Of a stretch of 64,000 bases of DNA, positions 1-64,000 are shown piece by piece. This stretch comes from Shinella daejeonensis (GTDB lineage: Bacteria; Pseudomonadota; Alphaproteobacteria; Rhizobiales; Rhizobiaceae): positions 1,240,001-1,304,000 of the forward strand of contig NZ_JAHWXY010000001.1 of NCBI RefSeq assembly GCF_024281235.1. The letters are read 5' to 3'. Each line of letters begins with the position of its first letter. Position 1 is the first letter of the stretch. The notes below the pieces were generated by a model. The model saw only the letters and a list, made by a program, of their open reading frames with translations, was not told where the DNA came from and searched no databases. The position numbers were made by a program, and so were the translations under genes.

Positions 1-11
1 TCCGACGCCAT
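1..11 (-). CDS. Possible 5' end of a divergent gene (only three codons in window)
   Basis: On the minus strand an ATG at position 11 is preceded by GGAGGGAG at a normal distance (about 8-9 bases), which is a very good ribosome binding site. Reading left from it gives Met-Ala-Ser before the window ends. In Escherichia coli the lsr transport operon is divergent from lsrR/lsrK, so a regulator or kinase gene here would fit, but three codons cannot show identity. An alternative is the tail of a rightward gene ending at TGA 37-39; this has no supporting signal. Confidence 0.3.
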
Positions 12-180
12 TGATGCGGCTCCCTCCGTCGATATCTGATCATTTGAATAGCAAATAAACTTTTGATCCGTCAACGGCGAGGCGTTCGGAAAAAATCTTC
101 CTCCCGCCAAATACTTGATTCCCACCATGAATTCAAGAAAATAGCGAGATATGCCGGAACTCCTCGCGATCTCGACCCGC

Positions 181-242
181 TGAACATATTGACGTCGATT
201 TAGACCTGTGTTCACATGATAGTCACGAAATACATATGAACA
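181..242 (+). promoter_or_regulatory. Candidate operator in front of lsrA (TGAACA/TGTTCA repeats)
   Basis: Three copies of the hexamer TGAACA or its complement start at 181, 209 and 237, exactly 28 bases apart. The last two extend to an inverted repeat TGTTCACATG (209-218) and CATATGAACA (233-242), with 9 of 10 arm positions matching. The block ends eight bases before the lsrA start codon. This is the place where an LsrR-type repressor would act, but no binding evidence exists; the link to LsrR is inferred from the downstream genes. Confidence 0.45.
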
Positions 243-250
243 GGTGAGGA

Positions 251-1753
251 ATGACTGGGAGCCCGGCGACCGGGAGGGTTGCGAAGCTGACCGACATCTG
301 GAAGTCCTACGGCCCGGTTCCGGTGCTGAAGGGCGTTTCGCTCGCCTTGCAGGCCGGAGAGGTGCATGCGCTGCTCGGCGGCAACGGCGCGGGCAAGTCC
401 AGCCTCATGAAGATCATGTCCGGCATCATTCCCGCCAATTCCGGCGCCATCGAAATCGACGGCAGCCCCCTCACCCACGCATCGCCAGCACTTGCCCAGC
501 AGCTCGGCCTCTATCTCGTGCCGCAGGAAGCCCATATCCTGCCCAACCAGAGCGTTCTGGAAAACATCTGCCTCGGCCTGTCGCCTTCGCCGCGCAGCCT
601 GCGCCCGCGGATCGAGCGGCTGGTGACGGAACTGGCCGTGTCGCTCGACCTCGATGCGCAGGCCGCGGCCCTCGAAATCGCCGAACGGCAGATCGTCGAG
701 ATCCTGCGCGGACTCGTGCGCGACGCCCGCGTCCTCATTCTCGACGAGCCCACCTCCGCCCTCACTCCCTTCGAAACCGCCGCCCTTTTCCAGCGCATTC
801 GCAAAATGCAGGCCCAGGGCGTCGGCATATTCTTCATCTCGCACAAGCTGCGCGAGATCCGCGAGATCTGCGATACCATCAGCGTGTTGCGCGACGGCGT
901 GATCGTGCTTTCCGGCCTGCTCGGCGATTTCAGCGACACGGAGATCATCGACGCGATGAGCCGCGTGCAGATTTCCGGACAGGCGGAACGCGAAAGCGCG
1001 GATCGAACGGTGTCGCGGATCGGCCGGCCCCGCCTCAGTGTGCGCGGCCTGAGCGGCGAAGGTTTCCGCGACATCAGCCTGGAAGTGCGGGCCGGCGAAA
1101 TTCTCGGCCTAGCCGGCGTCGTCGGCGCAGGCCGCACGGAATTCGCCGAAACATTGTTCGGGCTGCGCCGCCAGTCGGCAGGTTCGGTCTTTCTGGAAGA
1201 CGCCGAGCTTTCCGACCGCTCGCCGCGCAAATGCATCAACCGGGGTCTCGTCTATCTCCCGGAGGATCGCCAGCAGCATGGCCTCTTCCTCGAGGCGCCG
1301 CTTTACTGGAACGTTTCGTCCTATCTCGTGCACAAGCTGCCCTTCTTCCTGAAACCGGGCGCGGAGCGCAAGGTGTTCGACGGTTTCCGCGAAAGCATGG
1401 GCATCAAGTGCACCGGCGCGGGGCAGCAGGCGCGCGGTCTTTCCGGCGGCAACCAGCAGAAGGTGCTGCTCGCCAAGTGCCTCTCGGCCCGCCCCCGGGT
1501 GCTGATCCTCGACGAGCCGACGCGTGGCGTCGACGTGGCGGCGCGCAACGACATCTACGAACTGATCCGCACGCTTGCCGCCGAAGGGGTTGCCATCGTC
1601 CTCATCTCGTCGGACTTCGATGAAATCGAGCAGCTTGCCGACCGGGTGCAGGTCATGGCGTTCGGACAATCCGGCGGGGAATTGACGGACGATATCTCCA
1701 TCGACGCCATCGCAAGGCTCTCCTTCGGCGCATCGGAGGCCCGTCATGCTTGA
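251..1753 (+). CDS. lsrA: AI-2 ABC transporter ATP-binding protein LsrA
   Basis: 500-residue cytoplasmic ATPase that powers import of the quorum-sensing signal autoinducer-2. It has the duplicated ABC layout of the sugar-importer (RbsA) class: first Walker A GGNGAGKSS near residue 43 with ILDEPTSAL, then a second half with degenerate Walker A (GAGRTE), signature LSGGNQQK and ILDEPTRGVD. Stretches such as GEVHALLGGNGAGKS, YLVPQE and VEILRGL match remembered E. coli LsrA. The ATG at 251 follows GTGAGGA. It overlaps lsrC by eight bases and is first in lsrACDB-aldolase. The assignment to AI-2 rather than another sugar rests mainly on LsrB downstream. Confidence 0.93.
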   Translation: MTGSPATGRVAKLTDIWKSYGPVPVLKGVSLALQAGEVHALLGGNGAGKSSLMKIMSGIIPANSGAIEIDGSPLTHASPALAQQLGLYLVPQEAHILPNQSVLENICLGLSPSPRSLRPRIERLVTELAVSLDLDAQAAALEIAERQIVEILRGLVRDARVLILDEPTSALTPFETAALFQRIRKMQAQGVGIFFISHKLREIREICDTISVLRDGVIVLSGLLGDFSDTEIIDAMSRVQISGQAERESADRTVSRIGRPRLSVRGLSGEGFRDISLEVRAGEILGLAGVVGAGRTEFAETLFGLRRQSAGSVFLEDAELSDRSPRKCINRGLVYLPEDRQQHGLFLEAPLYWNVSSYLVHKLPFFLKPGAERKVFDGFRESMGIKCTGAGQQARGLSGGNQQKVLLAKCLSARPRVLILDEPTRGVDVAARNDIYELIRTLAAEGVAIVLISSDFDEIEQLADRVQVMAFGQSGGELTDDISIDAIARLSFGASEARHA

Positions 1754-2777
1754 CCTCTTCGCGCGCAACCGCGTGATCACGCTGCTTCTGGTGCTGGCGC
1801 TCGCCTATAGCGCCATCGGTGCGGTCGCTCCGGGTTATCTGTCGGGCGCCACGGCCGCGTCCGTCCTGTCGAGCAGCCTCGTGCTGATGCTGATCTCGCT
1901 CGGCACGATGATCGTCATCCTGACACGCAATATCGACGTATCGAGCGGCTCGGTGCTGGGCCTCAGCGCCGCCGTTCTCGGCCTGTCGCTGAACGCCGGC
2001 GTCAGCCTGCCGCTCGCCATCGTCTTCTGCCTGGCCACTGGGGCGGCCGCCGGCGCCTTCAACGGGCTGATCGTCGCCTATCTCGGAATTCCTTCCATCG
2101 TCGCCACGCTCGGCACCCTCGGTCTTTACCGCGGCATCATGCTGGTGCTCACCGGCGGGCGCTGGATCGAGGATCTGCCCCAGGGACTGAAAGCGCTGGC
2201 CGGCAACCTCGGCTTCGGCTTCTCCGCGCTGACGATCGTGGTGCTGGCGCTTGTGGCGCTTGCCTGGATCGTGCTGCGCAGGACGCGCTTCGGCCGCTAC
2301 TTCTATGCCGTCGGCGACAATCGCGCCGCCGCGCACCACCTCGGGGTTCCCGTCCGCCTCGTGCAATTCACCGCCTTCGTCGCCACCGGCGTCTGCGCGG
2401 CACTCGCCGGTCTCGTCTTCGCAGCGCAGATCGGCTTCATTCCGAACCAGGCCGGCAACGGCGTCGAACTGAAGGCCATCGCCGTCAACGTTCTCGGCGG
2501 CGTCAGCCTGCTCGGCGGCACGGGCTCGGTCGCCGGCGTCTTCGCCGCGGTCATCTTCATCACCTCGATCGACAGCGCATTGGTCTTCCTGAAGATCCCG
2601 GCCTATTGGAACGACTTCATCGCCGGCGCGATCCTGCTTTCCGTGCTGCTGCTCGACGGCCGCATCCGCCAGATCGTCGACCGCCGCATCCGCGCCCGCC
2701 GCTACGCCGTGCATGAACGCACGCCCGCCCGCGACAGCCAGGCGACACCGGCCCGCACCGTGGAGGCAAGCCGATGA
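1746..2777 (+). CDS. lsrC: AI-2 ABC transporter permease LsrC
   Basis: 343-residue inner-membrane permease of the BPD_transp_2 (RbsC-like) family with about eight to ten hydrophobic segments. Segments such as [30 protein letters not shown] and [14 protein letters not shown] match E. coli LsrC closely. It forms the membrane channel with LsrD. The start overlaps lsrA by eight bases and the stop overlaps lsrD in an ATGA, so the genes are translationally coupled. The C-terminal 30 residues are polar and arginine-rich, as in other LsrC proteins. Confidence 0.92.
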
Positions 2778-3787
2778 AAAAGCTGATCTTCCGCTGGGAA
2801 ACCGCGCTTCTTGCGATGCTCGTCGCCGAACTTCTCATCTTCGGCCTGCTCAATCCGCGCTTTCTCAATCCCGCGAACCTGATCTACGGCACCTCGGATT
2901 TCGTGCAGATCGGCATCGTCGCGCTGCCGCTGACCCTCGTCATCATCGCCGGCGGCATCGACGTCTCCTTCGCCTCGGTGATCGGCCTTGCGGCCATCGT
3001 CTTCGGCGTCGCCACCTTCTACGGCGTGCCGCTGCCGCTTTCGATTGCCCTTGCGCTCGTCGCCGGCGCCTGCTGCGGTCTCCTGAACGCCGCCGTCATC
3101 CACCTGTCGAAGATCCAGCCGCTCGTCGTCACGCTCGGCAGCCTCTATCTCTTCCAGGGCGCAGCGACGGTCGCTTCCGGCCTCGTCGGCGCGGGCGGCT
3201 ACGAGGGCATCGGCAACTTTCCCGCCGCCTTCAATGCGTTCGGCTATGCCGAATTCCTCGGTTTGCCCGCTTCGCTGGCGCTGTTCCTCGCACTCGCCCT
3301 CATGCTGATCGTGCTGTTGCATTTCACCCGCTTCGGCCGGGCCGTCTTCCTGTCCGGCCAGTCGGAAAGCGCCGCGCGCTTTGCGGGCATCCCCGTCGCG
3401 CGGGTGCAGACGGTCACCTATGTCATCACCGGCCTTGCCGCCGCCGTCGCCGGTCTCGTCATGTCCGCCTATTTCGGCTCGGCGCGCGTCGATCTCGGCT
3501 CGGCGACGCTGCTGCCGGCGGTGACCGCCGCCGTGCTCGGCGGGGCCTCCATCTATGGCGGCCAGGGCTCGATCCTCGGCACGCTCATCGCCACCTTCGT
3601 CATCGGCTACCTGCAACAGGGCCTCCAGGCCGTGGGTGTCCCAAGCCAGATTTCCAGCGCGCTTTCGGGCGGTCTGCTGGTCATAGCGGTCGCATTGCGT
3701 CACGCAAGCGCCCTGCTCGCCGACTTCATCGCCGTCGCCCGGCAAAAGAGAGAGAACCGGGCGGCCGTCACCCCAGGAGGAGTATGA
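2774..3787 (+). CDS. lsrD: AI-2 ABC transporter permease LsrD
   Basis: 337-residue inner-membrane permease, the second half of the LsrCD channel. It contains the family stretch [15 protein letters not shown], the conserved [12 protein letters not shown] loop, and about eight hydrophobic helices. The start lies in an ATGA overlap with lsrC, and the stop ends two bases before the preferred lsrB start. Upstream genes are coupled, but lsrB has its own AGGAGG site inside the end of lsrD, consistent with higher production of the binding protein. Confidence 0.92.
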
Positions 3788-3789
3788 GA

Positions 3790-4821
3790 ATGATCAAGAC
3801 CATCATGAAATCCGGCGTCGTCGTCGCGGCGATGCTTGCGGGCACCATGCTCGCCTCGGGCGCGGCGCGGGCGGAAAACCAGATCGCCTTCATTCCCAAG
3901 CTGGTGGGCGTCGGCTTCTTCACCTCCGGCGGTGCCGGCGCGACGAAGGCCGGCGAAGAGATCGGTGCGAAGGTCACCTATGACGGGCCGACCGAGCCGA
4001 GCGTTTCCGCCCAGGTGCAATTCATCAACAATTTCGTCAACCAGGGCTATAACGCCATCGTCGTCTCTTCCGTCTCGCCGGACGGCCTGTGCCCGGCGTT
4101 GAAGCGCGCCATGGAACGCGACGTGCTGGTGATGACCTGGGACAGCGACGTCAACCCGGATTGCCGCAGCTACTACATCAACCAGGGCACGCCCGAGCAG
4201 CTCGGCGGCCTTCTCGTCGACATGGCGGCCGAAGGCGTCACCAAGGAGAAGGCCAAGGTCGCCTTCTTCTATTCCAGCCCGACCGTGACCGACCAGAACG
4301 CCTGGGCGGAAGCGGCCAAGGCGAAGATCGCCAAGGAACATCCGGGCTGGGAGATCGTAACCACCCAATACGGCTATAACGACGCGCAGAAGTCGCTCCA
4401 GACGGCCGAAAGCATCCTCCAGACCTATCCCGATCTCGACGCCATCATCGCGCCCGACGCCAACGCCCTTCCCGCCGCCGCCCAGGCTGCGGAAAATCTC
4501 AAGCGCGCCGAAGGCGTGACCATCGTCGGCTTCTCCACCCCGAACGTCATGCGCCCCTATATCGAGCGCGGCACCATCCAGCGCTTCGGCCTCTGGGATG
4601 TGACGCAGCAGGGCAAGATCTCCATCTACGTCGCCGATCACGTTCTGAAGAACGGCCCGATGAACGTCGGCGACACGCTGGAAATCCCGGGTGTCGGCAC
4701 GGTCGAGGTTTCGGCCAACAGCGTCCAGGGCTACGATTACGAAGCCGATGGCAACGGCATCATCCTGTTGCCGGAACGCACCGTCTTCACCAAGGAGAAT
4801 ATCGACAACTTCGACTTCTAA
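3790..4821 (+). CDS. lsrB: AI-2 binding protein LsrB
   Basis: Periplasmic receptor for autoinducer-2 (R-THMF form), 343 residues including a signal peptide ending near [45 protein letters not shown] and [14 protein letters not shown] are nearly identical to E. coli LsrB. The six ligand residues known from enteric LsrB (Lys35, Asp116, Asp166, Gln167, Pro220, Ala222) are all present here as Lys37, Asp118, Asp168, Gln169, Pro222 and Ala224. I chose ATG 3790 because AGGAGG (3775-3780) lies nine bases upstream; ATG 3784 would be only three bases away. It overlaps no gene. Confidence 0.96.
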
Positions 4822-4886
4822 TCACTGACGACCGAACGGCGGGCGGCTTCGGCCGTCCGCCGCAGTTTTTTCCAAGACAGGGATGC

Positions 4887-6146
4887 ATGCCGATGAAAAG
4901 CCGCTGGAACGACGACGACGCAAGACAATACGTGGAGACCGCGCGCGCCGCCGGCCAGAGCGAGGCCCTCGGCCTGCGCATCTATACATCGCGCATCATC
5001 GGCGGCGATCCCGATCTCGTGCTGCACGGGGGCGGCAACACCTCGGTCAAGGTGACAGGGCCACAGGGCGAAGCCCTGATGCACATCAAGGGCAGCGGCT
5101 GGGATCTCGACACCATCGAGGCGCCGGGTCTGCCGCCTGTGCGGCTGGCGCCGCTTCTGGAGGCCCGCAACGGCCCGAAGCTCTCGGATCCGGCCATGGT
5201 GGCGCTGCTGCGCGCAAGCCTCATCGAGCAGGATGCGCCCAATCCCTCCGTCGAGGCGCTGCTGCATGCGTTCCTTCCCTTCGCCTTCGTCGACCACACG
5301 CATGCGACAGCGATCCTGGCGCTCGCCGACCAGCCGGACATGCGCGAGACCGTGAAGCGCATCTATGGCGACCGGCTCGCCTATGTGCCCTATGTGATGC
5401 CGGGCTTCGATCTGTCCATCGAGGCCGACCGCGTCTATCGCGACAACCCCGGTTGCCAGGGGCTCTGGCTCGAAAACCACGGCCTCTTCACCTTCGCCGA
5501 GGATGCGCGCGCCTCCTACGAGCTGATGATCGAATTCGTCACCATGGCGGAAGAGGAACTGGCGCGCGCCGGCGTCACGCTCACCGGCCCGCAGGCGAGC
5601 GACGGCGAGAAGGACGACGCGCTGGCCGCCCGTCTCGAAAAGGCGCTGACGCGCGACGGCTCGCCTTTTACGCGGGGCGTCGCGCTCGACTATCGCTCCA
5701 CCCCGGCGATCCGCCGCCATGCCGCAAAGCCCGAGGTCGAGGCGATCGGGTTGCGCGGCACCGTCACACCGGACCACGTCATCCGCATCAAGCCCTGGCC
5801 GATGGTCATCAAGGCCGATGCCGGCGACGAAGCGATCGCCCGCGCCCTTGAGGACTATGCCGCACGCTACCGCACCTATTTCGAGCGCAACGCCGCCCGC
5901 GCAAGCGAACCCAAGACGATGCTCGACGTCTATCCGCGGCTGGTTCTCGTGCGCGGCAAGGGCATTTTCGCCATTGGCGCAAACGCCGGGGCGGCGAAGA
6001 TCGGCGGCGATCTCTGCGAGCAGGCGACCCGGGCGATCAACGCGGCGGAAGATTACGGCACCTATACGCCGATCGGCGAGGCGGATCTCTTCGACATGGA
6101 ATACTGGTCGCTGGAGCAGGCCAAGCTGAAGGTCGCGGCCGGCTGA
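4887..6146 (+). CDS. Class II aldolase/adducin-family protein in the lsr operon
   Basis: 419-residue protein of the class II aldolase fold, related to the aldolase half of rhamnulose-1-phosphate aldolase/alcohol dehydrogenase (RhaD type) but ending without the dehydrogenase domain. It shows GGGNTS (48-53), the phosphate-loop-like KGSGWDL (68-74), Glu124, the metal-binding pair His137-x-His139 and the third metal ligand His198 in ENHGLF. Such enzymes cleave phosphorylated ketoses using zinc. It follows lsrB after 65 bases in the same direction, where E. coli has lsrF and lsrG, so it may act on an imported phosphorylated compound. The real substrate is unknown. ATG 4893 is an alternative start. 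Confidence 0.8.
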   Translation: MPMKSRWNDDDARQYVETARAAGQSEALGLRIYTSRIIGGDPDLVLHGGGNTSVKVTGPQGEALMHIKGSGWDLDTIEAPGLPPVRLAPLLEARNGPKLSDPAMVALLRASLIEQDAPNPSVEALLHAFLPFAFVDHTHATAILALADQPDMRETVKRIYGDRLAYVPYVMPGFDLSIEADRVYRDNPGCQGLWLENHGLFTFAEDARASYELMIEFVTMAEEELARAGVTLTGPQASDGEKDDALAARLEKALTRDGSPFTRGVALDYRSTPAIRRHAAKPEVEAIGLRGTVTPDHVIRIKPWPMVIKADAGDEAIARALEDYAARYRTYFERNAARASEPKTMLDVYPRLVLVRGKGIFAIGANAGAAKIGGDLCEQATRAINAAEDYGTYTPIGEADLFDMEYWSLEQAKLKVAAG

Positions 6147-6150
6147 CGCA

Positions 6151-6184
6151 TTTCCAGCCGGAGCGGTCTCGCTTCGGCTGGAAA
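6151..6184. terminator. Inverted repeat between convergent genes (terminator-like)
   Basis: TTTCCAGCCG (6151-6160) and CGGCTGGAAA (6175-6184) form a perfect ten-base-pair stem with a 14-base loop, just after the aldolase stop. The stem ends in a T/A run on both strands, so it could end transcription from both sides. The loop GCGGTCTCGCTT resembles that of the inverted repeat at 54511-54545, which suggests a dispersed repeat family. Confidence 0.6.
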
Positions 6185-6189
6185 CTGTA

Positions 6190-6258
6190 CGCAGCGATTT
6201 CGCGTCCGGAATTTCGCAAAAACAAAGAGATAGAGCGTTTTCGCAATTCGGGGAAAAG
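6190..6258. repeat. Rhizobial intergenic mosaic-type repeat (RIME-like)
   Basis: The stretch GCGATTTCGCGTCCGGAA followed by AAAACAAAGAGATAGAGCG and TTTTCGCAATTCGG looks like intergenic filler that recurs in many Rhizobium-group genomes. Together with the hairpin immediately upstream it fills almost the whole gap between the aldolase and the next gene. I recognise the pattern from memory; copy number cannot be counted here. Confidence 0.45.
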
Positions 6259-6268
6259 CGGAAATGCC

Positions 6269-7360
6269 CTATGCAGCCGGCGGCTCCAGGAAGGCATGGG
6301 TGTCGGCGGCGTTGAAGCGCAGGGACACCCGTTCGCCCGGGGTCAGGCCCGCAAGGGCCGCATGCCCGAACGGGATGCGCACCGAGACCGGCGCGACATC
6401 GTTCATTCCGACCAGCACATGGACATTGTTGCCGAGGAAGGTGACGTCGTAAACCTCGCCCGCCAGGGCGCCTTCTCCCTCTCCGCGTTGCAGATCGATA
6501 CGCTCCGGCCGCAGCAGCAGCGCCGCCCTGCCGCCGGGCGAAGCCGCCCCGTGCAGCGGCACGCCGTCGATCATCGCGCCGCCCGGCAGAACCAGCCGCG
6601 CCTGCCGGCCATCGGTCGAAACGATGCTCGTTTCGATAAAGTTGCTGTCGCCGATGAACTCGGCCACGAAGCGCGTCGCGGGCGCGGCATAGAGTTCCGG
6701 CCCGGTTCCGATCTGATCGATCTCGCCCTGGCTGAAGACGGCGATGCGGTCGGACAGCCGCAGCGCCTCCTCCTGATCGTGGGTCACATAGAGGATGGTC
6801 ACGCCGGTTTCCTGATGGATGCGGCGGATTTCGAACTGGATCTCCTCACGCAGCTTCTTGTCGAGCGCCGACAGCGGCTCGTCCATCAGCAGAACGGGCG
6901 GATTGTAGACGAGCGCGCGGGCAAGCGCCACGCGCTGCTGCTGGCCGCCCGACATATTGGCCGGCTTGCGGTCCTCGAACCCTTCGAGCCGGACCAGCTT
7001 GAGCGCGGCGCGGACCCTTTCGGCGATTTCGGCCTGCGGGCGGCGGCGGATGCGCAGCGGAAAAGCCACATTCTCTCCGACGGTGAGATGGGGAAACAGC
7101 GTGTAGCGCTGGAAGACCATACCGATATTGCGCCTGTGCGACGGCGTCGCCAGCAGGCTGCGGCCGTCGAGAAAAATGTCGCCGCCGCTTGGATCCTGAA
7201 AGCCCGCCAGAATGTAGAGCGTGGTCGATTTCCCTGATCCCGAAGGGCCGAGAAAGGTCATGAACTCGCCCTGCGCGATATCCATGGTCACATCCCTGAC
7301 AGCCGTGAACGAACCGAACGTCTTGCGGATGCCGCGAATGTTGAGAAAGGGTTCGCTCAT
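6269..7360 (-). CDS. PotA-type ABC transporter ATP-binding protein
   Basis: 363-residue ATPase of the spermidine/putrescine/iron (PotA, FbpC) class. Walker [10 protein letters not shown] is at residues 38-46, followed by [26 protein letters not shown] and the switch histidine in YVTHDQEEA; the last 110 residues match the TOBE-type regulatory domain. It is the last gene of the leftward operon and its ATG overlaps the preceding permease stop (ATGA). The substrate is unknown: the family imports polyamines, 2-aminoethylphosphonate, ferric iron or other small cations. The operon context points to an organic growth substrate. Confidence 0.9.
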
Positions 7361-8157
7361 GTCTTTGGTCCCTTGCGGACAAGCGCCGCCAGTATCATCA
7401 GAAGAATGGTGAAGGCGATCAGCAGCGTGGAAGCGGCGGCGATCACCGGCGTCAGATCCTGCCTGAGCGTCGTCCAGATCTTCACCGGCAGGGTCTGCAA
7501 TGTCGGGCTCGCCATGAAGATCGCCAGGACGACCTCGTCCCAGGAGGCGAGAAAGGAGAAGACCGCGGCGGCGAAGATGCCGTGGCTGATCGCCGGCACC
7601 GTCACCCGCAGGCGCGCCTCCCAGGGGCTCGCCCCGCACAGGATCGCCGCGTCCTCTATCGACTTGTCGAACCCTTCGAGCGCATTGCCGATCGAGATGA
7701 TCGAGAACGGCAATGCAATCAGCAGGTGGGCGACAACGAAGGCGAAGGTCGTGCCGGCAAGGCCGAGCTTCAGGAAGAGCGCATAGAGCGCCACGGCGAG
7801 CACCACCACCGGCAGGATCATCGGCGTCAGGAACAGTGCGCGCAACGCGTCCCGCCCCGGGAACCGTCCCCGGTTCAGGCCGAGCGCGGTCAGGAAGCCG
7901 ATGACGACCGAAAGCACGGTGACGATCGCGGCGATCTTCAGGCTGGTCAGCGCCGCATAGAACCAGCGCGGATCGGCAAAGAGATCGTGATACCATCGGA
8001 AGGTCCACGACGGCGGCGGAAAGATCAGCCATTGCGACGAGCCGAAGGAGAGCGCGGCGATGAAGACGATCGGCAGGATCAGGAACAGGCAGACGGCGAC
8101 CGTAATCCCGATGAGAACGCCGCGCAGCGCGCCAAGCTTGTCGAAATCGAGCAGCAT
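7357..8157 (-). CDS. PotC-type ABC transporter permease
   Basis: 266-residue inner-membrane permease with six predicted helices and the family loop EAALRVTVPAISHGI-like (EARLRVTVPAISHG) that contacts the ATPase. Length and order (after PotB-type, before ATPase) match the PotC position. It pairs with the permease at 8161-9015, from which it is separated by only three bases, and its stop overlaps the ATPase start. Confidence 0.9.
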   Translation of the reverse strand: MLLDFDKLGALRGVLIGITVAVCLFLILPIVFIAALSFGSSQWLIFPPPSWTFRWYHDLFADPRWFYAALTSLKIAAIVTVLSVVIGFLTALGLNRGRFPGRDALRALFLTPMILPVVVLAVALYALFLKLGLAGTTFAFVVAHLLIALPFSIISIGNALEGFDKSIEDAAILCGASPWEARLRVTVPAISHGIFAAAVFSFLASWDEVVLAIFMASPTLQTLPVKIWTTLRQDLTPVIAAASTLLIAFTILLMILAALVRKGPKT

Positions 8158-8160
8158 GGC

Positions 8161-9015
8161 CTACCTCGCCGCATTGGGGTTGAAATAGCGCAGCTGCACC
8201 GCATAGAGCGCAAGCGTGACGACGAGCAGCACCAGCGCCGCAGCTCCCCCCATGCCCCAGTTGACCAGCGACTGCACGAATTGCGCCACGAGTTCGGCCA
8301 GCATCATGTTGGAGGTGCCGCCCAGCAGCGCCGGCGTCACGAAATAGCCGAGCGACATGACGAAGACCATCAGCGCGCCGGCCGCCACGCCGGGCAGCGA
8401 GAGCGGCAGGAGCACCCGGAGGAAACATTGCAGCCGGCCGGCGCCACAGAGTGCGGCCGCGCGCAGGATGCCGGGATCGATTGCCCGGATGACGCCCATC
8501 AACGGCAGGATGACGAAGGGCAGCATGATATAGGTCATGCCGATGGTGACGCCGACGAGATTGTTGACCAGCGGCAGCGGCGCGTCGATCAGGCCGAGAC
8601 CCATCAGCGTCTTGTTGATCACGCCCGTGCGCTGGAGAAGCACCATCCAGGCGTAGGTTCGGGCGAGAAGATTGGTCCACATCGACAGGATGATGATGGC
8701 GAGGACCAGCCGCGACCATTTTTCCGGCATGATGGCAAGCAACCAGGCGACCGGATAACCGATGGAGACGGACAGGATCGTGACGACGGCGGCCACGATG
8801 AACGTGTTGAGGAAGATCCTGAGATAGGTGGTGGAGCCGAGCAGGGTCGCATAGTTCTGCAAGCCCGGCTCCGGCTCCAGCACGCTGCGCAGCAGGAGCA
8901 TCAGAACGGGGATGATGAAGAAGATCACGACAAGCAGCAGGGCGGGCACGAGATAGCCGAGGCTGCCGTCCCTTTTCCCGTTGCCTGTCGCGCCGGCTGT
9001 CGCCCAAAGAGCCAT
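8161..9015 (-). CDS. PotB-type ABC transporter permease
   Basis: 284-residue inner-membrane permease with about six helices; the first begins around residue 22 (YLVPALLLVVIFFIIPVL). It carries the coupling loop GAGRLQCFLRVLLPLSLPG. It forms the channel with the PotC-type protein. The gene follows the binding-protein gene after 74 bases that hold a strong hairpin, so it may be expressed less than that gene. Confidence 0.9.
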   Translation of the reverse strand: MALWATAGATGNGKRDGSLGYLVPALLLVVIFFIIPVLMLLLRSVLEPEPGLQNYATLLGSTTYLRIFLNTFIVAAVVTILSVSIGYPVAWLLAIMPEKWSRLVLAIIILSMWTNLLARTYAWMVLLQRTGVINKTLMGLGLIDAPLPLVNNLVGVTIGMTYIMLPFVILPLMGVIRAIDPGILRAAALCGAGRLQCFLRVLLPLSLPGVAAGALMVFVMSLGYFVTPALLGGTSNMMLAELVAQFVQSLVNWGMGGAAALVLLVVTLALYAVQLRYFNPNAAR

Positions 9016-9042
9016 GGTCGTCCATCCATTCGATCAGGAAGA

Positions 9043-9067
9043 CGGACCGGCGTTTCCCGCCGGTCCG
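9043..9067 (-). promoter_or_regulatory. Hairpin between binding-protein and permease genes
   Basis: CGGACCGGCG (9043-9052) and CGCCGGTCCG (9058-9067) form a perfect ten-base-pair GC-rich stem with a five-base loop, in the only real gap of the transporter part of the operon. No T run follows. Such hairpins usually stabilise the upstream message or cause partial termination, giving more binding protein than permease. Confidence 0.6.
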
Positions 9068-9089
9068 CAAGCGTTCTCCACCCGCAGCT

Positions 9090-10100
9090 TTATTCGGCCT
9101 GCCAGGCGTACCAGCGGGTTCCGATCTCGTCGCGGTGCTCCGCCCAATAGGACATGTCGGCGTTCACCTGCGTTTCGGCCTGCATGTCGGGAAGCGTCTT
9201 GCGCAATTCGGCGTCCATCAGCGCGCTGGCCTCGAGATTGATCGGCGCATAGCCGGTCTCGGTGGCGAATTGCGCCTGGGCCGGGCCGCTGGTGGCCGCC
9301 GCGATGAACTTCATCGCCGCTTCCTTGTTCTTCGCGCCCTTGGGCACGACGAGGGAATCGGCCGCCGTGATATTGTTGGTCCAGGACGTCTCGACCGAAA
9401 CGCCGGTTTCGGCAAGCGCCGTCAGGCGACCGTTCCAGAACGACCCAAAGGGAGCTTCGGCCGACGCGAGAAGCTGCTGCGACTGGGCGCCGCTGTCCCA
9501 CCAGATGATATCGGCCTTGATCGTGTCGAGCTTCTTGAAGGCGCGGTCGAGGTCGAGCGGGTAGAGCTGGTCGGCCGGCACGCCGTCGGCAAGCAGCGCA
9601 GCTTCCACGACGCCCGGCGCCGACCACTTGTAGAAGGTGCGCTTGCCGGGGAATTTCGCGGTATCGAACAGATCGGCCCAGGTCTTTGGGCATTCGGCGA
9701 CCGCATCCGTGTTGCAGCCGATCACGAAGGAATAATAGAAGCTGCCGACGGAATAATCGGTCACAAAGCGCGGATCGAGCTTCGACCTGTCGATGACCGA
9801 GAAGTCGAGCTTCTCGAGCAGGCCCGCATTTCCGGCCTGAACGGCATAGTCGCCCTCCACGTCGACGACGTCCCAGGTCACATTGCCGGATTCGACCATG
9901 GCCTTGATCTTGCCGTAGTCGGTCGGTCCGTCCTGGGTGACCTTGATGCCGCTGCTTGTCGTGAAACTCTCCGCCCAATAGGTCTTCTGGGCGTCCTGCG
10001 TCGTGCCGCCCCAGCTGGTGAACACCATCTCCTGTGCGGCAGCGCTTCCGGCGAAGCCGACCGTTGCGGCGAGAAATGCGATTGCGACCCTGTTTTTCAT
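9090..10100 (-). CDS. PotD-type extracellular solute-binding protein
   Basis: 336-residue periplasmic binding protein of the PotD/AfuA class (SBP_bac_8-like). A signal peptide runs to about residue 22 (AIAFLAATVGFAGSAAAQ). The mature part begins EMVFTSWGGTTQDAQKTYW, the usual opening strand of this family, and contains IIWWDSGAQSQQLL and the ligand-region NITAADSLVVPKGAKN. It supplies the transporter encoded by the three genes downstream. No residue pattern identifies the ligand. Confidence 0.88.
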   Translation of the reverse strand: MKNRVAIAFLAATVGFAGSAAAQEMVFTSWGGTTQDAQKTYWAESFTTSSGIKVTQDGPTDYGKIKAMVESGNVTWDVVDVEGDYAVQAGNAGLLEKLDFSVIDRSKLDPRFVTDYSVGSFYYSFVIGCNTDAVAECPKTWADLFDTAKFPGKRTFYKWSAPGVVEAALLADGVPADQLYPLDLDRAFKKLDTIKADIIWWDSGAQSQQLLASAEAPFGSFWNGRLTALAETGVSVETSWTNNITAADSLVVPKGAKNKEAAMKFIAAATSGPAQAQFATETGYAPINLEASALMDAELRKTLPDMQAETQVNADMSYWAEHRDEIGTRWYAWQAE

Positions 10101-10139
10101 GTTCCCGTTCTCCTTGGTTCTGGTTGTCGTTCGATTGGT

Positions 10140-10475
10140 TCAGGCCGGCGCGCCGCCGCCAATGGGCGAGAACGCCGCCGGCGTCATGATCTTGTTCTCC
10201 GCGGTGACGATGAGATCGCGGATCTTCGGCAGGAAAGCCTGCCATTCGGGGTCGGCGGCAAGGCGCGCGCGCCGCGCCTGCCTGTCGTCCAGCCCCGTAA
10301 AGCCCCAGATATGGACGATCTCGTTGACCGGCCCGATCTCCGAGGAAAAATAGCCGACGAGATTGCCGAGATGGCGCTTCTGGATGGCGATCCCCTCCTC
10401 GCCCACCGCCTTGAGATATTCGGGAATGCCGCCGTTCTTCAGCCGGTAGGTGCGGATTTCGTAATACATGGCCAT
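10140..10475 (-). CDS. NIPSNAP-family protein
   Basis: 111-residue protein of the dimeric alpha-beta barrel NIPSNAP family. It opens with YYEIRTYRLKNG, and contains HLGNLVGYFSSEIGPVNEIVHIWGF and DPEWQAFLP, all typical. These proteins sit in catabolic operons, where some may act as small monooxygenases, isomerases or ligand-binding partners; the reaction here is unknown. I chose ATG 10475, which overlaps the stop of the aldehyde dehydrogenase as TGATG; GTG 10478 and ATG 10469 are alternatives, and none has a strong ribosome site. Confidence 0.8.
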   Translation of the reverse strand: MAMYYEIRTYRLKNGGIPEYLKAVGEEGIAIQKRHLGNLVGYFSSEIGPVNEIVHIWGFTGLDDRQARRARLAADPEWQAFLPKIRDLIVTAENKIMTPAAFSPIGGGAPA

Positions 10476-11938
10476 CACCGCATGATGAAAGGATCGGGGA
10501 TCGGATCGTCGGAGGTCCGGAGCCAGATGGTCTTGGTCCTCGTATAGTCGAGCGCGGCGGCAAGCCCGCCCTCGCGGCCCTGGCCGGACTGGCCGTAGCC
10601 GCCGAAAGGCGCGATCGGCGAGACGGCACGATAGGTGTTGACCCAGACGATGCCGGCCCGGATGCGCCTGATCATGCGGTGGGCGCGGGCAAGGTTGGAC
10701 GTGAAGACGCCGGACGCAAGCCCGTAAGGCGTGCCGTTGGCGAGGCCGACGGCCTCGTCCTCGGTCTTGAAGGACAGCACCGACAGCACCGGCCCGAAGA
10801 GTTCGGTCTCCGCCGAAGGCGCGGCGACGTCATCGCAATCGAGGATGGTCGGCAGATAATAGAAGCCCTCGCCCTGTCCGTTTCGACCGCCGGTCACCAG
10901 CCGCGCGCCGGCCGCAAGCGAAGCGGCCACCACGCTTTCGATATGATCGCGCTGGCGGCGGGTGCAAAGCGGGCCGACTTCGCTCGACATGTCGAGCGGC
11001 GCGCCGATGCGGATCGCCTCCGCTTTCGTCTTCAGCAGTTGAAGGAAACGATCCTTGACGGAAGCCTCGACGATAAGGCGCGAACCCGCCACGCAGCTCT
11101 GGCCCGTCGCAGCGAAGATGCCGGCGACCTGCGCATTGGCCGCGCTTTCGAGATCGGCGTCGGCAAAGACCACGAAGGGGGACTTGCCGCCGAGTTCCAG
11201 CGAGGTGGTGGCGAGGTTTTCCGCCGAATTGCGCACCACCTGCGCGGCGGTGGAGGGACCGCCGGTGAAGGCGATATGGTCGACGCCCGGATGACGCGTC
11301 AACGCGCTGCCGCAGGTCGGGCCGAAACCGGTGACGATGTTGAACACCCCCGCCGGGAAGCCCGCATCATGCACGAGGCGGGCAAATTCGAGCAGCGGCG
11401 CCGGCCCGTCTTCCGAGGCCTTGACGACGAGCGTGCAGCCGGCAGCGAGCGCCGGCCCGATCTTGACGGCGGCGAGAAAGAGCTGGCTGTTCCAGGGAAC
11501 GATCGCCGCGACCACGCCGACCGGCTCCCGGCGCGTCCAGACGTCCATGTCCGCCTTGTCGATGGCAAGCGTCGCGCCCTCGATCTTGTCGGCAAGGCCG
11601 GCATAATAGCGATAGTAATCGGCCACATAGGCGATCTGCGCCGAGGTTTCCCGGATGATCTTGCCGGTGTCGCGGGTCTCCAGTTCGGCAAGGCGCTGGG
11701 CGTTGGCCTGCACCAGATCGGCAAGCCTGTAGAGCAGTTTTCCGCGCGCCGTCGCGGTCATGGCCGGCCATTCCCCGGCCCACAGGGCATGCTGCGCGGC
11801 TTTCACGGCGCGGTCGACATCGCCCTCGCGCGCTTCCGGCATCGAGGCCCACGTCTTGCCGGTGGCGGGATCGAGCGAATCGAAGCGGGCCGTCCCGTCC
11901 TCGAATACGCCGTCTATATATTGCTGGAACATCTGCAT
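10475..11938 (-). CDS. NAD(P)-dependent aldehyde dehydrogenase
   Basis: 487-residue enzyme of the aldehyde dehydrogenase superfamily, oxidising an aldehyde to an acid. Asn150 (VPWNS), Glu248 (LELGGKSP) and the catalytic Cys282 (GQSCVAG) are in place. Start at ATG 11938 rather than the longer frame, because the longer frame overlaps the monooxygenase gene and GTGAGG precedes 11938. In this operon it probably oxidises an aldehyde released by the monooxygenase or hydrolase. Confidence 0.9.
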   Translation of the reverse strand: MQMFQQYIDGVFEDGTARFDSLDPATGKTWASMPEAREGDVDRAVKAAQHALWAGEWPAMTATARGKLLYRLADLVQANAQRLAELETRDTGKIIRETSAQIAYVADYYRYYAGLADKIEGATLAIDKADMDVWTRREPVGVVAAIVPWNSQLFLAAVKIGPALAAGCTLVVKASEDGPAPLLEFARLVHDAGFPAGVFNIVTGFGPTCGSALTRHPGVDHIAFTGGPSTAAQVVRNSAENLATTSLELGGKSPFVVFADADLESAANAQVAGIFAATGQSCVAGSRLIVEASVKDRFLQLLKTKAEAIRIGAPLDMSSEVGPLCTRRQRDHIESVVAASLAAGARLVTGGRNGQGEGFYYLPTILDCDDVAAPSAETELFGPVLSVLSFKTEDEAVGLANGTPYGLASGVFTSNLARAHRMIRRIRAGIVWVNTYRAVSPIAPFGGYGQSGQGREGGLAAALDYTRTKTIWLRTSDDPIPDPFIMR

Positions 11939-11945
11939 GGCCGCC

Positions 11946-12983
11946 TCACCGGAACGCCGGCATGACATCGGCGATGAAGCGCTCGAGCGAAGCCTTCTTG
12001 CGCTCGAAGCTCATGCCGGTGTCGATCCAGAAGGAATATTCGTCATAGCCGAGGTCCTCGTAGACCTTCAGGCGCTGAATGACGTCGCCTGCCGTGCCGA
12101 TCGGCATGTTTTCACGCATCTTCTGCGGCGCGAGATTGGGATTGGCGGCAAGCTCTTCCTCCGAAAGGCGCTCGATGAGGCCCTGTTCGATCGGCCGCTC
12201 GTTTTTGAACCAGGCGAAGAAGTAATTGTAATAGGTGCTGATCTCCTTCGCCGCCCTTTCGATATCGGCCGCGTCGGAGCCGACATAGGTGTGCTGGAGC
12301 AGCATGATCTTCGGCCGCGGCATGTCCGGGGCCTTCTTGCAGGCCGCCTCGAAACGCTCCATCAGGCTGGCGATTTCCGCCTCGCCGTTGGCAAGCGGCG
12401 TGCACTGCACGTTGCAGCCGTTGGCGACGGCGAATTCATGGCTGTTCGGATCGCGTGCTGCGACCCAGATCGGCGGATGCGGCTGCTGCACGGGCTTCGG
12501 CGCGGAGGTCGTCTTCGGAAACGTCCAGAACTCGCCGTCATGGGCGTAATCCCCTTCCCAGAGGCCCTTCACGGCGGGGATCAGCTCGCGCATCCGCTGG
12601 CCCGCGCCCCAGGCGTCGAGGCCCGGCAGCAGGCGTTCGTATTCGAAGCTGTAGGCGCCGCGCGCGACGCCGACGTCGAGGCGCCCGCCGGCGATGATGT
12701 CGGTCATCGCCGCCTCGCCCGCCAGCTTGATCGGATGCCAGAACGGCGCGATCACCGTGCCGGTCCCGAGCCGCACGTTGCGGGTGCGGCGGGCGAGATC
12801 GGCGATACTGACGAAAGGATTGGGGGCAATGGTGAAATCCATCGCATGGTGCTCGCCGGTCCAGATCGCATGCATGCCGCCCCGGTCGGCGATCTCGCAC
12901 AGCGCGATGAACTCGTCATAGAGCTGCTGATGGTTCTGGCTGGCATCCAGCCGCTCCATATGGACAAACAGCGAGAATTTCAT
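11946..12983 (-). CDS. Luciferase-like (LLM) flavin-dependent monooxygenase
   Basis: 345-residue TIM-barrel oxygenase of the bacterial luciferase family, which uses reduced flavin from a partner reductase and oxygen. It opens MKFSLFVHMERLD and contains IWTGEHHAMDF and RLDVGVARGAYSFEYERL, typical of the group. The ATG at 12983 is preceded by AAAGGGTG. The gene just upstream (four bases away) encodes a flavin reductase, so the two form a two-component monooxygenase. The substrate is unknown. Confidence 0.88.
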   Translation of the reverse strand: MKFSLFVHMERLDASQNHQQLYDEFIALCEIADRGGMHAIWTGEHHAMDFTIAPNPFVSIADLARRTRNVRLGTGTVIAPFWHPIKLAGEAAMTDIIAGGRLDVGVARGAYSFEYERLLPGLDAWGAGQRMRELIPAVKGLWEGDYAHDGEFWTFPKTTSAPKPVQQPHPPIWVAARDPNSHEFAVANGCNVQCTPLANGEAEIASLMERFEAACKKAPDMPRPKIMLLQHTYVGSDAADIERAAKEISTYYNYFFAWFKNERPIEQGLIERLSEEELAANPNLAPQKMRENMPIGTAGDVIQRLKVYEDLGYDEYSFWIDTGMSFERKKASLERFIADVMPAFR

Positions 12984-12987
12984 GGAT

Positions 12988-13911
12988 TCACCCTTTGACG
13001 GCCACAGCGTGGACGCGACCCTTTTCCTGATTGCCGAAATAGATGCCGAAGTTGCCGAACGGGCTTTCCGCGCCGTAGCGCCGAACGATATCGCGCACGG
13101 CGGAATCGGGTATCGCCGCAAGCGGCGGCGACTGGATCGGGAAGAATGCCCCGTTCTTCAGCGGCCCCTCCCCCAGTTCGGCGCGATAGACGACATGCTG
13201 CCGGCCGGTCGCGGTATCCTCATAGACGGAATAGAGGAGCCCGGTCTGGACGGCCAGCCCCGTCTCTTCCGCCACATAGCGTTCGAGCGCCTCGAGGCCG
13301 TCGCTTTCATCTTTCTCGACGAAAGGCAGCGTCCAGCCACCCATGCCGTCCTCGACGAGGAGGATCTCCCCGTTGCGCACCGCTACGGCCCCGAGCAGCA
13401 GGCCGCCGTCGACGGAGGCAAGCAGGCTCTTGTCGGCGAGCGTGGGGGTGAAATAGCCGCCGCGGGCATAGCCGAGCCCTGTCTTGCCGCTGTTGTCGAA
13501 ACCCTCGACACGGCCAATCAGGATGACATGATCGCCGGCATCCACCACATCGTGCGTCGAGCAATCGAACCAGGCCGCGACATCGGCGAAAACCGGCGCG
13601 CCATTCGGCCCCTTGCGCCAGTCGACGGTCGCGAAGCGATCCTCCACCGGACGGGCGAACGTATTGGAAACGCCCTTCTGGTCTTCTGACAGTATGTTGA
13701 CACCGAAACCCCTGGCGCCTGTCAGCACCGCGTAATTGCGCGAGGTCTTGGCGAGGCAGACGAGGAGAAGCGGGGGATCGAGCGAGACGCTCGTAAAGCT
13801 GTTGGCGGTAAAGCCGATGGGATCGCCTTCGTCGTTGACCGTCGTGACCACGGTCACGCCCGTCAGGAAGGCGCCGAAGGCATCACGCAGGGTTCTGGGG
13901 TCAAATTTCAT
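12988..13911 (-). CDS. Flavin reductase with C-terminal Nudix-like domain
   Basis: 307 residues. The first 155 are a flavin reductase (HpaC/RutF-like split barrel): MKFDPRTLRDAFGAFLTGVTVVTT, GFTANSFTSVSLDPPLLLVCL and HVILIGRVE. The rest resembles a Nudix fold: the region GMGGWTLPFVEKDES...RYVAEETGL follows the Nudix box but its REUXEE part reads RYVAEE, so the metal site is incomplete and hydrolysis doubtful. The reductase half should feed reduced FMN to the LLM monooxygenase encoded next. The tail may bind a nucleotide or the substrate. It overlaps the hydrolase gene by 11 bases. Confidence 0.85.
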   Translation of the reverse strand: MKFDPRTLRDAFGAFLTGVTVVTTVNDEGDPIGFTANSFTSVSLDPPLLLVCLAKTSRNYAVLTGARGFGVNILSEDQKGVSNTFARPVEDRFATVDWRKGPNGAPVFADVAAWFDCSTHDVVDAGDHVILIGRVEGFDNSGKTGLGYARGGYFTPTLADKSLLASVDGGLLLGAVAVRNGEILLVEDGMGGWTLPFVEKDESDGLEALERYVAEETGLAVQTGLLYSVYEDTATGRQHVVYRAELGEGPLKNGAFFPIQSPPLAAIPDSAVRDIVRRYGAESPFGNFGIYFGNQEKGRVHAVAVKG

Positions 13912-14707
13912 TCTCCACCTCCCAATGAAGCCAGTCGACGAGCGCCCGGTTCACCGCCTCGGGCGCGGTGAGATTCACCATATGGCGATGCCCCTCGATC
14001 ACGACGGCGCGGCCATGCGGGGCGGCGGCGGCCATTTCCCTCGCCATTCCGGCCGTCGAGTTCAGATCGCCGGCGCCGGTGAGGAACAGCGCCGGAAATG
14101 CCACGTTCGGCCAGCAATGGGAATAGAGCGAATCCCCGGTCGCAAAGGCCTGATAGGCGGCCGCATAGCCCGCCGGATCGACGGCATTCAGCAAGTCGCG
14201 CGTCAGAGAATGGGCCTCGCTTGTCCGCTCGTCGGGAGAAAACCAGCGCAGGAGCGGAGCCTCCCGGTCGAAGACGCCCGAAGCGATTTCCCTCGCCCGC
14301 GCCTCCACGGCCTTGCGCGCGGCCGCGCTGCGGCGATGGACGCCGTTGAGCAGGGCCACCCGCTTCACCCGTTCGGGCGCGGTCGCCGCAATGCCGGTCG
14401 CGATCAGCGCGCCCATCGAATGGCCGACGACACTGACAGGCCCCGTCCCAAGAGCGTCGAGAGTCCGGTCGAACCATTCGACGAAATGCGCAAGCTGCGG
14501 CGGCGCACCAAGCGGGGCCGACTGGCCGTGCCCGGGAAGATCGACGGCAATGACCCGAAAATCCTCCGCGAGCCGGTCGATCTGCGGAGCCCACGCCTCG
14601 ATCCGCATCCCCACCCCGTGAACGAGGACGACGGTCTCGCCCCGCCGGCCCCGGTCGAGATAGGCCGCACCCGACGATGTCCTAGACCGCGGCAGGGTTT
14701 GCAACAT
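13901..14707 (-). CDS. Alpha/beta-fold hydrolase
   Basis: 268-residue hydrolase of the alpha/beta superfamily. It has VLVHGVG (oxyanion loop), the nucleophile elbow VGHSMGA, a late Asp in TGAGDLNST and the catalytic His in EGHRHMVNL. It probably hydrolyses an ester, lactone or amide made by the neighbouring monooxygenase. I chose ATG 14707, preceded by AGGAG about ten bases upstream, over a longer frame running through the DUF1185 gene. It overlaps that gene by 26 bases and the reductase by 11. Confidence 0.88.
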   Translation of the reverse strand: MLQTLPRSRTSSGAAYLDRGRRGETVVLVHGVGMRIEAWAPQIDRLAEDFRVIAVDLPGHGQSAPLGAPPQLAHFVEWFDRTLDALGTGPVSVVGHSMGALIATGIAATAPERVKRVALLNGVHRRSAAARKAVEARAREIASGVFDREAPLLRWFSPDERTSEAHSLTRDLLNAVDPAGYAAAYQAFATGDSLYSHCWPNVAFPALFLTGAGDLNSTAGMAREMAAAAPHGRAVVIEGHRHMVNLTAPEAVNRALVDWLHWEVENEI

Positions 14708-15284
14708 CGTGACCCAGCTCCTGAAGGTCCTGGTAACGGTCGCCGATACGATGATGCGGCCGGCCGCCGATCGAAGCACCGAGCGCGACGACGATCTCGT
14801 CGGCGGCCGGCGCATCGGGGATGGCGCACTGGATCGTCAGGTAATGCGAACGGCGTCCTTCGTCGTTCTTGTCCATCAGCGGGATCATGACCGGGGCATT
14901 CGCCGGGCCGCGCGTGTTGCAGAAGGCGAGATAGGATTTGGCGCCCACCGCCGAGCGGTAGTGGTTTCCGAAACGCAGCGTATGGATCAGCGCCGAGGCA
15001 TGTTCGATCTCGCCATCGAGCCCGACGACCGCCGACTTGCCATAGGCCTCCACGACCTCGCCGGAGCCGGCCGTATCGATGATCATCTTCGTCAGCAACT
15101 CACCGAGAACGGGGGCCAGCTCGTTGATGCCCGGCTTCAGATCCTCCACGAAGCCGCGGCCCGCCCAGGGATTCCTGACGACGGCCATGGCGGCGATCAG
15201 CTTCAGCGGCACAGGCGCAGCCCGGCCGCCTTCGATCAGCGTCGTCTCTACGTGCAAAAGGGTCTTGCGAATGGTCGGCGCCAC
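14682..15284 (-). CDS. DUF1185 'amino acid synthesis' family protein
   Basis: 200-residue protein of the AA_synth/DUF1185 family (PF06684). Recognisable stretches are RNPWAGRGFVEDL, YGKSAVVGLDGEIEHASALIHTLRFGNHYR and GGRPHHRIGDRYQDLQ. Solved family members are reported to have a chorismate-mutase-like trimeric fold, but no enzyme activity is firmly assigned. It is the first gene of the leftward operon. GTG 15284 is used, with AGGAG six bases upstream. The name 'amino acid synthesis' should not be taken as a function. Confidence 0.85.
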   Translation of the reverse strand: MAPTIRKTLLHVETTLIEGGRAAPVPLKLIAAMAVVRNPWAGRGFVEDLKPGINELAPVLGELLTKMIIDTAGSGEVVEAYGKSAVVGLDGEIEHASALIHTLRFGNHYRSAVGAKSYLAFCNTRGPANAPVMIPLMDKNDEGRRSHYLTIQCAIPDAPAADEIVVALGASIGGRPHHRIGDRYQDLQELGHDVANPAAV

Positions 15285-15308
15285 GGGAAACTCCTGTCAA
15301 TTCATCTA

Positions 15309-15333
15309 GTCGTATGTTGGTATACCATACGAC
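15309..15333. promoter_or_regulatory. Palindromic operator between GntR gene and catabolic operon
   Basis: TGGTATACCA (15318-15327) is a perfect ten-base palindrome of the kind bound by FCD-type GntR regulators. It lies inside outer arms GTCGTATG (15309-15316) and CATACGAC (15326-15333), which are also exact complements. The site sits 25 bases upstream of the operon start and about 50 bases before the regulator start, so one regulator could control both directions. Confidence 0.7.
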
Positions 15334-15381
15334 AGCGTGTCAAGAGCTTGTGCCCGGGATTTTTTGCGGCTACACCAAGCC

Positions 15382-16071
15382 ATGAGCAAGAACGCTGCAA
15401 ATCTGGCCGCCCTTCGAATCAACAATCCGCCAGCCACCCTGCGGGAGATCGCGCTCGACCGGATGCGGCGCGCAATCATCAGCGGCCTGTTCGAGCCCGG
15501 CGAACGCCTCGTCGAGCGCACGCTTTGCGACCAGCTCGGCGTTTCGCGCTCGGTGATCCGCGAGGTCATCCGCCATCTGGAGGCGGAAGGGCTTGTGGAA
15601 ATGCTTGCAAAACAGGGGCCGATCGTGGCGCGGCTCGACTGGAACGACGCCCGCCAGATCTACGATATCCGCGCCGCACTCGAATCGAGGGCAGTCGCCG
15701 ACTGCGCGCGCCTGGCCGACGCGCAGGTGAAGACGCGGCTGAAAAAGGCGCTGGACGACCTCGACCGCACCTCGCGGCAGAATTCCCCTCCGGGCATCCT
15801 GGACGCCACCACCGAGTTCTATCGGATCATCTTCGAGGCCAGCGGCCACAATATCGCCTGGGATATCGTCAGCCGGCTGAACAGCCGTATCTCACGGCTG
15901 CGCGTGATGACGCTCTCGACAGCCAGCCGCACGGTTTCCGGCCCTGCCCAGATCCGGGAGATTTTCGCCTTCATCGACAAGAACGATCCGGAAGCGGCAG
16001 CCGCCGCCTGCCGCCAGCATGTCACGGCCGCGGCAAGGATCGCCGAAACCCTTCTGGGACCGACGGAATAG
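15382..16071 (+). CDS. GntR-family (FCD) transcriptional regulator
   Basis: 229-residue regulator. The winged helix occupies residues 15-75 (ALDRMRRAIISGLFEPGERLVERTLCDQLGVSRSVIREVIRHLEAEGL) and the C-terminal all-helical FCD ligand-binding domain begins with YDIRAALESRAV; FYRIIFEASGHN and CRQHV supply typical histidine/acidic metal-site residues. It is divergent from the ten-gene operon and separated by a palindromic operator, so it most likely represses that operon until a pathway compound binds. ATG 15382 is chosen over an upstream frame start at 15337 that would overlap the operator. Confidence 0.92.
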   Translation: MSKNAANLAALRINNPPATLREIALDRMRRAIISGLFEPGERLVERTLCDQLGVSRSVIREVIRHLEAEGLVEMLAKQGPIVARLDWNDARQIYDIRAALESRAVADCARLADAQVKTRLKKALDDLDRTSRQNSPPGILDATTEFYRIIFEASGHNIAWDIVSRLNSRISRLRVMTLSTASRTVSGPAQIREIFAFIDKNDPEAAAAACRQHVTAAARIAETLLGPTE

Positions 16072-16094
16072 AAAGAGCCGTCCGGAAAGCCCCG

Positions 16095-17312
16095 TCAGAC
16101 GAACTGGGCCACATAATCCCGGATATCGAACACCCCGTCCTTCTGCCGCAGATGAGGCGGGAATTCCGGATCCATGCGCAGGTAGGCGTTGGGCTCTGCT
16201 GCAGACTGCTGGTCCGGGCTCGCCTGCGTCAATCTGGAACGCACGTCGGCCGGCAGCAGCTTCAATGTATCCCCGCCGATGATCGGATCGAGGATGATGG
16301 GAGCGGTCGAGAATTCGAAGGCATCACGCGCAGCACTCACGATACCGGCCAGCTTGCAGATATTGTCATACATCTGCTCGGGCAGCGGGGGAGTGCCGTA
16401 AAGCGACATGCGATGATACATGACATAGGCCTCGGCCCAGTTATGCGCGTCGATATGCAGACGCAGGGCCACGCCCTGGCGGACCAGCATGAACCGGTTT
16501 ATCTTCTCCTGGAGCAGGCCGCGATTGTCGGAGAGAGGATCTTGTTTCCGCATCGTTTTTGACGCCAGATATTCCAGGCCGCCACGATATTTATCCCACT
16601 CGAACATGCATTCGTGATTTCCCTGCTGCAAGCGGGGATCATCCGATGCCGCCGTGACTCGCGCAAATGGCTCCGCCAGGAACAGCATGTCCGCCTGCTC
16701 GAGCGCCCGCCCCGTATAGAAGAAAGCCCAGAAAATGAACGGCGTGGCCTTCGAAATGGACCGGCTCAGGACGTCCCGGCGGATAATCATGAATTCCGGA
16801 AAGACGTGGGAGTCGAAAATCATATCCAGAAGAGACCGGAAATTCCCGCGCTCATGCCGGATCGCACCGCCCGGGACCTTGTAGAACGGCCCGGCGTTGC
16901 GGCTTACCCCGCCCCGCTCGTCGACCAGCATCCAGGGCGCCTGCACCACGCCGAGCGCCGGATCCTCCTCCATGATCCGGACGTATTCGATCACCTTTTC
17001 CGGGATCAGCAGATCGTCGTCTCCCAGAAACGTCGCATATTTGCCCCGCGCCCGCCGCATGGCGAAGGCATAGTTACTCACAAAGCCGGAATTCTTCACG
17101 CGCCGGAAGGCGCTTATTTCAGGGTTTTCCGAAATCTCTTCCAGATATTGCGCCGTTCCGTCCGTCGAGCAGTCGTCGACGATCACGATCTCGAAGGGGA
17201 TGCCGATCGTCCGAAAGGCTTCCAGGTGAAACTCGACATTTCGCTGAAGCAGGAATTGCCTGTTGTATGTCGGCACGCAAATGGACAGGAGGGGGGATTG
17301 TAGCAGCTGCAT
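16095..17312 (-). CDS. Glycosyltransferase family 2
   Basis: 405-residue GT-A-fold sugar transferase. The N-terminal third is clear: LSICVPTYNR (9-18), IVDDCSTDGT (44-53) and the metal-binding acidic motif GDDDLL (97-102). The C-terminal 170 residues are not recognised. ATG 17312 follows GGAG at seven bases. It lies beside the KpsS-like/methyltransferase gene in the same direction, with glf further on, so it probably adds a sugar to a surface polysaccharide. Donor and acceptor are unknown. Confidence 0.85.
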   Translation of the reverse strand: MQLLQSPLLSICVPTYNRQFLLQRNVEFHLEAFRTIGIPFEIVIVDDCSTDGTAQYLEEISENPEISAFRRVKNSGFVSNYAFAMRRARGKYATFLGDDDLLIPEKVIEYVRIMEEDPALGVVQAPWMLVDERGGVSRNAGPFYKVPGGAIRHERGNFRSLLDMIFDSHVFPEFMIIRRDVLSRSISKATPFIFWAFFYTGRALEQADMLFLAEPFARVTAASDDPRLQQGNHECMFEWDKYRGGLEYLASKTMRKQDPLSDNRGLLQEKINRFMLVRQGVALRLHIDAHNWAEAYVMYHRMSLYGTPPLPEQMYDNICKLAGIVSAARDAFEFSTAPIILDPIIGGDTLKLLPADVRSRLTQASPDQQSAAEPNAYLRMDPEFPPHLRQKDGVFDIRDYVAQFV

Positions 17313-17663
17313 CAGTGTCTCCGGAAGACTTCGGACGAAAGGGTCCTCGCTCAGATGGCATTATCGGTTCATTGGCTTTCGCGGAACTGGAGAGGAAGGC
17401 GCGCATACCACCACCCGGCCACCGGCGGCAGGAACGAGCATTCCGGACCGGCGCCCAGCCTGCAACAGTTTTGCCCGGATCCGAATGCCGAAAACGCTTG
17501 CGATAAGACTGGATGAGCGCGTTTTACGGAGCGTAAAGCCACCCGCAATGCTGCGCCTCAAGATTGTCTATCGGCGGAAGTCATTTTCCGGCCTGTAATA
17601 TATTCAATCCGGTCTTCTGGAGGCAACTCCAGAAAGATTCCAAAAATCCCAAAACTACACATA
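17313..17663. other. Gene-poor spacer
   Basis: 351 bases between the glycosyltransferase start and the end of the fusion-protein gene. The base composition drops toward AT from about 17560. No convincing coding frame, hairpin or RNA gene was found; the part next to 17312 should hold the glycosyltransferase promoter. Confidence 0.4.
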
Positions 17664-19922
17664 TCAAGCGCCTCGTTTCACACTGAAACGATCACCATTT
17701 AGGTTGAGGATTGAGAGCCTGCTATGATCGTCAACCACCTCTGCAAGATCAATCATTTTCCTATTGTTCCAACTAAGGCAGGCTAGATCATCGTTGATTT
17801 TGACCCAGGAAGCCTGTTGCTGTCCTTGGACTAAAACGCGAAAATTTTCGTCCAAGGTAACGCTCTGTCCGGTGTCCGTTATCCAGGTTCCGACAAAGTT
17901 TTCCATCCTCGAAAAGAAAGAGGCGGCTCCTGGAAGATTAGTAATGACACACACAATCTGATCCGGCCTGCCCCGTCTTGGTATAATCGCCGCTAACTCG
18001 TAACGTTGACTAATCGTCTTGAAAAGAGCAAGCCACTGACCAGGATGCAGAACCGCGCAATGACTATGACCGTCATCATAACACGCGATTACATGGTAAT
18101 TTATCTGCGCACTGTGATGCAGTTTATGTATGATATTCGGCAAATCCTGCGGCTTGAAATGCTCCAACACGTCAGCGGAACAACATATATCACCTTCATA
18201 TATCTCATCGGTCAAAGCGTTCGTTTGCACAAACTCGACCTTACTTGGCAACTCATCGAGAAGCGGTGACCTGGCCCAATCCAACCCAATTATACGCTCG
18301 ACAGACGACGAGGCGATTTTATGCAAAAATTTCCCATTCCCGCACCCAAGCTCTACAATCGTCTTCGGATTGGCCGACATGATGATATCACTGTGATCAA
18401 CAAGCCAATTGTTGGTTTGGTATCCCTCATCGTTGTCATGTAACATCTGATAGTCTGAGGCAGTGATATTCCGATGGCGGACCGAACTATCTAATCCCGA
18501 GGCATAGCCGGAGCGCAATAGCTCAGAGTCGATAGCGTCTCGCAGTGAACCATTCTCATGTAAATTAATCGCCAGCGCGGCATAAGCAGAGTAGGCTTCG
18601 TTCGTGATCCGTTTTATGGCCTTATTATTAATTTGATTCTCAAGGCTGGAGTGCTGTAGCATCAAGGCAAACTCGACCGCACGTGCATTCTCATCGCGTT
18701 GCCGTTGCGACGGGCGGTCCATCTCTGAATGTGCGGAACTTAACTTCACTGCTTCTTCGGCAATCTCTCGTAATTTTGCAATCTCCGCCTGCATCTGCAT
18801 GTTGGCGCTACGCAGCTGTTCAATCTGACCGTATGCAGCAAAAAGTGCACTGTTACTATCTTCTGGGAGAGGGCCCTCGCTCGCGGTTAGATTCGATAGA
18901 GCTTCATTTACCCGACGATCGACAGATTGCTGATCATATATAGAGAAACAGCATTCATCGAGATAATATGCCAGGAATTTTTTTCTTTGCTCATCGGAGA
19001 TCGAGGACTGATCCGTGAATGCTTTCTCAATATCCTCTACATCGTGGAGCCATGTGGTAACACTTTCATACTCACTGGACGCAAAGCTAAAAATAGGCTT
19101 CCCGTACAGCAGAGCTTCCAAGCCAACTCCAGAATTACCAATCAGGACTGCCTGGCACGATTCCAGGTGGAGATGAACTGACGCGGAAGATACCTGGACA
19201 TTTCTGTATCGGTTCACGACCTCGGCAAGCGCACGCGTTACTAATTCGTTACGGCACAATGGATGGCGCTTGACGACGAGTGCAACATCCGATTGGTCAG
19301 CCAATTCTGCGGCCTTGTCCAAAACCACCAATGGCTGAATTCGGTTAAACTCGCTGACCGGATCATCAAGCAGTTGGAGAGGAAAATACACGTAAGGTTT
19401 ATCTGATCGAAACGGCTCATCGGATTGACGATACTTTGATAAATTTCCTCTGCGGAGATTTTCTTTTAGCGATGAGACGAATTTTTCTGCAGCAATAATA
19501 TTCTTGCTTGCTATACGATTTCGGTGGGTTTCTGGCGAGCGGGATAATGAACTCCAACCAGAGTAGCCGCTAGCATCAAAAGAATAAAATCCTGCTATCG
19601 AAGTCTCCTTTATTCTCCAAACATTCTCAACGTTCCCGATAGAATGAAAAGAGAAGGTCGCACCGCCTTTTGGAGCACTTCGAGGCGCGCGATATGAACC
19701 CCATGTCACGATCGATAGCTTCACATCTGTAGGCAATTTCGCAAGCGCGACGCTCAGCACTGTAAACATCTGCCGATGACGATCACCATCCAGCGGATTG
19801 CGAAACCATGCTTCAGGAACTTCCAAGCTCACAGGTAAACGCTTGGTGGAAATAGCCTGACTTCCTGCGTTCATAGATTGCCCATCTGTTTGGCTTGTAG
19901 AGTTCTGGAAATGATCGCGCAT
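17664..19922 (-). CDS. KpsS-like capsule glycosyltransferase fused to a methyltransferase
   Basis: 752 residues from ATG 19922, which has GAGG ten bases upstream; the frame stays open to GTG 20054 (796 residues) without a ribosome site. Residues about 30-345 resemble the LipB/KpsS capsule family: VKRHPLC (218-224) and NSGVGLEALLYGKP (263-276). Residues about 363-396 look like a coiled coil (QIEQLRSANMQMQAEIAKLREIA). Residues about 500-660 are a class I SAM methyltransferase: VELGCGNG (523-530), the acidic GLDW (547-550) and ADVLEHF (583-589). The last 90 residues are unassigned. The gene is visibly AT-richer than its neighbours, suggesting transfer. It probably builds and caps a surface glycan. 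Confidence 0.72.
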   Translation of the reverse strand: MRDHFQNSTSQTDGQSMNAGSQAISTKRLPVSLEVPEAWFRNPLDGDRHRQMFTVLSVALAKLPTDVKLSIVTWGSYRAPRSAPKGGATFSFHSIGNVENVWRIKETSIAGFYSFDASGYSGWSSLSRSPETHRNRIASKNIIAAEKFVSSLKENLRRGNLSKYRQSDEPFRSDKPYVYFPLQLLDDPVSEFNRIQPLVVLDKAAELADQSDVALVVKRHPLCRNELVTRALAEVVNRYRNVQVSSASVHLHLESCQAVLIGNSGVGLEALLYGKPIFSFASSEYESVTTWLHDVEDIEKAFTDQSSISDEQRKKFLAYYLDECCFSIYDQQSVDRRVNEALSNLTASEGPLPEDSNSALFAAYGQIEQLRSANMQMQAEIAKLREIAEEAVKLSSAHSEMDRPSQRQRDENARAVEFALMLQHSSLENQINNKAIKRITNEAYSAYAALAINLHENGSLRDAIDSELLRSGYASGLDSSVRHRNITASDYQMLHDNDEGYQTNNWLVDHSDIIMSANPKTIVELGCGNGKFLHKIASSSVERIIGLDWARSPLLDELPSKVEFVQTNALTDEIYEGDICCSADVLEHFKPQDLPNIIHKLHHSAQINYHVIACYDDGHSHCAVLHPGQWLALFKTISQRYELAAIIPRRGRPDQIVCVITNLPGAASFFSRMENFVGTWITDTGQSVTLDENFRVLVQGQQQASWVKINDDLACLSWNNRKMIDLAEVVDDHSRLSILNLNGDRFSVKRGA

Positions 19923-20054
19923 TGAGAGGATACCTCGAGGACCTTGACCCACTAATCGCAATCCAGGCTGGTGCCAAGCTGGATTTATTCTCGTCTTCAG
20001 CCAAAGAATGAAACCTTGAATTAGCTCCCGAAAGACCGGGACATGCTCCAGCAC

Positions 20055-21758
<1,704 letters not shown>

Positions 21759-21807
21759 ACCGATACCCTGGGGCCATCGTCTTCCGCCCGCCCGCCTTCA
21801 TCGCTGC

Positions 21808-22140
21808 TCAAAGTGCATATTCGTTGGCGAGTGTTATGTGGTGGTGGATGCGGCCTTCGAAGAATTGCGCAAGGACGGCGTCGGTCGCTGCGCGTGCGCG
21901 CGCACGCGCCGGGCTTGCCAGCGCCTCTTCCACGGCCGCAAGACTTGGATAGTTGACGGCAAGGATCATCGGATATTCCGGCGCGCCGTCGTCCCTGGCT
22001 TCGGCAAACGAGACGCGCACATCGGTGGCATGCGGAAACTGCTTCCATTCCGGCAGGATGCGTTCGATGACGGCCTTGCGGAAGGCCTCCGTCCGGCCAT
22101 CCTTCACCTTGCCCTCGAACAGGGCGAAACGCGTGATCAT
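21808..22140 (-). CDS. Small dimeric alpha-beta barrel (EthD/Dabb-like) protein
   Basis: 110-residue protein with the ferredoxin-like beta-alpha-beta pattern of small dimeric barrel proteins: MITRFALFEGKVKDGR, a helix, then VRVSFAEARDDGAPEYPMILAVNYPSLAAVEEAL, and two late histidines (HHHITL). The specific family is uncertain. It is the last gene of the idonate operon and its ATG overlaps the preceding stop as ATGA. The stretch ARARARAATDA reflects a run of alternating GC. It may bind or isomerise a pathway intermediate. Confidence 0.65.
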   Translation of the reverse strand: MITRFALFEGKVKDGRTEAFRKAVIERILPEWKQFPHATDVRVSFAEARDDGAPEYPMILAVNYPSLAAVEEALASPARARARAATDAVLAQFFEGRIHHHITLANEYAL

Positions 22141-23024
22141 TCGAAGTTCTCCTTTTTCGGTCCGCGGAAGAATTCCATCAGCGCCGCCTGGTCCTCGCCG
22201 CCGAGGCCCGAGGCGGTCAGCATGCGATGGATTTCGGCGCAAAGGGCGGTGAGCGGCATGGCGGTATGGGTGCGCCGCGCCAGATCCTGCGCGCCGGCAA
22301 GGTCTTTCACCATGTTGTCGATACGGCCGGTACGGCGATAATCCTTCGCCGCGAAGCGGGGCATGTATTCCTGCAGGATGGCGCTGTCGGCGCGCCCGCC
22401 CTTCAGCGCCTGCGGGATTTTCGCCGCATCGACGCCGGCGTCGAGCGCCAGTTGCGTCGCCTCGGCGACCGCGAGGAAGCCGAGGCCGCACAGCACCTGA
22501 TTGATCAGCTTGGTCGTCTGGCCCGCGCCGACCGGCCCCATATGCGTATAATTGGCGGCGACATGCCGGAGAACCGCATGGGCGTCCGCCACATCCCGGG
22601 CCTCGCCTCCTGCCATCAGCGCGAGTTCGCCGGCAAGCGCCTTGGGCGCGCCGCCCGAAAGCGGGCTGTCGACCCAGCGCAATCCCTTCCCGGCCGCCTC
22701 CGCCGCCAGTTCCTTCGTCATGTCCGGATCGATCGAGGACATGTCGATGATCAGCGTTCCGCGCCTTGCTCCCGCCGCCACGCCCTCCGGTCCGAAAACC
22801 GCGCGACGGACGATCGCCGGCGAATTGAGACTGAGAACGACATAGTCGCTGACGGCGGCCGCTTCGGCGGCCGTCGGGGCGGCCGTGGCGCCCCGTCGCA
22901 CCAGCTCGTTCACCTTCCCCTCGTCGAGGTCGAAAACGGCCAGGCGATTGCCGGTCTCCACCAGCCGGCGGCCGATGGCCCCGCCCATGGCCCCTGCGCC
23001 GATCAGCGCCACGCTGTTCGTCAT
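22137..23024 (-). CDS. Beta-hydroxyacid dehydrogenase (HIBADH family)
   Basis: 295-residue NAD(P)-dependent enzyme of the 3-hydroxyisobutyrate/6-phosphogluconate dehydrogenase family. It shows LIGAGAMGGAIGRRL (8-21), the substrate-binding DSPLSGGAPKA (119-129) and the catalytic Lys172 in GQTTKLINQ. It reversibly oxidises a beta-hydroxyacid to a semialdehyde or keto acid. Its neighbours handle idonate and gluconate, so a sugar acid is the likely substrate, but the exact one cannot be read. ATG 23024 overlaps the gluconokinase stop. Confidence 0.88.
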   Translation of the reverse strand: MTNSVALIGAGAMGGAIGRRLVETGNRLAVFDLDEGKVNELVRRGATAAPTAAEAAAVSDYVVLSLNSPAIVRRAVFGPEGVAAGARRGTLIIDMSSIDPDMTKELAAEAAGKGLRWVDSPLSGGAPKALAGELALMAGGEARDVADAHAVLRHVAANYTHMGPVGAGQTTKLINQVLCGLGFLAVAEATQLALDAGVDAAKIPQALKGGRADSAILQEYMPRFAAKDYRRTGRIDNMVKDLAGAQDLARRTHTAMPLTALCAEIHRMLTASGLGGEDQAALMEFFRGPKKENFE

Positions 23025-23539
23025 GGTCGGGTCTCCTTCAGTTTCGCGGCAATCGTGTCCACGAGCGTTTCAAGCGGCCTGTCGATATCGACGGTGATCG
23101 CATCTTCATCATCCTCGGGCGGTTCGAGCGCTTCGAACTGGCTGTCGAGAAGGCTCGCCGGCATGAAATGGCCGGCGCGCGCGCCCATGCGGGCGGCGAT
23201 CAGCGCCCGGCTGCCGGCAAGATGGACGAAGGTGACGGGCGCGCCGGCTTCCTCGCGGATACGATCGCGGTAGCGGCGCTTCAGCGCCGAGCAGCCGAAG
23301 ATAAGGATACCGTCCGCTTTAGCGAACCTTTGGCCGATCAGGGTGAGCCAGGGCCAGCGATCATCGTCCGTCAGCGGCTCGCCGCGGCTCATTCTGGCGA
23401 TGTTCTCCGGCGGATGCAGATCGTCGCCGTCGAGATAGACGGCGTCGATGCGGGCCGCGAGCGCCGCGCCGACGGCGGACTTGCCGCTGCCGGCGACACC
23501 CATCAGGACGATGCGGCTCGGGACGGTCGGCTGCGCCAT
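23021..23539 (-). CDS. gntK: Gluconokinase
   Basis: 172-residue kinase phosphorylating D-gluconate to 6-phosphogluconate. The P-loop is GVAGSGKS (14-21), followed by the family motif YLDGDDLHPPENIARMSRGEPLTDDDRWPWL and CSALKRRYRDRIR, which are diagnostic of GntK/IdnK. It is full length. It completes the route idonate, 5-ketogluconate, gluconate, 6-phosphogluconate with IdnD and IdnO encoded immediately upstream in the operon. Confidence 0.95.
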   Translation of the reverse strand: MAQPTVPSRIVLMGVAGSGKSAVGAALAARIDAVYLDGDDLHPPENIARMSRGEPLTDDDRWPWLTLIGQRFAKADGILIFGCSALKRRYRDRIREEAGAPVTFVHLAGSRALIAARMGARAGHFMPASLLDSQFEALEPPEDDEDAITVDIDRPLETLVDTIAAKLKETRP

Positions 23540-23540
23540 C

Positions 23541-24296
23541 TCAGAGCGAGGCCGTTATGCCGCCATCGACATAGAGCACATGCCCGTTGACGAAGGCGGA
23601 CGCATCGGAGGAAAGGAAGATGCAGGCGCCGACCAGTTCCTCCACCTTGCCCCAGCGGCCGGCCGGGGTGCGCTTTTCCAGCCAGTCGGAAAAGGCCGGA
23701 TCGGCGACGAGGGCGGCGTTCAGCGGCGTGTCGAAATAGCCGGGCGCAATCGCGTTGCATTGCAGGCCGTATCGGGCCCAGTCGGTGGCCATGCCCTTGG
23801 TGAGGTTGCCGACGGCGCCTTTGGTCGCGGTATAGGGGGCGATCCCCGGACGGGCGAGCGCGGTCTGGACGCTCGCGATATTGATGATCTTGCCCGCGCC
23901 GCGCCCGATCATGTGGCGGGCGACGGCCTGGCCGACATTGAAGACCGTCGCGATATTGGTCTTCAGCAGGCGCTCGAAAGCATCGGCCGGAAAATCCTCC
24001 AGCGGCGCGCGGTGCTGCATGCCGGCATTGTTGACGAGGATGTCGATGGCGCCGACCTCTGCCTCGAAAGCATCGACCGCCCTGCGCGCCGCCTCGTGGT
24101 CGGTGGCGTCGAAGGCGAGCGTGTGCTTCGCGCCGAGGTCCTTCGCGGCGGCCGCCAGCCTGGTCTCGTCGCGGCCGTTGAGGATGATCCCGGCCCCGGC
24201 GGCGGCAAGCCCCCTGGCGAGCGCATGGCCGATCCCCTGCGAAGAGCCGGTGACAAGGGCCCGCTTGCCCGTCAGGTCGAAAAGTTGCGTGCTCAT
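23541..24296 (-). CDS. idnO: Gluconate 5-dehydrogenase (SDR family)
   Basis: 251-residue short-chain dehydrogenase. Motifs: TGSSQGIG (16-23), NNAG (89-92), Ser142, Tyr155 and Lys159. The start LFDLTGKRALVTGSSQGIGHALARGLA and NPAFSDWLEKRTPAGRWG-like ending resemble gluconate 5-dehydrogenases. Between IdnD and gluconokinase genes it should reduce 5-keto-D-gluconate to D-gluconate with NADPH. It ends one base before the gluconokinase start region and lies ten bases after idnD. Confidence 0.88.
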   Translation of the reverse strand: MSTQLFDLTGKRALVTGSSQGIGHALARGLAAAGAGIILNGRDETRLAAAAKDLGAKHTLAFDATDHEAARRAVDAFEAEVGAIDILVNNAGMQHRAPLEDFPADAFERLLKTNIATVFNVGQAVARHMIGRGAGKIINIASVQTALARPGIAPYTATKGAVGNLTKGMATDWARYGLQCNAIAPGYFDTPLNAALVADPAFSDWLEKRTPAGRWGKVEELVGACIFLSSDASAFVNGHVLYVDGGITASL

Positions 24297-24306
24297 GAGC
24301 GTGTCC

Positions 24307-25338
24307 TCAGGAAAATGCGATCTGCGTCTTCATCGACCGGCTCTTGTCCGAAGCGATCTCGAAGGCCGTCCGGGCATCGGCAAGCGGCAGCGTATGGGTG
24401 ATCAGCGGCTTGACGTCGATCAGCCCGCCCTGCATCAGGCGGACGGCGGTGGCGAATTCCTCATGGAAGCGGAAGGAGCCGCGAAGCTCCAGTTCCCTGG
24501 CGGTGATCATCATCATCGGCAGGGCCATCTCGCTGCCGAGCCCGAGCTGCACGACGACGCCACGCGGCCTGAGCGCCTGAAGGCCGGCCACGAGCGCGGG
24601 CTCAGCACCCGAGCATTCGTAGAGCACGTCGAAGCTTCCCTTGTCCCGGCCATAAGGGACAAGGCCGTCCGGATCGTCGCCAAGATCAATCGTGCGATCC
24701 GCGCCGGCCGTGCGGGCAAAGCCGAGCGCCCGTTGCGACAGGTCGGCGGCGACGATCTCGACGGCGCCCGCTCTCCTGGCGGAAAGGATCGACAGCACGC
24801 CGATCGGGCCGCAGCCGGTGACGAGGACGCGCTTGCCCAGCATCTCGCCGGCCCGGCGCGTGGCGTGCAACGTCACGGCGAGCGGCTCGGCCATCGCCGC
24901 TTCGCCCGCCGAAAGGCCGTCGGCCTTCACGCATTGGCTGGCCTTCACCACCAGCCGCTCGCGGAATGCGCCCTGGATATGCGGAAACGGCATGGCCGAG
25001 CCGTAAAAGCGCATGTCGGTGCAATGGTTCGCCAGCCCCTTGAGGCAATAGTCGCAGGCCCCGCACGGCCGCGAGGGCGAGACGGCGACGAGATCGCCGA
25101 CCGCAAGGCCCGGGACGCCTTCGCCGAGCGCCGCGACATGGCCGGAGACCTCATGGCCGAGGATCATCGGTTCCCTGAGCCGCACCGTGCCGAAACCGCC
25201 GTGATTGTAATAATGCAGATCCGAACCGCAGATGCCGCCGGCGGCAAGGCGGATTTCCACCTCGCCGTGGCCGGGCGCCTTCACGGCGCTGTCTTCGACC
25301 CGCAGGTCCCTGGCCGCATGGATGACGATCGCTTTCAT
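24307..25338 (-). CDS. idnD: L-idonate 5-dehydrogenase (zinc-dependent)
   Basis: 343-residue medium-chain zinc dehydrogenase, the same length as E. coli IdnD. It has CGSDLHYYNHGGFG, GHEVSGHV, a structural-zinc loop CGACDYCLKGLANHC and the cofactor-binding GCGPIGVLS. The opening HYYNHGGFGTVRLREPMILGHE is characteristic of L-idonate 5-dehydrogenases. It oxidises L-idonate to 5-ketogluconate, the first step of the pathway completed by IdnO and gluconokinase downstream. Confidence 0.92.
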   Translation of the reverse strand: MKAIVIHAARDLRVEDSAVKAPGHGEVEIRLAAGGICGSDLHYYNHGGFGTVRLREPMILGHEVSGHVAALGEGVPGLAVGDLVAVSPSRPCGACDYCLKGLANHCTDMRFYGSAMPFPHIQGAFRERLVVKASQCVKADGLSAGEAAMAEPLAVTLHATRRAGEMLGKRVLVTGCGPIGVLSILSARRAGAVEIVAADLSQRALGFARTAGADRTIDLGDDPDGLVPYGRDKGSFDVLYECSGAEPALVAGLQALRPRGVVVQLGLGSEMALPMMMITARELELRGSFRFHEEFATAVRLMQGGLIDVKPLITHTLPLADARTAFEIASDKSRSMKTQIAFS

Positions 25339-25347
25339 CGGGTCTCC

Positions 25348-26298
25348 TCACAAAACCGGCGTGGGCAGCGGCCGGCCCGCGAAATGGGCCGACAGGTTGT
25401 CGAAGACGAGCTGGCCCATCGCCTTTCGGGTCTCCACCGTTCCGGACGCATGGTGCGGTTGCAAAAGCACATTGTCGAGAGCCCCGAAGCGCGGATCGAG
25501 GTTCGGCTCGCCTTCAAAGACGTCTAGCGCCGCCGCGCCGAGCGCCCCGCTTTCCAGCGCGTCCAGAAGGGCCGTCTCGTCGATGTTGGAAGCGCGCGAG
25601 ACATTGATCAGCATGCCCTGCGGCCCGAGCGCCTCGATGACCCTGCGGCCGACGATATGGCGCGTCTCGGCGGAAGCGGCGAGCGTGACGAAGAGGAAAT
25701 CGGAACGTTCGGCAAGCGCGACCGGATCGGCGACGAAGCGCCAGCTTTCCGCTGCCTTCTCCTTCGGCGAACGGCTGCTATAGGCGATCTCCATGTCGAA
25801 GCCCGCAAGGCGCCGCGCCACCTCGAAGCCGATGCCGCCGAGGCCGAGAATGCCGGCGCGCTTGCCGTGCACCTGCGAGGTGAGGCGGAAAGCGCCCCTT
25901 CGCGCCCAGTCGCCGCTGCGCGCCCAGCGCTCCGCACCGATCACGCCGCGCGCCTGCGCCAGCATCATGGCGACGGCGAGATCGGCGACATCCTTCGTCA
26001 GCACATCCGGCGTATTGGTGACGCGGATACCGCGTTCGCGCGCCGCGGCGAGGTCCACCGCGTCATAGCCGACACCGTAGACCGAGATGATCTCCAGCTT
26101 CGGCAGCGCCGAAATCAGCGCCCGGTCCGCTCCCAGTTCCCCGCGCGTCGCAATCGCCCGGATCTCGGCGCCATGCCCGGCCAGGAACGCCGCCCGGTCC
26201 GAAGCCTCGAAATAACGATGGACCCGGAAATGCGCATCCAGACGCGCCTCGTCCCAGTCAGGATACGCCCCAACCTGCAACAGCTCGATCTGCGTCAA
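25348..26298 (-). CDS. D-2-hydroxyacid dehydrogenase (TTG start)
   Basis: 316 residues. NAD-binding GLGGIG is at 152-157, and the catalytic trio Arg235 (NVSRAS), Glu264 (VFEGEP) and His282 (QPHHASG) is present. This family reduces 2-keto acids, including 2-keto-gluconate and glyoxylate. GGAGG (26306-26310) sits seven bases before TTG 26298, which decides that unusual start; an ATG 57 bases upstream has no such site. The gene lies between an ABC ATPase gene and idnD, so it probably acts on a keto-sugar acid. Confidence 0.87.
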   Translation of the reverse strand: MTQIELLQVGAYPDWDEARLDAHFRVHRYFEASDRAAFLAGHGAEIRAIATRGELGADRALISALPKLEIISVYGVGYDAVDLAAARERGIRVTNTPDVLTKDVADLAVAMMLAQARGVIGAERWARSGDWARRGAFRLTSQVHGKRAGILGLGGIGFEVARRLAGFDMEIAYSSRSPKEKAAESWRFVADPVALAERSDFLFVTLAASAETRHIVGRRVIEALGPQGMLINVSRASNIDETALLDALESGALGAAALDVFEGEPNLDPRFGALDNVLLQPHHASGTVETRKAMGQLVFDNLSAHFAGRPLPTPVL

Positions 26299-26363
26299 AA
26301 GAATTCCTCCGGACTTGACGTTTCTATGAAAGTTGGAAGGCAGGGGTTGCTCCACCCCGACGC

Positions 26364-27095
26364 TCAGCCCACTTCCGAGCGCAGGAAGGCTTGCAGTTCC
26401 GGCGTTTTCGGCGCGGAGAAGAACTCCGCCGACGGCCCTTCCTCATGGATGACGCCGTCCTTCATGAAGATCGTCCGGTTGGCGACGCGCCGCGCAAATC
26501 CCATTTCATGGGTCACGAGCAGCATCGTCATGCCGTCGCGGGCCAGGCTCTCGATGACGGCGAGCACCTCGCCCGTCAGCTCCGGATCGAGCGCCGAGGT
26601 CACCTCGTCGAACAGCAGCACCTGCGGCTGCATGGCGAGCGAACGGGCGATGGCGACGCGCTGCTGCTGGCCGCCGGACAGCATGTCCGGATAGGCGTCG
26701 AAGCGATCGCCGAGCCCGACAAGCGACAGGCAGCGCTGGGCCTCGTCGCGGGCGGCCTTTCGGGAAAGACCCTTCACCTGAACGGGGGCCAGCATGATGT
26801 TTTCGCCGGCCGTCAGATGGGGAAAGAGATTGTAGCTCTGGAAGACGATGCCGACATCGCGCCGGAGTTTCCGCAATTCGGCCGGCTTGCTGGACATGCG
26901 GTGTCCGGCCACCTCGATTTCTCCGGCATCAATGGTTTCAAGGCCGTTCAGGCAGCGCAGAAAGGTGCTCTTGCCGGAACCGCTGCGGCCGATCAGGGCG
27001 ACCACCTCTCCGCCTTCGACCGTGAGCGACACGCCCTTCAGCACCTGGAGAGCGCCGAAGCTCTTGTGGATGTTCTTTGCGACGACAACGGACAT
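26364..27095 (-). CDS. Polar amino-acid-type ABC transporter ATP-binding protein
   Basis: 243-residue ATPase of the GlnQ/HisP class with Walker [23 protein letters not shown], signature [15 protein letters not shown] and [12 protein letters not shown]. It energises the transporter formed by the two permeases and the binding protein upstream. A perfect hairpin separates it from the binding-protein gene. Substrate: the downstream sugar-acid enzymes suggest that this amino-acid-type system may carry an acidic sugar; this is inference. Confidence 0.92.
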
Positions 27096-27113
27096 TTCGG
27101 ACCTCTTTATGAT

Positions 27114-27134
27114 GGGGCGCCCTGCGGGCGCCCC
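27114..27134 (-). promoter_or_regulatory. Hairpin between binding-protein and ATPase genes
   Basis: GGGGCGCCC (27114-27122) and GGGCGCCCC (27126-27134) make a perfect nine-base-pair stem with a three-base loop in the 52-base gap. It has no T run, so it is more likely a stability or attenuation element than a full terminator. Confidence 0.65.
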
Positions 27135-27147
27135 TCGACACTGTCGA

Positions 27148-27939
27148 TCAGAACGACGGCAGTTCCGGGATGGGCGTCTTCATCCACTTCTCGTAGATCT
27201 CACCCAGTTCGCCGCTCTGCTTGTGGACGAAGAGCACGGTGTTGAGCCAATGCAGCAGGTCCGGCTCGTTGCGCCGCAGGCCAACGCCGTAGAAGCTTTC
27301 GAGATAGGTCAGCTTCTCCTCGAAACCCCTGTCGGGGTAGCGTTCCTGCAACTGCGCGGCGATATAGTTCACCGTGCCGATCGCATCGACCTGACCGGAG
27401 ACGAGCGCATTGAGCGTCGTGCTGTCGTCATCGAAGCGGACGAGTTCCATGCCTTCGACATTCGCGGCCGACAGGATCTTTTCATGCGCCGTGCCGCGCG
27501 GCACGCCGACACGCTTGCCGGCGAGATCCTCCAGGCTTTTGACCTCGGTGCCGGCCGGCGCGATGATGATCGACTTGTGGCCGCCATAGGGGTTGGAGAA
27601 GGCGACCGAAAGCGCCCGCTCGGTGTAGATACCGAAGCTCGCCACGACGAAGTCGACCTTGCCCGTCTGCAACGACGGCACGCGGCTCTGGCCGGTGACG
27701 GGCACCAGTTCGAGTTCGACGCCGAGATCCTTGGCCAGCAGCTTGGCGACATCGACATCGAGCCCGTCGGGCTGCATCTGCTCGTTGGTGATGCCGAAGG
27801 GCGGCACCGACAGATCGACGCCGATCATCACCTTCTTGCGGGCGATGATGTCGTCGAGGGACGAGGCCGACGCGCTAGCGGCGCCGACGGTGATGGCAAG
27901 AAGCCCGACGAGGGGCAGGAGAAGGGATTTCAGGCGCAT
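27148..27939 (-). CDS. Polar amino-acid-type ABC substrate-binding protein
   Basis: 263-residue periplasmic receptor of the SBP_bac_3 family. A signal peptide runs to about residue 26 ([20 protein letters not shown]). The mature protein starts [40 protein letters not shown], the family opening, with the usual [12 protein letters not shown] and SGQVDAIGT later. It precedes the ATPase gene and follows the two permease genes. No ligand can be assigned from motifs. Confidence 0.9.
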
Positions 27940-28019
27940 GGTCTATCCTCTCAGTTAGGAGTTCCGGTTTGTTTGAACGGCCTTCTGCGTGCCGTTCGGT
28001 GATGGGATTCTCGCAGCGA

Positions 28020-28676
28020 TCATGTTCGCGCACCCCCGCGGGCCGTGCGCCGCTCGAGCCAGAGGCTCAGTTGCGTCAGCGGGAAGCAGACGGCGAAATA
28101 GAGGGCGGCCACGCTCAGGAAAGCCTTCAGCGGTTCGAATGTGGCGTTGCTGACGAGCTGGCCGGCGCGGGTGATCTCGATGAAGCCGATGATCGAGGCG
28201 AGCGACGTCTGCTTGATGATCTGCACCAGGAAGCCGACGGTCGACGGCAGGGCGAGGCGGATCGCCTGCGGCGCGATGACGAAGCGCAACGTCTTGTAGG
28301 GCGTCAGCGCCAGCGCATCGGCGCTCTCCCATTGCGCCTTCGGAATGGCCCTGAGCGCGCTTTCCCAGATGGCGCCGAGGAAGGCGCTGGAATTGATGGT
28401 GAGCGCGACGGCGGCCGCCGTCAACGCCGCGATCTCGAGGCCGACGAGCGAAGGCGCATAGTAGCAGAGGAACAGCAGCACGAGCAGCGGCAGCCCCTGG
28501 ATCACCTGCATATAGAACGTGGTGACAGCACGCAGGACCCTGCTGCGGGCGATGCGCAGGAGCGCCAGAACGATCCCCATGATGCCGCCGCCGATGAAGG
28601 CGATGACGGTCAGCGTCAGCGTCCAGCGCAGCGCATAGACGATGAACAGGAATTCGGGGGAGCCGAACGTGCGCAT
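28020..28676 (-). CDS. Polar amino-acid-type ABC transporter permease
   Basis: 218-residue membrane protein of the HisMQ family with about five helices. It has the coupling motif ESADALALTPYKTLRFVIAPQAIRLALP and a preceding QGLPLLVLLFLCYYA segment typical of the group. It pairs with the permease at 28678-29364, only one base apart, to form the channel. Confidence 0.92.
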   Translation of the reverse strand: MRTFGSPEFLFIVYALRWTLTLTVIAFIGGGIMGIVLALLRIARSRVLRAVTTFYMQVIQGLPLLVLLFLCYYAPSLVGLEIAALTAAAVALTINSSAFLGAIWESALRAIPKAQWESADALALTPYKTLRFVIAPQAIRLALPSTVGFLVQIIKQTSLASIIGFIEITRAGQLVSNATFEPLKAFLSVAALYFAVCFPLTQLSLWLERRTARGGART

Positions 28677-28677
28677 C

Positions 28678-29364
28678 TCATACTCTCCCGAGCAGGCGGC
28701 GGCGGGACCGCGTGAAGATCATGAGGCCGGCCATGTTGAGCACGGCGCGGAAGATGAAATTCAAGAGGACATAGACCACCGCGATGATCAGATAGACTTC
28801 CATGGTGCGGAAGGTTTCGGAACTGGCGATCATCGCCGCGCCCGTGAGGTCCTCGACGCCGATGGCCGAGACGAGACTGGTCGACAGCATCAGGAGCACG
28901 CATTGCGAGACGACCGGCGTGAACACTTTCTCCAGCGCCGGCGGCAGGATGACGAAACGCAGCGTCTGGAAATAGGTGAGGCCGAGGCTTTCGGCCGCTT
29001 CCACCTGGCTGCGATGCGTCGCCTGGATGCCGCCGCGCACGATCTCCGCGACATAGCCGCCATTGTTGAGGACAAGGGCGATGAACACCGAGGTCAGCGG
29101 TGAAAGCCGGATGCCGATATTGGGCAGCCCGAAGAAGATCACGAAGATCTGCACCAGAAGCGGCGTGTTGCGCATCGTCTCGACATATATGCGCACGGCG
29201 AGCCGCGGCAGAACGAAGGACGACGTCGACACGGTGGCGCAGACGATACCGAGAGCGATACCCCCGAAAATACCGACGAAAGACAGGCCGAGCGTCAGCC
29301 ACAATCCGCTGACGAATTGCTGCAGGTAGTTCAGCAATGGGCCGAACTGGAATGTGTATTCCAT
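28678..29364 (-). CDS. Polar amino-acid-type ABC transporter permease
   Basis: 228-residue HisMQ-family permease. It contains RNTPLLVQIFVIFFGLPNIG and the ATPase-contact loop EAAESLGLTYFQTLRFVILPPALE. It is the second gene of the leftward operon after the HD-domain protein and forms a heteromeric channel with the next permease. Confidence 0.92.
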   Translation of the reverse strand: MEYTFQFGPLLNYLQQFVSGLWLTLGLSFVGIFGGIALGIVCATVSTSSFVLPRLAVRIYVETMRNTPLLVQIFVIFFGLPNIGIRLSPLTSVFIALVLNNGGYVAEIVRGGIQATHRSQVEAAESLGLTYFQTLRFVILPPALEKVFTPVVSQCVLLMLSTSLVSAIGVEDLTGAAMIASSETFRTMEVYLIIAVVYVLLNFIFRAVLNMAGLMIFTRSRRRLLGRV

Positions 29365-29406
29365 CTCTAACCTCGGCTCCTTCCTTCAGACTGCGGTTAC
29401 GGCTTC

Positions 29407-30039
29407 CTATTGCTGGCCAAGCGGGCGTACGCGCAAGTTCGGACCGGCAAACCCGATCGTATCCGGGTGGCAGAGATCGAGCGCTGCGGCAACATGCCAC
29501 CAGGCATGATCCGCCTGGCGGATGATGTAGCATTCCGTGCTGTGGCCGATATGCGCCCCTTCCAGCGAATGTCCCATGCAGATATGGCCGATCTCCTCCG
29601 GCAGGCCGACCGAAAGGCAGACATGGGTGCCATAGGCCGAATGGCGGAAGGACGGCTCGCCATAGCGATCGCCCCGCTCGCGCCAGCGCTTCAGATTGAC
29701 CGGATCGAACTCCCAGGTCTTGCCGATATCGTGGCAGAGGCCGCCGGCCAGAATGATGTCGCGATCGACCTTCGCATCCGGATTGGTTTTCTTGAATTCG
29801 TCGTGGATCGCAAGGGCAAGATGCGTGACGCCGCGCAGATGGGCGTCCTGCATGCCCTGCTTCAGCGCGAACACGCCGGGGCTGCCCTCGCCGGGAATAT
29901 CCGTGACACGGTCGAAAGAGGAGCGCTCCAGCGCGAACACCCAGGCGTCCACCACCTTTTCCCGCAATTCGTCGGACTGGATCTCGGCGATCTCCGGAAG
30001 GTCTTCGAGAATGTGTTCGCGCGAAATGGTCTTGTACAT
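29407..30039 (-). CDS. HD-domain phosphohydrolase-like protein
   Basis: 210-residue protein of the HD superfamily, with His73 in the first helix region, the HD pair His103-Asp104 in GGLCHDIGK, and later histidines in FRHSAYGTHV and GHICMGHSLEGAHIGHS that could complete a metal site. HD proteins hydrolyse phosphoesters or, in some catabolic cases, oxidise or cleave organophosphonates. It is the first gene of the operon, ahead of the transporter, which suggests a metabolic rather than signalling role. Substrate unknown. Confidence 0.75.
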   Translation of the reverse strand: MYKTISREHILEDLPEIAEIQSDELREKVVDAWVFALERSSFDRVTDIPGEGSPGVFALKQGMQDAHLRGVTHLALAIHDEFKKTNPDAKVDRDIILAGGLCHDIGKTWEFDPVNLKRWRERGDRYGEPSFRHSAYGTHVCLSVGLPEEIGHICMGHSLEGAHIGHSTECYIIRQADHAWWHVAAALDLCHPDTIGFAGPNLRVRPLGQQ

Positions 30040-30122
30040 GGGTCACCGCGTTCCTGAAAATTGATAGGCGGAACCTACGCGACCTTGATATCAAAATCTA
30101 ATCAGGATAATTGTCGCTATCG

Positions 30123-30137
30123 ATAGAAAAATTCTAT
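30123..30137. promoter_or_regulatory. LysR-type binding box (T-N11-A)
   Basis: ATAGAA (30123-30128) and TTCTAT (30132-30137) are exact inverted arms around AAA and include the T-N11-A pattern of LysR regulators. It lies six bases before the regulator start, in the 103-base divergent gap facing the HD-domain gene. Confidence 0.6.
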
Positions 30138-30142
30138 TCATC

Positions 30143-31042
30143 ATGGCCTTCAGCTTTTCCGCGCTCGAATCCTTCTATTGGGTGTCCCAGCTGCTCAGCT
30201 TCAATGCGGCAGCCGACCGGCTGCACGTCAGCCAGCCCACCGTTTCCTACCGGATCCGCGAGCTGGAGGAACAGCTCGGCGTGTCGCTGTTCGTGCGCCA
30301 GAAGCGCCAGCTCGTTCTGACGAGCGAAGGCGAGGCGCTCAAGCATTATGCGGAATCGATGATCGCCATCGCGCGGGACATCGAATCCAACATCAAGACC
30401 CGCAACACCCGCCTGCCGACGCTCCGGGTGGGCGTGATCGACAGTTTCGCCGACGTGTGCCTTCCGGCCCTTCTCGACGAACTCGACAATCGCTTTGCCG
30501 GCACGCGCATCGCAGCGATGGTGGACACCAGCCATAAGCTCGCCAGCCAGCTGTCGGAGGGATTGCTCGATATCGCGGTCCTGTCGACGCCCCCGCCCCA
30601 CGACAATGTCGCGCTGGAGCTTCTGGGACGCCAGAGCGTCGACTGGGTCGCCAGCCGCAAGCTCCGGCTTCCGTCGGGAACCATCTCCGACGCCGAGCTG
30701 CTCGGCCAGCGCATCTTCGCGACGCCGGCGCCCTCCAACCTGCATTCGCTGACGACCGGCTTCCTCGCCACCTCGACCGGCGCCGGTCTGCGCCTCAACG
30801 TCTGCAACAGCCTGGGCACGATCCTCAATCTGGTGCAGTCGGGCACCGGTATCGGCATCCTGCCGACGCGACTGGTGCAGGAACAGCTTCGACAGGGAAC
30901 AATACAGACCCTGAAGACCCGGATGGTCCTACCGTTGCAGGAAGTTTTCATCGGCACGAACAAGGGGGTGATCGTGCGCGCCCTGCCGCAGGTCGTCGAA
31001 ATGGTGCGCAAGGTCAGCGCGAGCGTCGCCTATTGCGATTAG
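30143..31042 (+). CDS. LysR-family transcriptional regulator
   Basis: 299 residues. The N-terminal helix-turn-helix reads FYWVSQLLSFNAAADRLHVSQPTVSYRIRELEEQLGVSLFVRQKRQL, followed by the LysR substrate-binding domain from about residue 90. It is divergent from the HD/ABC/idonate operon and probably controls it. The lack of a clear ribosome site before ATG 30143 is noteworthy. It is convergent with the next operon. Confidence 0.92.
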   Translation: MAFSFSALESFYWVSQLLSFNAAADRLHVSQPTVSYRIRELEEQLGVSLFVRQKRQLVLTSEGEALKHYAESMIAIARDIESNIKTRNTRLPTLRVGVIDSFADVCLPALLDELDNRFAGTRIAAMVDTSHKLASQLSEGLLDIAVLSTPPPHDNVALELLGRQSVDWVASRKLRLPSGTISDAELLGQRIFATPAPSNLHSLTTGFLATSTGAGLRLNVCNSLGTILNLVQSGTGIGILPTRLVQEQLRQGTIQTLKTRMVLPLQEVFIGTNKGVIVRALPQVVEMVRKVSASVAYCD

Positions 31043-31112
31043 GCGATATTGGCGATCCGTGCGATCTTCACGCCGCGCACAAGCGCGTGCGTGCCGTTCG
31101 ACATGGCGGCGT

Positions 31113-31916
31113 TCAGCCGTCCTCGGAGAGATGGCGCGACAGGAACCCGCGGAAGCGATCCGTCTTCGGGTTGGCCATGATGTCGGCCGGCGGCCCCGCC
31201 TCGACGACGACGCCGCCATCCATGAAGATGACACGATCGGCGACGCTGCGCGCAAAGCCCATTTCATGGGTGACGACGATCATCGTCATGCCCTCTTCGG
31301 CCAGTTCGCGCATGACCTTCAGCACTTCGCCGACAAGCTCGGGATCGAGCGCCGACGTCACCTCGTCGAAAAGCATGACCGAGGGTTCCATGGCAAGCGC
31401 CCGGGCGATGGCGACACGCTGCTGCTGCCCGCCGGACAAGCGCCCCGGATAGGCATCGGCCTTGTGGTCCATTCCGACCTTTCCGAGCAGCCGCATGGCG
31501 AGGTCGCGCGCCTTCGCGGCATTCATGCCCTTCACCTTGACCGGCCCCATCATCACGTTTTGAAGGACAGTGCGATGCGGAAAGAGATTGTAGCTCTGGA
31601 ACACCATGCCGACATGCTCGCGCAGGCGGGCATTTTCCAGCTCGCTGACCGGCTTGCGGACACCGCCCGTCGTCTTGTAGCCGACCGGACGCCCGTTGAC
31701 CGTGATCGCGCCCTGTTCGAAGGTTTCCAGGAAATTCACGCAGCGCAGCATCGTCGACTTGCCCGAACCGCTCGGGCCGAGAACGACGACGACCTCGCCG
31801 CGCTTGACGGAAATATCGATGCCCTTGAGGACTTCGATCGCACCGAAGGATTTGCGGAGACCGTTGATCGCGACAATTTCTTCACCGCGAGAGGCAAGGT
31901 CGGCAGCCGGGTTCAT
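31113..31916 (-). CDS. Polar amino-acid-type ABC transporter ATP-binding protein
   Basis: 267-residue GlnQ/HisP-class ATPase: [52 protein letters not shown] 31916 (MNPAADL) is chosen because the longer frame overlaps the permease gene. It is the last gene of the DUF4392 operon and powers the transporter encoded just upstream. Confidence 0.92.
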
Positions 31917-31926
31917 GAGGGGCTCC

Positions 31927-32574
31927 TTAATGATCGAAGGCCAGGCGCTTTTCCAGCGCGCGCGCCGCAAGCGAAAGCGGATAGCAGATGACGAAGTAGA
32001 TAATCATGACGCCGAGGAAGATCTGGAACGCCGCCAGCGTGCGCTCCACCACTTCACGGGCGGCGAAGGACAGTTCCCAGGCTCCGACGATGGAGGCATA
32101 GGAGGTCTGCTTGATCGCCATGAGCGAGATATTGAGCACCGGCGCAATCAGGAGCCGCATGGCCTGCGGCAGGATGATTTCCCGCATCATCATGCCCTTG
32201 CGCATTCCAAGGCTTTTGGCCGCCTCCAGCTGTCCGGCGGGAACGGCCGCGATCGCCCCGCGCGTCGCCTCCGCGACGAAAGCGGCGACATAGACGATCA
32301 TGGAAACGGCCACCGCCGTATAGGCGTCCAGCCTAAGGCCCATGGCGGGGAATGAGTAGAACCCCAGAAACATCACGACCAGCACGGGAATGCCGCGAAA
32401 CACGAAAATATAGGCGGTGACGGCCGCGCGCAGGGCTTTTCCGCCGACCGCCGCCAGAACGCCGACGCCGACGCCGAGAATCGTACCGAAAACGACCACG
32501 ATCGCCGACAGGACGATGGTGTAGACGGCGCCTTGCAGGAGATAGGGCAGGCTCGATTGAAGGACGGGAAACAT
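31927..32574 (-). CDS. Polar amino-acid-type ABC transporter permease
   Basis: 215-residue HisMQ-family permease with [17 protein letters not shown] and the coupling loop [24 protein letters not shown]. The start at ATG 32574 is set by GGAGG eight bases upstream and shares one base with the stop of the preceding permease (TGATG). It forms the channel with that permease. Confidence 0.9.
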
Positions 32575-33233
32575 CAGCCATACCTCCGGGCTGCGCGAAC
32601 CTCGACGACACGAAGGGCAAGGCCGAGCACGGTTGTGAGCACGAGATAGAACATCGCAACGGCGATGAACGCCTCGAAGGACGCGCCCGAACGCTCGATC
32701 GTCACCTTGCCGGTCAACGTCAGGTCCATCACGCCGATGGCCGAAACCAGCGATGTATCCTTGACGAGGACGATCAGCTGGTTGCCGAGCGCCGGCAGCA
32801 CCCTGATGAAGGCCTGCGGCAGGATGACGAGACGGATGACCGCGGACCGCCGCAGGCCGATCGCGCTGCCGGCTTCCCACTGCCGCTGACTGAGCGACTG
32901 GATGCCGGAACGCAGGATCTCCGAGAGGAAGGCCCCGTGCTGAAGCGCGATCGCAATCACGCCGCAGACGATGCTGCTCCAGAAGATACCAAGCAGCGGC
33001 AGGCCGAAATAAAGCAGATACATCTGCACCAGCAGCGGGGAGTTCCGCATGATCTCGACATAACCGTCAACCAGGCGCGTCAGCCATTTCCAGCGCGCAA
33101 GGCGGGGAATGATCAGGACCAGGGCCCAGATCATGGCGGTGGGGGCGGCAAGAGCCGCCACCCAGGTCGTTATGAGGAAACCATCGGCGAATGCCGGCAA
33201 ATATCTCGTGAAGAAAACAATGAAGGCTTCCAA
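32574..33233 (-). CDS. Polar amino-acid-type ABC transporter permease (TTG start)
   Basis: 219-residue HisMQ-family permease with RNSPLLVQMYLLYFGLPLLG and the loop EAGSAIGLRRSAVIRLVILPQAFIR. The first codon at 33233 is TTG, preceded by a purine-rich GGGGAA; there is no nearby ATG that keeps the first helix. It follows the binding-protein gene after 38 bases. Confidence 0.9.
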   Translation of the reverse strand: MEAFIVFFTRYLPAFADGFLITTWVAALAAPTAMIWALVLIIPRLARWKWLTRLVDGYVEIMRNSPLLVQMYLLYFGLPLLGIFWSSIVCGVIAIALQHGAFLSEILRSGIQSLSQRQWEAGSAIGLRRSAVIRLVILPQAFIRVLPALGNQLIVLVKDTSLVSAIGVMDLTLTGKVTIERSGASFEAFIAVAMFYLVLTTVLGLALRVVEVRAARRYG

Positions 33234-33271
33234 TGGAGTTCCCCTTCCCTAACGAACCCGCAGAGGGCTGG

Positions 33272-34120
33272 TCACTTCTGCGGCTGATTGAGATACCACT
33301 TGGTATTCAGCGGCTTAGTCCCGAACCACTTCTCGTAGATCCTGCTGTAGTCGGCAAAGAGATATCCGCCCGTCATCTCGTCGACGACCAGGTCGAGATA
33401 CCGCCACAGGCGGAAGTCGCCCGGCTTCATGAAGAGACCGGTATTGACGACATCCGTCAGACGTTCCTCGATCACCCGCATATCGGGGTTCTGCTTGACG
33501 TACCAGGCGGCGACCGGGCCATCCAGCTGCGCGCCGGTGGCGCGGCCGAGCTTCACGGCGTTGAACTGCGCCGCAATCCCGTCGAAGGTCGCGATCTGCG
33601 CCTCCGGGAACAGGCGCTTGGCGCGCTCCTCCTGGGTCGGGGTGGTCAGGTTGGCGATGGTGACATCGGCCTTGTTGAAGTCGGCGAGCGTCTGGAACGG
33701 AGAATCGTTGCGCACGACCATGACCACGCCGCCGTCGATATAGCTGCGCGTGAAGGCGACCTGCTGGGCGCGATCGGCATAGATGGTGGTCGTCTGCGCG
33801 CCGAAGTCGACCGTGCCGTTCTGTGCGTTGGGCCAGCGCTGGGCGGCGCTCTGGCGAACGAATTCGACCTTGGTCTCGTCGCCGAAGGTCGCCTTTGCAA
33901 CCAGCCTGGCGATATCGATGTCGAAGCCGACCAGCTCGCTGTTTTCATCGATGAAGCCGAACGGCGGCGATTCGCTCGAAACTCCGACGATCAGCTTGCC
34001 GCGCGACAGGATTTCATCGAGACGCGAGGCTTCCTGGGCATGTCCAGCTCCGGCTGCGCCGACTGCGAAAAGTGCGGCGGCAACGAGGGCGCGCCCCCTG
34101 GAAAGAAGTATGCTCTTCAT
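33272..34120 (-). CDS. Polar amino-acid-type ABC substrate-binding protein
   Basis: 282-residue periplasmic receptor (SBP_bac_3). The signal peptide runs to about residue 28 (LVAAALFAVGAAGAGHA). The mature part has LDEILSRGKLIVGVSSESPPFGFIDENSELVGFDIDIARLVA, and an Arg in FVRQSAAQRW at the usual carboxylate-binding area is possible. It feeds the two permeases downstream. The ligand is unknown but the operon suggests an amino-acid-like acid. Confidence 0.9.
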   Translation of the reverse strand: MKSILLSRGRALVAAALFAVGAAGAGHAQEASRLDEILSRGKLIVGVSSESPPFGFIDENSELVGFDIDIARLVAKATFGDETKVEFVRQSAAQRWPNAQNGTVDFGAQTTTIYADRAQQVAFTRSYIDGGVVMVVRNDSPFQTLADFNKADVTIANLTTPTQEERAKRLFPEAQIATFDGIAAQFNAVKLGRATGAQLDGPVAAWYVKQNPDMRVIEERLTDVVNTGLFMKPGDFRLWRYLDLVVDEMTGGYLFADYSRIYEKWFGTKPLNTKWYLNQPQK

Positions 34121-34155
34121 TTTTCATTCCCCTTTTGGTGGATGTGGACCGCGCG

Positions 34156-35166
34156 TCAGCGCAGCGTTGGCCTGACGATGCCCTCGATGATCTCGGACAC
34201 CGCAAGATGCGTGGATAACGGGATGCCATCGACATTCGCGTCGATCACGCCGTCGACGGAATTGATCAGGCCGATCTCGACGCCCCGCTTCAAAAGCCTC
34301 TCTTCCATCTCCGGCGCATGGACCAGCCGGGCATCCTTGAGACGGGCAGCAAGCGCTGCGACGATCGCATAGCAGCCCCAGTTCGAAACCGCCGCCGTGA
34401 CGAGGACGTCGGCTCCCGTCGTGGCGCCGATACCGGCGCCGCCCTCCGGCCGGGCGTCGCCGAAACGGACATGGGATCGCACGGCTTGCGCCACCGCCCC
34501 CATGCCGATCTCATTGCCCCCGTCGCCGACCGCCACCGTGGGCAGGCCGCGCCTGATGGCTTCGTCGAACACATGGTCGATACGCGCCCGCTCCATGCCA
34601 TAATCGACGCCGCGCATGCTGCAATAAATGCCGTCGGCATTGCGCCCGACGCGCTCGGTCGAAAAAAGCAGGCTCGGCTTCAGTTCGTCCAGGATACGGG
34701 CGGCTTCGGCCGCCGCATCCTGATCCTTCGTGGTGAACGGCAGCATGGACACCACCGCGAGACTTTTGTCACGCGCGGCGGTCTTTCCGTCTGCGACCGG
34801 CACGACCGTGACGCCGGCCGCCGTCAGGAGCTTGCCGATCGGCTCGATCAGCGTCGCTTCCGCAAGGACGACGCAAAGCGCCCGGCGCGACAGGCTGATC
34901 GCACGAACGACGGCAGCCAGTCCGGCAGGACCGTCGTTCTCGCCGATCTCCGGCGAAATCCAGGCCCGGGAGACCGAACCCGTCGTCACCAGCACGACAT
35001 CCTCGTGCTTCAGCGCCATGAGCCGGTCGGCGGCAGCCCCCACCGGCGACGCGCCGAGCAACTGCCGGGAAGCGGCGTAAAGATGTTCGACGCCGCGACC
35101 GCCGAGATCCAGATTGACAAGCCGGTCGAGACGCTCGTCGATGGCCGAAAAGCCCGAAGCGGTCAT
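34156..35166 (-). CDS. DUF4392 protein (D-glutamate-cyclase-like), copy 1
   Basis: 336-residue protein of the DUF4392 family (PF14336), the family of the C-terminal domain of mammalian D-glutamate cyclase, which turns D-glutamate into 5-oxo-D-proline. Conserved points are GENDGPAG (75-82), ERVGRN (171-176), GDGGNEIGMG (214-223) and SNWG (261-264). Its ATG overlaps the stop of the PLP-enzyme gene as ATGA. The family motif set is intact, so an enzyme is likely, but cyclase activity is untested for bacterial copies of this type. Confidence 0.85.
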   Translation of the reverse strand: MTASGFSAIDERLDRLVNLDLGGRGVEHLYAASRQLLGASPVGAAADRLMALKHEDVVLVTTGSVSRAWISPEIGENDGPAGLAAVVRAISLSRRALCVVLAEATLIEPIGKLLTAAGVTVVPVADGKTAARDKSLAVVSMLPFTTKDQDAAAEAARILDELKPSLLFSTERVGRNADGIYCSMRGVDYGMERARIDHVFDEAIRRGLPTVAVGDGGNEIGMGAVAQAVRSHVRFGDARPEGGAGIGATTGADVLVTAAVSNWGCYAIVAALAARLKDARLVHAPEMEERLLKRGVEIGLINSVDGVIDANVDGIPLSTHLAVSEIIEGIVRPTLR

Positions 35167-36455
35167 GCGAAATCTCCCAGGATCAGCGTCCTCATGGCCT
35201 TTTCATCGGTGATGACGGCGGCAACCTTGCGAAGGCAGTCGTCCACGGCGTCCACGACGGCGCTCACGCCACCGACGCTCGCAAGGGCGTCGAGCGTCGG
35301 CTTCAGGCGCAGCGAGACCCGTGCACCCGGCTGGCCATGCGTATTGACGGTCAGGATGCCGTGTTCCGCCAGCAGCAGCATGCCGAGCGCCGCGGTCGCC
35401 TCGCAAGGCACGATCGTGATCCTGTCCGCCGTGACGGACGCACGTTCGAGAATGGCGGCAAGCACCGCGTTCTCGTCGACCATCGGCCCGAGATCGCTGC
35501 GAACGACGAGGCCCGCTCCCATTTTCTCCTCGAGGGCGGCGGCAAGCTCCTGTCCGGCGGCGGCCTCCTGCACCAGATGATGGGGATCGAACTTCTGAAG
35601 CGAGCGAAGCGCGCCGGCTGCGATGGGAGCGCGGGCTTCCATGCCGTATTCCGCCGCCTTGGCCGCTGCGGCCATGACGAAAGCCGGACGGCCGACCAGC
35701 ACGCCGGCGCGCGGCCCCGAAAGCCCGGCCTTGTCGCAATTGGTGATCGCCAGGTCCGCGCCCAGCGCGAGAGCCTTCCGCCCGCCATGCAGAACCGGAC
35801 GAAGACGGGCGCCATAGGCTTCGTCGAGAAGGACGATCGCGCCGGCCTTGTGCGCCGCCTCGACCACGGCGACGGCAAGCATGTCGTCAAGCCGCGCCAG
35901 AGCGCTGGTGACCGTCGTGACGATCACCAGACCGCAGTCCCCGATGTGTCTGCGCCAGTCGCCGTCGGAGGCCACTTCCCTCAGTTCGGTTCTGGCAAGC
36001 GCGCATCCCCGGACCACCGATGCATGCGACCGGTCACTGGCCGGCACGACGGAAAGGACCGGTTTCTGCGCGGCCAGAGCGGCGATCGCCGCCACGATCC
36101 CGGCGCTCGTTCTGTTGAACACGGCGCAGCCGTCGTCATTGCGGCCGCCAAGATGCTCGATGGCGACCTTGCGCAGTTCCTCGGCGTAAAGACCGGGGCC
36201 GACCCACTCCTCGCAATTCGTCGCGATATCGTCCGGCCGCACCGGAAAGTCCCGCTGGTTGCCGGTGAAGACCCCGATCGAGCGCGGCCCGAGCTGGCGG
36301 ACGCGTGTTGCGGCGACGGCCTGCCCGTGGCGCAGCCGCCGGGCCTCCTCGATGCTGGACCGGATGATCGCGCCGCGGGCGAAGCCGACGACGGGATCGA
36401 TCGCGTTGCCGAAGGCATCCCGTGAGATTTCGGTTTCCGGCATGGATATGTTCAT
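35163..36455 (-). CDS. SelA-like PLP-dependent fold-type-I enzyme
   Basis: 430-residue enzyme resembling the SelA-like/MJ0158 group of PLP proteins. SHAS (143-146), Asp211 in LLDEAYGAR for the pyridine nitrogen, and Lys242 in NCDKAGLSGPRAGVLVG for the Schiff base are all in place. Relatives include selenocysteine synthase and ammonia-lyase-type enzymes acting on amino sugars or amino acids. No selenocysteine genes are nearby, so SelA function is unlikely; a lyase, racemase or transaminase step on the imported amino acid is more plausible. Both ends overlap DUF4392 genes by four bases (ATGA). Confidence 0.78.
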   Translation of the reverse strand: MNISMPETEISRDAFGNAIDPVVGFARGAIIRSSIEEARRLRHGQAVAATRVRQLGPRSIGVFTGNQRDFPVRPDDIATNCEEWVGPGLYAEELRKVAIEHLGGRNDDGCAVFNRTSAGIVAAIAALAAQKPVLSVVPASDRSHASVVRGCALARTELREVASDGDWRRHIGDCGLVIVTTVTSALARLDDMLAVAVVEAAHKAGAIVLLDEAYGARLRPVLHGGRKALALGADLAITNCDKAGLSGPRAGVLVGRPAFVMAAAAKAAEYGMEARAPIAAGALRSLQKFDPHHLVQEAAAGQELAAALEEKMGAGLVVRSDLGPMVDENAVLAAILERASVTADRITIVPCEATAALGMLLLAEHGILTVNTHGQPGARVSLRLKPTLDALASVGGVSAVVDAVDDCLRKVAAVITDEKAMRTLILGDFA

Positions 36456-37582
36456 TGGTGACAGCCTCCCGTGGCCTGCGCATCGTCGAGCATCGTGAAA
36501 ATCGGCAGTTCGCCCTCGCCGGATACGGTGACGGCCTCGCCGATCCCGGATCTGGAGTTGGCGGCGATCGCGATGCTGCGCATCAGTTCCGCGACACCCG
36601 CATGCCCGCGCCAGTCGATACCGTCGACGGCAAGGGCCGGACGCGCGGTCGCCCCGTCGAGGGCGCCGGCGGCGATACAGGCGACGATGAAGGCATGCTC
36701 CCGATCTCCGCTATGGGCCAGTCTTTCGTCGTCAAGCGCGATGGCGAGCGCGCCGCAGATCGCATAGGCCCCCCAATTGGAGACGGACGCACTGACGAGA
36801 ACATCCGTTTCGGTCACCGTGACAATGCCCGTTTCATCCGGCTGCGAGCGGCCGCCGCGCGGCAGGAGGCCGGCAACGGCGTCCCGGATCTTGCCGAAAC
36901 CGATTTCGTTTCCACCGTCCCCGACGCCGATCGTCAGGATATTGCGCTTCCTTGCCTCGTCCGCCAGACGATAGATGTCTGCGACGGTGCCCGGCGGGCG
37001 GCGATCGCCGCGAACGCCATGATAATGTCCTGCCTCGTTCGGACCGTCGCGCTCGATGAAGATCACCGCCGAGGGGTTTTTCCGGCTGAGGATATCGATG
37101 GCCGCCGCCCGGCCTTCCTCGCCGCCCTTCGGAAAGACGGTCGTCGAAATGGAACCCTGCGCCTTTGAATCCGGTGACTGGGCGACATCCTCGACGACGC
37201 GAACGCAGGCCTCGACGGCGGGCATATGCTCTTCCTGCGCGACGAGCGACACTTTCGCTTCGAAACCGAGCGCCAGACTGCGGGCCAGCGCCACCGCGCC
37301 GGGCGGGCCGTCGGTCTCTCCGAACGGCAGCTTCGGCAGAACGCCCGCCCCGGTCGCGATAATCACGTCGGAGCCGGGGCGGATGGCGGCCAGCAGTTTT
37401 CGCGCCGCCAGTGTCGAGGACGGTTCGCCCTGGGCTTCACGGCAGGCCAGATAGGTCGGCACGACGATGCCGGCGGGAAGGCCGCCCGCAAGCGGACGAA
37501 CCTCCAGCGTCATCAGTCTGTCGAAACGCTCGCCGAAGATGCGCAGGCGATCGATATCGACGGTCGTCAACTCATTCTTCAT
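36452..37582 (-). CDS. DUF4392 protein (D-glutamate-cyclase-like), copy 2
   Basis: 376-residue paralogue of the protein at 34156-35166. It shows the same landmarks: GETDGPPGA, IERDGPNEAG, GVGDGGNEIGFG and SNWGAYA, but has a longer N-terminal segment and an extra C-terminal tail. The two copies are clearly diverged, so they may form a heteromer or act on two stereoisomers. I chose ATG 37582 because AGGA lies eight bases upstream; ATG 37606 has only a poor site. The stop overlaps the PLP-enzyme start. Confidence 0.85.
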   Translation of the reverse strand: MKNELTTVDIDRLRIFGERFDRLMTLEVRPLAGGLPAGIVVPTYLACREAQGEPSSTLAARKLLAAIRPGSDVIIATGAGVLPKLPFGETDGPPGAVALARSLALGFEAKVSLVAQEEHMPAVEACVRVVEDVAQSPDSKAQGSISTTVFPKGGEEGRAAAIDILSRKNPSAVIFIERDGPNEAGHYHGVRGDRRPPGTVADIYRLADEARKRNILTIGVGDGGNEIGFGKIRDAVAGLLPRGGRSQPDETGIVTVTETDVLVSASVSNWGAYAICGALAIALDDERLAHSGDREHAFIVACIAAGALDGATARPALAVDGIDWRGHAGVAELMRSIAIAANSRSGIGEAVTVSGEGELPIFTMLDDAQATGGCHQ

Positions 37583-37623
37583 GGAAAGCGTCCTGGACAT
37601 CGCCATGGTTCCCGACCGTCGCT

Positions 37624-39129
37624 TCAGAGGTTGACCGTGACGCTCTTACGCGCCGTATAAGCTTCCAGAGCGCCTTCGATGGAATATTCCGAGCCGATGC
37701 CGCTCTGCTTGATACCACCGTAGGACATGCCGGGAATCTGTCCCCCGGCGCGGTTGATCTGGAGCCAGCCGGCATCGATGCGGCCGGCCGCATTGAGCGC
37801 CGTGGTCACATCGTGGCTGAAGATATAGGCTGCAAGACCATAGTGGGTGTCATTGGCCCAGGCGATGACCTCCTCCTCGTCCGTCCACGGAATGGCGACG
37901 AGGACCGGGCCGAAGACTTCTTCCCGCACGATCCGCCAGTCGTTGGCGAGGCCCTTGAGAATGGTCGGCTTCGGGAAGAAGCCGGCGTTCTCGCCCGCCG
38001 CCGGCGGAACCTCGCCGATCACCACTTCGGCCCCCGCGTCGACCGCCTCGCGAAGGAACGCCTGAACGGCGCTGTAGCGCTCCTCGTTGATGATCGCACC
38101 GATATCGGTTTCCTCATCGAGCGCGTCGCCGATCTTCATCCCGGCGAGCCTGGCGGTGACGCTCTTCAGGACCGGCTCGAACACGTCCTTATGGATATAA
38201 AGGCGGGACCCGGCGGTGCAGGACTGCCCCTGACGGGCAAAACGCATCGCCGCGATAATATTGGCCGCAAGGCCCTCGATCCGCCCGTCGGTCGCCGCGT
38301 CCGGATAGACGATGACCGGGCTCTTGCCGCCAAGCTCCAGCGTGGCGCGGGCGATACGGTCGGCGGCGGCATGCGCCACCAGCTTGCCGACCTCGACCGA
38401 GCCGGTGAACGAGATTTTCGCAACGTCCGGATGGGCCGAAAGGGCGGCACCGGCGACTTCGCCGACACCGGTCACGAGATTGAAGACCCCCTTCGGAAAG
38501 AGGTCGGCCGCAAGTTCGGCAATCCGGATCACGGCAAGCGGCGCATCTTCGGCCGGCTTGAGGACCAGCGTATTGCCGGTGCCGAGCGCCATGCCGATCT
38601 TGACGGCGGCAAGCACCAGCGGCGAGTTCCACGGGATGATCGCGGCAACGACGCCGAGCGGTTCGCGCGTCGTATAGCTGAACAGCCCCGGGCCGAGCGG
38701 AAGCGTCTCGCCCTTCTGTTCGGCAACCGTTCCGCCATAGTAGCGAAGCACTTCGATGGCGCTCATCACCTCGGGGCGGCTCTGCGTGCGCAAGGCGTTT
38801 CCGGTTTCGGCGGCAAGGACGCGGGCAATCTCCTCGCAATGGGCGGCGATGCGATCGGCAAGCTGCGTCAACAGCGCGCCGCGCGAACGGGACGCCATGC
38901 GCCGCCAGGAGGGAAACGCCGCCCTGGCGGCGGCGACGGCCGCATCGACGTCCTGCTTTCCGGCGGCTCCGATCGTCGTGATCGTGCTGCGCCGGCAGGG
39001 ATTGATGACGTCAAGCGTGGCGCCGGCGGCAGGCTCCACCCAGGCCCCGTCGATAAGCTGGCCGGAGAGGCCTTTGGTCGGGAGCGTGATTTCCGCCGTG
39101 TCGTTTGCGGCTTTTGCGGTCTGGGACAT
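37624..39129 (-). CDS. NAD(P)-dependent aldehyde dehydrogenase
   Basis: 501-residue aldehyde dehydrogenase with Asn168 (IPWNSP), Glu265 (LELGGKSP) and catalytic Cys304 (GQSCTAG). It lies between the beta-hydroxyacid dehydrogenase and the DUF4392 genes. The pairing suggests sequential oxidation of a hydroxyacid to a semialdehyde and then to an acid, perhaps the last steps after the PLP/DUF4392 reactions. Confidence 0.9.
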   Translation of the reverse strand: MSQTAKAANDTAEITLPTKGLSGQLIDGAWVEPAAGATLDVINPCRRSTITTIGAAGKQDVDAAVAAARAAFPSWRRMASRSRGALLTQLADRIAAHCEEIARVLAAETGNALRTQSRPEVMSAIEVLRYYGGTVAEQKGETLPLGPGLFSYTTREPLGVVAAIIPWNSPLVLAAVKIGMALGTGNTLVLKPAEDAPLAVIRIAELAADLFPKGVFNLVTGVGEVAGAALSAHPDVAKISFTGSVEVGKLVAHAAADRIARATLELGGKSPVIVYPDAATDGRIEGLAANIIAAMRFARQGQSCTAGSRLYIHKDVFEPVLKSVTARLAGMKIGDALDEETDIGAIINEERYSAVQAFLREAVDAGAEVVIGEVPPAAGENAGFFPKPTILKGLANDWRIVREEVFGPVLVAIPWTDEEEVIAWANDTHYGLAAYIFSHDVTTALNAAGRIDAGWLQINRAGGQIPGMSYGGIKQSGIGSEYSIEGALEAYTARKSVTVNL

Positions 39130-39156
39130 GGTCTATCCTGCTTGAAATACGTGTGA

Positions 39157-40050
39157 TCAGGCGCTCGCGGGAAGGCGCAATTCCACCTTCAGGAGGTTTT
39201 CGAAGACTTCCGAAACGCTGGTGGAATCCTTGGCGCCGAGGCCCTCGGCGCGCGCCATGTTGTAGATCTGGCGGACCATCTGGCCGAGCGGCATGGGATA
39301 GGCCGAAAACTCCTCCAGGCAGAGCGAGATGTCCTTGTGCATCAGATCGAGGGCGAAATTTGCCGGCCGCTCTTCCGTGAAGAGGGTCTTGGGGAGATAG
39401 TCGAGCATCTTGCTGCCGGCGAGACCGCCCGACAGGACGTCCGTCAGGATGGAGAGGTTCGCGCCGGACTTGACGCTTGCCGCCAGCACTTCACCAAGCG
39501 CGACCGTATTGATCGCCGTGAGAAGATTGTGGGCAAGCTTGGTAAGCTGGCCGGTGCCGACCGGGCCGCAATGAACGATACGGCCGGCGATCGGCCCGAG
39601 GACCGGCCTTGCGGCTTCGAGAACCTCCGGACGGGCGCCGGCCATCACCAGAAGCGTGCCGGCTCCAGCGCCCGCGACGCCGCCGCTGACCGGCGCATCC
39701 ATGAAGTGAACGCCCCGGGCCTCGCAGAGGCTGGCGACAGCCCGCGTCGTCGATGCATCGACCGTGCTGAAATCGATGACCGTGGCGCCCGCGGCGACCG
39801 TCCGCAGGATACCGTTCTCGCCGGTAATCGCTTCCCGCAGCGAGGCCGGGCTCGGAAGGCTGCTGAGAACGAACATCGCCGGGGCAGCCGCCGCGCCCGC
39901 CGAAGCTTCCACGATGGCGCCCTTTTCGGAAAGAGCCGCCGTGGCTGCCGTGTCAGGATCGAAAACATGGACGACATGACCCGCATCGAGAAGGCGAAGC
40001 GCCATTCTCGACCCCATGCGACCGACACCAATGAATGCAACCGTCGTCAT
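39157..40050 (-). CDS. Beta-hydroxyacid dehydrogenase (HIBADH family)
   Basis: 297-residue NAD(P)-dependent enzyme: FIGVGRMGSRMA (6-17), substrate motif DAPVSGGVAGA (118-128) and catalytic Lys171 in GQLTKLAHN. It is the first gene of the nine-gene operon and faces the LysR gene. Substrates of the family include 3-hydroxyisobutyrate, glycerate/tartronate semialdehyde and beta-hydroxyglutarate-like acids; none can be chosen from sequence. Confidence 0.9.
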   Translation of the reverse strand: MTTVAFIGVGRMGSRMALRLLDAGHVVHVFDPDTAATAALSEKGAIVEASAGAAAAPAMFVLSSLPSPASLREAITGENGILRTVAAGATVIDFSTVDASTTRAVASLCEARGVHFMDAPVSGGVAGAGAGTLLVMAGARPEVLEAARPVLGPIAGRIVHCGPVGTGQLTKLAHNLLTAINTVALGEVLAASVKSGANLSILTDVLSGGLAGSKMLDYLPKTLFTEERPANFALDLMHKDISLCLEEFSAYPMPLGQMVRQIYNMARAEGLGAKDSTSVSEVFENLLKVELRLPASA

Positions 40051-40224
40051 CCTGCACCTTTCCTGTGCTGCGCCAAAAGGTCTTCTTCAAGGAGGCAAGA
40101 ACGAAGAACGGCGATGACGCGGCACAGGCTTCCAAGCCTGTCGTTCTCCAAGTTCGCTCCCCCCTTTTTTCCATTGAGCGCAGAAAACGGGTGAAAGAAA
40201 AGACGACGCTTGATAACAGTGCAT

Positions 40225-40239
40225 GTAAGAAAAAATTAC
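40225..40239. promoter_or_regulatory. LysR-type binding box (T-N11-A)
   Basis: GTAA (40225-40228) and TTAC (40236-40239) flank an A-rich centre and fit T-N11-A (T40226, A40238). It lies 13 bases before the LysR start, inside the 200-base gap shared with the divergent operon. Confidence 0.5.
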
Positions 40240-40251
40240 GGGTTAACGCTC

Positions 40252-41169
40252 ATGCTCAATCTGTCGCGATTGCAACTCCTTCACGAGCTTTCCGTGCTCG
40301 GCACGATATCGGCCGTCGCACGATCGCTGGAACTGACGAGACCGGCCGTGTCCCAGCAGCTCTCCCTGCTCGAAAAGGAAGTCGGCTTCGTCCTGTTCGA
40401 GCGTTCGGGGCGGGGCGTGCGCTGGACATCGGCGGGCGAGCGCCTGCTTGCCGGTATCGGCGGCATCCTCCAGGCGGTCAACGAGGTGGAGGCGGACCTT
40501 GCGCGCACCGCCCAGACGGTCTCCGGCGAATTGCGGATCGCCGCCTTCGGCTCTGCCGCCGCGACCATCATTCCGCAGGCGATGACGCGGCTTGCAAAAC
40601 AGCATCCCCAGCTGGAGATCTTTTTCAACGAGATGGAGCCGGGCGACGGCCTCAAGGCGACCGCCGCGAAACAGGTCGACATCGCGATCGTCGACGATCT
40701 CACCGGCACGGAAAACGTCGCGCTCCAGCTCGATTTCGAGCCGCTTTACATCGACCCGTTCAAGGCCGTGGTATCGGCCGATCACCGCCTGGCGAGCACC
40801 GGGCGGCGGTCGGTGGAGCTATGGGAGCTTGCACAGGAAACATGGGCGCTCAACCAATCGGCCGTGGGCTATCAGACGTTCATCGTCCATGCCTGCCACG
40901 CGGAGGGCTATTCGCCGAAGATCATGTCGAGCTGCCGCAACATCGCAGCCACGCTGGAGTTCGTGCGGACGGGAAGCTACGTCACGGTTCTTCCGGGCCT
41001 TGCCACGCACAACATACAGGTCGATCCCGATTTCCGCTGTCTGGACCTGCGTCCCCTCACCCAGCGGCGATTGTTCACGGCCTTTGCAAAAGGCAGCAAG
41101 GCCCGCCCGGTGATCGGCTCGGCGCTGGAGGCGTTTCAGCAGGCCTGCTCGCTGTTCGTAAACCGTTGA
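40252..41169 (+). CDS. LysR-family transcriptional regulator
   Basis: 305-residue regulator. Helix-turn-helix: LLHELSVLGTISAVARSLELTRPAVSQQLSLLEKEVGFVLFERSGRGV; the rest is the periplasmic-binding-like effector domain. ATG 40252 (MLNLSRLQ) is chosen over an upstream frame start at 40210 because the family starts here. It is divergent from the DUF4392 operon, which it probably controls with an operon-specific inducer. Confidence 0.92.
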   Translation: MLNLSRLQLLHELSVLGTISAVARSLELTRPAVSQQLSLLEKEVGFVLFERSGRGVRWTSAGERLLAGIGGILQAVNEVEADLARTAQTVSGELRIAAFGSAAATIIPQAMTRLAKQHPQLEIFFNEMEPGDGLKATAAKQVDIAIVDDLTGTENVALQLDFEPLYIDPFKAVVSADHRLASTGRRSVELWELAQETWALNQSAVGYQTFIVHACHAEGYSPKIMSSCRNIAATLEFVRTGSYVTVLPGLATHNIQVDPDFRCLDLRPLTQRRLFTAFAKGSKARPVIGSALEAFQQACSLFVNR

Positions 41170-41202
41170 CGATCGCTTTTCCGGCGCAAACGGAAACCGC
41201 CG

Positions 41203-42210
41203 TCACCCCACGATCGCCGCCAGCACGCTGACGCAGTCGCCGGGCTTGACGAGGCCTGGGAAATGACGGGCGGCAAGGACGCCATCCATCTTCGCCGTCA
41301 CCTCCAGCGGCGCGACGCCGGTGCGCCCGACGGGATAGATACGGGCGACCACATCGCCGTTTTCCACCGTATCGCCGAGATCGTAGAGCGGTTCGATCAG
41401 GCCGCCGTCTTCGGCAAAGGAGAAGCAGTCGCCGTCCGGCATGTCGAGCCAGGTCGTTTCCGTAGAGACGACGGCACCCTTCAGGATGCCCGCCGCCTTC
41501 AGCATGTTCGCAACACCGGTCCGGGCGATACCGGCGGTCTTCGCCGTCGCCGTGCCGCCGCCGCCAAGCTCGGTGGTGATGAAGACCTTGCCCATCTCCT
41601 CGGCCGCCGTGTCGTACATGCCGACCGCGTCGATCTCCAGCATCTTCATCGACCAGGGAGCCCCGAAAGCGCCGACGAGTTCGAAGGCTCTGGCCTCCAG
41701 CACCTTGTCGGGCAGGATATGGGCGGCGCAGAAGGGCAGGAAATCGAGCGTCTTGCCGCCCGAATGGAAATCGAGAACGACATCGGCAAGCGGCAGCAGC
41801 ACGCGCTGGAAATAGTCGGCGATCTTCTGCGTGACCGTTCCGTCCGGCGCGCCGGGAAAGCTGCGGTTCATGTTGCCCCGGTCGATCGGCGAGGTGCGCG
41901 TGCCGGCAAGGAACGCCGGATAGTTCATCGCCGGCACAATGATGATGCGGCCCGAGACATCCTCCGCCTTCACTGTACGGGCGAGATCGAAGAGCGCGAT
42001 CGGCCCTTCGTATTCGTCGCCGTGATTGCCGCCGGTGAGAAGGGCCGTCGGCCCCTCGCCGTTTTTCACGACCGTCACGGGGATCGTCACCGATCCCCAG
42101 GCGGAATCGTCCCGGCTATAGGGCAGGCGCAGGAAACCGTGCTGCACGCCTGCGGCCGAAAAATCGACCGTGGAGCTGATCGGCGAGGGACGCAGGGGAC
42201 GATCCAGCAT
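41203..42210 (-). CDS. doeB: N-alpha-acetyl-L-2,4-diaminobutyrate deacetylase DoeB (EutE)
   Basis: 335-residue zinc enzyme of the succinylglutamate desuccinylase/aspartoacylase family. Zinc ligands are His63 and Glu66 (GGNHGDEYEG) and His149 (DFHSGG), and RGNMNRSFPG (111-120) is the substrate loop. In ectoine degradation it removes the acetyl group from N-alpha-acetyl-diaminobutyrate to give diaminobutyrate. It is the last gene of the leftward ehu-eut operon, three bases after doeA. Confidence 0.95.
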   Translation of the reverse strand: MLDRPLRPSPISSTVDFSAAGVQHGFLRLPYSRDDSAWGSVTIPVTVVKNGEGPTALLTGGNHGDEYEGPIALFDLARTVKAEDVSGRIIIVPAMNYPAFLAGTRTSPIDRGNMNRSFPGAPDGTVTQKIADYFQRVLLPLADVVLDFHSGGKTLDFLPFCAAHILPDKVLEARAFELVGAFGAPWSMKMLEIDAVGMYDTAAEEMGKVFITTELGGGGTATAKTAGIARTGVANMLKAAGILKGAVVSTETTWLDMPDGDCFSFAEDGGLIEPLYDLGDTVENGDVVARIYPVGRTGVAPLEVTAKMDGVLAARHFPGLVKPGDCVSVLAAIVG

Positions 42211-42213
42211 GGC

Positions 42214-43395
42214 TCAATCCTTCACGAGCAGCTTGCGCGGCACATCGGCCAGGCATTCGACCCCGGTTTCGGTGATCAGGATGCTTTCCGTCGTCTCGAA
42301 GCCCATGTCTTCCAGCCACAAGCCGGTCATGAAATGGAAGGTCATGCCCGGCTTCAGTTCCGTCCTGTCGCCGGGCCGCAGGCTCATCGTGCGCTCGCCC
42401 CAGTCCGGCGGATAGGAGACGCCGATCGGATAGCCGGTGCGATTGTCCTTCACGATGCCGTATTTCTTCAGCACGCGGAAAAAGGCATTGGCGATATCCT
42501 CGCAGGTATTGCCGGGTTTGGCGACCGCAAGCCCCGCCTCCATGCCTTCGAGCGTCGCCTTTTCCGCATCGATGAAGGCCTGCGTCGGCTTGCCGAGGAA
42601 GACGGTGCGCGACAGCGGCACATGATAGCGATGGTAGCAGCCGGCGATCTCGAAGAACGTGCCCTCGCCGGATTTCATCGGCCGGTCGTCCCACGTCAGA
42701 TGCGGCGCGGAGGCTTCGACACCCGACGGCAGCAGCGGCACGATCGCCGGATAATCGCCGCCGATGCCTTCGACGCCGCGCGTGCCGGCATCGTAGATCT
42801 CGGCGACAAGATCGCATTTGCGCATGCCCACTTCGATCTTGTCGAAGATCCGCTGATGCATCGCCTCCACGATGCGCGCGGCGTTGCGCATATATTTGAT
42901 CTCCGTCTCGCTCTTCACCGCACGCTGCCAGTTGACGAGCGCGGTGGCGTCGACGAAGCGGGCATTCGGCAGATGCTTCGTCAGCGAGGCGAAGGCGGCG
43001 GCCGAAAACCAGTAATTGTCCATCTCGACGCCGATCGTCAGCGTGTCGAGACCACGCTCGGAAATCCTGGCCGACAGATAGTCCATCGGATGACGTTCGG
43101 TGGACTGTACGTAATGGTCCGGATAGCCGATGATATTGTCATGCTTCAGATAGGCGGTGAATTTCGCGCCATTGGCGTCCTGGCCGCGGCCGTACCAGAT
43201 CGGCTCGCCCGTCGGCGGCACGACAACGCATTGATGCACATAAAACGACCAGCCGTCATAGCCGGTCAGCCAGTTCATGTTCGACGGATCGCTTACGATC
43301 AGCACGTCGATCCCCCTGGCCTCCATGGCGCGCCTCGTCTTTTCGAGACGCGCCGCATATTCCGCGAGAGAGAACTTCAGGTTCGCTTGTTTCAT
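42214..43395 (-). CDS. doeA: Ectoine hydrolase DoeA (EutD)
   Basis: 393-residue enzyme of the M24 peptidase/creatinase fold that opens the ectoine ring to N-alpha-acetyl-diaminobutyrate. Diagnostic stretches include DPSNMNWLTGYDGWSFYVHQ, YGRGQDANGAKFTAY and FEIAGCYHRYHVPLSRT. ATG 43395 (MKQANLKFS) is chosen; the longer frame continues only into poorly conserved arginine-rich residues. It lies beside doeB and downstream of eutABC. Confidence 0.95.
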   Translation of the reverse strand: MKQANLKFSLAEYAARLEKTRRAMEARGIDVLIVSDPSNMNWLTGYDGWSFYVHQCVVVPPTGEPIWYGRGQDANGAKFTAYLKHDNIIGYPDHYVQSTERHPMDYLSARISERGLDTLTIGVEMDNYWFSAAAFASLTKHLPNARFVDATALVNWQRAVKSETEIKYMRNAARIVEAMHQRIFDKIEVGMRKCDLVAEIYDAGTRGVEGIGGDYPAIVPLLPSGVEASAPHLTWDDRPMKSGEGTFFEIAGCYHRYHVPLSRTVFLGKPTQAFIDAEKATLEGMEAGLAVAKPGNTCEDIANAFFRVLKKYGIVKDNRTGYPIGVSYPPDWGERTMSLRPGDRTELKPGMTFHFMTGLWLEDMGFETTESILITETGVECLADVPRKLLVKD

Positions 43396-43439
43396 CGGTC
43401 TTTCCTCATTTCCACCTGCCTGCCGGCATCGGTCTGGTC

Positions 43440-44432
43440 TCAACTCTCGAAGGTCGTGCCGGCGCCGGCCGCCGCCGCGCGAGCGCAGGCAAGGGTCGCG
43501 ATGGCCGTGTCCTGAATGCCCGTGCCGGTAAGGTCCGCCACGGTGATCTCATCGGGGCCGGTGCGGCCCGGCGTCCTGCCGGCGACGATCTCGCCAAGTT
43601 CGCGATAGCCAGCGCTTGCCGTCGCAAGGCCGGCTTCGATGGCATGGTGCAGTTCACCCAGGCGGCGCGTTTGCGTCAGGCTGTCGGCGACATAAAGATC
43701 GGCGGCGGCGATAACGGCGGGCTCGATCTCGTTCTTGTGCTCCGCATCCGAACCCATGGCGGTGACATGCTGGCCCGGCTGGAGCCAGTCGGCTTTCAGG
43801 ACCGGCGTTTCGGAGGGTGTGGTGGTCACGATGACATCCGCGCCGTCGACCGCGGCCCAGCCGCAGGCCTCAGCCCGGATCGGAAAGCCGAGCGCCGCCG
43901 TCAGTTCCGACGCCGCCGCCGCGGCCCTGGCCGTATCACGCGCCCAGATGCGGGCTTCGCGAATCGGGCGGACGAGCGTCAGGGCCTCAAGTTGCAGCTT
44001 CGCCTGCATGCCGGCGCCGAAGATGGCGGCGACCCCGGCGTCCGGACGGCAAAGGTGCCTTGCCGCGACGGCGCCGGCGGCGGCCGTGCGCACATCCGTC
44101 AGATAGCCGTTGTCGAGAAGCACCGCCTGCACGAGGCCGGTCCTGGTCGAAAACAGCACCATGAGGCCATTGGTGCTCGGCAGGCCGATCTTCGGATTGT
44201 CGAAGAAACCGGGACTGATCTTGATCGCGAAGCCGTCGAGGCCGGGCACATAGGCGGTCTTCACGTCGACCTCGCCGCGATGCTCGGGAATGTCGAGCCG
44301 CAGGATCGGCGGCATGGCGACAGCTTTCGTGGCCAGCGCGTGAAACGCCTCTTCCACGCAGGCGATCGCTTCGAGATCGAGGGGAACGATACGCCGCAGT
44401 TCCGCTTCGGTGAGGATCTTCATCGCCGTCAT
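43440..44432 (-). CDS. eutC: Ectoine utilisation protein EutC (ornithine cyclodeaminase family)
   Basis: 330-residue protein of the ornithine cyclodeaminase/mu-crystallin family with a nucleotide-binding AAIFGAGMQAKLQLEAL and VDVKTAYVPGL. Together with EutA and EutB it is needed to convert 5-hydroxyectoine to ectoine; the exact step is not settled. The start ATG 44432 forms an ATGA overlap with eutB; ATG 44423 is an alternative. Confidence 0.92.
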   Translation of the reverse strand: MTAMKILTEAELRRIVPLDLEAIACVEEAFHALATKAVAMPPILRLDIPEHRGEVDVKTAYVPGLDGFAIKISPGFFDNPKIGLPSTNGLMVLFSTRTGLVQAVLLDNGYLTDVRTAAAGAVAARHLCRPDAGVAAIFGAGMQAKLQLEALTLVRPIREARIWARDTARAAAAASELTAALGFPIRAEACGWAAVDGADVIVTTTPSETPVLKADWLQPGQHVTAMGSDAEHKNEIEPAVIAAADLYVADSLTQTRRLGELHHAIEAGLATASAGYRELGEIVAGRTPGRTGPDEITVADLTGTGIQDTAIATLACARAAAAGAGTTFES

Positions 44433-45436
44433 GCCGCCTGCTCCCCGAACAGATCGGCCGCGCCGTTGATGACCCGCCGATGCAGTTCCATGTCGATGTT
44501 GCGCCCGGAAAGCACCACCGCCACGGGGCCGTCCAGTATGCCGAGGCGGCCCGAAAGCAGCGCCGCCATGCCAACGGCGCCCGCCCCTTCGATCACCTCG
44601 CGCTCCTCGCGATAGGCGTGGCGGATGCCGGCGGCGATCTCGGCCTCGGTCAGCAGGATCACCTCGTCGAGCAGGTCGCGGCACATGCGGAAGGTCACGC
44701 CGTTGTCGAGGCCGATGCCGCCGCCGAGCGAATCGGCAAGGCTTGCGACCTCCTCGACCTGCACCGGTCTGCCGGCATCGAGGCTCGCCTTCATGGCGGC
44801 CCCGCGATCCATGGTGAGGCCGATCACGCGGGTCTTCGCGGACAGTCCTTTCACCGCCGCTGCCACGCCCGCGGCAAGTCCGCCGCCGGAAAGCGGCACG
44901 AGCACGGTCGCCACGTCCGGCATGGCCGCGACGATCTCGATGCCAAGCGTGCCCTGTCCGGCCACGACGGACGGATCGTCGAAAGGCGGCACCATGACGA
45001 GACCTTCCCCGGCGACCAGCCGGTCCACCTCGGCCTGCGCCTCATCCTGCGAGCGGCCGACGATGCGGACCCGGGCGCCGAGACGCCGGATCTCCCGAAC
45101 CTTGTTTTCCGGCACCAGCGTCGACATGCAGATCGTCGCGGTCACGCCTTCGGCGCTTGCCGCATGAGAAAGCGCGCGGCCGTGATTGCCGGTCGACGCG
45201 GCGACGACGCCCCTTGTACGCTGTTCGGCCGAAAGCGAGAGCACCGCATTGGTCGCACCGCGCAGCTTGAAGCTGCCGGTCACCTGATGATGTTCGAGCT
45301 TCAGGCCGACCGGAACGCCGCAACGCTCCGACAGCGACGCCGACAGGGCGAAAGGCGTCGGCAGGATGCGCCCTTCGATGCGCCGCGTCGCCTGTTCGAT
45401 ATCCGCCAATGTCACGGGAAGCGGTTCGTCCGTCAT
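44429..45436 (-). CDS. eutB: Hydroxyectoine utilisation dehydratase EutB
   Basis: 335-residue PLP enzyme of the threonine dehydratase (fold type II) family. The Schiff-base lysine is Lys57 in TGSFKLRGATNA; the phosphate-binding glycine loop is VPLSGGGLAAG. It is thought to dehydrate hydroxyectoine in the EutABC route. It lies three bases after eutA and overlaps eutC. Confidence 0.93.
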   Translation of the reverse strand: MTDEPLPVTLADIEQATRRIEGRILPTPFALSASLSERCGVPVGLKLEHHQVTGSFKLRGATNAVLSLSAEQRTRGVVAASTGNHGRALSHAASAEGVTATICMSTLVPENKVREIRRLGARVRIVGRSQDEAQAEVDRLVAGEGLVMVPPFDDPSVVAGQGTLGIEIVAAMPDVATVLVPLSGGGLAAGVAAAVKGLSAKTRVIGLTMDRGAAMKASLDAGRPVQVEEVASLADSLGGGIGLDNGVTFRMCRDLLDEVILLTEAEIAAGIRHAYREEREVIEGAGAVGMAALLSGRLGILDGPVAVVLSGRNIDMELHRRVINGAADLFGEQAA

Positions 45437-45439
45437 GAC

Positions 45440-46216
45440 CTAGCGCTCCCGAAAGGCAAGCGTCATGAGCCGGCCCAGTTCGGGCCGGGCGGCGGCGTCG
45501 CCGCAAAGCCGCAGGCAGGCCCAGGCAGTCGCAAGGTTGCTGGAGACCACGGGCTTGCCGATGGCGGCCTCAATCCCGGCCACGACGCCGGCGGCCCGCA
45601 CGGCGGTGCAGGAGATGAACAGCGCGTCGCAGTCCGGCGCGGTCGCCTCCTTTGCGAAAGCGACGATCTCGTCCGGGGTAATCCTCGCCATCTCGCGATC
45701 GTCGGTCAGTCCGAGGCAGGTGAACCGCGCGATATCGAAACCGAGCGCCAGGAAATAATCCGCCATGGGCCGGCTGGTCTCGATCGAATAGGGCGTCAGG
45801 ATCGAGATCCGCTTCGCGCCGAGCGCGTTCAGGCCGCGGACGGCGGCAGCGGTCGGGGTCACCACGGCGGCCTCCGGCTTGGCGGCCCTGATCGCCGCCT
45901 CCACCTCGGCGTCGCCGATCACGACGGAAGCGGAGGTGCAGGAATACATGACCACATCGAGCGGTTCGTCCGGGAGAATGAGCGCCGCGCCGGCCGTCAG
46001 CGACGGCTGCATGGCGCGAAGGTTTTCCGGCGTGACCGGATTGGCATAGGGAATACGCGTCGCATAGACGCCGATCCGGTCGCTCGCCACCATGCGCTGG
46101 AAATCGATCTCCGTCGTGTGGTCGGTCGCCAGGATGATCAGGCCGACACGCCGGGCCAGCGGACGGTCATCGAGTTGCGGCGCGCGCGAGGCGAGCGTCA
46201 GGTCGGGCATGCGCAT
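45440..46216 (-). CDS. eutA: Ectoine utilisation protein EutA (maleate-isomerase-like)
   Basis: 258-residue protein of the Asp/Glu racemase superfamily, close to maleate isomerase and arylmalonate decarboxylase. The two active-site cysteines are Cys93 (YSCTSAS) and Cys203 (ISCTAVRA). It acts with EutB and EutC on hydroxyectoine. ATG 46216 follows GGAGG; a much longer frame upstream merely overlaps ehuD. Confidence 0.92.
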   Translation of the reverse strand: MRMPDLTLASRAPQLDDRPLARRVGLIILATDHTTEIDFQRMVASDRIGVYATRIPYANPVTPENLRAMQPSLTAGAALILPDEPLDVVMYSCTSASVVIGDAEVEAAIRAAKPEAAVVTPTAAAVRGLNALGAKRISILTPYSIETSRPMADYFLALGFDIARFTCLGLTDDREMARITPDEIVAFAKEATAPDCDALFISCTAVRAAGVVAGIEAAIGKPVVSSNLATAWACLRLCGDAAARPELGRLMTLAFRER

Positions 46217-46878
46217 CAGTGTTCCTCCACCCGGGCGTAACGCTCTTCCAGCCAGCGAAGAAAGACGACGGAGATCAGGCTCATCACCAGGAAGAAGACG
46301 CCGACCAGCGTCATCGGCTCGATATAGCGGTAGCTGCTGTTGGCGACGCTTTTCGCCTGATTCATCAGTTCCAGCACGGTGATGGCCGACAGCAACGGCG
46401 TTTCCTTGAACATGGCGATCAGATAGTTGGCGAGCGCCGGGATCATCGGCGGGATGGCCTGCGGCAGGATCACGTGGATCCAGGTCTGGCGGGCGCTGAG
46501 GTTCGTCGCCTTCGCCGCCTCCCACTGGCCGCGCGGCACGTTCTCGATACCGGAACGATAGACCTCGGCGGCATAGGTCCCGTAATGCACGCCGAGCCCG
46601 ATGATGCCGGCCAGCAGCGCCGGCAGGCGGATACCGATATCCGGCAGGACGAAGAAGATGAAATAGAGCTGAACGAGCAGCGGCGTGCCGCGGATGAACT
46701 CGACGGTAAAGCCGACGGCACGCGCAATCGGCCTTGGCGCCGTCATGCGGAGGATGGCGAAGACGAGGCCGACGACGGCGGCAACGGCAGCGCCGAAAAG
46801 GGTGGCGATGAGCGTGATCTTCAGCCCCTCGATGAGGGTCGGCATGATCTCCCAGACGAAATTCCAGTCCCATTCCAT
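46216..46878 (-). CDS. ehuD: Ectoine/hydroxyectoine ABC transporter permease EhuD
   Basis: 220-residue inner-membrane permease of the HisMQ family: RGTPLLVQLYFIFFVLPDIG and EAAKATNLSARQTWIHVILPQAIPP. It pairs with EhuC. ATG 46878 (MEWDWNF) follows ehuC by two bases; the stop touches the eutA start. Confidence 0.93.
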   Translation of the reverse strand: MEWDWNFVWEIMPTLIEGLKITLIATLFGAAVAAVVGLVFAILRMTAPRPIARAVGFTVEFIRGTPLLVQLYFIFFVLPDIGIRLPALLAGIIGLGVHYGTYAAEVYRSGIENVPRGQWEAAKATNLSARQTWIHVILPQAIPPMIPALANYLIAMFKETPLLSAITVLELMNQAKSVANSSYRYIEPMTLVGVFFLVMSLISVVFLRWLEERYARVEEH

Positions 46879-46880
46879 CG

Positions 46881-47540
46881 TCAGGTCCTCACGCCATCGA
46901 GACCGCGCGTCACCCGGCGTTCCAGCCAGCGCATTGCCCCGGAAATCGCCAGCGCCATCAGGAAGTAGAGCACGAGGATCGTCGCGAAGGGTATCAGCGT
47001 GCTGCCCGTCTGGGCGCGCACCACCTGGGCCTGGAAGGTCATGTCGGAAAGCGAGATCAGCGACACGATGGCCGTTGCTTTCAGAAGTTCGATCGCATTG
47101 TTGCCGAAGGTCGGCAGCATCAGGGGAAGCGCCTGCGGCAGGATGACGTGGCGCATCGCCTGGGCGCGCGTCAGATTGAGCGCGATACAGGCTTCGCGCT
47201 GTTCGCGGCCGATCGCGCGGACCGCGCCCCGCACGACTTCCGCCCCATAGGCCCCGACATTCAGGCCGAGGGCGAGAACGCCGGCCTGAAGCGGCGACAG
47301 CGTCAGGCCGGCGAAGGGCAGGACGAAATAGACCCAGAAGAGCTGGACGAAGATCGAGGTGCCGCGGAAGAACTCGATATAGGCCGTAGCCGCAGCCCGC
47401 ACCGCCATATAGCGGCTGACGCGGCCGAGCCCGGCGGCAAACGCCACGACGACCGCAAGCGCCGACCCCATGAGGGTAAGCTGCACGGTGACAAGCGCGC
47501 CTTGCAGGATCAGCCCAATGTAGCCGGACCAGTCGGTCAT
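46881..47540 (-). CDS. ehuC: Ectoine/hydroxyectoine ABC transporter permease EhuC
   Basis: 219-residue HisMQ-family permease with RGTSIFVQLFWVYFVLPFAG and EACIALNLTRAQAMRHVILPQALPL. It forms the EhuCD channel. It follows ehuB after a 94-base gap that holds a long hairpin. Confidence 0.93.
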   Translation of the reverse strand: MTDWSGYIGLILQGALVTVQLTLMGSALAVVVAFAAGLGRVSRYMAVRAAATAYIEFFRGTSIFVQLFWVYFVLPFAGLTLSPLQAGVLALGLNVGAYGAEVVRGAVRAIGREQREACIALNLTRAQAMRHVILPQALPLMLPTFGNNAIELLKATAIVSLISLSDMTFQAQVVRAQTGSTLIPFATILVLYFLMALAISGAMRWLERRVTRGLDGVRT

Positions 47541-47579
47541 CGTCTTTCCGTTTCGTTTCTGAAGAAAACAGGCCCTTTA

Positions 47580-47621
47580 GCACCGCGCCCCTCGCCTGCC
47601 GCAGGCAAGGGTGCGCGGTGC
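47580..47621 (-). promoter_or_regulatory. Long hairpin between ehuB and ehuC
   Basis: GCACCGCGC (47580-47588) pairs with GCGCGGTGC (47613-47621), and inside it GCCTG pairs with CAGGC around a three-base loop, giving a stem of about 18 base pairs with small interruptions. It is the strongest secondary structure in the ectoine operon and probably raises ehuB over ehuCD message. Confidence 0.65.
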
Positions 47622-47634
47622 CGATCGAGGTCGC

Positions 47635-48486
47635 CTATTGGGCGGCGCAGAGCTTTTCCCGGGTGGTCGACATGGCGGCCGCGCTGGAGAAGCCGTAGGG
47701 CTCGATGAGTTTCGCGAACTCACCCGATTCCTTCAGCTTGGCAAGCTCGACATCGAAGGCGTCGCGGAGAGCTTCATTGCCTTTCTTGAAGGCGGCGCCG
47801 TCGCAATAGACGGGTGCGCCTTCGACAGGAGCGACCACCTCGATGCTCGGGTCGTTCGCCTTGCTCACGAGATCGTTGATCGACAGCACCGGCAGCGAAT
47901 AGACGTCGATGCGGCCGTCCTGCAACATCTTCAGGCCGCTCTGGCCGTCCGGCACGACGATGACCCGGTCGCGCGGCACGCCGGCTTCGAGCGCCAGCTT
48001 TTCTTCCGTGCCGCCGCCCGGCGCACCGATCCGGGCATCCGGATTGTCAGCGACATCCTTGTAGCTCTTGAGACCGAGCGGATTGCCCTGCTTCAGCGCG
48101 AAAGCCTCGGCGTCGCAGAGGATCGGTTCGGAATAGGCGACCGCGGCGCAACGCTCCGGCTTCATGAAGAGGCCGGCGGTAATGACGTCATGACGGCCGG
48201 CCTGCAAACCCGGGATCATCGCGCCATATTCGGAAATCGACGCGACGATATCCTCGACGCCGAGGCGCTTGAAGACCTCGCGAGCGACGTCCGGGGCCGC
48301 GCCCGAAACCTTGCCATCGGCGGCGACCGCCGTGAACGGCGGCTCGTTGGCGATCGCCACGCGGGCGAACCCTTGCGCCTTCAGTTCCTCAAGCTTGCCG
48401 TCATCGGCCGAAGCCGGGGCTGCGGCCACGAACGCCGCCAGCGCGCCGGCGCCGGCCGCCATGGCCATGAAATGTCTGATCTTCAC
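47635..48486 (-). CDS. ehuB: Ectoine/hydroxyectoine binding protein EhuB (GTG start)
   Basis: 283-residue periplasmic receptor with a signal peptide ending near residue 27 (AAAPASA). Counting from there, Glu21, Phe24, Tyr60, Phe80 and Arg85 of the mature Sinorhizobium meliloti EhuB fall exactly on Glu48, Phe51, Tyr87, Phe107 and Arg112 here, so the aromatic cage and the carboxylate-binding arginine are kept. GTG 48486 is chosen because GAGGAG lies about nine bases upstream; a longer ATG frame overlaps ehuA. Confidence 0.95.
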   Translation of the reverse strand: MKIRHFMAMAAGAGALAAFVAAAPASADDGKLEELKAQGFARVAIANEPPFTAVAADGKVSGAAPDVAREVFKRLGVEDIVASISEYGAMIPGLQAGRHDVITAGLFMKPERCAAVAYSEPILCDAEAFALKQGNPLGLKSYKDVADNPDARIGAPGGGTEEKLALEAGVPRDRVIVVPDGQSGLKMLQDGRIDVYSLPVLSINDLVSKANDPSIEVVAPVEGAPVYCDGAAFKKGNEALRDAFDVELAKLKESGEFAKLIEPYGFSSAAAMSTTREKLCAAQ

Positions 48487-48544
48487 TGTTCCGATCTCCT
48501 CTGGTGGTTTCTGGTTGGGGCAATTTCCAGGCGGCATACGCCAC

Positions 48545-49330
48545 TCAGACGCGATGCCCTGCCGCGATGATCTTGCGCAGGAAGGTCTGCGTTCGTTCCT
48601 GCTTGGGATGGCTGAATATTTCGTCCGGCCGGCCTTCCTCGACGATCTTCCCGCGATCGAAGAACAGCACGCGATCGGCGAAATCATGGGCGAAGCCCAT
48701 CTCATGGGTGACGAGCAGCATCGTCATGTCGGTCTCGGCGGCAAGCTTGCGCATGACGTTCAGCACCTCCTCGACCAGTTCCGGATCGAGCGCGGAGGTC
48801 ACTTCGTCGAAAAGCATGATCCTCGGCGAAAGCGCGAGCGCACGGGCGATGGCGACGCGCTGCTTCTGCCCGCCGGACAATTGCGCGGGCATGTTGCCGG
48901 CCTTGTCGGCAAGGCCGACCATGTCGAGAAGCTCCATGGCGCGTTTTTGCGCGGCGGCCTTCGCCACCCCCTGCGTGAGCATGGGTGCAAGTGTGACATT
49001 GTCGAGAACGCATTTATGCGGAAAGAGATTGAAGTGCTGGAAGACCATGCCGATCTTCTCGCGCATCTTCTGAAGGTGCCGCTCGTCGGCGTCGATGAGG
49101 CCGCCGTTCCTCGGCATATGGTAGAGTTGCTGGCCATCCACCTCGATATGGCCGCCGCTGATCGTCTCCAGCGTCATCAGGATGCGCAGGATCGTCGTCT
49201 TGCCCGATCCGGACGGGCCGATCAGCGCAAGCTTCTCACCGGGCATCACCTCCATCGACAATCCGTCGAGCACGGTCAGCATACCGTAGCGTTTCGTGAT
49301 GTTGTCGACGCGGATGATTGGTGCAGCCAT
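48545..49330 (-). CDS. ehuA: Ectoine/hydroxyectoine ABC transporter ATP-binding protein EhuA
   Basis: 261-residue ATPase of the GlnQ/HisP class: [49 protein letters not shown]. First gene of the ehuABCD-eutABC-doeAB operon. ATG 49330 (MAAPIIRV) follows AGGAG at eight bases. Confidence 0.94.
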
Positions 49331-49386
49331 GCATGCCTCTCCTGCTGGGGACAACCGATGGCCTAACGATGCGCGCCGATTTAAAT

Positions 49387-49426
49387 CATGTCAATTACAA
49401 TAATAATATCATGACAATTATTGTTT
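49387..49426. promoter_or_regulatory. Candidate EnuR operator/promoter upstream of ehuA
   Basis: The 123-base gap before ehuA is strikingly AT-rich. ACAATAAT (49397-49404) and ATTATTGT (49417-49424) are exact inverted arms, and TGACAAT (49412-49418) recurs in the enuR/asnC gap (50870-50876). This is a reasonable operator for the EnuR regulator, whose gene is adjacent; it is not proven. Confidence 0.5.
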
Positions 49427-49453
49427 TCCCGGCCCATTTGCCTCACGCACCGC

Positions 49454-50839
49454 TCAAATGGCGAGCAACAGCGGCTCGGGTCCGCCGCTGGCGAGCGAGG
49501 CGAGGATGCCAAGGCCGCTGCGCAATTCCTGCTCGCTCGTGGAGCCGACCGATATGCGAACGGCGGGACGCCAGATCTGGTCCGAGGTGCGGAAGGATGA
49601 TCCGGGCGCGATCGCCACGCCGCGAAGGCGGGCCTGCGAGACGAACCCTTCTTCCGTATGGCCCTCCGGCAGCGGCAGCCAGACATGCAGGCTTTGCGGA
49701 TGGGAATGATAGGGCAATCCGGCGAAGCATTCGCTGGCTATGGCGTGCCGCGTGGCCAGCGCGCGGCGCTGCCAGAGCACCAGTTCCATGGCCGTACCGT
49801 CGCTGACCCAGCGCGTCGCGATTTCCGCGATGGACGGCGTCGCCATCCAGTTGGAAACCAGATGCCGGTTGGCGACGGCGGCGACATAGCGATCCGGCGC
49901 CGCAAGATAGCCGATCCGCAGGCCGGGCACGGTGATCTTGGTGAAGCTGGTGACATAAAGCGTGCGCTCGGGCGCATAGGCCGCAAGCGGCGGCGCCCTG
50001 TTTTCCACCAGCGGCCCGAGAATGTCGTTCTCGATGATAGCGATGTCATGCCGCCGGGCGACCTCCGCGAGCGCCTGCCGGCGGTCGGCGCCCATCAGCC
50101 GGGCCGTCGGGTTGATCACCGAGGGCTGGAGAAAAACGGCGCGAATCACGCCTTTCCGGCATGCTTCGTCCAGCGCTTCCGGGATCATGCCTTCATCATC
50201 GATCGGCAAACCCTCCAGATTCAGCCCGAGATAGGTGGAAAGCGGAACCAGCGTATGATGGCTGATCGCCTCCGTCGCGACGGTCGAACCGGGTGGGGCA
50301 ACGCTCATCAGCGCCACCGTCATGCCGGAAGTCGCGCCGTTGGTGAGGCTGATGTTGAGCGGCGAGATTTCGAGGCCGCAGCGCGACAGCCATTCCGCCG
50401 CGACGATACGATGACGTGGAAAGACCATATTCGGCCGGAAGGACAGTGCGGAACTCGATGGCAGGTTTTCCGCAAGCCAGCCGAAGGCCTCGCGCATGCG
50501 CTCCAGATGCAGCTGCTCGCAGACGGGCTTGAGAATGGACAGGTCGACGAGTTCGCCGAGGCGCTCGGGAAGGTAGGGCGGCTCCGGCTCCCGGGACCGC
50601 GCCTGCACGAAGGATCCCCGGCCGATCTCTCCGGAAATGAGGCCGCGGCGGATCAGTTCGTCATAGGCGCGGCTGACGGTCTGTACGGACAGTTCCAGAT
50701 CGTCGGCGAGCTTGCGGTGGGGCTGAAGTCGAGTGCCCTGCGGAAGCTGCCCCTCCTGAATGGCGCGCGCGATCTGTTCGGCAAGAGAGAGATATGCCGG
50801 CCGTCGCAACTGGGATCTGTCGGGTCGCCAATTTGTCAT
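49454..50839 (-). CDS. enuR: Ectoine utilisation regulator EnuR (MocR/GntR type)
   Basis: 461-residue repressor combining an N-terminal GntR winged helix (YLSLAEQIARAIQEGQLPQGTRLQPHRKLADDLELSVQTVSRAYDELIRRG) with a C-terminal aminotransferase-like domain. The PLP lysine is Lys301 in SFTKITVPGLR; in Ruegeria EnuR the equivalent lysine binds PLP and senses diaminobutyrate derivatives made during ectoine breakdown. ATG 50839 (MTNWRPDRSQ) is chosen. The gene is upstream of ehuA and divergent from asnC/doeX. Confidence 0.92.
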   Translation of the reverse strand: MTNWRPDRSQLRRPAYLSLAEQIARAIQEGQLPQGTRLQPHRKLADDLELSVQTVSRAYDELIRRGLISGEIGRGSFVQARSREPEPPYLPERLGELVDLSILKPVCEQLHLERMREAFGWLAENLPSSSALSFRPNMVFPRHRIVAAEWLSRCGLEISPLNISLTNGATSGMTVALMSVAPPGSTVATEAISHHTLVPLSTYLGLNLEGLPIDDEGMIPEALDEACRKGVIRAVFLQPSVINPTARLMGADRRQALAEVARRHDIAIIENDILGPLVENRAPPLAAYAPERTLYVTSFTKITVPGLRIGYLAAPDRYVAAVANRHLVSNWMATPSIAEIATRWVSDGTAMELVLWQRRALATRHAIASECFAGLPYHSHPQSLHVWLPLPEGHTEEGFVSQARLRGVAIAPGSSFRTSDQIWRPAVRISVGSTSEQELRSGLGILASLASGGPEPLLLAI

Positions 50840-50868
50840 GATTTCAACACTGCTCAAATCCAGTTCAA

Positions 50869-50898
50869 TTGACAATGTCAAAATGTCTTTCCATTGTC
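50869..50898. promoter_or_regulatory. Inverted repeats in the enuR-asnC gap
   Basis: TTGAC-AAT-GTCAA (50869-50881) is a perfect five-base inverted repeat and GACAAT (50871-50876) is mirrored by ATTGTC (50893-50898). The block lies between two divergent regulator genes and shares GACAAT with the ehuA promoter, so EnuR or the AsnC-type protein may bind here. Confidence 0.5.
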
Positions 50899-50940
50899 GT
50901 TATCCCGACTTTGACACGATCCCGCCCGGAGGGCGCGCGC

Positions 50941-51423
50941 ATGAAACTCGACGCCATCGACCTGCGCATCCTGGAGGCCGTCCAGGAGAACGGGCGCATC
51001 ACCAAGCTGGCGCTGGCGGAAAAGGCAGGCCTTTCCCCCACCCCGTGCTGGCTGCGGCTGCGCAAGCTGGAAAAAGCGGGCATCATCACCGGGTATCACG
51101 CCCGGGTCGCGGTGCGGCGGATCGCGCCTGTCGCAAGCGTCATGATGGAGGTGACGCTCGCCAACCATCGCCAGGCCGATTTCGACCGCTTCGAGCGCGC
51201 CATCGCGGCAACGCCGGAAATCGTGTCCTGCTGGTCGGTCGGCGGCGGCGTCGATTATATCCTCAGGATCATGACGGCCGATATCGACGCCTATCAGCGC
51301 CTCGTCGACAGCCTGCTCGACCGCGAACTCGGCATTGACCGCTACTTCACCTATATCGTCACCAAGACGGTGAAGGAGGAAACCGTTCTGCCGCTGGCGG
51401 CACTTCTGCCCGCTCCCGAATGA
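50941..51423 (+). CDS. doeX: AsnC/Lrp-family regulator of ectoine catabolism (DoeX-like)
   Basis: 160-residue Lrp/AsnC regulator. The helix-turn-helix is MKLDAIDLRILEAVQENGRITKLALAEKAGLSPTPCWLRLRKLEKAGII, followed by the RAM ligand-binding domain. ATG 50941 follows GGAGG; a longer frame start at 50869 overlaps the operator region. Ectoine clusters regularly carry such a gene next to doeC/doeD, which lie directly downstream here. Confidence 0.9.
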   Translation: MKLDAIDLRILEAVQENGRITKLALAEKAGLSPTPCWLRLRKLEKAGIITGYHARVAVRRIAPVASVMMEVTLANHRQADFDRFERAIAATPEIVSCWSVGGGVDYILRIMTADIDAYQRLVDSLLDRELGIDRYFTYIVTKTVKEETVLPLAALLPAPE

Positions 51424-51549
51424 GGCTTGCCTGGAGATATTGTCCTTGGCGGCCTGCCTCTTTAGCCAGAATCTCTACGATCCGGCCCGGCACTGGACAA
51501 TCTGTCACCGCGCTTCTGGCAGACTCCCGCCACAGCCAGGGAGACCGCC

Positions 51550-53046
51550 ATGACCGCCATATTCGCCCGGACCGTTTTCCACGACGCGCTCGCCCGTCTC
51601 GCCGATCCCCACCTGCGGCGCGAACTCTCCTACGTCGGCGGCCGCTGGGTGGCCGGCCGCGACGGCGAAAGCTTCGAAGTGACGGACCCGGCCTCGGCGG
51701 CAACGCTCGCCTGGGTCGCATCCCTTGACGGCGAACAGACGACCGAGGCCGTTTCCGCCGCCGAAAAGGCGTTCCCCTCGTGGCGGGACATGCTGCCGCA
51801 ACAGCGCGCCGACATCCTGCGCAAGTGGCACGAGCTGGTGCTGGAGGCGCGCGAGGACCTTGCGCTGCTGATGACCCTGGAGCAGGGCAAGCCGCTTGCG
51901 GAATCCCGTGGCGAGATCGATTATGCCGCCGCCTTCATCGAGTGGTACGCGGAGGAAGGAAAGCGCCTCAATGCGGAAAGCGTCACCAGCCACCTGCCGG
52001 ACGCCGAGATGATCGTTCGCCGGGAGGCGCTGGGCGTCGTCGGCATCGTGACGCCCTGGAATTTCCCCTGCGCCATGATCACCCGCAAGGCCGCGGCCGC
52101 GCTGGCCGCCGGCTGCACGGTCGTCGCCCACCCTTCCAGCCAGACGCCGCTCTCCGCGCTCGCTCTTGTCGAGCTCGGTGAGCGGGCCGGTCTTCCGGCC
52201 GGCGTCTTCAATGTCGTCACGGGCGATGCCGCCACCATCGTCGGCCGGATGAGCGCCGACGCCCGCGTGCGGGCCATGAGCTTCACCGGCTCCACCGGGA
52301 TCGGCAGGCTCATCGCCGGCCAATGCGCGCCGACCATGAAGCGCCTCGTCATGGAGCTGGGCGGCCATGCGCCGCTGATCGTCTTCGCCGACGCCGATAT
52401 CGACAAGGCCGCCGATATCGCGATCGCCGCCAAATTCGCGACCTCGGGGCAGGATTGCCTTGCCGCCAACCGCATCTATGTCGAGCGCCCGGCGCTTGCC
52501 GCCTTCACCGCCGCCTTCAGGGCGCGCATCGAGGCGCTGAAGGTCGCCGCCGGGCTTGATGCCGGCGCGCAGATCGGACCGCTGATGCATGAGCGCGCCA
52601 TCGCCAAGGTGGAAGAGCAGGTGGCCGATGCGCTGGCGCACGGCGCCACCGTGCTCACCGGCGGCAAGCGCCACGAAGCCGGCCCGCTGTTCTTCGAACC
52701 GACGCTGCTGACCGGCGTTTCGGACGAAGCCCTCATCATGCGCGAGGAAACCTTCGGTCCGGTGGCTGCGGTCAGCGCTTTCGACAGCGAGGCGGAAGCG
52801 ATCGCGCGGGCCAACGAGACCGAATACGGCCTTGTCGCCTATGTCGTCACGGAAAATGGCGCGCGGCAGATGCGCCTTGCCCGGGCGCTCGAATACGGCA
52901 TGGTCGCCGTCAACCGGGCGAAGATCACCGGCAGTCCCGTCCCCTTCGGCGGCTGGAAGCAATCCGGCCTCGGCCGCGAAGGCGCGCGCCACGGCATGGA
53001 GGCCTTCACCGAACTCAAATATCTCTGCATCGACACGGCCGCCTGA
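51550..53046 (+). CDS. doeC: Aspartate-semialdehyde dehydrogenase DoeC (Ssd)
   Basis: 498-residue aldehyde dehydrogenase of the succinate-semialdehyde type: Asn171 (TPWNFP), Glu269 (MELGGHAP) and catalytic Cys303 (GQDCLAANR). In ectoine degradation it oxidises aspartate semialdehyde to aspartate. It is paired with the aminotransferase DoeD downstream. GGGAG precedes the ATG. The 126-base gap before it carries ATTGTCC (51439-51445) and GGACAAT (51495-51501). Confidence 0.88.
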   Translation: MTAIFARTVFHDALARLADPHLRRELSYVGGRWVAGRDGESFEVTDPASAATLAWVASLDGEQTTEAVSAAEKAFPSWRDMLPQQRADILRKWHELVLEAREDLALLMTLEQGKPLAESRGEIDYAAAFIEWYAEEGKRLNAESVTSHLPDAEMIVRREALGVVGIVTPWNFPCAMITRKAAAALAAGCTVVAHPSSQTPLSALALVELGERAGLPAGVFNVVTGDAATIVGRMSADARVRAMSFTGSTGIGRLIAGQCAPTMKRLVMELGGHAPLIVFADADIDKAADIAIAAKFATSGQDCLAANRIYVERPALAAFTAAFRARIEALKVAAGLDAGAQIGPLMHERAIAKVEEQVADALAHGATVLTGGKRHEAGPLFFEPTLLTGVSDEALIMREETFGPVAAVSAFDSEAEAIARANETEYGLVAYVVTENGARQMRLARALEYGMVAVNRAKITGSPVPFGGWKQSGLGREGARHGMEAFTELKYLCIDTAA

Positions 53047-53076
53047 GCCGCCCGGAATAGAACGAAAGGAAAGACC

Positions 53077-54450
53077 ATGACCGACAAGCGCAACGAACTC
53101 ACCGCCTGGGACCGGGACCACTTCTTCCATCCCTCCACCCATATGGGCATGCATGCCCGCGGTGAAACCCCGACCCGGGTTATCGAAGGCGGCGAAGGCG
53201 TCTACATCACCGACACCAACGGCCGGAAAAGCCTCGATGCCTTCGCCGGCCTTTATTGCGTGAACGTCGGTTACGGCCGCCAGAAGATCGCCGACGCCAT
53301 TGCGGCGCAGGCGAAGAGCCTCGCCTATTACCACGCCTATGTCGGCCACGGCACGGAAGCCTCGATCACCCTGTCCAAGATGATCATCGACCGCGCGCCC
53401 GAAGGCATGAGCCGGGTCTATTTCGGTCTGTCCGGTTCCGACGCCAATGAAACCAACATCAAGCTGATCTGGTACTACAACAACATCCTCGGCCGGCCGG
53501 AAAAGAAGAAGATCATTTCGCGCTGGCGCGGCTATCATGGCTCCGGCGTCATGACCGGCTCGCTGACCGGCCTCCACGCCTTCCACAATGCGTTCGACCT
53601 TCCACGCACGCCGGTCCTGCACACCGAGGCGCCCTATTATTACCGCCGTCCGGACCGTTCGATGAACGAGGAACAGTTCTCGCAATATTGCGCCGACAAG
53701 CTGGAGGAAATGATCCTTGCCGAAGGCCCGGACACCGTCGCCGCCTTCATCGGCGAACCGATCCTCGGCACCGGCGGTCTCGTCCCGCCGCCGAAGGGCT
53801 ACTGGCAGAAGATCCAGGCCGTGCTCGACAAATACGATATCCTGCTTGTCGCCGACGAGGTCGTTACCGGCTTCGGCCGCCTCGGCACGATGTTCGGCTC
53901 CGATCACTACGGCATGAAGCCGGCGCTCATCACCATCGCCAAGGGCCTGACCTCGGCCTATGCGCCGCTTTCCGGTACCATCGTCTCCGACAAGGTCTGG
54001 CAGGTTCTGGTCAAGGGCTCGGACGAGCTCGGCGCCATCGGCCACGGCTGGACCTATTCGTCGCATCCGATCTGCGCCGCTGCCGGCGTGGCCAACCTCG
54101 AACTCATCGATGAGCTCGGGCTTGTGGAGAACGCCGGCTCGACGGGGGCCTATTTCCGCGCCGAACTGGCGAAGGCCGTCGGCGACCACCCGAATGTCGG
54201 CGAGGTGCGCGGCGATGGCCTCATGGCCGCAATCGAATTTGTCGAGGACAGGGACGACCGGGTCTTCTTCGATCCTTCGCGGAAAATCGGCCCGCAGGTT
54301 TCCGCCGCTCTTCTGGAACACGGCGTCATCGGCCGCGCCATGCCGCAAGGCGATATCCTCGGCTTCGCTCCGCCCCTTTGCCTGACGAAGGACGAGGCGG
54401 ACATCGTGGTGAAGGCCGCAGCCGACGCGGTGAAATCCGTCTTCGGCTGA
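53077..54450 (+). CDS. doeD: L-2,4-diaminobutyrate transaminase DoeD (Atf)
   Basis: 457-residue class III PLP aminotransferase. The Schiff-base lysine is Lys289 in IAKGLTSAY, with SGSDANETNIKL and VADEVVTGFGRLG. It transfers the terminal amino group of diaminobutyrate, giving aspartate semialdehyde for DoeC, 30 bases upstream. The opening DRDHFFHPSTHMGMHARGE is typical of this group. Preceded by AAAGGAAAG. Confidence 0.9.
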   Translation: MTDKRNELTAWDRDHFFHPSTHMGMHARGETPTRVIEGGEGVYITDTNGRKSLDAFAGLYCVNVGYGRQKIADAIAAQAKSLAYYHAYVGHGTEASITLSKMIIDRAPEGMSRVYFGLSGSDANETNIKLIWYYNNILGRPEKKKIISRWRGYHGSGVMTGSLTGLHAFHNAFDLPRTPVLHTEAPYYYRRPDRSMNEEQFSQYCADKLEEMILAEGPDTVAAFIGEPILGTGGLVPPPKGYWQKIQAVLDKYDILLVADEVVTGFGRLGTMFGSDHYGMKPALITIAKGLTSAYAPLSGTIVSDKVWQVLVKGSDELGAIGHGWTYSSHPICAAAGVANLELIDELGLVENAGSTGAYFRAELAKAVGDHPNVGEVRGDGLMAAIEFVEDRDDRVFFDPSRKIGPQVSAALLEHGVIGRAMPQGDILGFAPPLCLTKDEADIVVKAAADAVKSVFG

Positions 54451-54510
54451 TCCCGCCGGAAGCGGACGGGGCAGCGATCCGGGCTGCCCCCTCCGTAAAA
54501 TCATATCGTC

Positions 54511-54545
54511 ATCCGACGCAAGGCGACCTCGCTTCGGCGTCGGAT
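54511..54545. terminator. Inverted repeat between convergent genes (terminator/repeat)
   Basis: ATCCGACGC (54511-54519) and GCGTCGGAT (54537-54545) form a perfect nine-base stem with a 17-base loop, just before the SulP stop. The loop (GCGACCTCGCTTCG) resembles the loop of the repeat at 6151-6184, so both look like members of one rhizobial palindromic repeat family that also ends transcription. Confidence 0.6.
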
Positions 54546-54551
54546 AATGCT

Positions 54552-56087
54552 CTAACCTTGCGCCGGCGCACGCTTGGCGGCACGCGGCGCTACAGCCTGT
54601 CCGAGCACCTTCTCCATGGCATCGGGACGGTCATGCATGGCGAGCTTGTCCATGATGGTGGCGCTCGCTTCATTCAGGCCGACGACCTCGACGCCGACGC
54701 CGGCCTTGCGGAACTTGAGCACGGCCTTGTCGATGGCGTTGACGCCGGTGAGGTCCCATATATGGGCGCGGCCGACATCGATGGTGACGGCATCCAGCGG
54801 TTCGGTGAAATCGAAGGCGTCGAGGAAATCCTCGGCGGAAGCGAAGAAGACCTGGCCTTCGATCCGATAGTTCCGATGCCGGCCATCCTGCGAAAGCGTC
54901 GAGGTGACGCGAAAGATCTGCGCCACTTTCCAGGCGAAGAAGATCCCCGAAAGCAGGACGCCGATTCCAACGCCGAGCGCCAGGTTATGCGTCACGACGA
55001 CCGTGCTGACCGTGGCCAGCATAACGAGGCTGGACCGACGCGGATGATGGCGCAGGTCGTTCAGGGACGACCAGCTGAAGGTGCCGACCGACACCATGAT
55101 CATGATGGCGACCAGCGCCGGCATCGCGATGAAGCCGACCAGATCGCCCAGAACGATCAGCAGGAACAGCAAGAAGGCGCCTGCGGTGAGGGTCGAAAGG
55201 CGGGTTCGGCCACCTGATTTCACGTTGATCACCGACTGGCCGATCATGGCGCAACCCGCCATGCCGCCGAACAGGCCGCTGGCGATATTGGCGATGCCCT
55301 GGCCGATGCTCTCGCGGTTCTTGTCGCTGCGGGTGTCGGTCATCTGATCGACGATCGAGGCGGTCAGAAGGCTCTCGAGCAGGCCCACGGCAGCGACGGC
55401 CGTGGAGGTGGGCAGGACGATCCACAGGGTTTCCAGATTGAGCGGCACGTCGGGAAACAGCAGCACCGGCAGGGCGTCGGGCAATTCGCCGAGATTGGCC
55501 ACGGTCCGGATGTCGATATCCAGTGCGAGCGCGATGCCGGTCACGACGAGAATGCAGACCAGCGGCGAGGGCACCGCCCTCGTCAGTCGCGGAAAGAGGT
55601 AGATGATGGCGAGGCCGACGGCGATCAGCAGATAGGTCTCCCAGGTCACGCCGATCAGTTCGGGCAGCTGCGCCATGAAGATGAGAATGGCGAGCGCATT
55701 GACGAAGCCTGTCATCACCGAGCGCGAGACGAAACGCATCACATAGCCGATGCGCAGCCAGCCGGCGACGATCTGGATGACGCCGGCGACGATGGTCGCG
55801 GCAAGCAGGTACTGGAGCCCGTGCTCGCGCACCAGCGTACCGAACAATACGGCGGTGGCGGCGGTGGCGGCCGAGATCATGGCGGGGCGGCCGCCGGCAA
55901 AAGAGATGACGATGGCGATAACCACCGAGGCATAGAGTCCGACGCGCGGATCGACGCCCGCGATGATGGAAAAGCCGATGGCTTCCGGGATCAAGGCAAG
56001 GGCGACGACGATGCCGGCAAGCACATCGGCACGGATATTGGAAAACCAGTTGCGGCGAATCTTCTCGGTCGAAAACATGAACATCAC
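54552..56087 (-). CDS. SulP-family inorganic anion transporter
   Basis: 511-residue membrane protein with ten or more helices of the SLC26/SulP family, opening with [38 protein letters not shown] and containing [31 protein letters not shown], and ending with a STAS domain (about 400-490; [30 protein letters not shown]). Members carry sulfate, bicarbonate or dicarboxylates. It is not in an operon; its ligand cannot be read. It is convergent with doeD. Confidence 0.9.
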
Positions 56088-56370
56088 GATGAAAGACAGC
56101 TATCGCTCGGTTCGCGCAGCGCGTCAGGCGCCGGCAGGACGAGCATTGTCTGGAGTGTCCGGCGGATCGGCGGCCGGAAGAGCCACCCGGAATTTCACCG
56201 GGTCCGGGATGATTAGGAATGCCTCATTGCCATAACGTTCACGCCCTGACAAGCAAAGAGCAGCCTCCCCCTGCCGGCAGCGGGAATTCCAGCCGGCGCG
56301 CCGTCCGGAGCGGCAGCTTGCGAAGAAGAGCAAACATGATAAAGTTACTCAACATAGGCACGCAGGATTC

Positions 56371-57276
56371 GTGGCTTCCAGATTGAGCTTTTTTCACTCC
56401 ATGGTTTGGCATGCCGAGGGCATTCAGGTCGTAGCGCCGGTAAAATGGCGCGTGCTTGACGGCCTGGTGGGCGTGTTCTGGCAGGCCGAAAGCCAGGCCG
56501 GCGCCAGCGGCTATTTCTTGTCCCATGATCCGCGGATCATGGTCTTTTTTCAGGACGTGTCCTCGAATATCAGCATCTCCAATCGGGGAGAAGCCACCGG
56601 TGCCGGCAGCCGTCCGATGACACGCGCAATCTATATACCGGCCGGTGTGCCGCTGTGGACCCGCACGATAGCGCAGCATCGCTTTTCCCATCTCAATCTG
56701 CATATGCACAAGGACCGGATGCTGCGGCTCCTTTCCCCGGCGATCGGCCGGTCGAGCGCCGTGGCGACACTGAAGCGGCCGGTGGAAATACAGGACACCG
56801 CCGCCGTCGAATCGCTGGCCCGCCTGATGGTCGACGAGGTCGTGAGCCCGTCGAAACATGCGGTTTTCGCAGAGAATATCGCCGGCAGCATCATAACGGG
56901 TCTTCTCGATATTTCCGAGAGCGCCGAGGTCCCTGCCTATGGCCGGCTCACCCAGGCGCAGATGAACAAACTGGTCGCCCGCCTCAACGCATCGGGCAAC
57001 GGCCGGATAACCGTCGCCGAAATGGCCGCGACGGTCGGTCTCTCCGAAAGCTGGTTCGCCACGGTCTTCCGGCAGACGACAGGCAAGACACCGCTTCAGT
57101 GGCTGCTTGGACGGAGGATCGAACTGGCGCAGAACCTGATGATCGAGGGGGATATGAGCCTTGTCGAGATCGCCGCGCAACTGGGATTTTCCGACCAGGC
57201 GCATCTGACGAAGGTGTTCCGTCAGATCATCGGCGAAACGCCCGCCGCCTGGCGGCGGATGCAAACGCTTTCCTGA
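56371..57276 (+). CDS. AraC-family transcriptional regulator
   Basis: 301-residue regulator with an unassigned N-terminal ligand or sensing domain and a C-terminal double helix-turn-helix (about 195-295: ITVAEMAATVGLSESWFATVFRQTTGKTPLQWLLGRRIELAQNLMIEGDMSLVEIAAQLGFSDQAHLTKVFRQIIGETPAAWRR). The start codon is GTG 56371 after AGGA; ATG 56401 is an alternative. It is convergent with the siderophore receptor gene and probably activates that locus, as PchR/RhrA-type regulators do. Confidence 0.88.
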   Translation: MASRLSFFHSMVWHAEGIQVVAPVKWRVLDGLVGVFWQAESQAGASGYFLSHDPRIMVFFQDVSSNISISNRGEATGAGSRPMTRAIYIPAGVPLWTRTIAQHRFSHLNLHMHKDRMLRLLSPAIGRSSAVATLKRPVEIQDTAAVESLARLMVDEVVSPSKHAVFAENIAGSIITGLLDISESAEVPAYGRLTQAQMNKLVARLNASGNGRITVAEMAATVGLSESWFATVFRQTTGKTPLQWLLGRRIELAQNLMIEGDMSLVEIAAQLGFSDQAHLTKVFRQIIGETPAAWRRMQTLS

Positions 57277-57292
57277 GACGATTGCCGGACGC

Positions 57293-57321
57293 TCCCTGCC
57301 CGCGACCGGCGCGGGCAGGGA
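57293..57321. terminator. Strong bidirectional hairpin between convergent genes
   Basis: TCCCTGCCCGCG (57293-57304) and CGCGGGCAGGGA (57310-57321) make a perfect 12-base-pair stem with a five-base loop, between the AraC stop and the receptor stop. It should end transcription from both sides even without a T run. Confidence 0.7.
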
Positions 57322-57329
57322 ATTCGGCA

Positions 57330-59462
57330 TCACCAGGTCTGGCGCAGGCTCGCGAAGATCGCGCGCCCCGGATTGTAGTAATAGGCGCCGCCGTCGTCAT
57401 TGGCGATGTGCTTCTCGTTGAAGAGGTTGCTGACGTTCACCTGGAAGGTCGTATTCTCCTGGATCTTGTAGGTGAAGGCGGCATCGAAGACGATGGCCGG
57501 ATCCGACTTGCGGGTATTGGCGTTGTCGAAATAATACGAACCCGTATAGCGGGCGCCGAGCCCGAAGGTCATGTCGCCGCGCTTGCCTTCGCCTTCCAGC
57601 GTATAGGTTCCCCACAGCGCCGCCATATGCTCGGGCACCTGCGCAAAGCTGTTGCCGTCGAACGCGCCGCCTTTCTCGACGATCTTGGAATCGATGTAGG
57701 AATAGGCGCCGATCAGGTTGATATTGTTCGGCAGTTCGACCTTAGCTTCCAGATCGAGGCCGCGATGGCGGATCTTGTCCACCGTCGCAGGCAGATAAAC
57801 CGGGGCCTCATAGGTCGTGATGTTCTCCATCGTCAGATCGTAGACCGACGCGGTGAACAGGGCGGGGAATGCATCCGGCCGATACTTGATCCCGATTTCA
57901 TATTGTTCGCCCTTCGTGGGCTCGGTTCCGGTGCCCGGCGGCGCGACGGATTCGGCATAGCTCGTATAGACCGCAAGCTCCTCGGTGATCTTGTAGGACA
58001 GGCCGAAACGTTTCGTCATTTCGCTGTAGTCGCCAGAAGCCGTCGAGCCTGCAAGCCGGTTCGTTTCACGCAGATCGAGCCAGTCGTTGCGCAGGCCGAC
58101 GCTCGCCGTCAGCGTGTCGAAGAAGGTCAGATCCTGTTGCAGATAGATCGCCTTGGTCTTCTGGTCGTTCTCCACGCTGCTATAAGGCGAAAGCGCTGCG
58201 GGCCTTCCCCAATAGACCGGGTTGCGGAAGTCGATGGCGGGAGCCGCGACGTAATAGCTGTCGCTTTCCGAGTTGAACCGGTTGTATTCGGCACCGAAAA
58301 GTGTGCGGCTTTCCACATTGTCGAAATGCGTCTCGTAAAGCAGATGCGCATCGACGATGAATTGCTCGCTGGACTTGTCATTGCCGAAATAGGAGCGGTC
58401 GACCCTCGTGTCGGCGGGATCGTCGGCGCCCAGCGCATCCCAGATATAGGCGTAACCGAAACCGCTGCCGGACTTGCTGTGTCGGGCGCTGGAGTTGAAT
58501 GTCAGGCCGTTGCCGAAATCGTGGTCGAACAGGACGCTATAGGTGTTCCTGTTCGTCGTGTCGTAGTTGAAGTCCGGCTCGCCGAAGAAGCGGTCGCGGT
58601 CGAAATCCGTGCCCCTCGGATGACCGCCGCTGCTCGGCGTTCCGTCCCTGCCCAGGTGATCGAAGACGAACGACAGGCTGGTCGCGTCGGTGGGACGCCA
58701 GGTCAGCCCGCCCATGATGAAATTCTCGTCGTCCCGGGAATAGTCGTATTCGGCGTCCGACCGCTGGAACTTGCCGGTCAGGCGATAGGAAAGCGTGCCG
58801 TCCTCCGTCAGGCTGTCGCCGAAATCGAAACCCGTTTCCTTATGCGCGAAGGAACCGCCCGTGGCATAGACCTCGCCGAAACGCTCGCTCTTCGGCAGCT
58901 TTGTCACATAGTTCACGGAGCCGCCGGGATCGGAGACCCCGAAGCCCGTGGAATTGGCGCCCTTGAGCACTTCGATGCGTTCGAAGGCATAGGGCTCCTC
59001 CCGGACCCCGCTCCAGGTCCTGCCGACGACCAGCCCGTCGCGGTAGGTGAAGGGGGTGAAGCCGCGAATCTTGAAATAATCGTATCGGTCATCCGAACCA
59101 TAATAATCCGTGACGACACCCGCCGTATATTGCACGACCTGCTCGATGCTCTCCGCGCCGCGCTCCTGAATTTCCCGGGAGGTGATGACGGAGATGGAAG
59201 CGGGCGCTGCGAGGATATCCGCGGGCATCTTGCCGGCCGCCGTCGTCGTGGTCGCAACGATCGTCTTCGAATCATCATCGCCGTTGCCGCCGGCGCCCTG
59301 ACCGTCGACGGTGATGGCTTCGAGAACGGTCGGGGTCGTGGCCTCTTGCGCCCGTAAAGACACAGGCGCGAAGGCGACGAGCGCGGTGCATCCCAGAAGC
59401 GCCGCATTCCGGTAGCGGATCAGGGGCGAAGCGGCTTTTCTGCCTGCTGTTACGATATCCAT
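57330..59462 (-). CDS. TonB-dependent siderophore receptor
   Basis: 710-residue outer-membrane receptor. A signal peptide ends near SLRAQ; the plug contains PTVLEAITVDG, PASISVITSREIQERGAESIEQVVQYTAGV, IRGF and the ERIEVLKGANSTGFGVSDPGGSVNYVTK region; the beta-barrel ends with FASLRQTW, an aromatic last residue as usual. ATG 59462 is chosen as it opens the signal peptide. It is divergent from the ABC transporter genes, so it takes up a ferric siderophore handed to that system. Xenosiderophore identity is unknown. Confidence 0.93.
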   Translation of the reverse strand: MDIVTAGRKAASPLIRYRNAALLGCTALVAFAPVSLRAQEATTPTVLEAITVDGQGAGGNGDDDSKTIVATTTTAAGKMPADILAAPASISVITSREIQERGAESIEQVVQYTAGVVTDYYGSDDRYDYFKIRGFTPFTYRDGLVVGRTWSGVREEPYAFERIEVLKGANSTGFGVSDPGGSVNYVTKLPKSERFGEVYATGGSFAHKETGFDFGDSLTEDGTLSYRLTGKFQRSDAEYDYSRDDENFIMGGLTWRPTDATSLSFVFDHLGRDGTPSSGGHPRGTDFDRDRFFGEPDFNYDTTNRNTYSVLFDHDFGNGLTFNSSARHSKSGSGFGYAYIWDALGADDPADTRVDRSYFGNDKSSEQFIVDAHLLYETHFDNVESRTLFGAEYNRFNSESDSYYVAAPAIDFRNPVYWGRPAALSPYSSVENDQKTKAIYLQQDLTFFDTLTASVGLRNDWLDLRETNRLAGSTASGDYSEMTKRFGLSYKITEELAVYTSYAESVAPPGTGTEPTKGEQYEIGIKYRPDAFPALFTASVYDLTMENITTYEAPVYLPATVDKIRHRGLDLEAKVELPNNINLIGAYSYIDSKIVEKGGAFDGNSFAQVPEHMAALWGTYTLEGEGKRGDMTFGLGARYTGSYYFDNANTRKSDPAIVFDAAFTYKIQENTTFQVNVSNLFNEKHIANDDGGAYYYNPGRAIFASLRQTW

Positions 59463-59792
59463 TTGAAGTTCCAGATGTTGACGTTTCAATCGATGGCAAT
59501 CGGCCGGGCGCATCGGCCCGGCTCAAAAAGGCTTGCGGCGATAACGTTTGCGGCAGCGTCCTGACGCCCGGCCCGCCGAAGATCCCCCTCGGGCAGGCCA
59601 GAGACAATCCGATATCCCCTTGCGGCCTTTTAACTTGAGTACGATCCTCCGGTATTGTAGTTTTTCCGGCTTTTGTAGGAAACCCCGGAAACTTCATCCC
59701 TCCGGCGGATGGCGCCGGCCACGGGGCTTGACCTTGCCGGATGAACCTGAAACTGGAACTCAACTTAAAAACCCTTACGGAAGGCTTGGCAG
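59463..59792. promoter_or_regulatory. Divergent promoter region with mirrored 13-base motif
   Basis: 330 bases between receptor and transporter. TTTTAACTTGAGT (59628-59640) and ACTCAACTTAAAA (59758-59770) are inverted copies with one mismatch, 117 bases apart, the second lying 22 bases before the transporter ATG. Such a pair suggests an operator for each direction, perhaps for the AraC protein or an iron regulator. No clear Fur, Irr or RirA consensus was recognised. Confidence 0.5.
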
Positions 59793-60791
59793 ATGTTGCG
59801 CTTCCTCCGCCTTTTCCCCTCGGTCGCCGCGACCATCCTGATACTGACCGCCACCGGCGGCGCCCATGCCGGCGAAGGCGTCTCCTATCCGATCAGCATC
59901 CCCCACGCCTTCGGTACGACCGTCATCGAGCGCAAGCCCGAACGGGTGGCGACCGTCGCCTGGGCGAACCATGAGGTCCCGCTGGCGCTTGGCATCGTGC
60001 CGGTGGGCTTTGCCGCGGCCAATTTCGGCGACGACGACGCGGACGGCCTCCTGCCGTGGGTGGCCGAGAGGCTCGCGGAACTCGGAGCCGGCACGCCGGT
60101 TCTCTTCGACGAGGGCGACGGCATCGATTTCGAGGCGGTCGCCGCCACCGAACCGGATGTGATTCTGGCGGCCTATTCCGGCCTCAGCCAGTCCGATTAC
60201 GATACATTGAGCCAGATCGCTCCGGTCGTCGCCTATTCGGAAGCCGCCTGGGCCACCGACTGGCGCGAGATGATCCGCCTGAACAGCAGTGGCCTCGGCA
60301 TGGCCGCCGAAGGCGAAGCCCTGATCCGGGACATCGAGGCCGATATTGCGAAAGCGGTCGCCGGCCATCCCGGGCTGCAAGGCAAGACGGCGATGTTCAT
60401 CACGCATCTCGACGCGACCGACCTGAGCATCGTCAATTTCTATACCGCCAACGACACGCGGGTGAAGTTCTTCACCGATCTGGGGCTGGCGATGCCGAGG
60501 AGCGTCAGGGAAGCGACGGCGCCGGGCAAATATTCCGGCTCCATCAGCGCTGAAAAAATCGACGCCTTCGACGATGTCGACATCGTCGTGACCTATGGCG
60601 GCCAGATCCTGATCGATGCGATGGAGGCCAGTCCGCTGATGTCCCGGATGCCGGCGGTCCGTCACGATTCCGTCGTCGTGCTCGGGGCCAATCCGGTCGG
60701 CACGGCGGCAAATCCGACGCCGCTCTCCATATCCTGGGTGCTTGAGGACTACGTCGCCCTGCTCGCGAAGGCCGCCGGAAAATCCGAATGA
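59793..60791 (+). CDS. Iron-siderophore ABC transporter substrate-binding protein
   Basis: 332-residue periplasmic binding protein of the FecB/FhuD class. A signal peptide ends near GGAHA; the mature part has ERKPERVATVAWANHEVPLALGIVPVG and EPDVILAAYSGLSQSDYDTLSQIAPVVAY, both family marks. It receives the ferric siderophore and passes it to the two FecCD permeases downstream. Its stop overlaps the next start. Confidence 0.92.
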   Translation: MLRFLRLFPSVAATILILTATGGAHAGEGVSYPISIPHAFGTTVIERKPERVATVAWANHEVPLALGIVPVGFAAANFGDDDADGLLPWVAERLAELGAGTPVLFDEGDGIDFEAVAATEPDVILAAYSGLSQSDYDTLSQIAPVVAYSEAAWATDWREMIRLNSSGLGMAAEGEALIRDIEADIAKAVAGHPGLQGKTAMFITHLDATDLSIVNFYTANDTRVKFFTDLGLAMPRSVREATAPGKYSGSISAEKIDAFDDVDIVVTYGGQILIDAMEASPLMSRMPAVRHDSVVVLGANPVGTAANPTPLSISWVLEDYVALLAKAAGKSE

Positions 60792-61825
60792 CGGGCGACG
60801 GCATGGCGACATCTCCCGGCATGGCGGTTGCCGCGCGCCCGGCGCGGACCCTCTGGCTGGGCGTGCTTTTCGCCGCGCTCGCCATGCTTTGCGCGGCATC
60901 GGTCGCCATCGGCACGCGCGACGTCGCCCTTGCCGATATCCTGGCGGCGCTCAACGGCCACAGGGACAGCATCGGTCAGGCGGCGGTAACCGCACGCATT
61001 CCGCGCACCGTCCTTGCGATGCTGGCCGGCGCGGCGCTCGGGCTTGCCGGAGCGACCTTGCAAGGGGTGACCCGCAATCCGCTGGCCGACCCGGGACTTC
61101 TCGGCATCAACATGGGCGCGATGCTCGCGGTGGTGATCGGCGTGGCCTGGTTCAACATGGCCTCCCCCTACGCCTATATATGGACGGCCATCTTCGGCGC
61201 GGGCGCGGCGGCGGTCTTCGTCTATTCCATCAGCTCGCGAGGACGCGGGAAACCGACGCCCCTGAAGCTGGCGCTCGCCGGCGCCGCCACCTCCGTCGCC
61301 TTCGCTTCGCTCGTCATCGCCATCGTCCTTCCGCGAAACGACATCGCCGGCGGGATCAGAGCCTGGCAGATCGGCACGGTGGGGGGAGCCACCTTCGACC
61401 GCATCGTGCATGTCCTGCCGTTTCTGGCCGTGGGGCTGGTCATCAGCCTGCTGTCGGCCCGCAAGCTCAATTCGCTGGCCCTCGGCGACGAACTGGCCGC
61501 CGGTCTTGGTGAACACGTGGCAATGGCGCGCGCCACGACGGCCCTCGGATCGGTCATCCTGTGCGGCGCGACCACCGCCGTCTGCGGACCGATCGGCTTT
61601 CTCGGGCTGGGCGTGCCGCATCTGTGCCGTCTCCTGGTCGGCGTCGATCATCGCTGGCTGCTGCCCGTTTCGGCGCTGACCGGCGCCTGCCTGCTGATCG
61701 CCGCCGATATCGTCGGCCGCATCATCGCCCGTCCCGCCGAACTCGGCGTGGGGGTCATCACGGCATTCGTCGGCGCGCCGGTGTTCATCTGGATCGTCAG
61801 ACGGCAGAGGATCCGCGAACTGTGA
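60788..61825 (+). CDS. FecCD-family iron-siderophore permease
   Basis: 345-residue membrane permease with about nine helices. It contains RIPRTVLAMLAGAALGLAGATLQGVTRNPLADPGLLGI and the C-terminal CGPIGFLGLGVPHLCRLLVG, the FecCD hallmarks. ATG overlaps the preceding stop, and the stop overlaps the next gene's GTG. It forms the channel with the second permease. Confidence 0.92.
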   Translation: MTGDGMATSPGMAVAARPARTLWLGVLFAALAMLCAASVAIGTRDVALADILAALNGHRDSIGQAAVTARIPRTVLAMLAGAALGLAGATLQGVTRNPLADPGLLGINMGAMLAVVIGVAWFNMASPYAYIWTAIFGAGAAAVFVYSISSRGRGKPTPLKLALAGAATSVAFASLVIAIVLPRNDIAGGIRAWQIGTVGGATFDRIVHVLPFLAVGLVISLLSARKLNSLALGDELAAGLGEHVAMARATTALGSVILCGATTAVCGPIGFLGLGVPHLCRLLVGVDHRWLLPVSALTGACLLIAADIVGRIIARPAELGVGVITAFVGAPVFIWIVRRQRIREL

Positions 61826-62862
61826 CGACGCTTTCCCCCATCCTCGCGGTCATCGCCGGCAACCGGACCCGTCGCGCACGCCGGCATGGCCTCGTCATCG
61901 CACTCCTTCTGTGCCTGCTCGTCGGCATGTTCGCCCTGACGCTCGTGCTGGGACAGACCTTCACGCCCCCGGGCGATATCGTGCGCACGATCATGGGAGA
62001 CGACGTTCGGGGCGTTGCCTTCACCGTCGGGCAGTTGCGGCTGCCGCGCGCCGTCCTCGCCGTGCTTGCCGGCTTGAGCTTCGGTCTCGGCGGGGTCGCG
62101 TTCCAGATCATGCTGCGCAATCCGCTGGCAAGCCCCGACATCATCGGCATCAGCATCGGAGCGAGCGCCGCAGCGGTCTTCGCCATCGTCGTCCTGTCCC
62201 TGAAAGGGGCGATCGTGTCGGTCTTCGCGGTCGTCGCCGGACTGGGCGTCGCCCTCCTCGTCTACATGCTCTCGTTTCGCAACGGCGTCGCCGGCATGCG
62301 GCTGATCCTCATCGGCATCGGCGTTTCGGCCATGCTGGAAAGCTTCATCGTCTACAGCCTGTCGCGCGCGCCCTCCTGGACCTTGCAGGAAGCCATGCGC
62401 TGGCTGACCGGCAGCATCAATGGCGCCCAGCTCGGGCCGTCGATACCGCTTCTCCTGTCGCTTGTCGTCTTCGGCGGGCTGATGCTGAGCCGCAGCCGCG
62501 ACCTCGAAGCGTTGCGTCTCGGCGACGACACCGCAGCCGCGCTGGGCGTCCGGGTCGGCAGGACGCGGGTTCTGATCATCATCGCGGCCGTCGGCATGAT
62601 CGCCAGCGCGACGGCGATTTCCGGCCCGATCGCCTTCGTCGCCTTCCTGTCCGGCCCGATCGCCGCACGCATCGTCGGCAACAGCGGCTCGCTGCTGATC
62701 CCCGCAGCGCTGGTCGGCGCCGCGCTGGTGCTGGTCGGCGATTATTTCGGACAGTTCCTGCTGCCGAGTCGCTATCCCGTCGGGGTTGTGACAGGCGTTC
62801 TCGGCGCGCCCTACCTCATTTTCCTGATCATGCGCGCCGAGCGCTCCGGAGGCTCGCTATGA
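61822..62862 (+). CDS. FecCD-family iron-siderophore permease (GTG start)
   Basis: 346-residue permease paralogous to its neighbour: RLPRAVLAVLAGLSFGLGGVAFQIMLRNPLASPDIIGI, ISGPIAFVAFLSGPIAARIVG. GTG 61822 overlaps the upstream stop as GTGA and is the only start that fits; a longer frame runs through the previous gene. The stop overlaps the ATPase start (ATGA). Confidence 0.91.
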   Translation: MTTLSPILAVIAGNRTRRARRHGLVIALLLCLLVGMFALTLVLGQTFTPPGDIVRTIMGDDVRGVAFTVGQLRLPRAVLAVLAGLSFGLGGVAFQIMLRNPLASPDIIGISIGASAAAVFAIVVLSLKGAIVSVFAVVAGLGVALLVYMLSFRNGVAGMRLILIGIGVSAMLESFIVYSLSRAPSWTLQEAMRWLTGSINGAQLGPSIPLLLSLVVFGGLMLSRSRDLEALRLGDDTAAALGVRVGRTRVLIIIAAVGMIASATAISGPIAFVAFLSGPIAARIVGNSGSLLIPAALVGAALVLVGDYFGQFLLPSRYPVGVVTGVLGAPYLIFLIMRAERSGGSL

Positions 62863-63704
62863 CCGCCCACCGCCTCACCGCCAGCGGACTTACGGCCGGC
62901 TACGGCGAGACCGCGATCCTGAAGGGGCTCGATTTCCCGGTCCCGCCGGGCGGGGTGACGGCCATCGTCGGCGCCAATGCCTGCGGCAAGTCCACGCTGC
63001 TGCGGGCCATGTCGCGGCTGCTTGCGCCGAAACAGGGCCATGTGCTGCTGGACGGGAAATCGATCCACCGGATCCCCACCCGGCAACTGGCGCGGACCCT
63101 CGGCCTTCTCCCGCAGTCGCCCATCGCGCCCGACGGCATCGCCGTCGCGGATCTCGTCAGTCGCGGACGCCATCCGCATCAAGGCATGTTTTCGCGCTGG
63201 ACACGGCAGGACGACGAAGCCGTCGCCAGCGCGCTCGAAGCGACCCATACGGCGGATCTGGCGGAGCGTCCCATCGACGAACTTTCCGGCGGGCAGCGCC
63301 AGAGGGTCTGGATCGCCATGGCGCTCGCCCAGCAGACCGATATCTTGCTTCTCGACGAGCCCACGACCTTCCTCGACATCAGCCATCAGGTCGAAGTGCT
63401 GGATCTTCTGACGGATCTCAATCGGACGCGGAAAACGACCATCGTCATGGTCCTGCACGACCTCAATCTGGCTGCGCGCTACGCCGATCATCTCGCCGCG
63501 ATGGCGAACGGCCGCGTGCACGTTTCGGGTACGCCGGAAGACGTGCTGACGGAAGAGAACATCCGCGACGTCTTCGGCCTTGAAAGCCGCATCATAACCG
63601 ACCCGACCTCCGGCCGCCCCATCATGCTGCCGATCGGCCGGCACCGCATGGCGGCGGATGCCGGTCCTTCCATCAAGGCTTTCCCGAAGGAGAACCGCTC
63701 GTGA
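62859..63704 (+). CDS. Iron-siderophore ABC transporter ATP-binding protein
   Basis: 281-residue ATPase of the FepC/FecE class: GANACGKST (Walker A with Cys in place of Gly/Ser), LSGGQRQRVWIAMALAQ, LLDEPTTFLDISHQ and LHDLNLAARYADH. Starts in an ATGA overlap. It powers the two FecCD permeases; the last 30 residues are variable. Confidence 0.93.
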   Translation: MTAHRLTASGLTAGYGETAILKGLDFPVPPGGVTAIVGANACGKSTLLRAMSRLLAPKQGHVLLDGKSIHRIPTRQLARTLGLLPQSPIAPDGIAVADLVSRGRHPHQGMFSRWTRQDDEAVASALEATHTADLAERPIDELSGGQRQRVWIAMALAQQTDILLLDEPTTFLDISHQVEVLDLLTDLNRTRKTTIVMVLHDLNLAARYADHLAAMANGRVHVSGTPEDVLTEENIRDVFGLESRIITDPTSGRPIMLPIGRHRMAADAGPSIKAFPKENRS

Positions 63705-64000
63705 CCGCAACCCGTGAATTCAAGCTTTCCGGCACCGCCCTGCCGATGGATGTCAACGGCATGCTCAACGAGATCTGCGAGCATTTCGTCGAACATGCCG
63801 AAGTCGACCGCAGCGGGGACCGGATGATCCTGAGGAGCGATATCGGCACCGCCGGCATTCATGCGGAAGCCGACAGGCTACGGATCGAATTGAGCTGCCC
63901 GAGCCGCGAAGCGCTGCAACTGACGCGGACCATGCTGGCCGAACACCTGTTCTATTTCGCCGGCGAGGAACCGTTCGAACTGACCTGGACCGACCCTCCG
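63701..64000 (+). CDS. DUF2218-family protein (partial, 3' end outside window)
   Basis: The first 100 codons are open to the window edge. The start GTG 63701 overlaps the ATPase stop (GTGA) and is preceded by GAAGGAG. The segment NEICEHFVEHAEVDRSGDRMILRSDIGTAGIHAEADRLRIELSC matches DUF2218, a small family of unknown role that often accompanies siderophore uptake genes, perhaps for iron release or siderophore handling. Confidence 0.8.
   Translation, partial: MTATREFKLSGTALPMDVNGMLNEICEHFVEHAEVDRSGDRMILRSDIGTAGIHAEADRLRIELSCPSREALQLTRTMLAEHLFYFAGEEPFELTWTDPP

What the first reader, a model, noticed from the sequence alone, without database searches (positions are those of the whole stretch)
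31113..40239. DUF4392-PLP-DUF4392 catabolic operon: two D-glutamate-cyclase-like paralogues flank a SelA-like enzyme
Three genes joined by ATGA overlaps encode diverged DUF4392 proteins on both sides of a PLP enzyme with an intact Schiff-base lysine (Lys242). They sit in a nine-gene operon with an amino-acid-type ABC transporter, an aldehyde dehydrogenase and a beta-hydroxyacid dehydrogenase, facing a LysR gene. The known family activity (D-glutamate to 5-oxo-D-proline in mammals) suggests a route for a D-amino acid, lactam or similar compound. I know of no described pathway with this gene set. The two cyclase-like copies may form a heteromer or serve two stereoisomers.
Basis: partly seen in the sequence, partly recalled or inferred. 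Interest (0 to 1): 0.75.

Follow-up and report, generated by a model that had tools for sequence, protein, structure and literature searches.

The report
Mobile amino-acid catabolic cassette, substrate unknown
A ten-gene block that looks built to import and break down an unidentified amino acid, pairing two metal-site proteins of poorly known function with a vitamin-B6 enzyme, recurs on plasmids of soybean-nodulating and other bacteria and gives a concrete system for finding out what these proteins do.

Summary
Window 31113-40050 (minus strand) holds nine tightly packed genes: HIBADH-type dehydrogenase, aldehyde dehydrogenase, DUF4392-A, MJ0158/SelA-like PLP enzyme, DUF4392-B and an amino-acid-type ABC transporter, facing a LysR gene. 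The unit recurs whole in Sinorhizobium (83% PLP identity) and, with transporters moved or replaced, in Bradyrhizobium, Paraburkholderia and Caballeronia (65-67%). Of 18 plasmid records with the PLP gene, 18 have DUF4392-B beside it and 15 have DUF4392-A. None of 150 searched relatives has the PLP gene, and homology to sister genomes stops at both edges, so it behaves as a mobile cassette; six of its genes show purifying selection.

Both DUF4392 proteins keep all six metal-binding acids of TON_0340, so both are probably active. They are probably not a local duplication: B is the PLP gene's constant partner, while A groups with DUF4392 proteins encoded beside TTT/TRAP transporters. A Rhodobacteraceae version lacks A and puts a class-III aminotransferase where the dehydrogenase sits, so both versions may make a semialdehyde for the ALDH. 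The binding protein keeps the alpha-amino-acid clamp residues.

I conclude it is an uncharacterised amino-acid catabolic cassette. The substrate, and cyclase activity of either DUF4392 protein, are unproven.

The parts
31113..31916 (-). ABC transporter ATPase, polar amino-acid type (start inferred at about 31916; the ORF tool lists 31970)
   Evidence: PF00005 3.1e-32; the three best NCBIfam matches TcyN, EhuA and GlnQ are below their cut-offs; orthologue 84-88% in Sinorhizobium
31927..32574 (-). ABC permease 2 (start inferred at 32574)
   Evidence: PF00528 9.1e-22; 87-88% Sinorhizobium orthologue aligned from residue 1
32574..33233 (-). ABC permease 1
   Evidence: PF00528 1.1e-18; below the ehuC/ehuD cut-offs
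33272..34120 (-). Family-3 solute-binding protein keeping Arg117 and Asp200, the alpha-amino-acid clamp residues of this family (role recalled)
   Evidence: PF00497 1.3e-27; alignments; 79% to the Bradyrhizobium orthologue
34156..35166 (-). DUF4392-B (GLUCM-like_C), constant partner of the PLP gene; six metal-site acids E76 D78 E171 D215 E219 D313
   Evidence: PF14336 203.8 bits; beside the PLP gene in 18 of 18 plasmid records by coordinates; acids invariant in 23 sequences
35163..36455 (-). Fold-type-I PLP enzyme, MJ0158/SelA-like; His144, Asp211, Lys242 conserved
   Evidence: TIGR03576 191.7 bits, below the 304.45 cut-off; MJ0158 structure 2aeu E 8.6e-37 and Foldseek rank 1
36452..37606 (-). 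DUF4392-A (GLUCM-like_C), about 15 residues longer than B at the N-terminus and about 33 at the C-terminus; six metal-site acids kept
   Evidence: PF14336 209.2 bits; alignments; TON_0340 is the top fold match; separate clade from B
37624..39129 (-). Aldehyde dehydrogenase; by score not the CoA-acylating methylmalonate-semialdehyde type
   Evidence: PF00171 5.6e-150; MMSDH 246.1 bits against a cut-off of 448.5
39157..40050 (-). Beta-hydroxyacid dehydrogenase of the HIBADH/tartronate-semialdehyde-reductase superfamily
   Evidence: PF03446 and PF14833; nearest solved structure by sequence is 2-hydroxymethylglutarate dehydrogenase 3cky
40210..41169 (+). Divergent LysR-type regulator
   Evidence: PF03466 and PF00126; divergent orthologue 53-89% in Sinorhizobium, Bradyrhizobium, Paraburkholderia and Caballeronia
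31029..41200 (.). Cassette limits: homology to sister genomes stops at 31028 on the left (one sister) and 41201-41219 on the right (five sisters)
   Evidence: PLP gene absent from 150 relatives searched

Best explanation
It is a horizontally spread catabolic cassette for one imported alpha-amino acid, probably non-proteinogenic. The family-3 binding protein and ABC transporter bring the amino acid in (inferred from conserved clamp residues). The PLP enzyme and its constant partner DUF4392-B carry out the distinctive core step: the PLP enzyme works at the alpha-carbon through Lys242 (racemisation, aldol-type cleavage or elimination), and DUF4392-B handles the product at its Mn/Mg site (condensation to, or hydrolysis of, a cyclic amide is most likely). 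HIBADH in rhizobia, or a class-III aminotransferase in the Rhodobacteraceae version, makes a semialdehyde that the ALDH oxidises to a carboxylate. DUF4392-A is a second, separately recruited enzyme of the same family that adds a step needed only in the rhizobial and Burkholderia version. LysR probably senses the substrate or an intermediate. Shown: gene order, conservation, residues, cassette limits. Inferred: every catalytic step and the substrate class.
For: Core order conserved across Alpha- and Betaproteobacteria. B accompanies the PLP gene in 18 of 18 plasmid records and A in 15 of 18. Six metal acids invariant in 23 DUF4392 sequences. A and B are not one clade: p-AU 0.0086. In L017 a class-III aminotransferase takes the place of HIBADH beside the ALDH, PLP and B genes. 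dN 0.05-0.11 against dS 0.6-1.3 for six genes. Cassette edges. Binding-protein clamp residues. In 5 of 11 other DUF4392 neighbourhoods opened there are arylmalonate-decarboxylase/racemase-family, PxpA, hydantoinase-type or RidA genes nearby, and remoter PLP homologues lie near hydantoinase A/B and RidA genes.
Against: No biochemical or expression evidence. Remoter PLP homologues (L033, L038-L040 at 40-41%, L034 at about 34%) have no DUF4392 homologue in the 16-20 kb fetched, so the PLP enzyme can work without it. Five of 11 other DUF4392 neighbourhoods opened show no lactam, racemase or RidA partner, and in a sixth a hydantoinase-type gene lies only at the far end of the stretch. ABC systems differ between hosts, so substrates may differ. 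The semialdehyde logic rests on family-level function and on one opened Rhodobacteraceae locus. The clamp's role is recalled. The AU-test group was named after the tree was seen, and some rows have long branches.
Confidence: 0.55

Rival explanations
1. D-glutamate / 5-oxoproline route: one or both DUF4392 proteins cyclise D-glutamate (or a close analogue) to 5-oxo-D-proline, and the PLP enzyme is a racemase. The lactam is opened by 5-oxoprolinase or hydantoinase-type enzymes encoded elsewhere.
For: A mammalian protein with a DUF4392 domain is reported as a D-glutamate cyclase. A putative hydro-lyase, PxpA and DUF4392 are adjacent in Pseudoalteromonas. The genome has one PxpA and six hydantoinase-B matches elsewhere. 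The Sci Rep discussion notes that soybeans contain D-glutamate.
Against: D-glutamate breakdown needs no HIBADH or ALDH (established knowledge). No DUF1445 domain in these proteins. No oxoprolinase gene among the cassette's genes. Two diverged copies are not explained.
Confidence: 0.17
2. Manganese phosphatase reading: the DUF4392 proteins dephosphorylate a phosphorylated intermediate, as reported weakly for TON_0340.
For: TON_0340 hydrolyses AMP with Mn, and the two active-site mutants tested had lost the activity. The same six acids are kept here.
Against: The authors call the activity very low but detectable, and the physiological substrate is unknown. No kinase gene is among the genes conserved in the annotated regions opened.
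Confidence: 0.1
3. Biosynthesis or recycling: the cassette makes a non-proteinogenic amino acid or signal and the ABC system re-imports it.
For: PLP enzymes, ALDH and dehydrogenases also occur in biosynthesis; at least one Sinorhizobium copy lies on a plasmid close to the nodulation effector gene nopM.
Against: Import-type ABC with a binding protein, LysR, HIBADH plus ALDH, and an MFS transporter gene inside the Paraburkholderia and Caballeronia versions look catabolic. No exporter or ligase gene among the cassette's genes.
Confidence: 0.1

Closest known systems
TON_0340 (Thermococcus), stand-alone DUF4392; PDB 4dwz, 5gl2
   Same: Domain, fold and all six metal-binding acids
   Different: Its physiological substrate is unknown; DUF4392-A here is longer at both ends than DUF4392-B
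Mammalian D-glutamate cyclase (9030617O03Rik / C14orf159)
   Same: Shares the DUF4392 domain
   Different: Also has a DUF1445 domain, absent here; the catalytic domain was not assigned in the parts read
MJ0158 PLP protein (PDB 2aeu, TIGR03576)
   Same: Closest solved structure by sequence and by fold
   Different: This protein is below the family cut-off; no paper naming MJ0158 was found in the held library
[quoted passage not shown]
   Same: PLP enzyme doing beta-elimination on a 2-amino acid with a lysine and an active-site histidine (passages); relation to the SelA-like group is recalled
   Different: Not among the 50 fold matches listed; no phosphosugar genes among the cassette's genes
Ectoine/hydroxyectoine utilisation operon (eut/ehu), next door at 41203-48705
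   Same: Same general plan: family-3 ABC transporter plus PLP and hydrolytic enzymes
   Different: None of the eut enzymes is in the cassette; its transporter proteins fall below the ehuA-D cut-offs

Membership tests
DUF4392 / GLUCM-like_C (PF14336) | Domain score above the curated cut-off | tested here: met
   203.8 and 209.2 bits against 27.9
DUF4392 / GLUCM-like_C (PF14336) | Six metal-binding acids of TON_0340 | tested here: met
   Invariant in both copies and in the 23 aligned sequences; TON_0340 positions
D-glutamate cyclase (mammalian type) | DUF1445 domain in the same protein | tested here: not met
   Pfam finds only GLUCM-like_C in both proteins
D-glutamate cyclase (mammalian type) | D-Glu to 5-oxo-D-Pro activity | not testable with these tools
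   Needs an enzyme assay
MJ0158 family TIGR03576 | Curated cut-off 304.45 bits | tested here: not met
   191.7 bits
MJ0158 family TIGR03576 | Homology and Schiff-base lysine | tested here: met
   2aeu E 8.6e-37 with Lys242 aligned to a lysine; Lys242 invariant in 13 sequences
Bacterial selenocysteine synthase SelA | SelA family hit | tested here: not met
   No SelA family in the Pfam or NCBIfam lists at E 0.001; the 'selenocysteine synthase' label in plasmid records is not supported
Ectoine transporter EhuABCD | EhuA/B/C/D equivalog cut-offs | tested here: not met
   All four below cut-off, whereas the neighbouring operon's EhuC and EhuB pass
Alpha-amino-acid-binding SBP family 3 | Arg and Asp of the alpha-amino-acid clamp | tested here: met
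   Arg117 and Asp200 by alignment; that these residues form the clamp is recalled

The most novel reading that the evidence does not exclude
The PLP enzyme and DUF4392-B (with A in the rhizobial version) form a multi-enzyme unit that makes or opens a lactam without ATP on a non-proteinogenic amino acid. That would be a new catabolic pathway and a first assigned role for bacterial DUF4392 proteins, carried as a competitiveness cassette on soybean-symbiont plasmids.
Probability: 0.15. Interest if true: 0.72.

Novelty: new variant of a known kind. Interest (0 to 1): 0.46.

Why it matters
DUF4392 proteins occur from archaea to humans, yet their chemistry as stand-alone proteins is open, and I found no paper on MJ0158-like PLP enzymes in the held library. 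This cassette ties the two together in a conserved, mobile unit with its own transporter and a facing regulator, so ligand binding and mutant growth could reveal the substrate and, from it, the DUF4392 reaction. 12 of the 18 plasmid records name Glycine (soybean or wild soybean) as host or source, which suggests a plant compound worth identifying.

Tried and rejected
Local duplication of DUF4392: argued against by the tree (B clade 100/100; A clade 100/98, joined with TTT/TRAP-linked proteins at 96/92). The AU-test group was named after seeing the tree, and several outer rows have long branches.

Recent transfer from Sinorhizobium: not supported. Synonymous divergence is 0.93-1.33 in 11 of 12 comparisons (0.64 in the other), and cassette GC is 64.6% against 57.8% and 60.1% in the two Sinorhizobium copies measured. 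No tRNA gene in the window. Comparing the two edges (800 bases each) gave no shared direct or inverted exact repeat beyond 11 bases, no more than shuffled sequence gives; one search had looked only within each edge.

Being part of the ectoine operon: rejected on gene content and cut-offs, and no ectoine genes are annotated beside the copies in the seven annotated regions opened.

Literature: DUF4392 is named in 2 papers; no paper holds 'TIGR03576', 'UPF0425', 'MJ0158' or 'glutamate cyclase domain-containing'; other searches gave listings in which I saw nothing on this gene set. PMC6865838 (passages): no occurrence of 'D-glutamate', 'aldehyde dehydrogenase' or 'amino acid ABC' in its main text. 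Only the held open-access library was searched.

Substrate guesses considered and not adopted: 4-substituted glutamates, beta-substituted alanines, canavanine, D-glutamate, 5-aminolevulinate. All rest on recall; none is tested.

Fold models: DUF4392-A (mean pLDDT 63.7) matches TON_0340 first. PLP (mean pLDDT 71.5) matches MJ0158 first, then generic fold-type-I enzymes, which does not fix the reaction.
Full report
What is there. Window 31113-40050 on the minus strand encodes, in transcription order, a HIBADH-type dehydrogenase, an aldehyde dehydrogenase, DUF4392-A, an MJ0158/SelA-like PLP enzyme, DUF4392-B, a family-3 binding protein, two permeases and an ATPase. A LysR gene faces them at 40210-41169. 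The three central genes overlap by four bases at each join, and the other gaps are 38 nt or less. The two DUF4392 genes are the only matches to PF14336 in this 4.66-Mb genome. Operon transcription is inferred from spacing.

Are the enzymes intact? Both DUF4392 proteins score above 200 bits against a cut-off of 27.9 and match TON_0340 sequences in the PDB at E 2e-24 or better. The TON_0340 paper (abstract and the Results section read) reports six acids, Glu59, Asp61, Glu115, Asp157, Glu161 and Asp246, at its metal site. The matching columns (E76, D78, E171, D215, E219, D313 of DUF4392-B) are invariant in the 23 sequences aligned, both window copies included. The PLP enzyme keeps Lys242, Asp211 and His144 in the 13 sequences aligned, the window's included. 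Its SHAS...DEA...K pattern reminds me of alpha-oxoamine synthases and threonine aldolases (recalled). The fold search ranks MJ0158 first; those groups, aminotransferases, SHMT and tyrosine phenol-lyase follow, on a model of mean pLDDT 71.5. Nonsynonymous divergence from two Sinorhizobium copies is 0.05-0.11 against synonymous 0.64-1.33 for the six genes measured, which means purifying selection.

Conservation elsewhere. A genome-collection scan with the PLP protein gave two loci, Sinorhizobium glycinis and S. fredii, each with the whole ten-gene unit. In the plasmid collection 18 records hold the PLP gene: Bradyrhizobium 8, Sinorhizobium 6, and one each of Caballeronia, Paraburkholderia, Rhodobacteraceae bacterium M382 and Alisedimentitalea; 12 of the 18 name Glycine as host or source. 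Judged by coordinates, all 18 have a DUF4392-B orthologue (55-88%) beside it, and 15 have a DUF4392-A orthologue (49-81%) on the other side. The three without A are the two Rhodobacterales records and B. japonicum USDA 135, where an IS element sits just upstream of the PLP gene. I opened 8 of the 18 regions; 7 of those carried annotation.

Variation that informs function. In the two Bradyrhizobium regions opened that have a full core (L013, L014) the orthologous ABC system lies divergently beyond LysR and a second ABC system lies downstream. In Paraburkholderia and Caballeronia an MFS transporter gene lies between ALDH and DUF4392-A, and a class-V PLP gene lies beyond LysR with an unlike ABC system. 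In Rhodobacteraceae M382 the order is LysR, class-III aminotransferase, ALDH, PLP, DUF4392-B, class-V PLP, and no HIBADH homologue was found in the stretch; the second Rhodobacterales record was not opened. A dehydrogenase and an aminotransferase thus occupy the same place before the ALDH, which suggests two ways to one kind of semialdehyde. Remoter PLP homologues occur in 4 of 7 genomes of one alphaproteobacterial genus (40-41% identity), near class-V PLP, ALDH, RidA and hydantoinase A/B genes and with no DUF4392 homologue in the 16-20 kb fetched. Another (about 34%, L034) has none of these partners by the same search.

The two copies are different things. In a tree of 23 sequences the B proteins form one clade (100/100) and the A proteins another (100/98). 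A joins five DUF4392 proteins encoded next to TTT or TRAP transporters (96/92). Holding A and B together lowers the likelihood (p-AU 0.0086). The group was named after the tree was seen, and several outer rows have long branches, so this is good but not final evidence.

Mobility. None of 150 relatives has the PLP gene. In 397 genomes of the order (own included) the other five matches are short and weak, covering 72-143 residues. In the phylum sample it is 1 of 398 and in the class sample 3 of 385, the own genome counted each time. These searches score a limited number of candidates per genome, and the samples overlap, so absence is not absolute; the Sinorhizobium genomes show that members of the family do carry it. 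In five sister loci around the ectoine gene eutE (of 12 same-genus matches, the own genome left out), homology stops at window 41201-41219. In one sister, homology over 26358-31028 stops at 31028; the only match of that stretch inside the cassette is a 68% match to the ATPase gene, which I take for a paralogue. The stretch 31029-41200 is therefore best read as a cassette in this genome. It is not a clean empty-site comparison, because the two flanks lie on different contigs in the one sister that has both. The cassette's GC (64.6%) is close to its surroundings (62.6% left, 64.5% right). No tRNA gene was found in the window and no shared repeat between the edges beyond chance.

Uptake. The binding protein aligns through most of its length with amino-acid-binding and related proteins (best AncCDT-1, E 6.5e-36). 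It keeps Arg117 and Asp200, the pair that in this family holds the alpha-carboxylate and alpha-amino groups (recalled). It is 79% identical to the Bradyrhizobium orthologue while the PLP enzyme is 66%, so its ligand is probably the same in both.

What DUF4392 does. The mammalian protein reported as D-glutamate cyclase has DUF4392 together with DUF1445; the parts I read (passages, Discussion) do not say which domain acts. TON_0340 alone shows a low Mn-dependent phosphatase activity, and its authors leave the physiological substrate open. I opened 11 other DUF4392 regions, of 51 further records plus others. Five have a suggestive partner: arylmalonate decarboxylase, dehydratase plus RidA, a putative hydro-lyase and PxpA, hydantoinase/oxoprolinase genes some 6 kb away and a Rid gene about 3 kb away, and a racemase-family gene. 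Five have none (three of these carry TTT or TRAP transporters), and in one a hydantoinase-type gene lies at the far end. A role in cyclic-amide or D-amino-acid metabolism is plausible, but nothing points to one fixed D-glutamate reaction.

Judgement. The best reading is a mobile catabolic cassette for one alpha-amino acid. I found no described pathway with this gene set in the searches, which cover only open-access papers.

Noticed in passing
window 41203-48705: Ectoine/hydroxyectoine utilisation genes (eutE, eutD, eutC, eutB, eutA, ehuC, ehuB; all over their NCBIfam cut-offs) lie directly beside the cassette.
   Followed up: partly
window 24307-31042: A second amino-acid-type ABC operon with a D-2-hydroxyacid dehydrogenase, a zinc alcohol dehydrogenase, an HD-domain gene and a facing LysR. 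Part of it (26358-31028) is found at 86% DNA identity in one sister genome.
   Followed up: partly
window about 12000-26000: GC falls to 57.9% and 59.2% in the 10-kb windows starting at 12 and 16 kb, against 63.6% for the whole window; possibly another island.
   Followed up: no
eutE matches in five relatives (L051, L053, L056, L058, L059): 5 of 15 eutE matches (own genome included) are reported with one TGA inside; not explained.
   Followed up: no
L015: In the 25-kb stretch of B. japonicum USDA 135, orthologues of HIBADH, ALDH and DUF4392-A are missing and an IS element lies just upstream of the PLP gene.
   Followed up: partly
L022 7983-10120: Roseinatronobacter sp. S2 has two DUF4392 genes in tandem beside a TTT transporter, another two-copy arrangement with no PLP gene annotated nearby.
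   Followed up: partly
L029 6671-14076: UbiD decarboxylase, DUF4392, Asp/Glu racemase-family gene, HisC-like transaminase, ABC transporter and UbiX in one run.
   Followed up: no
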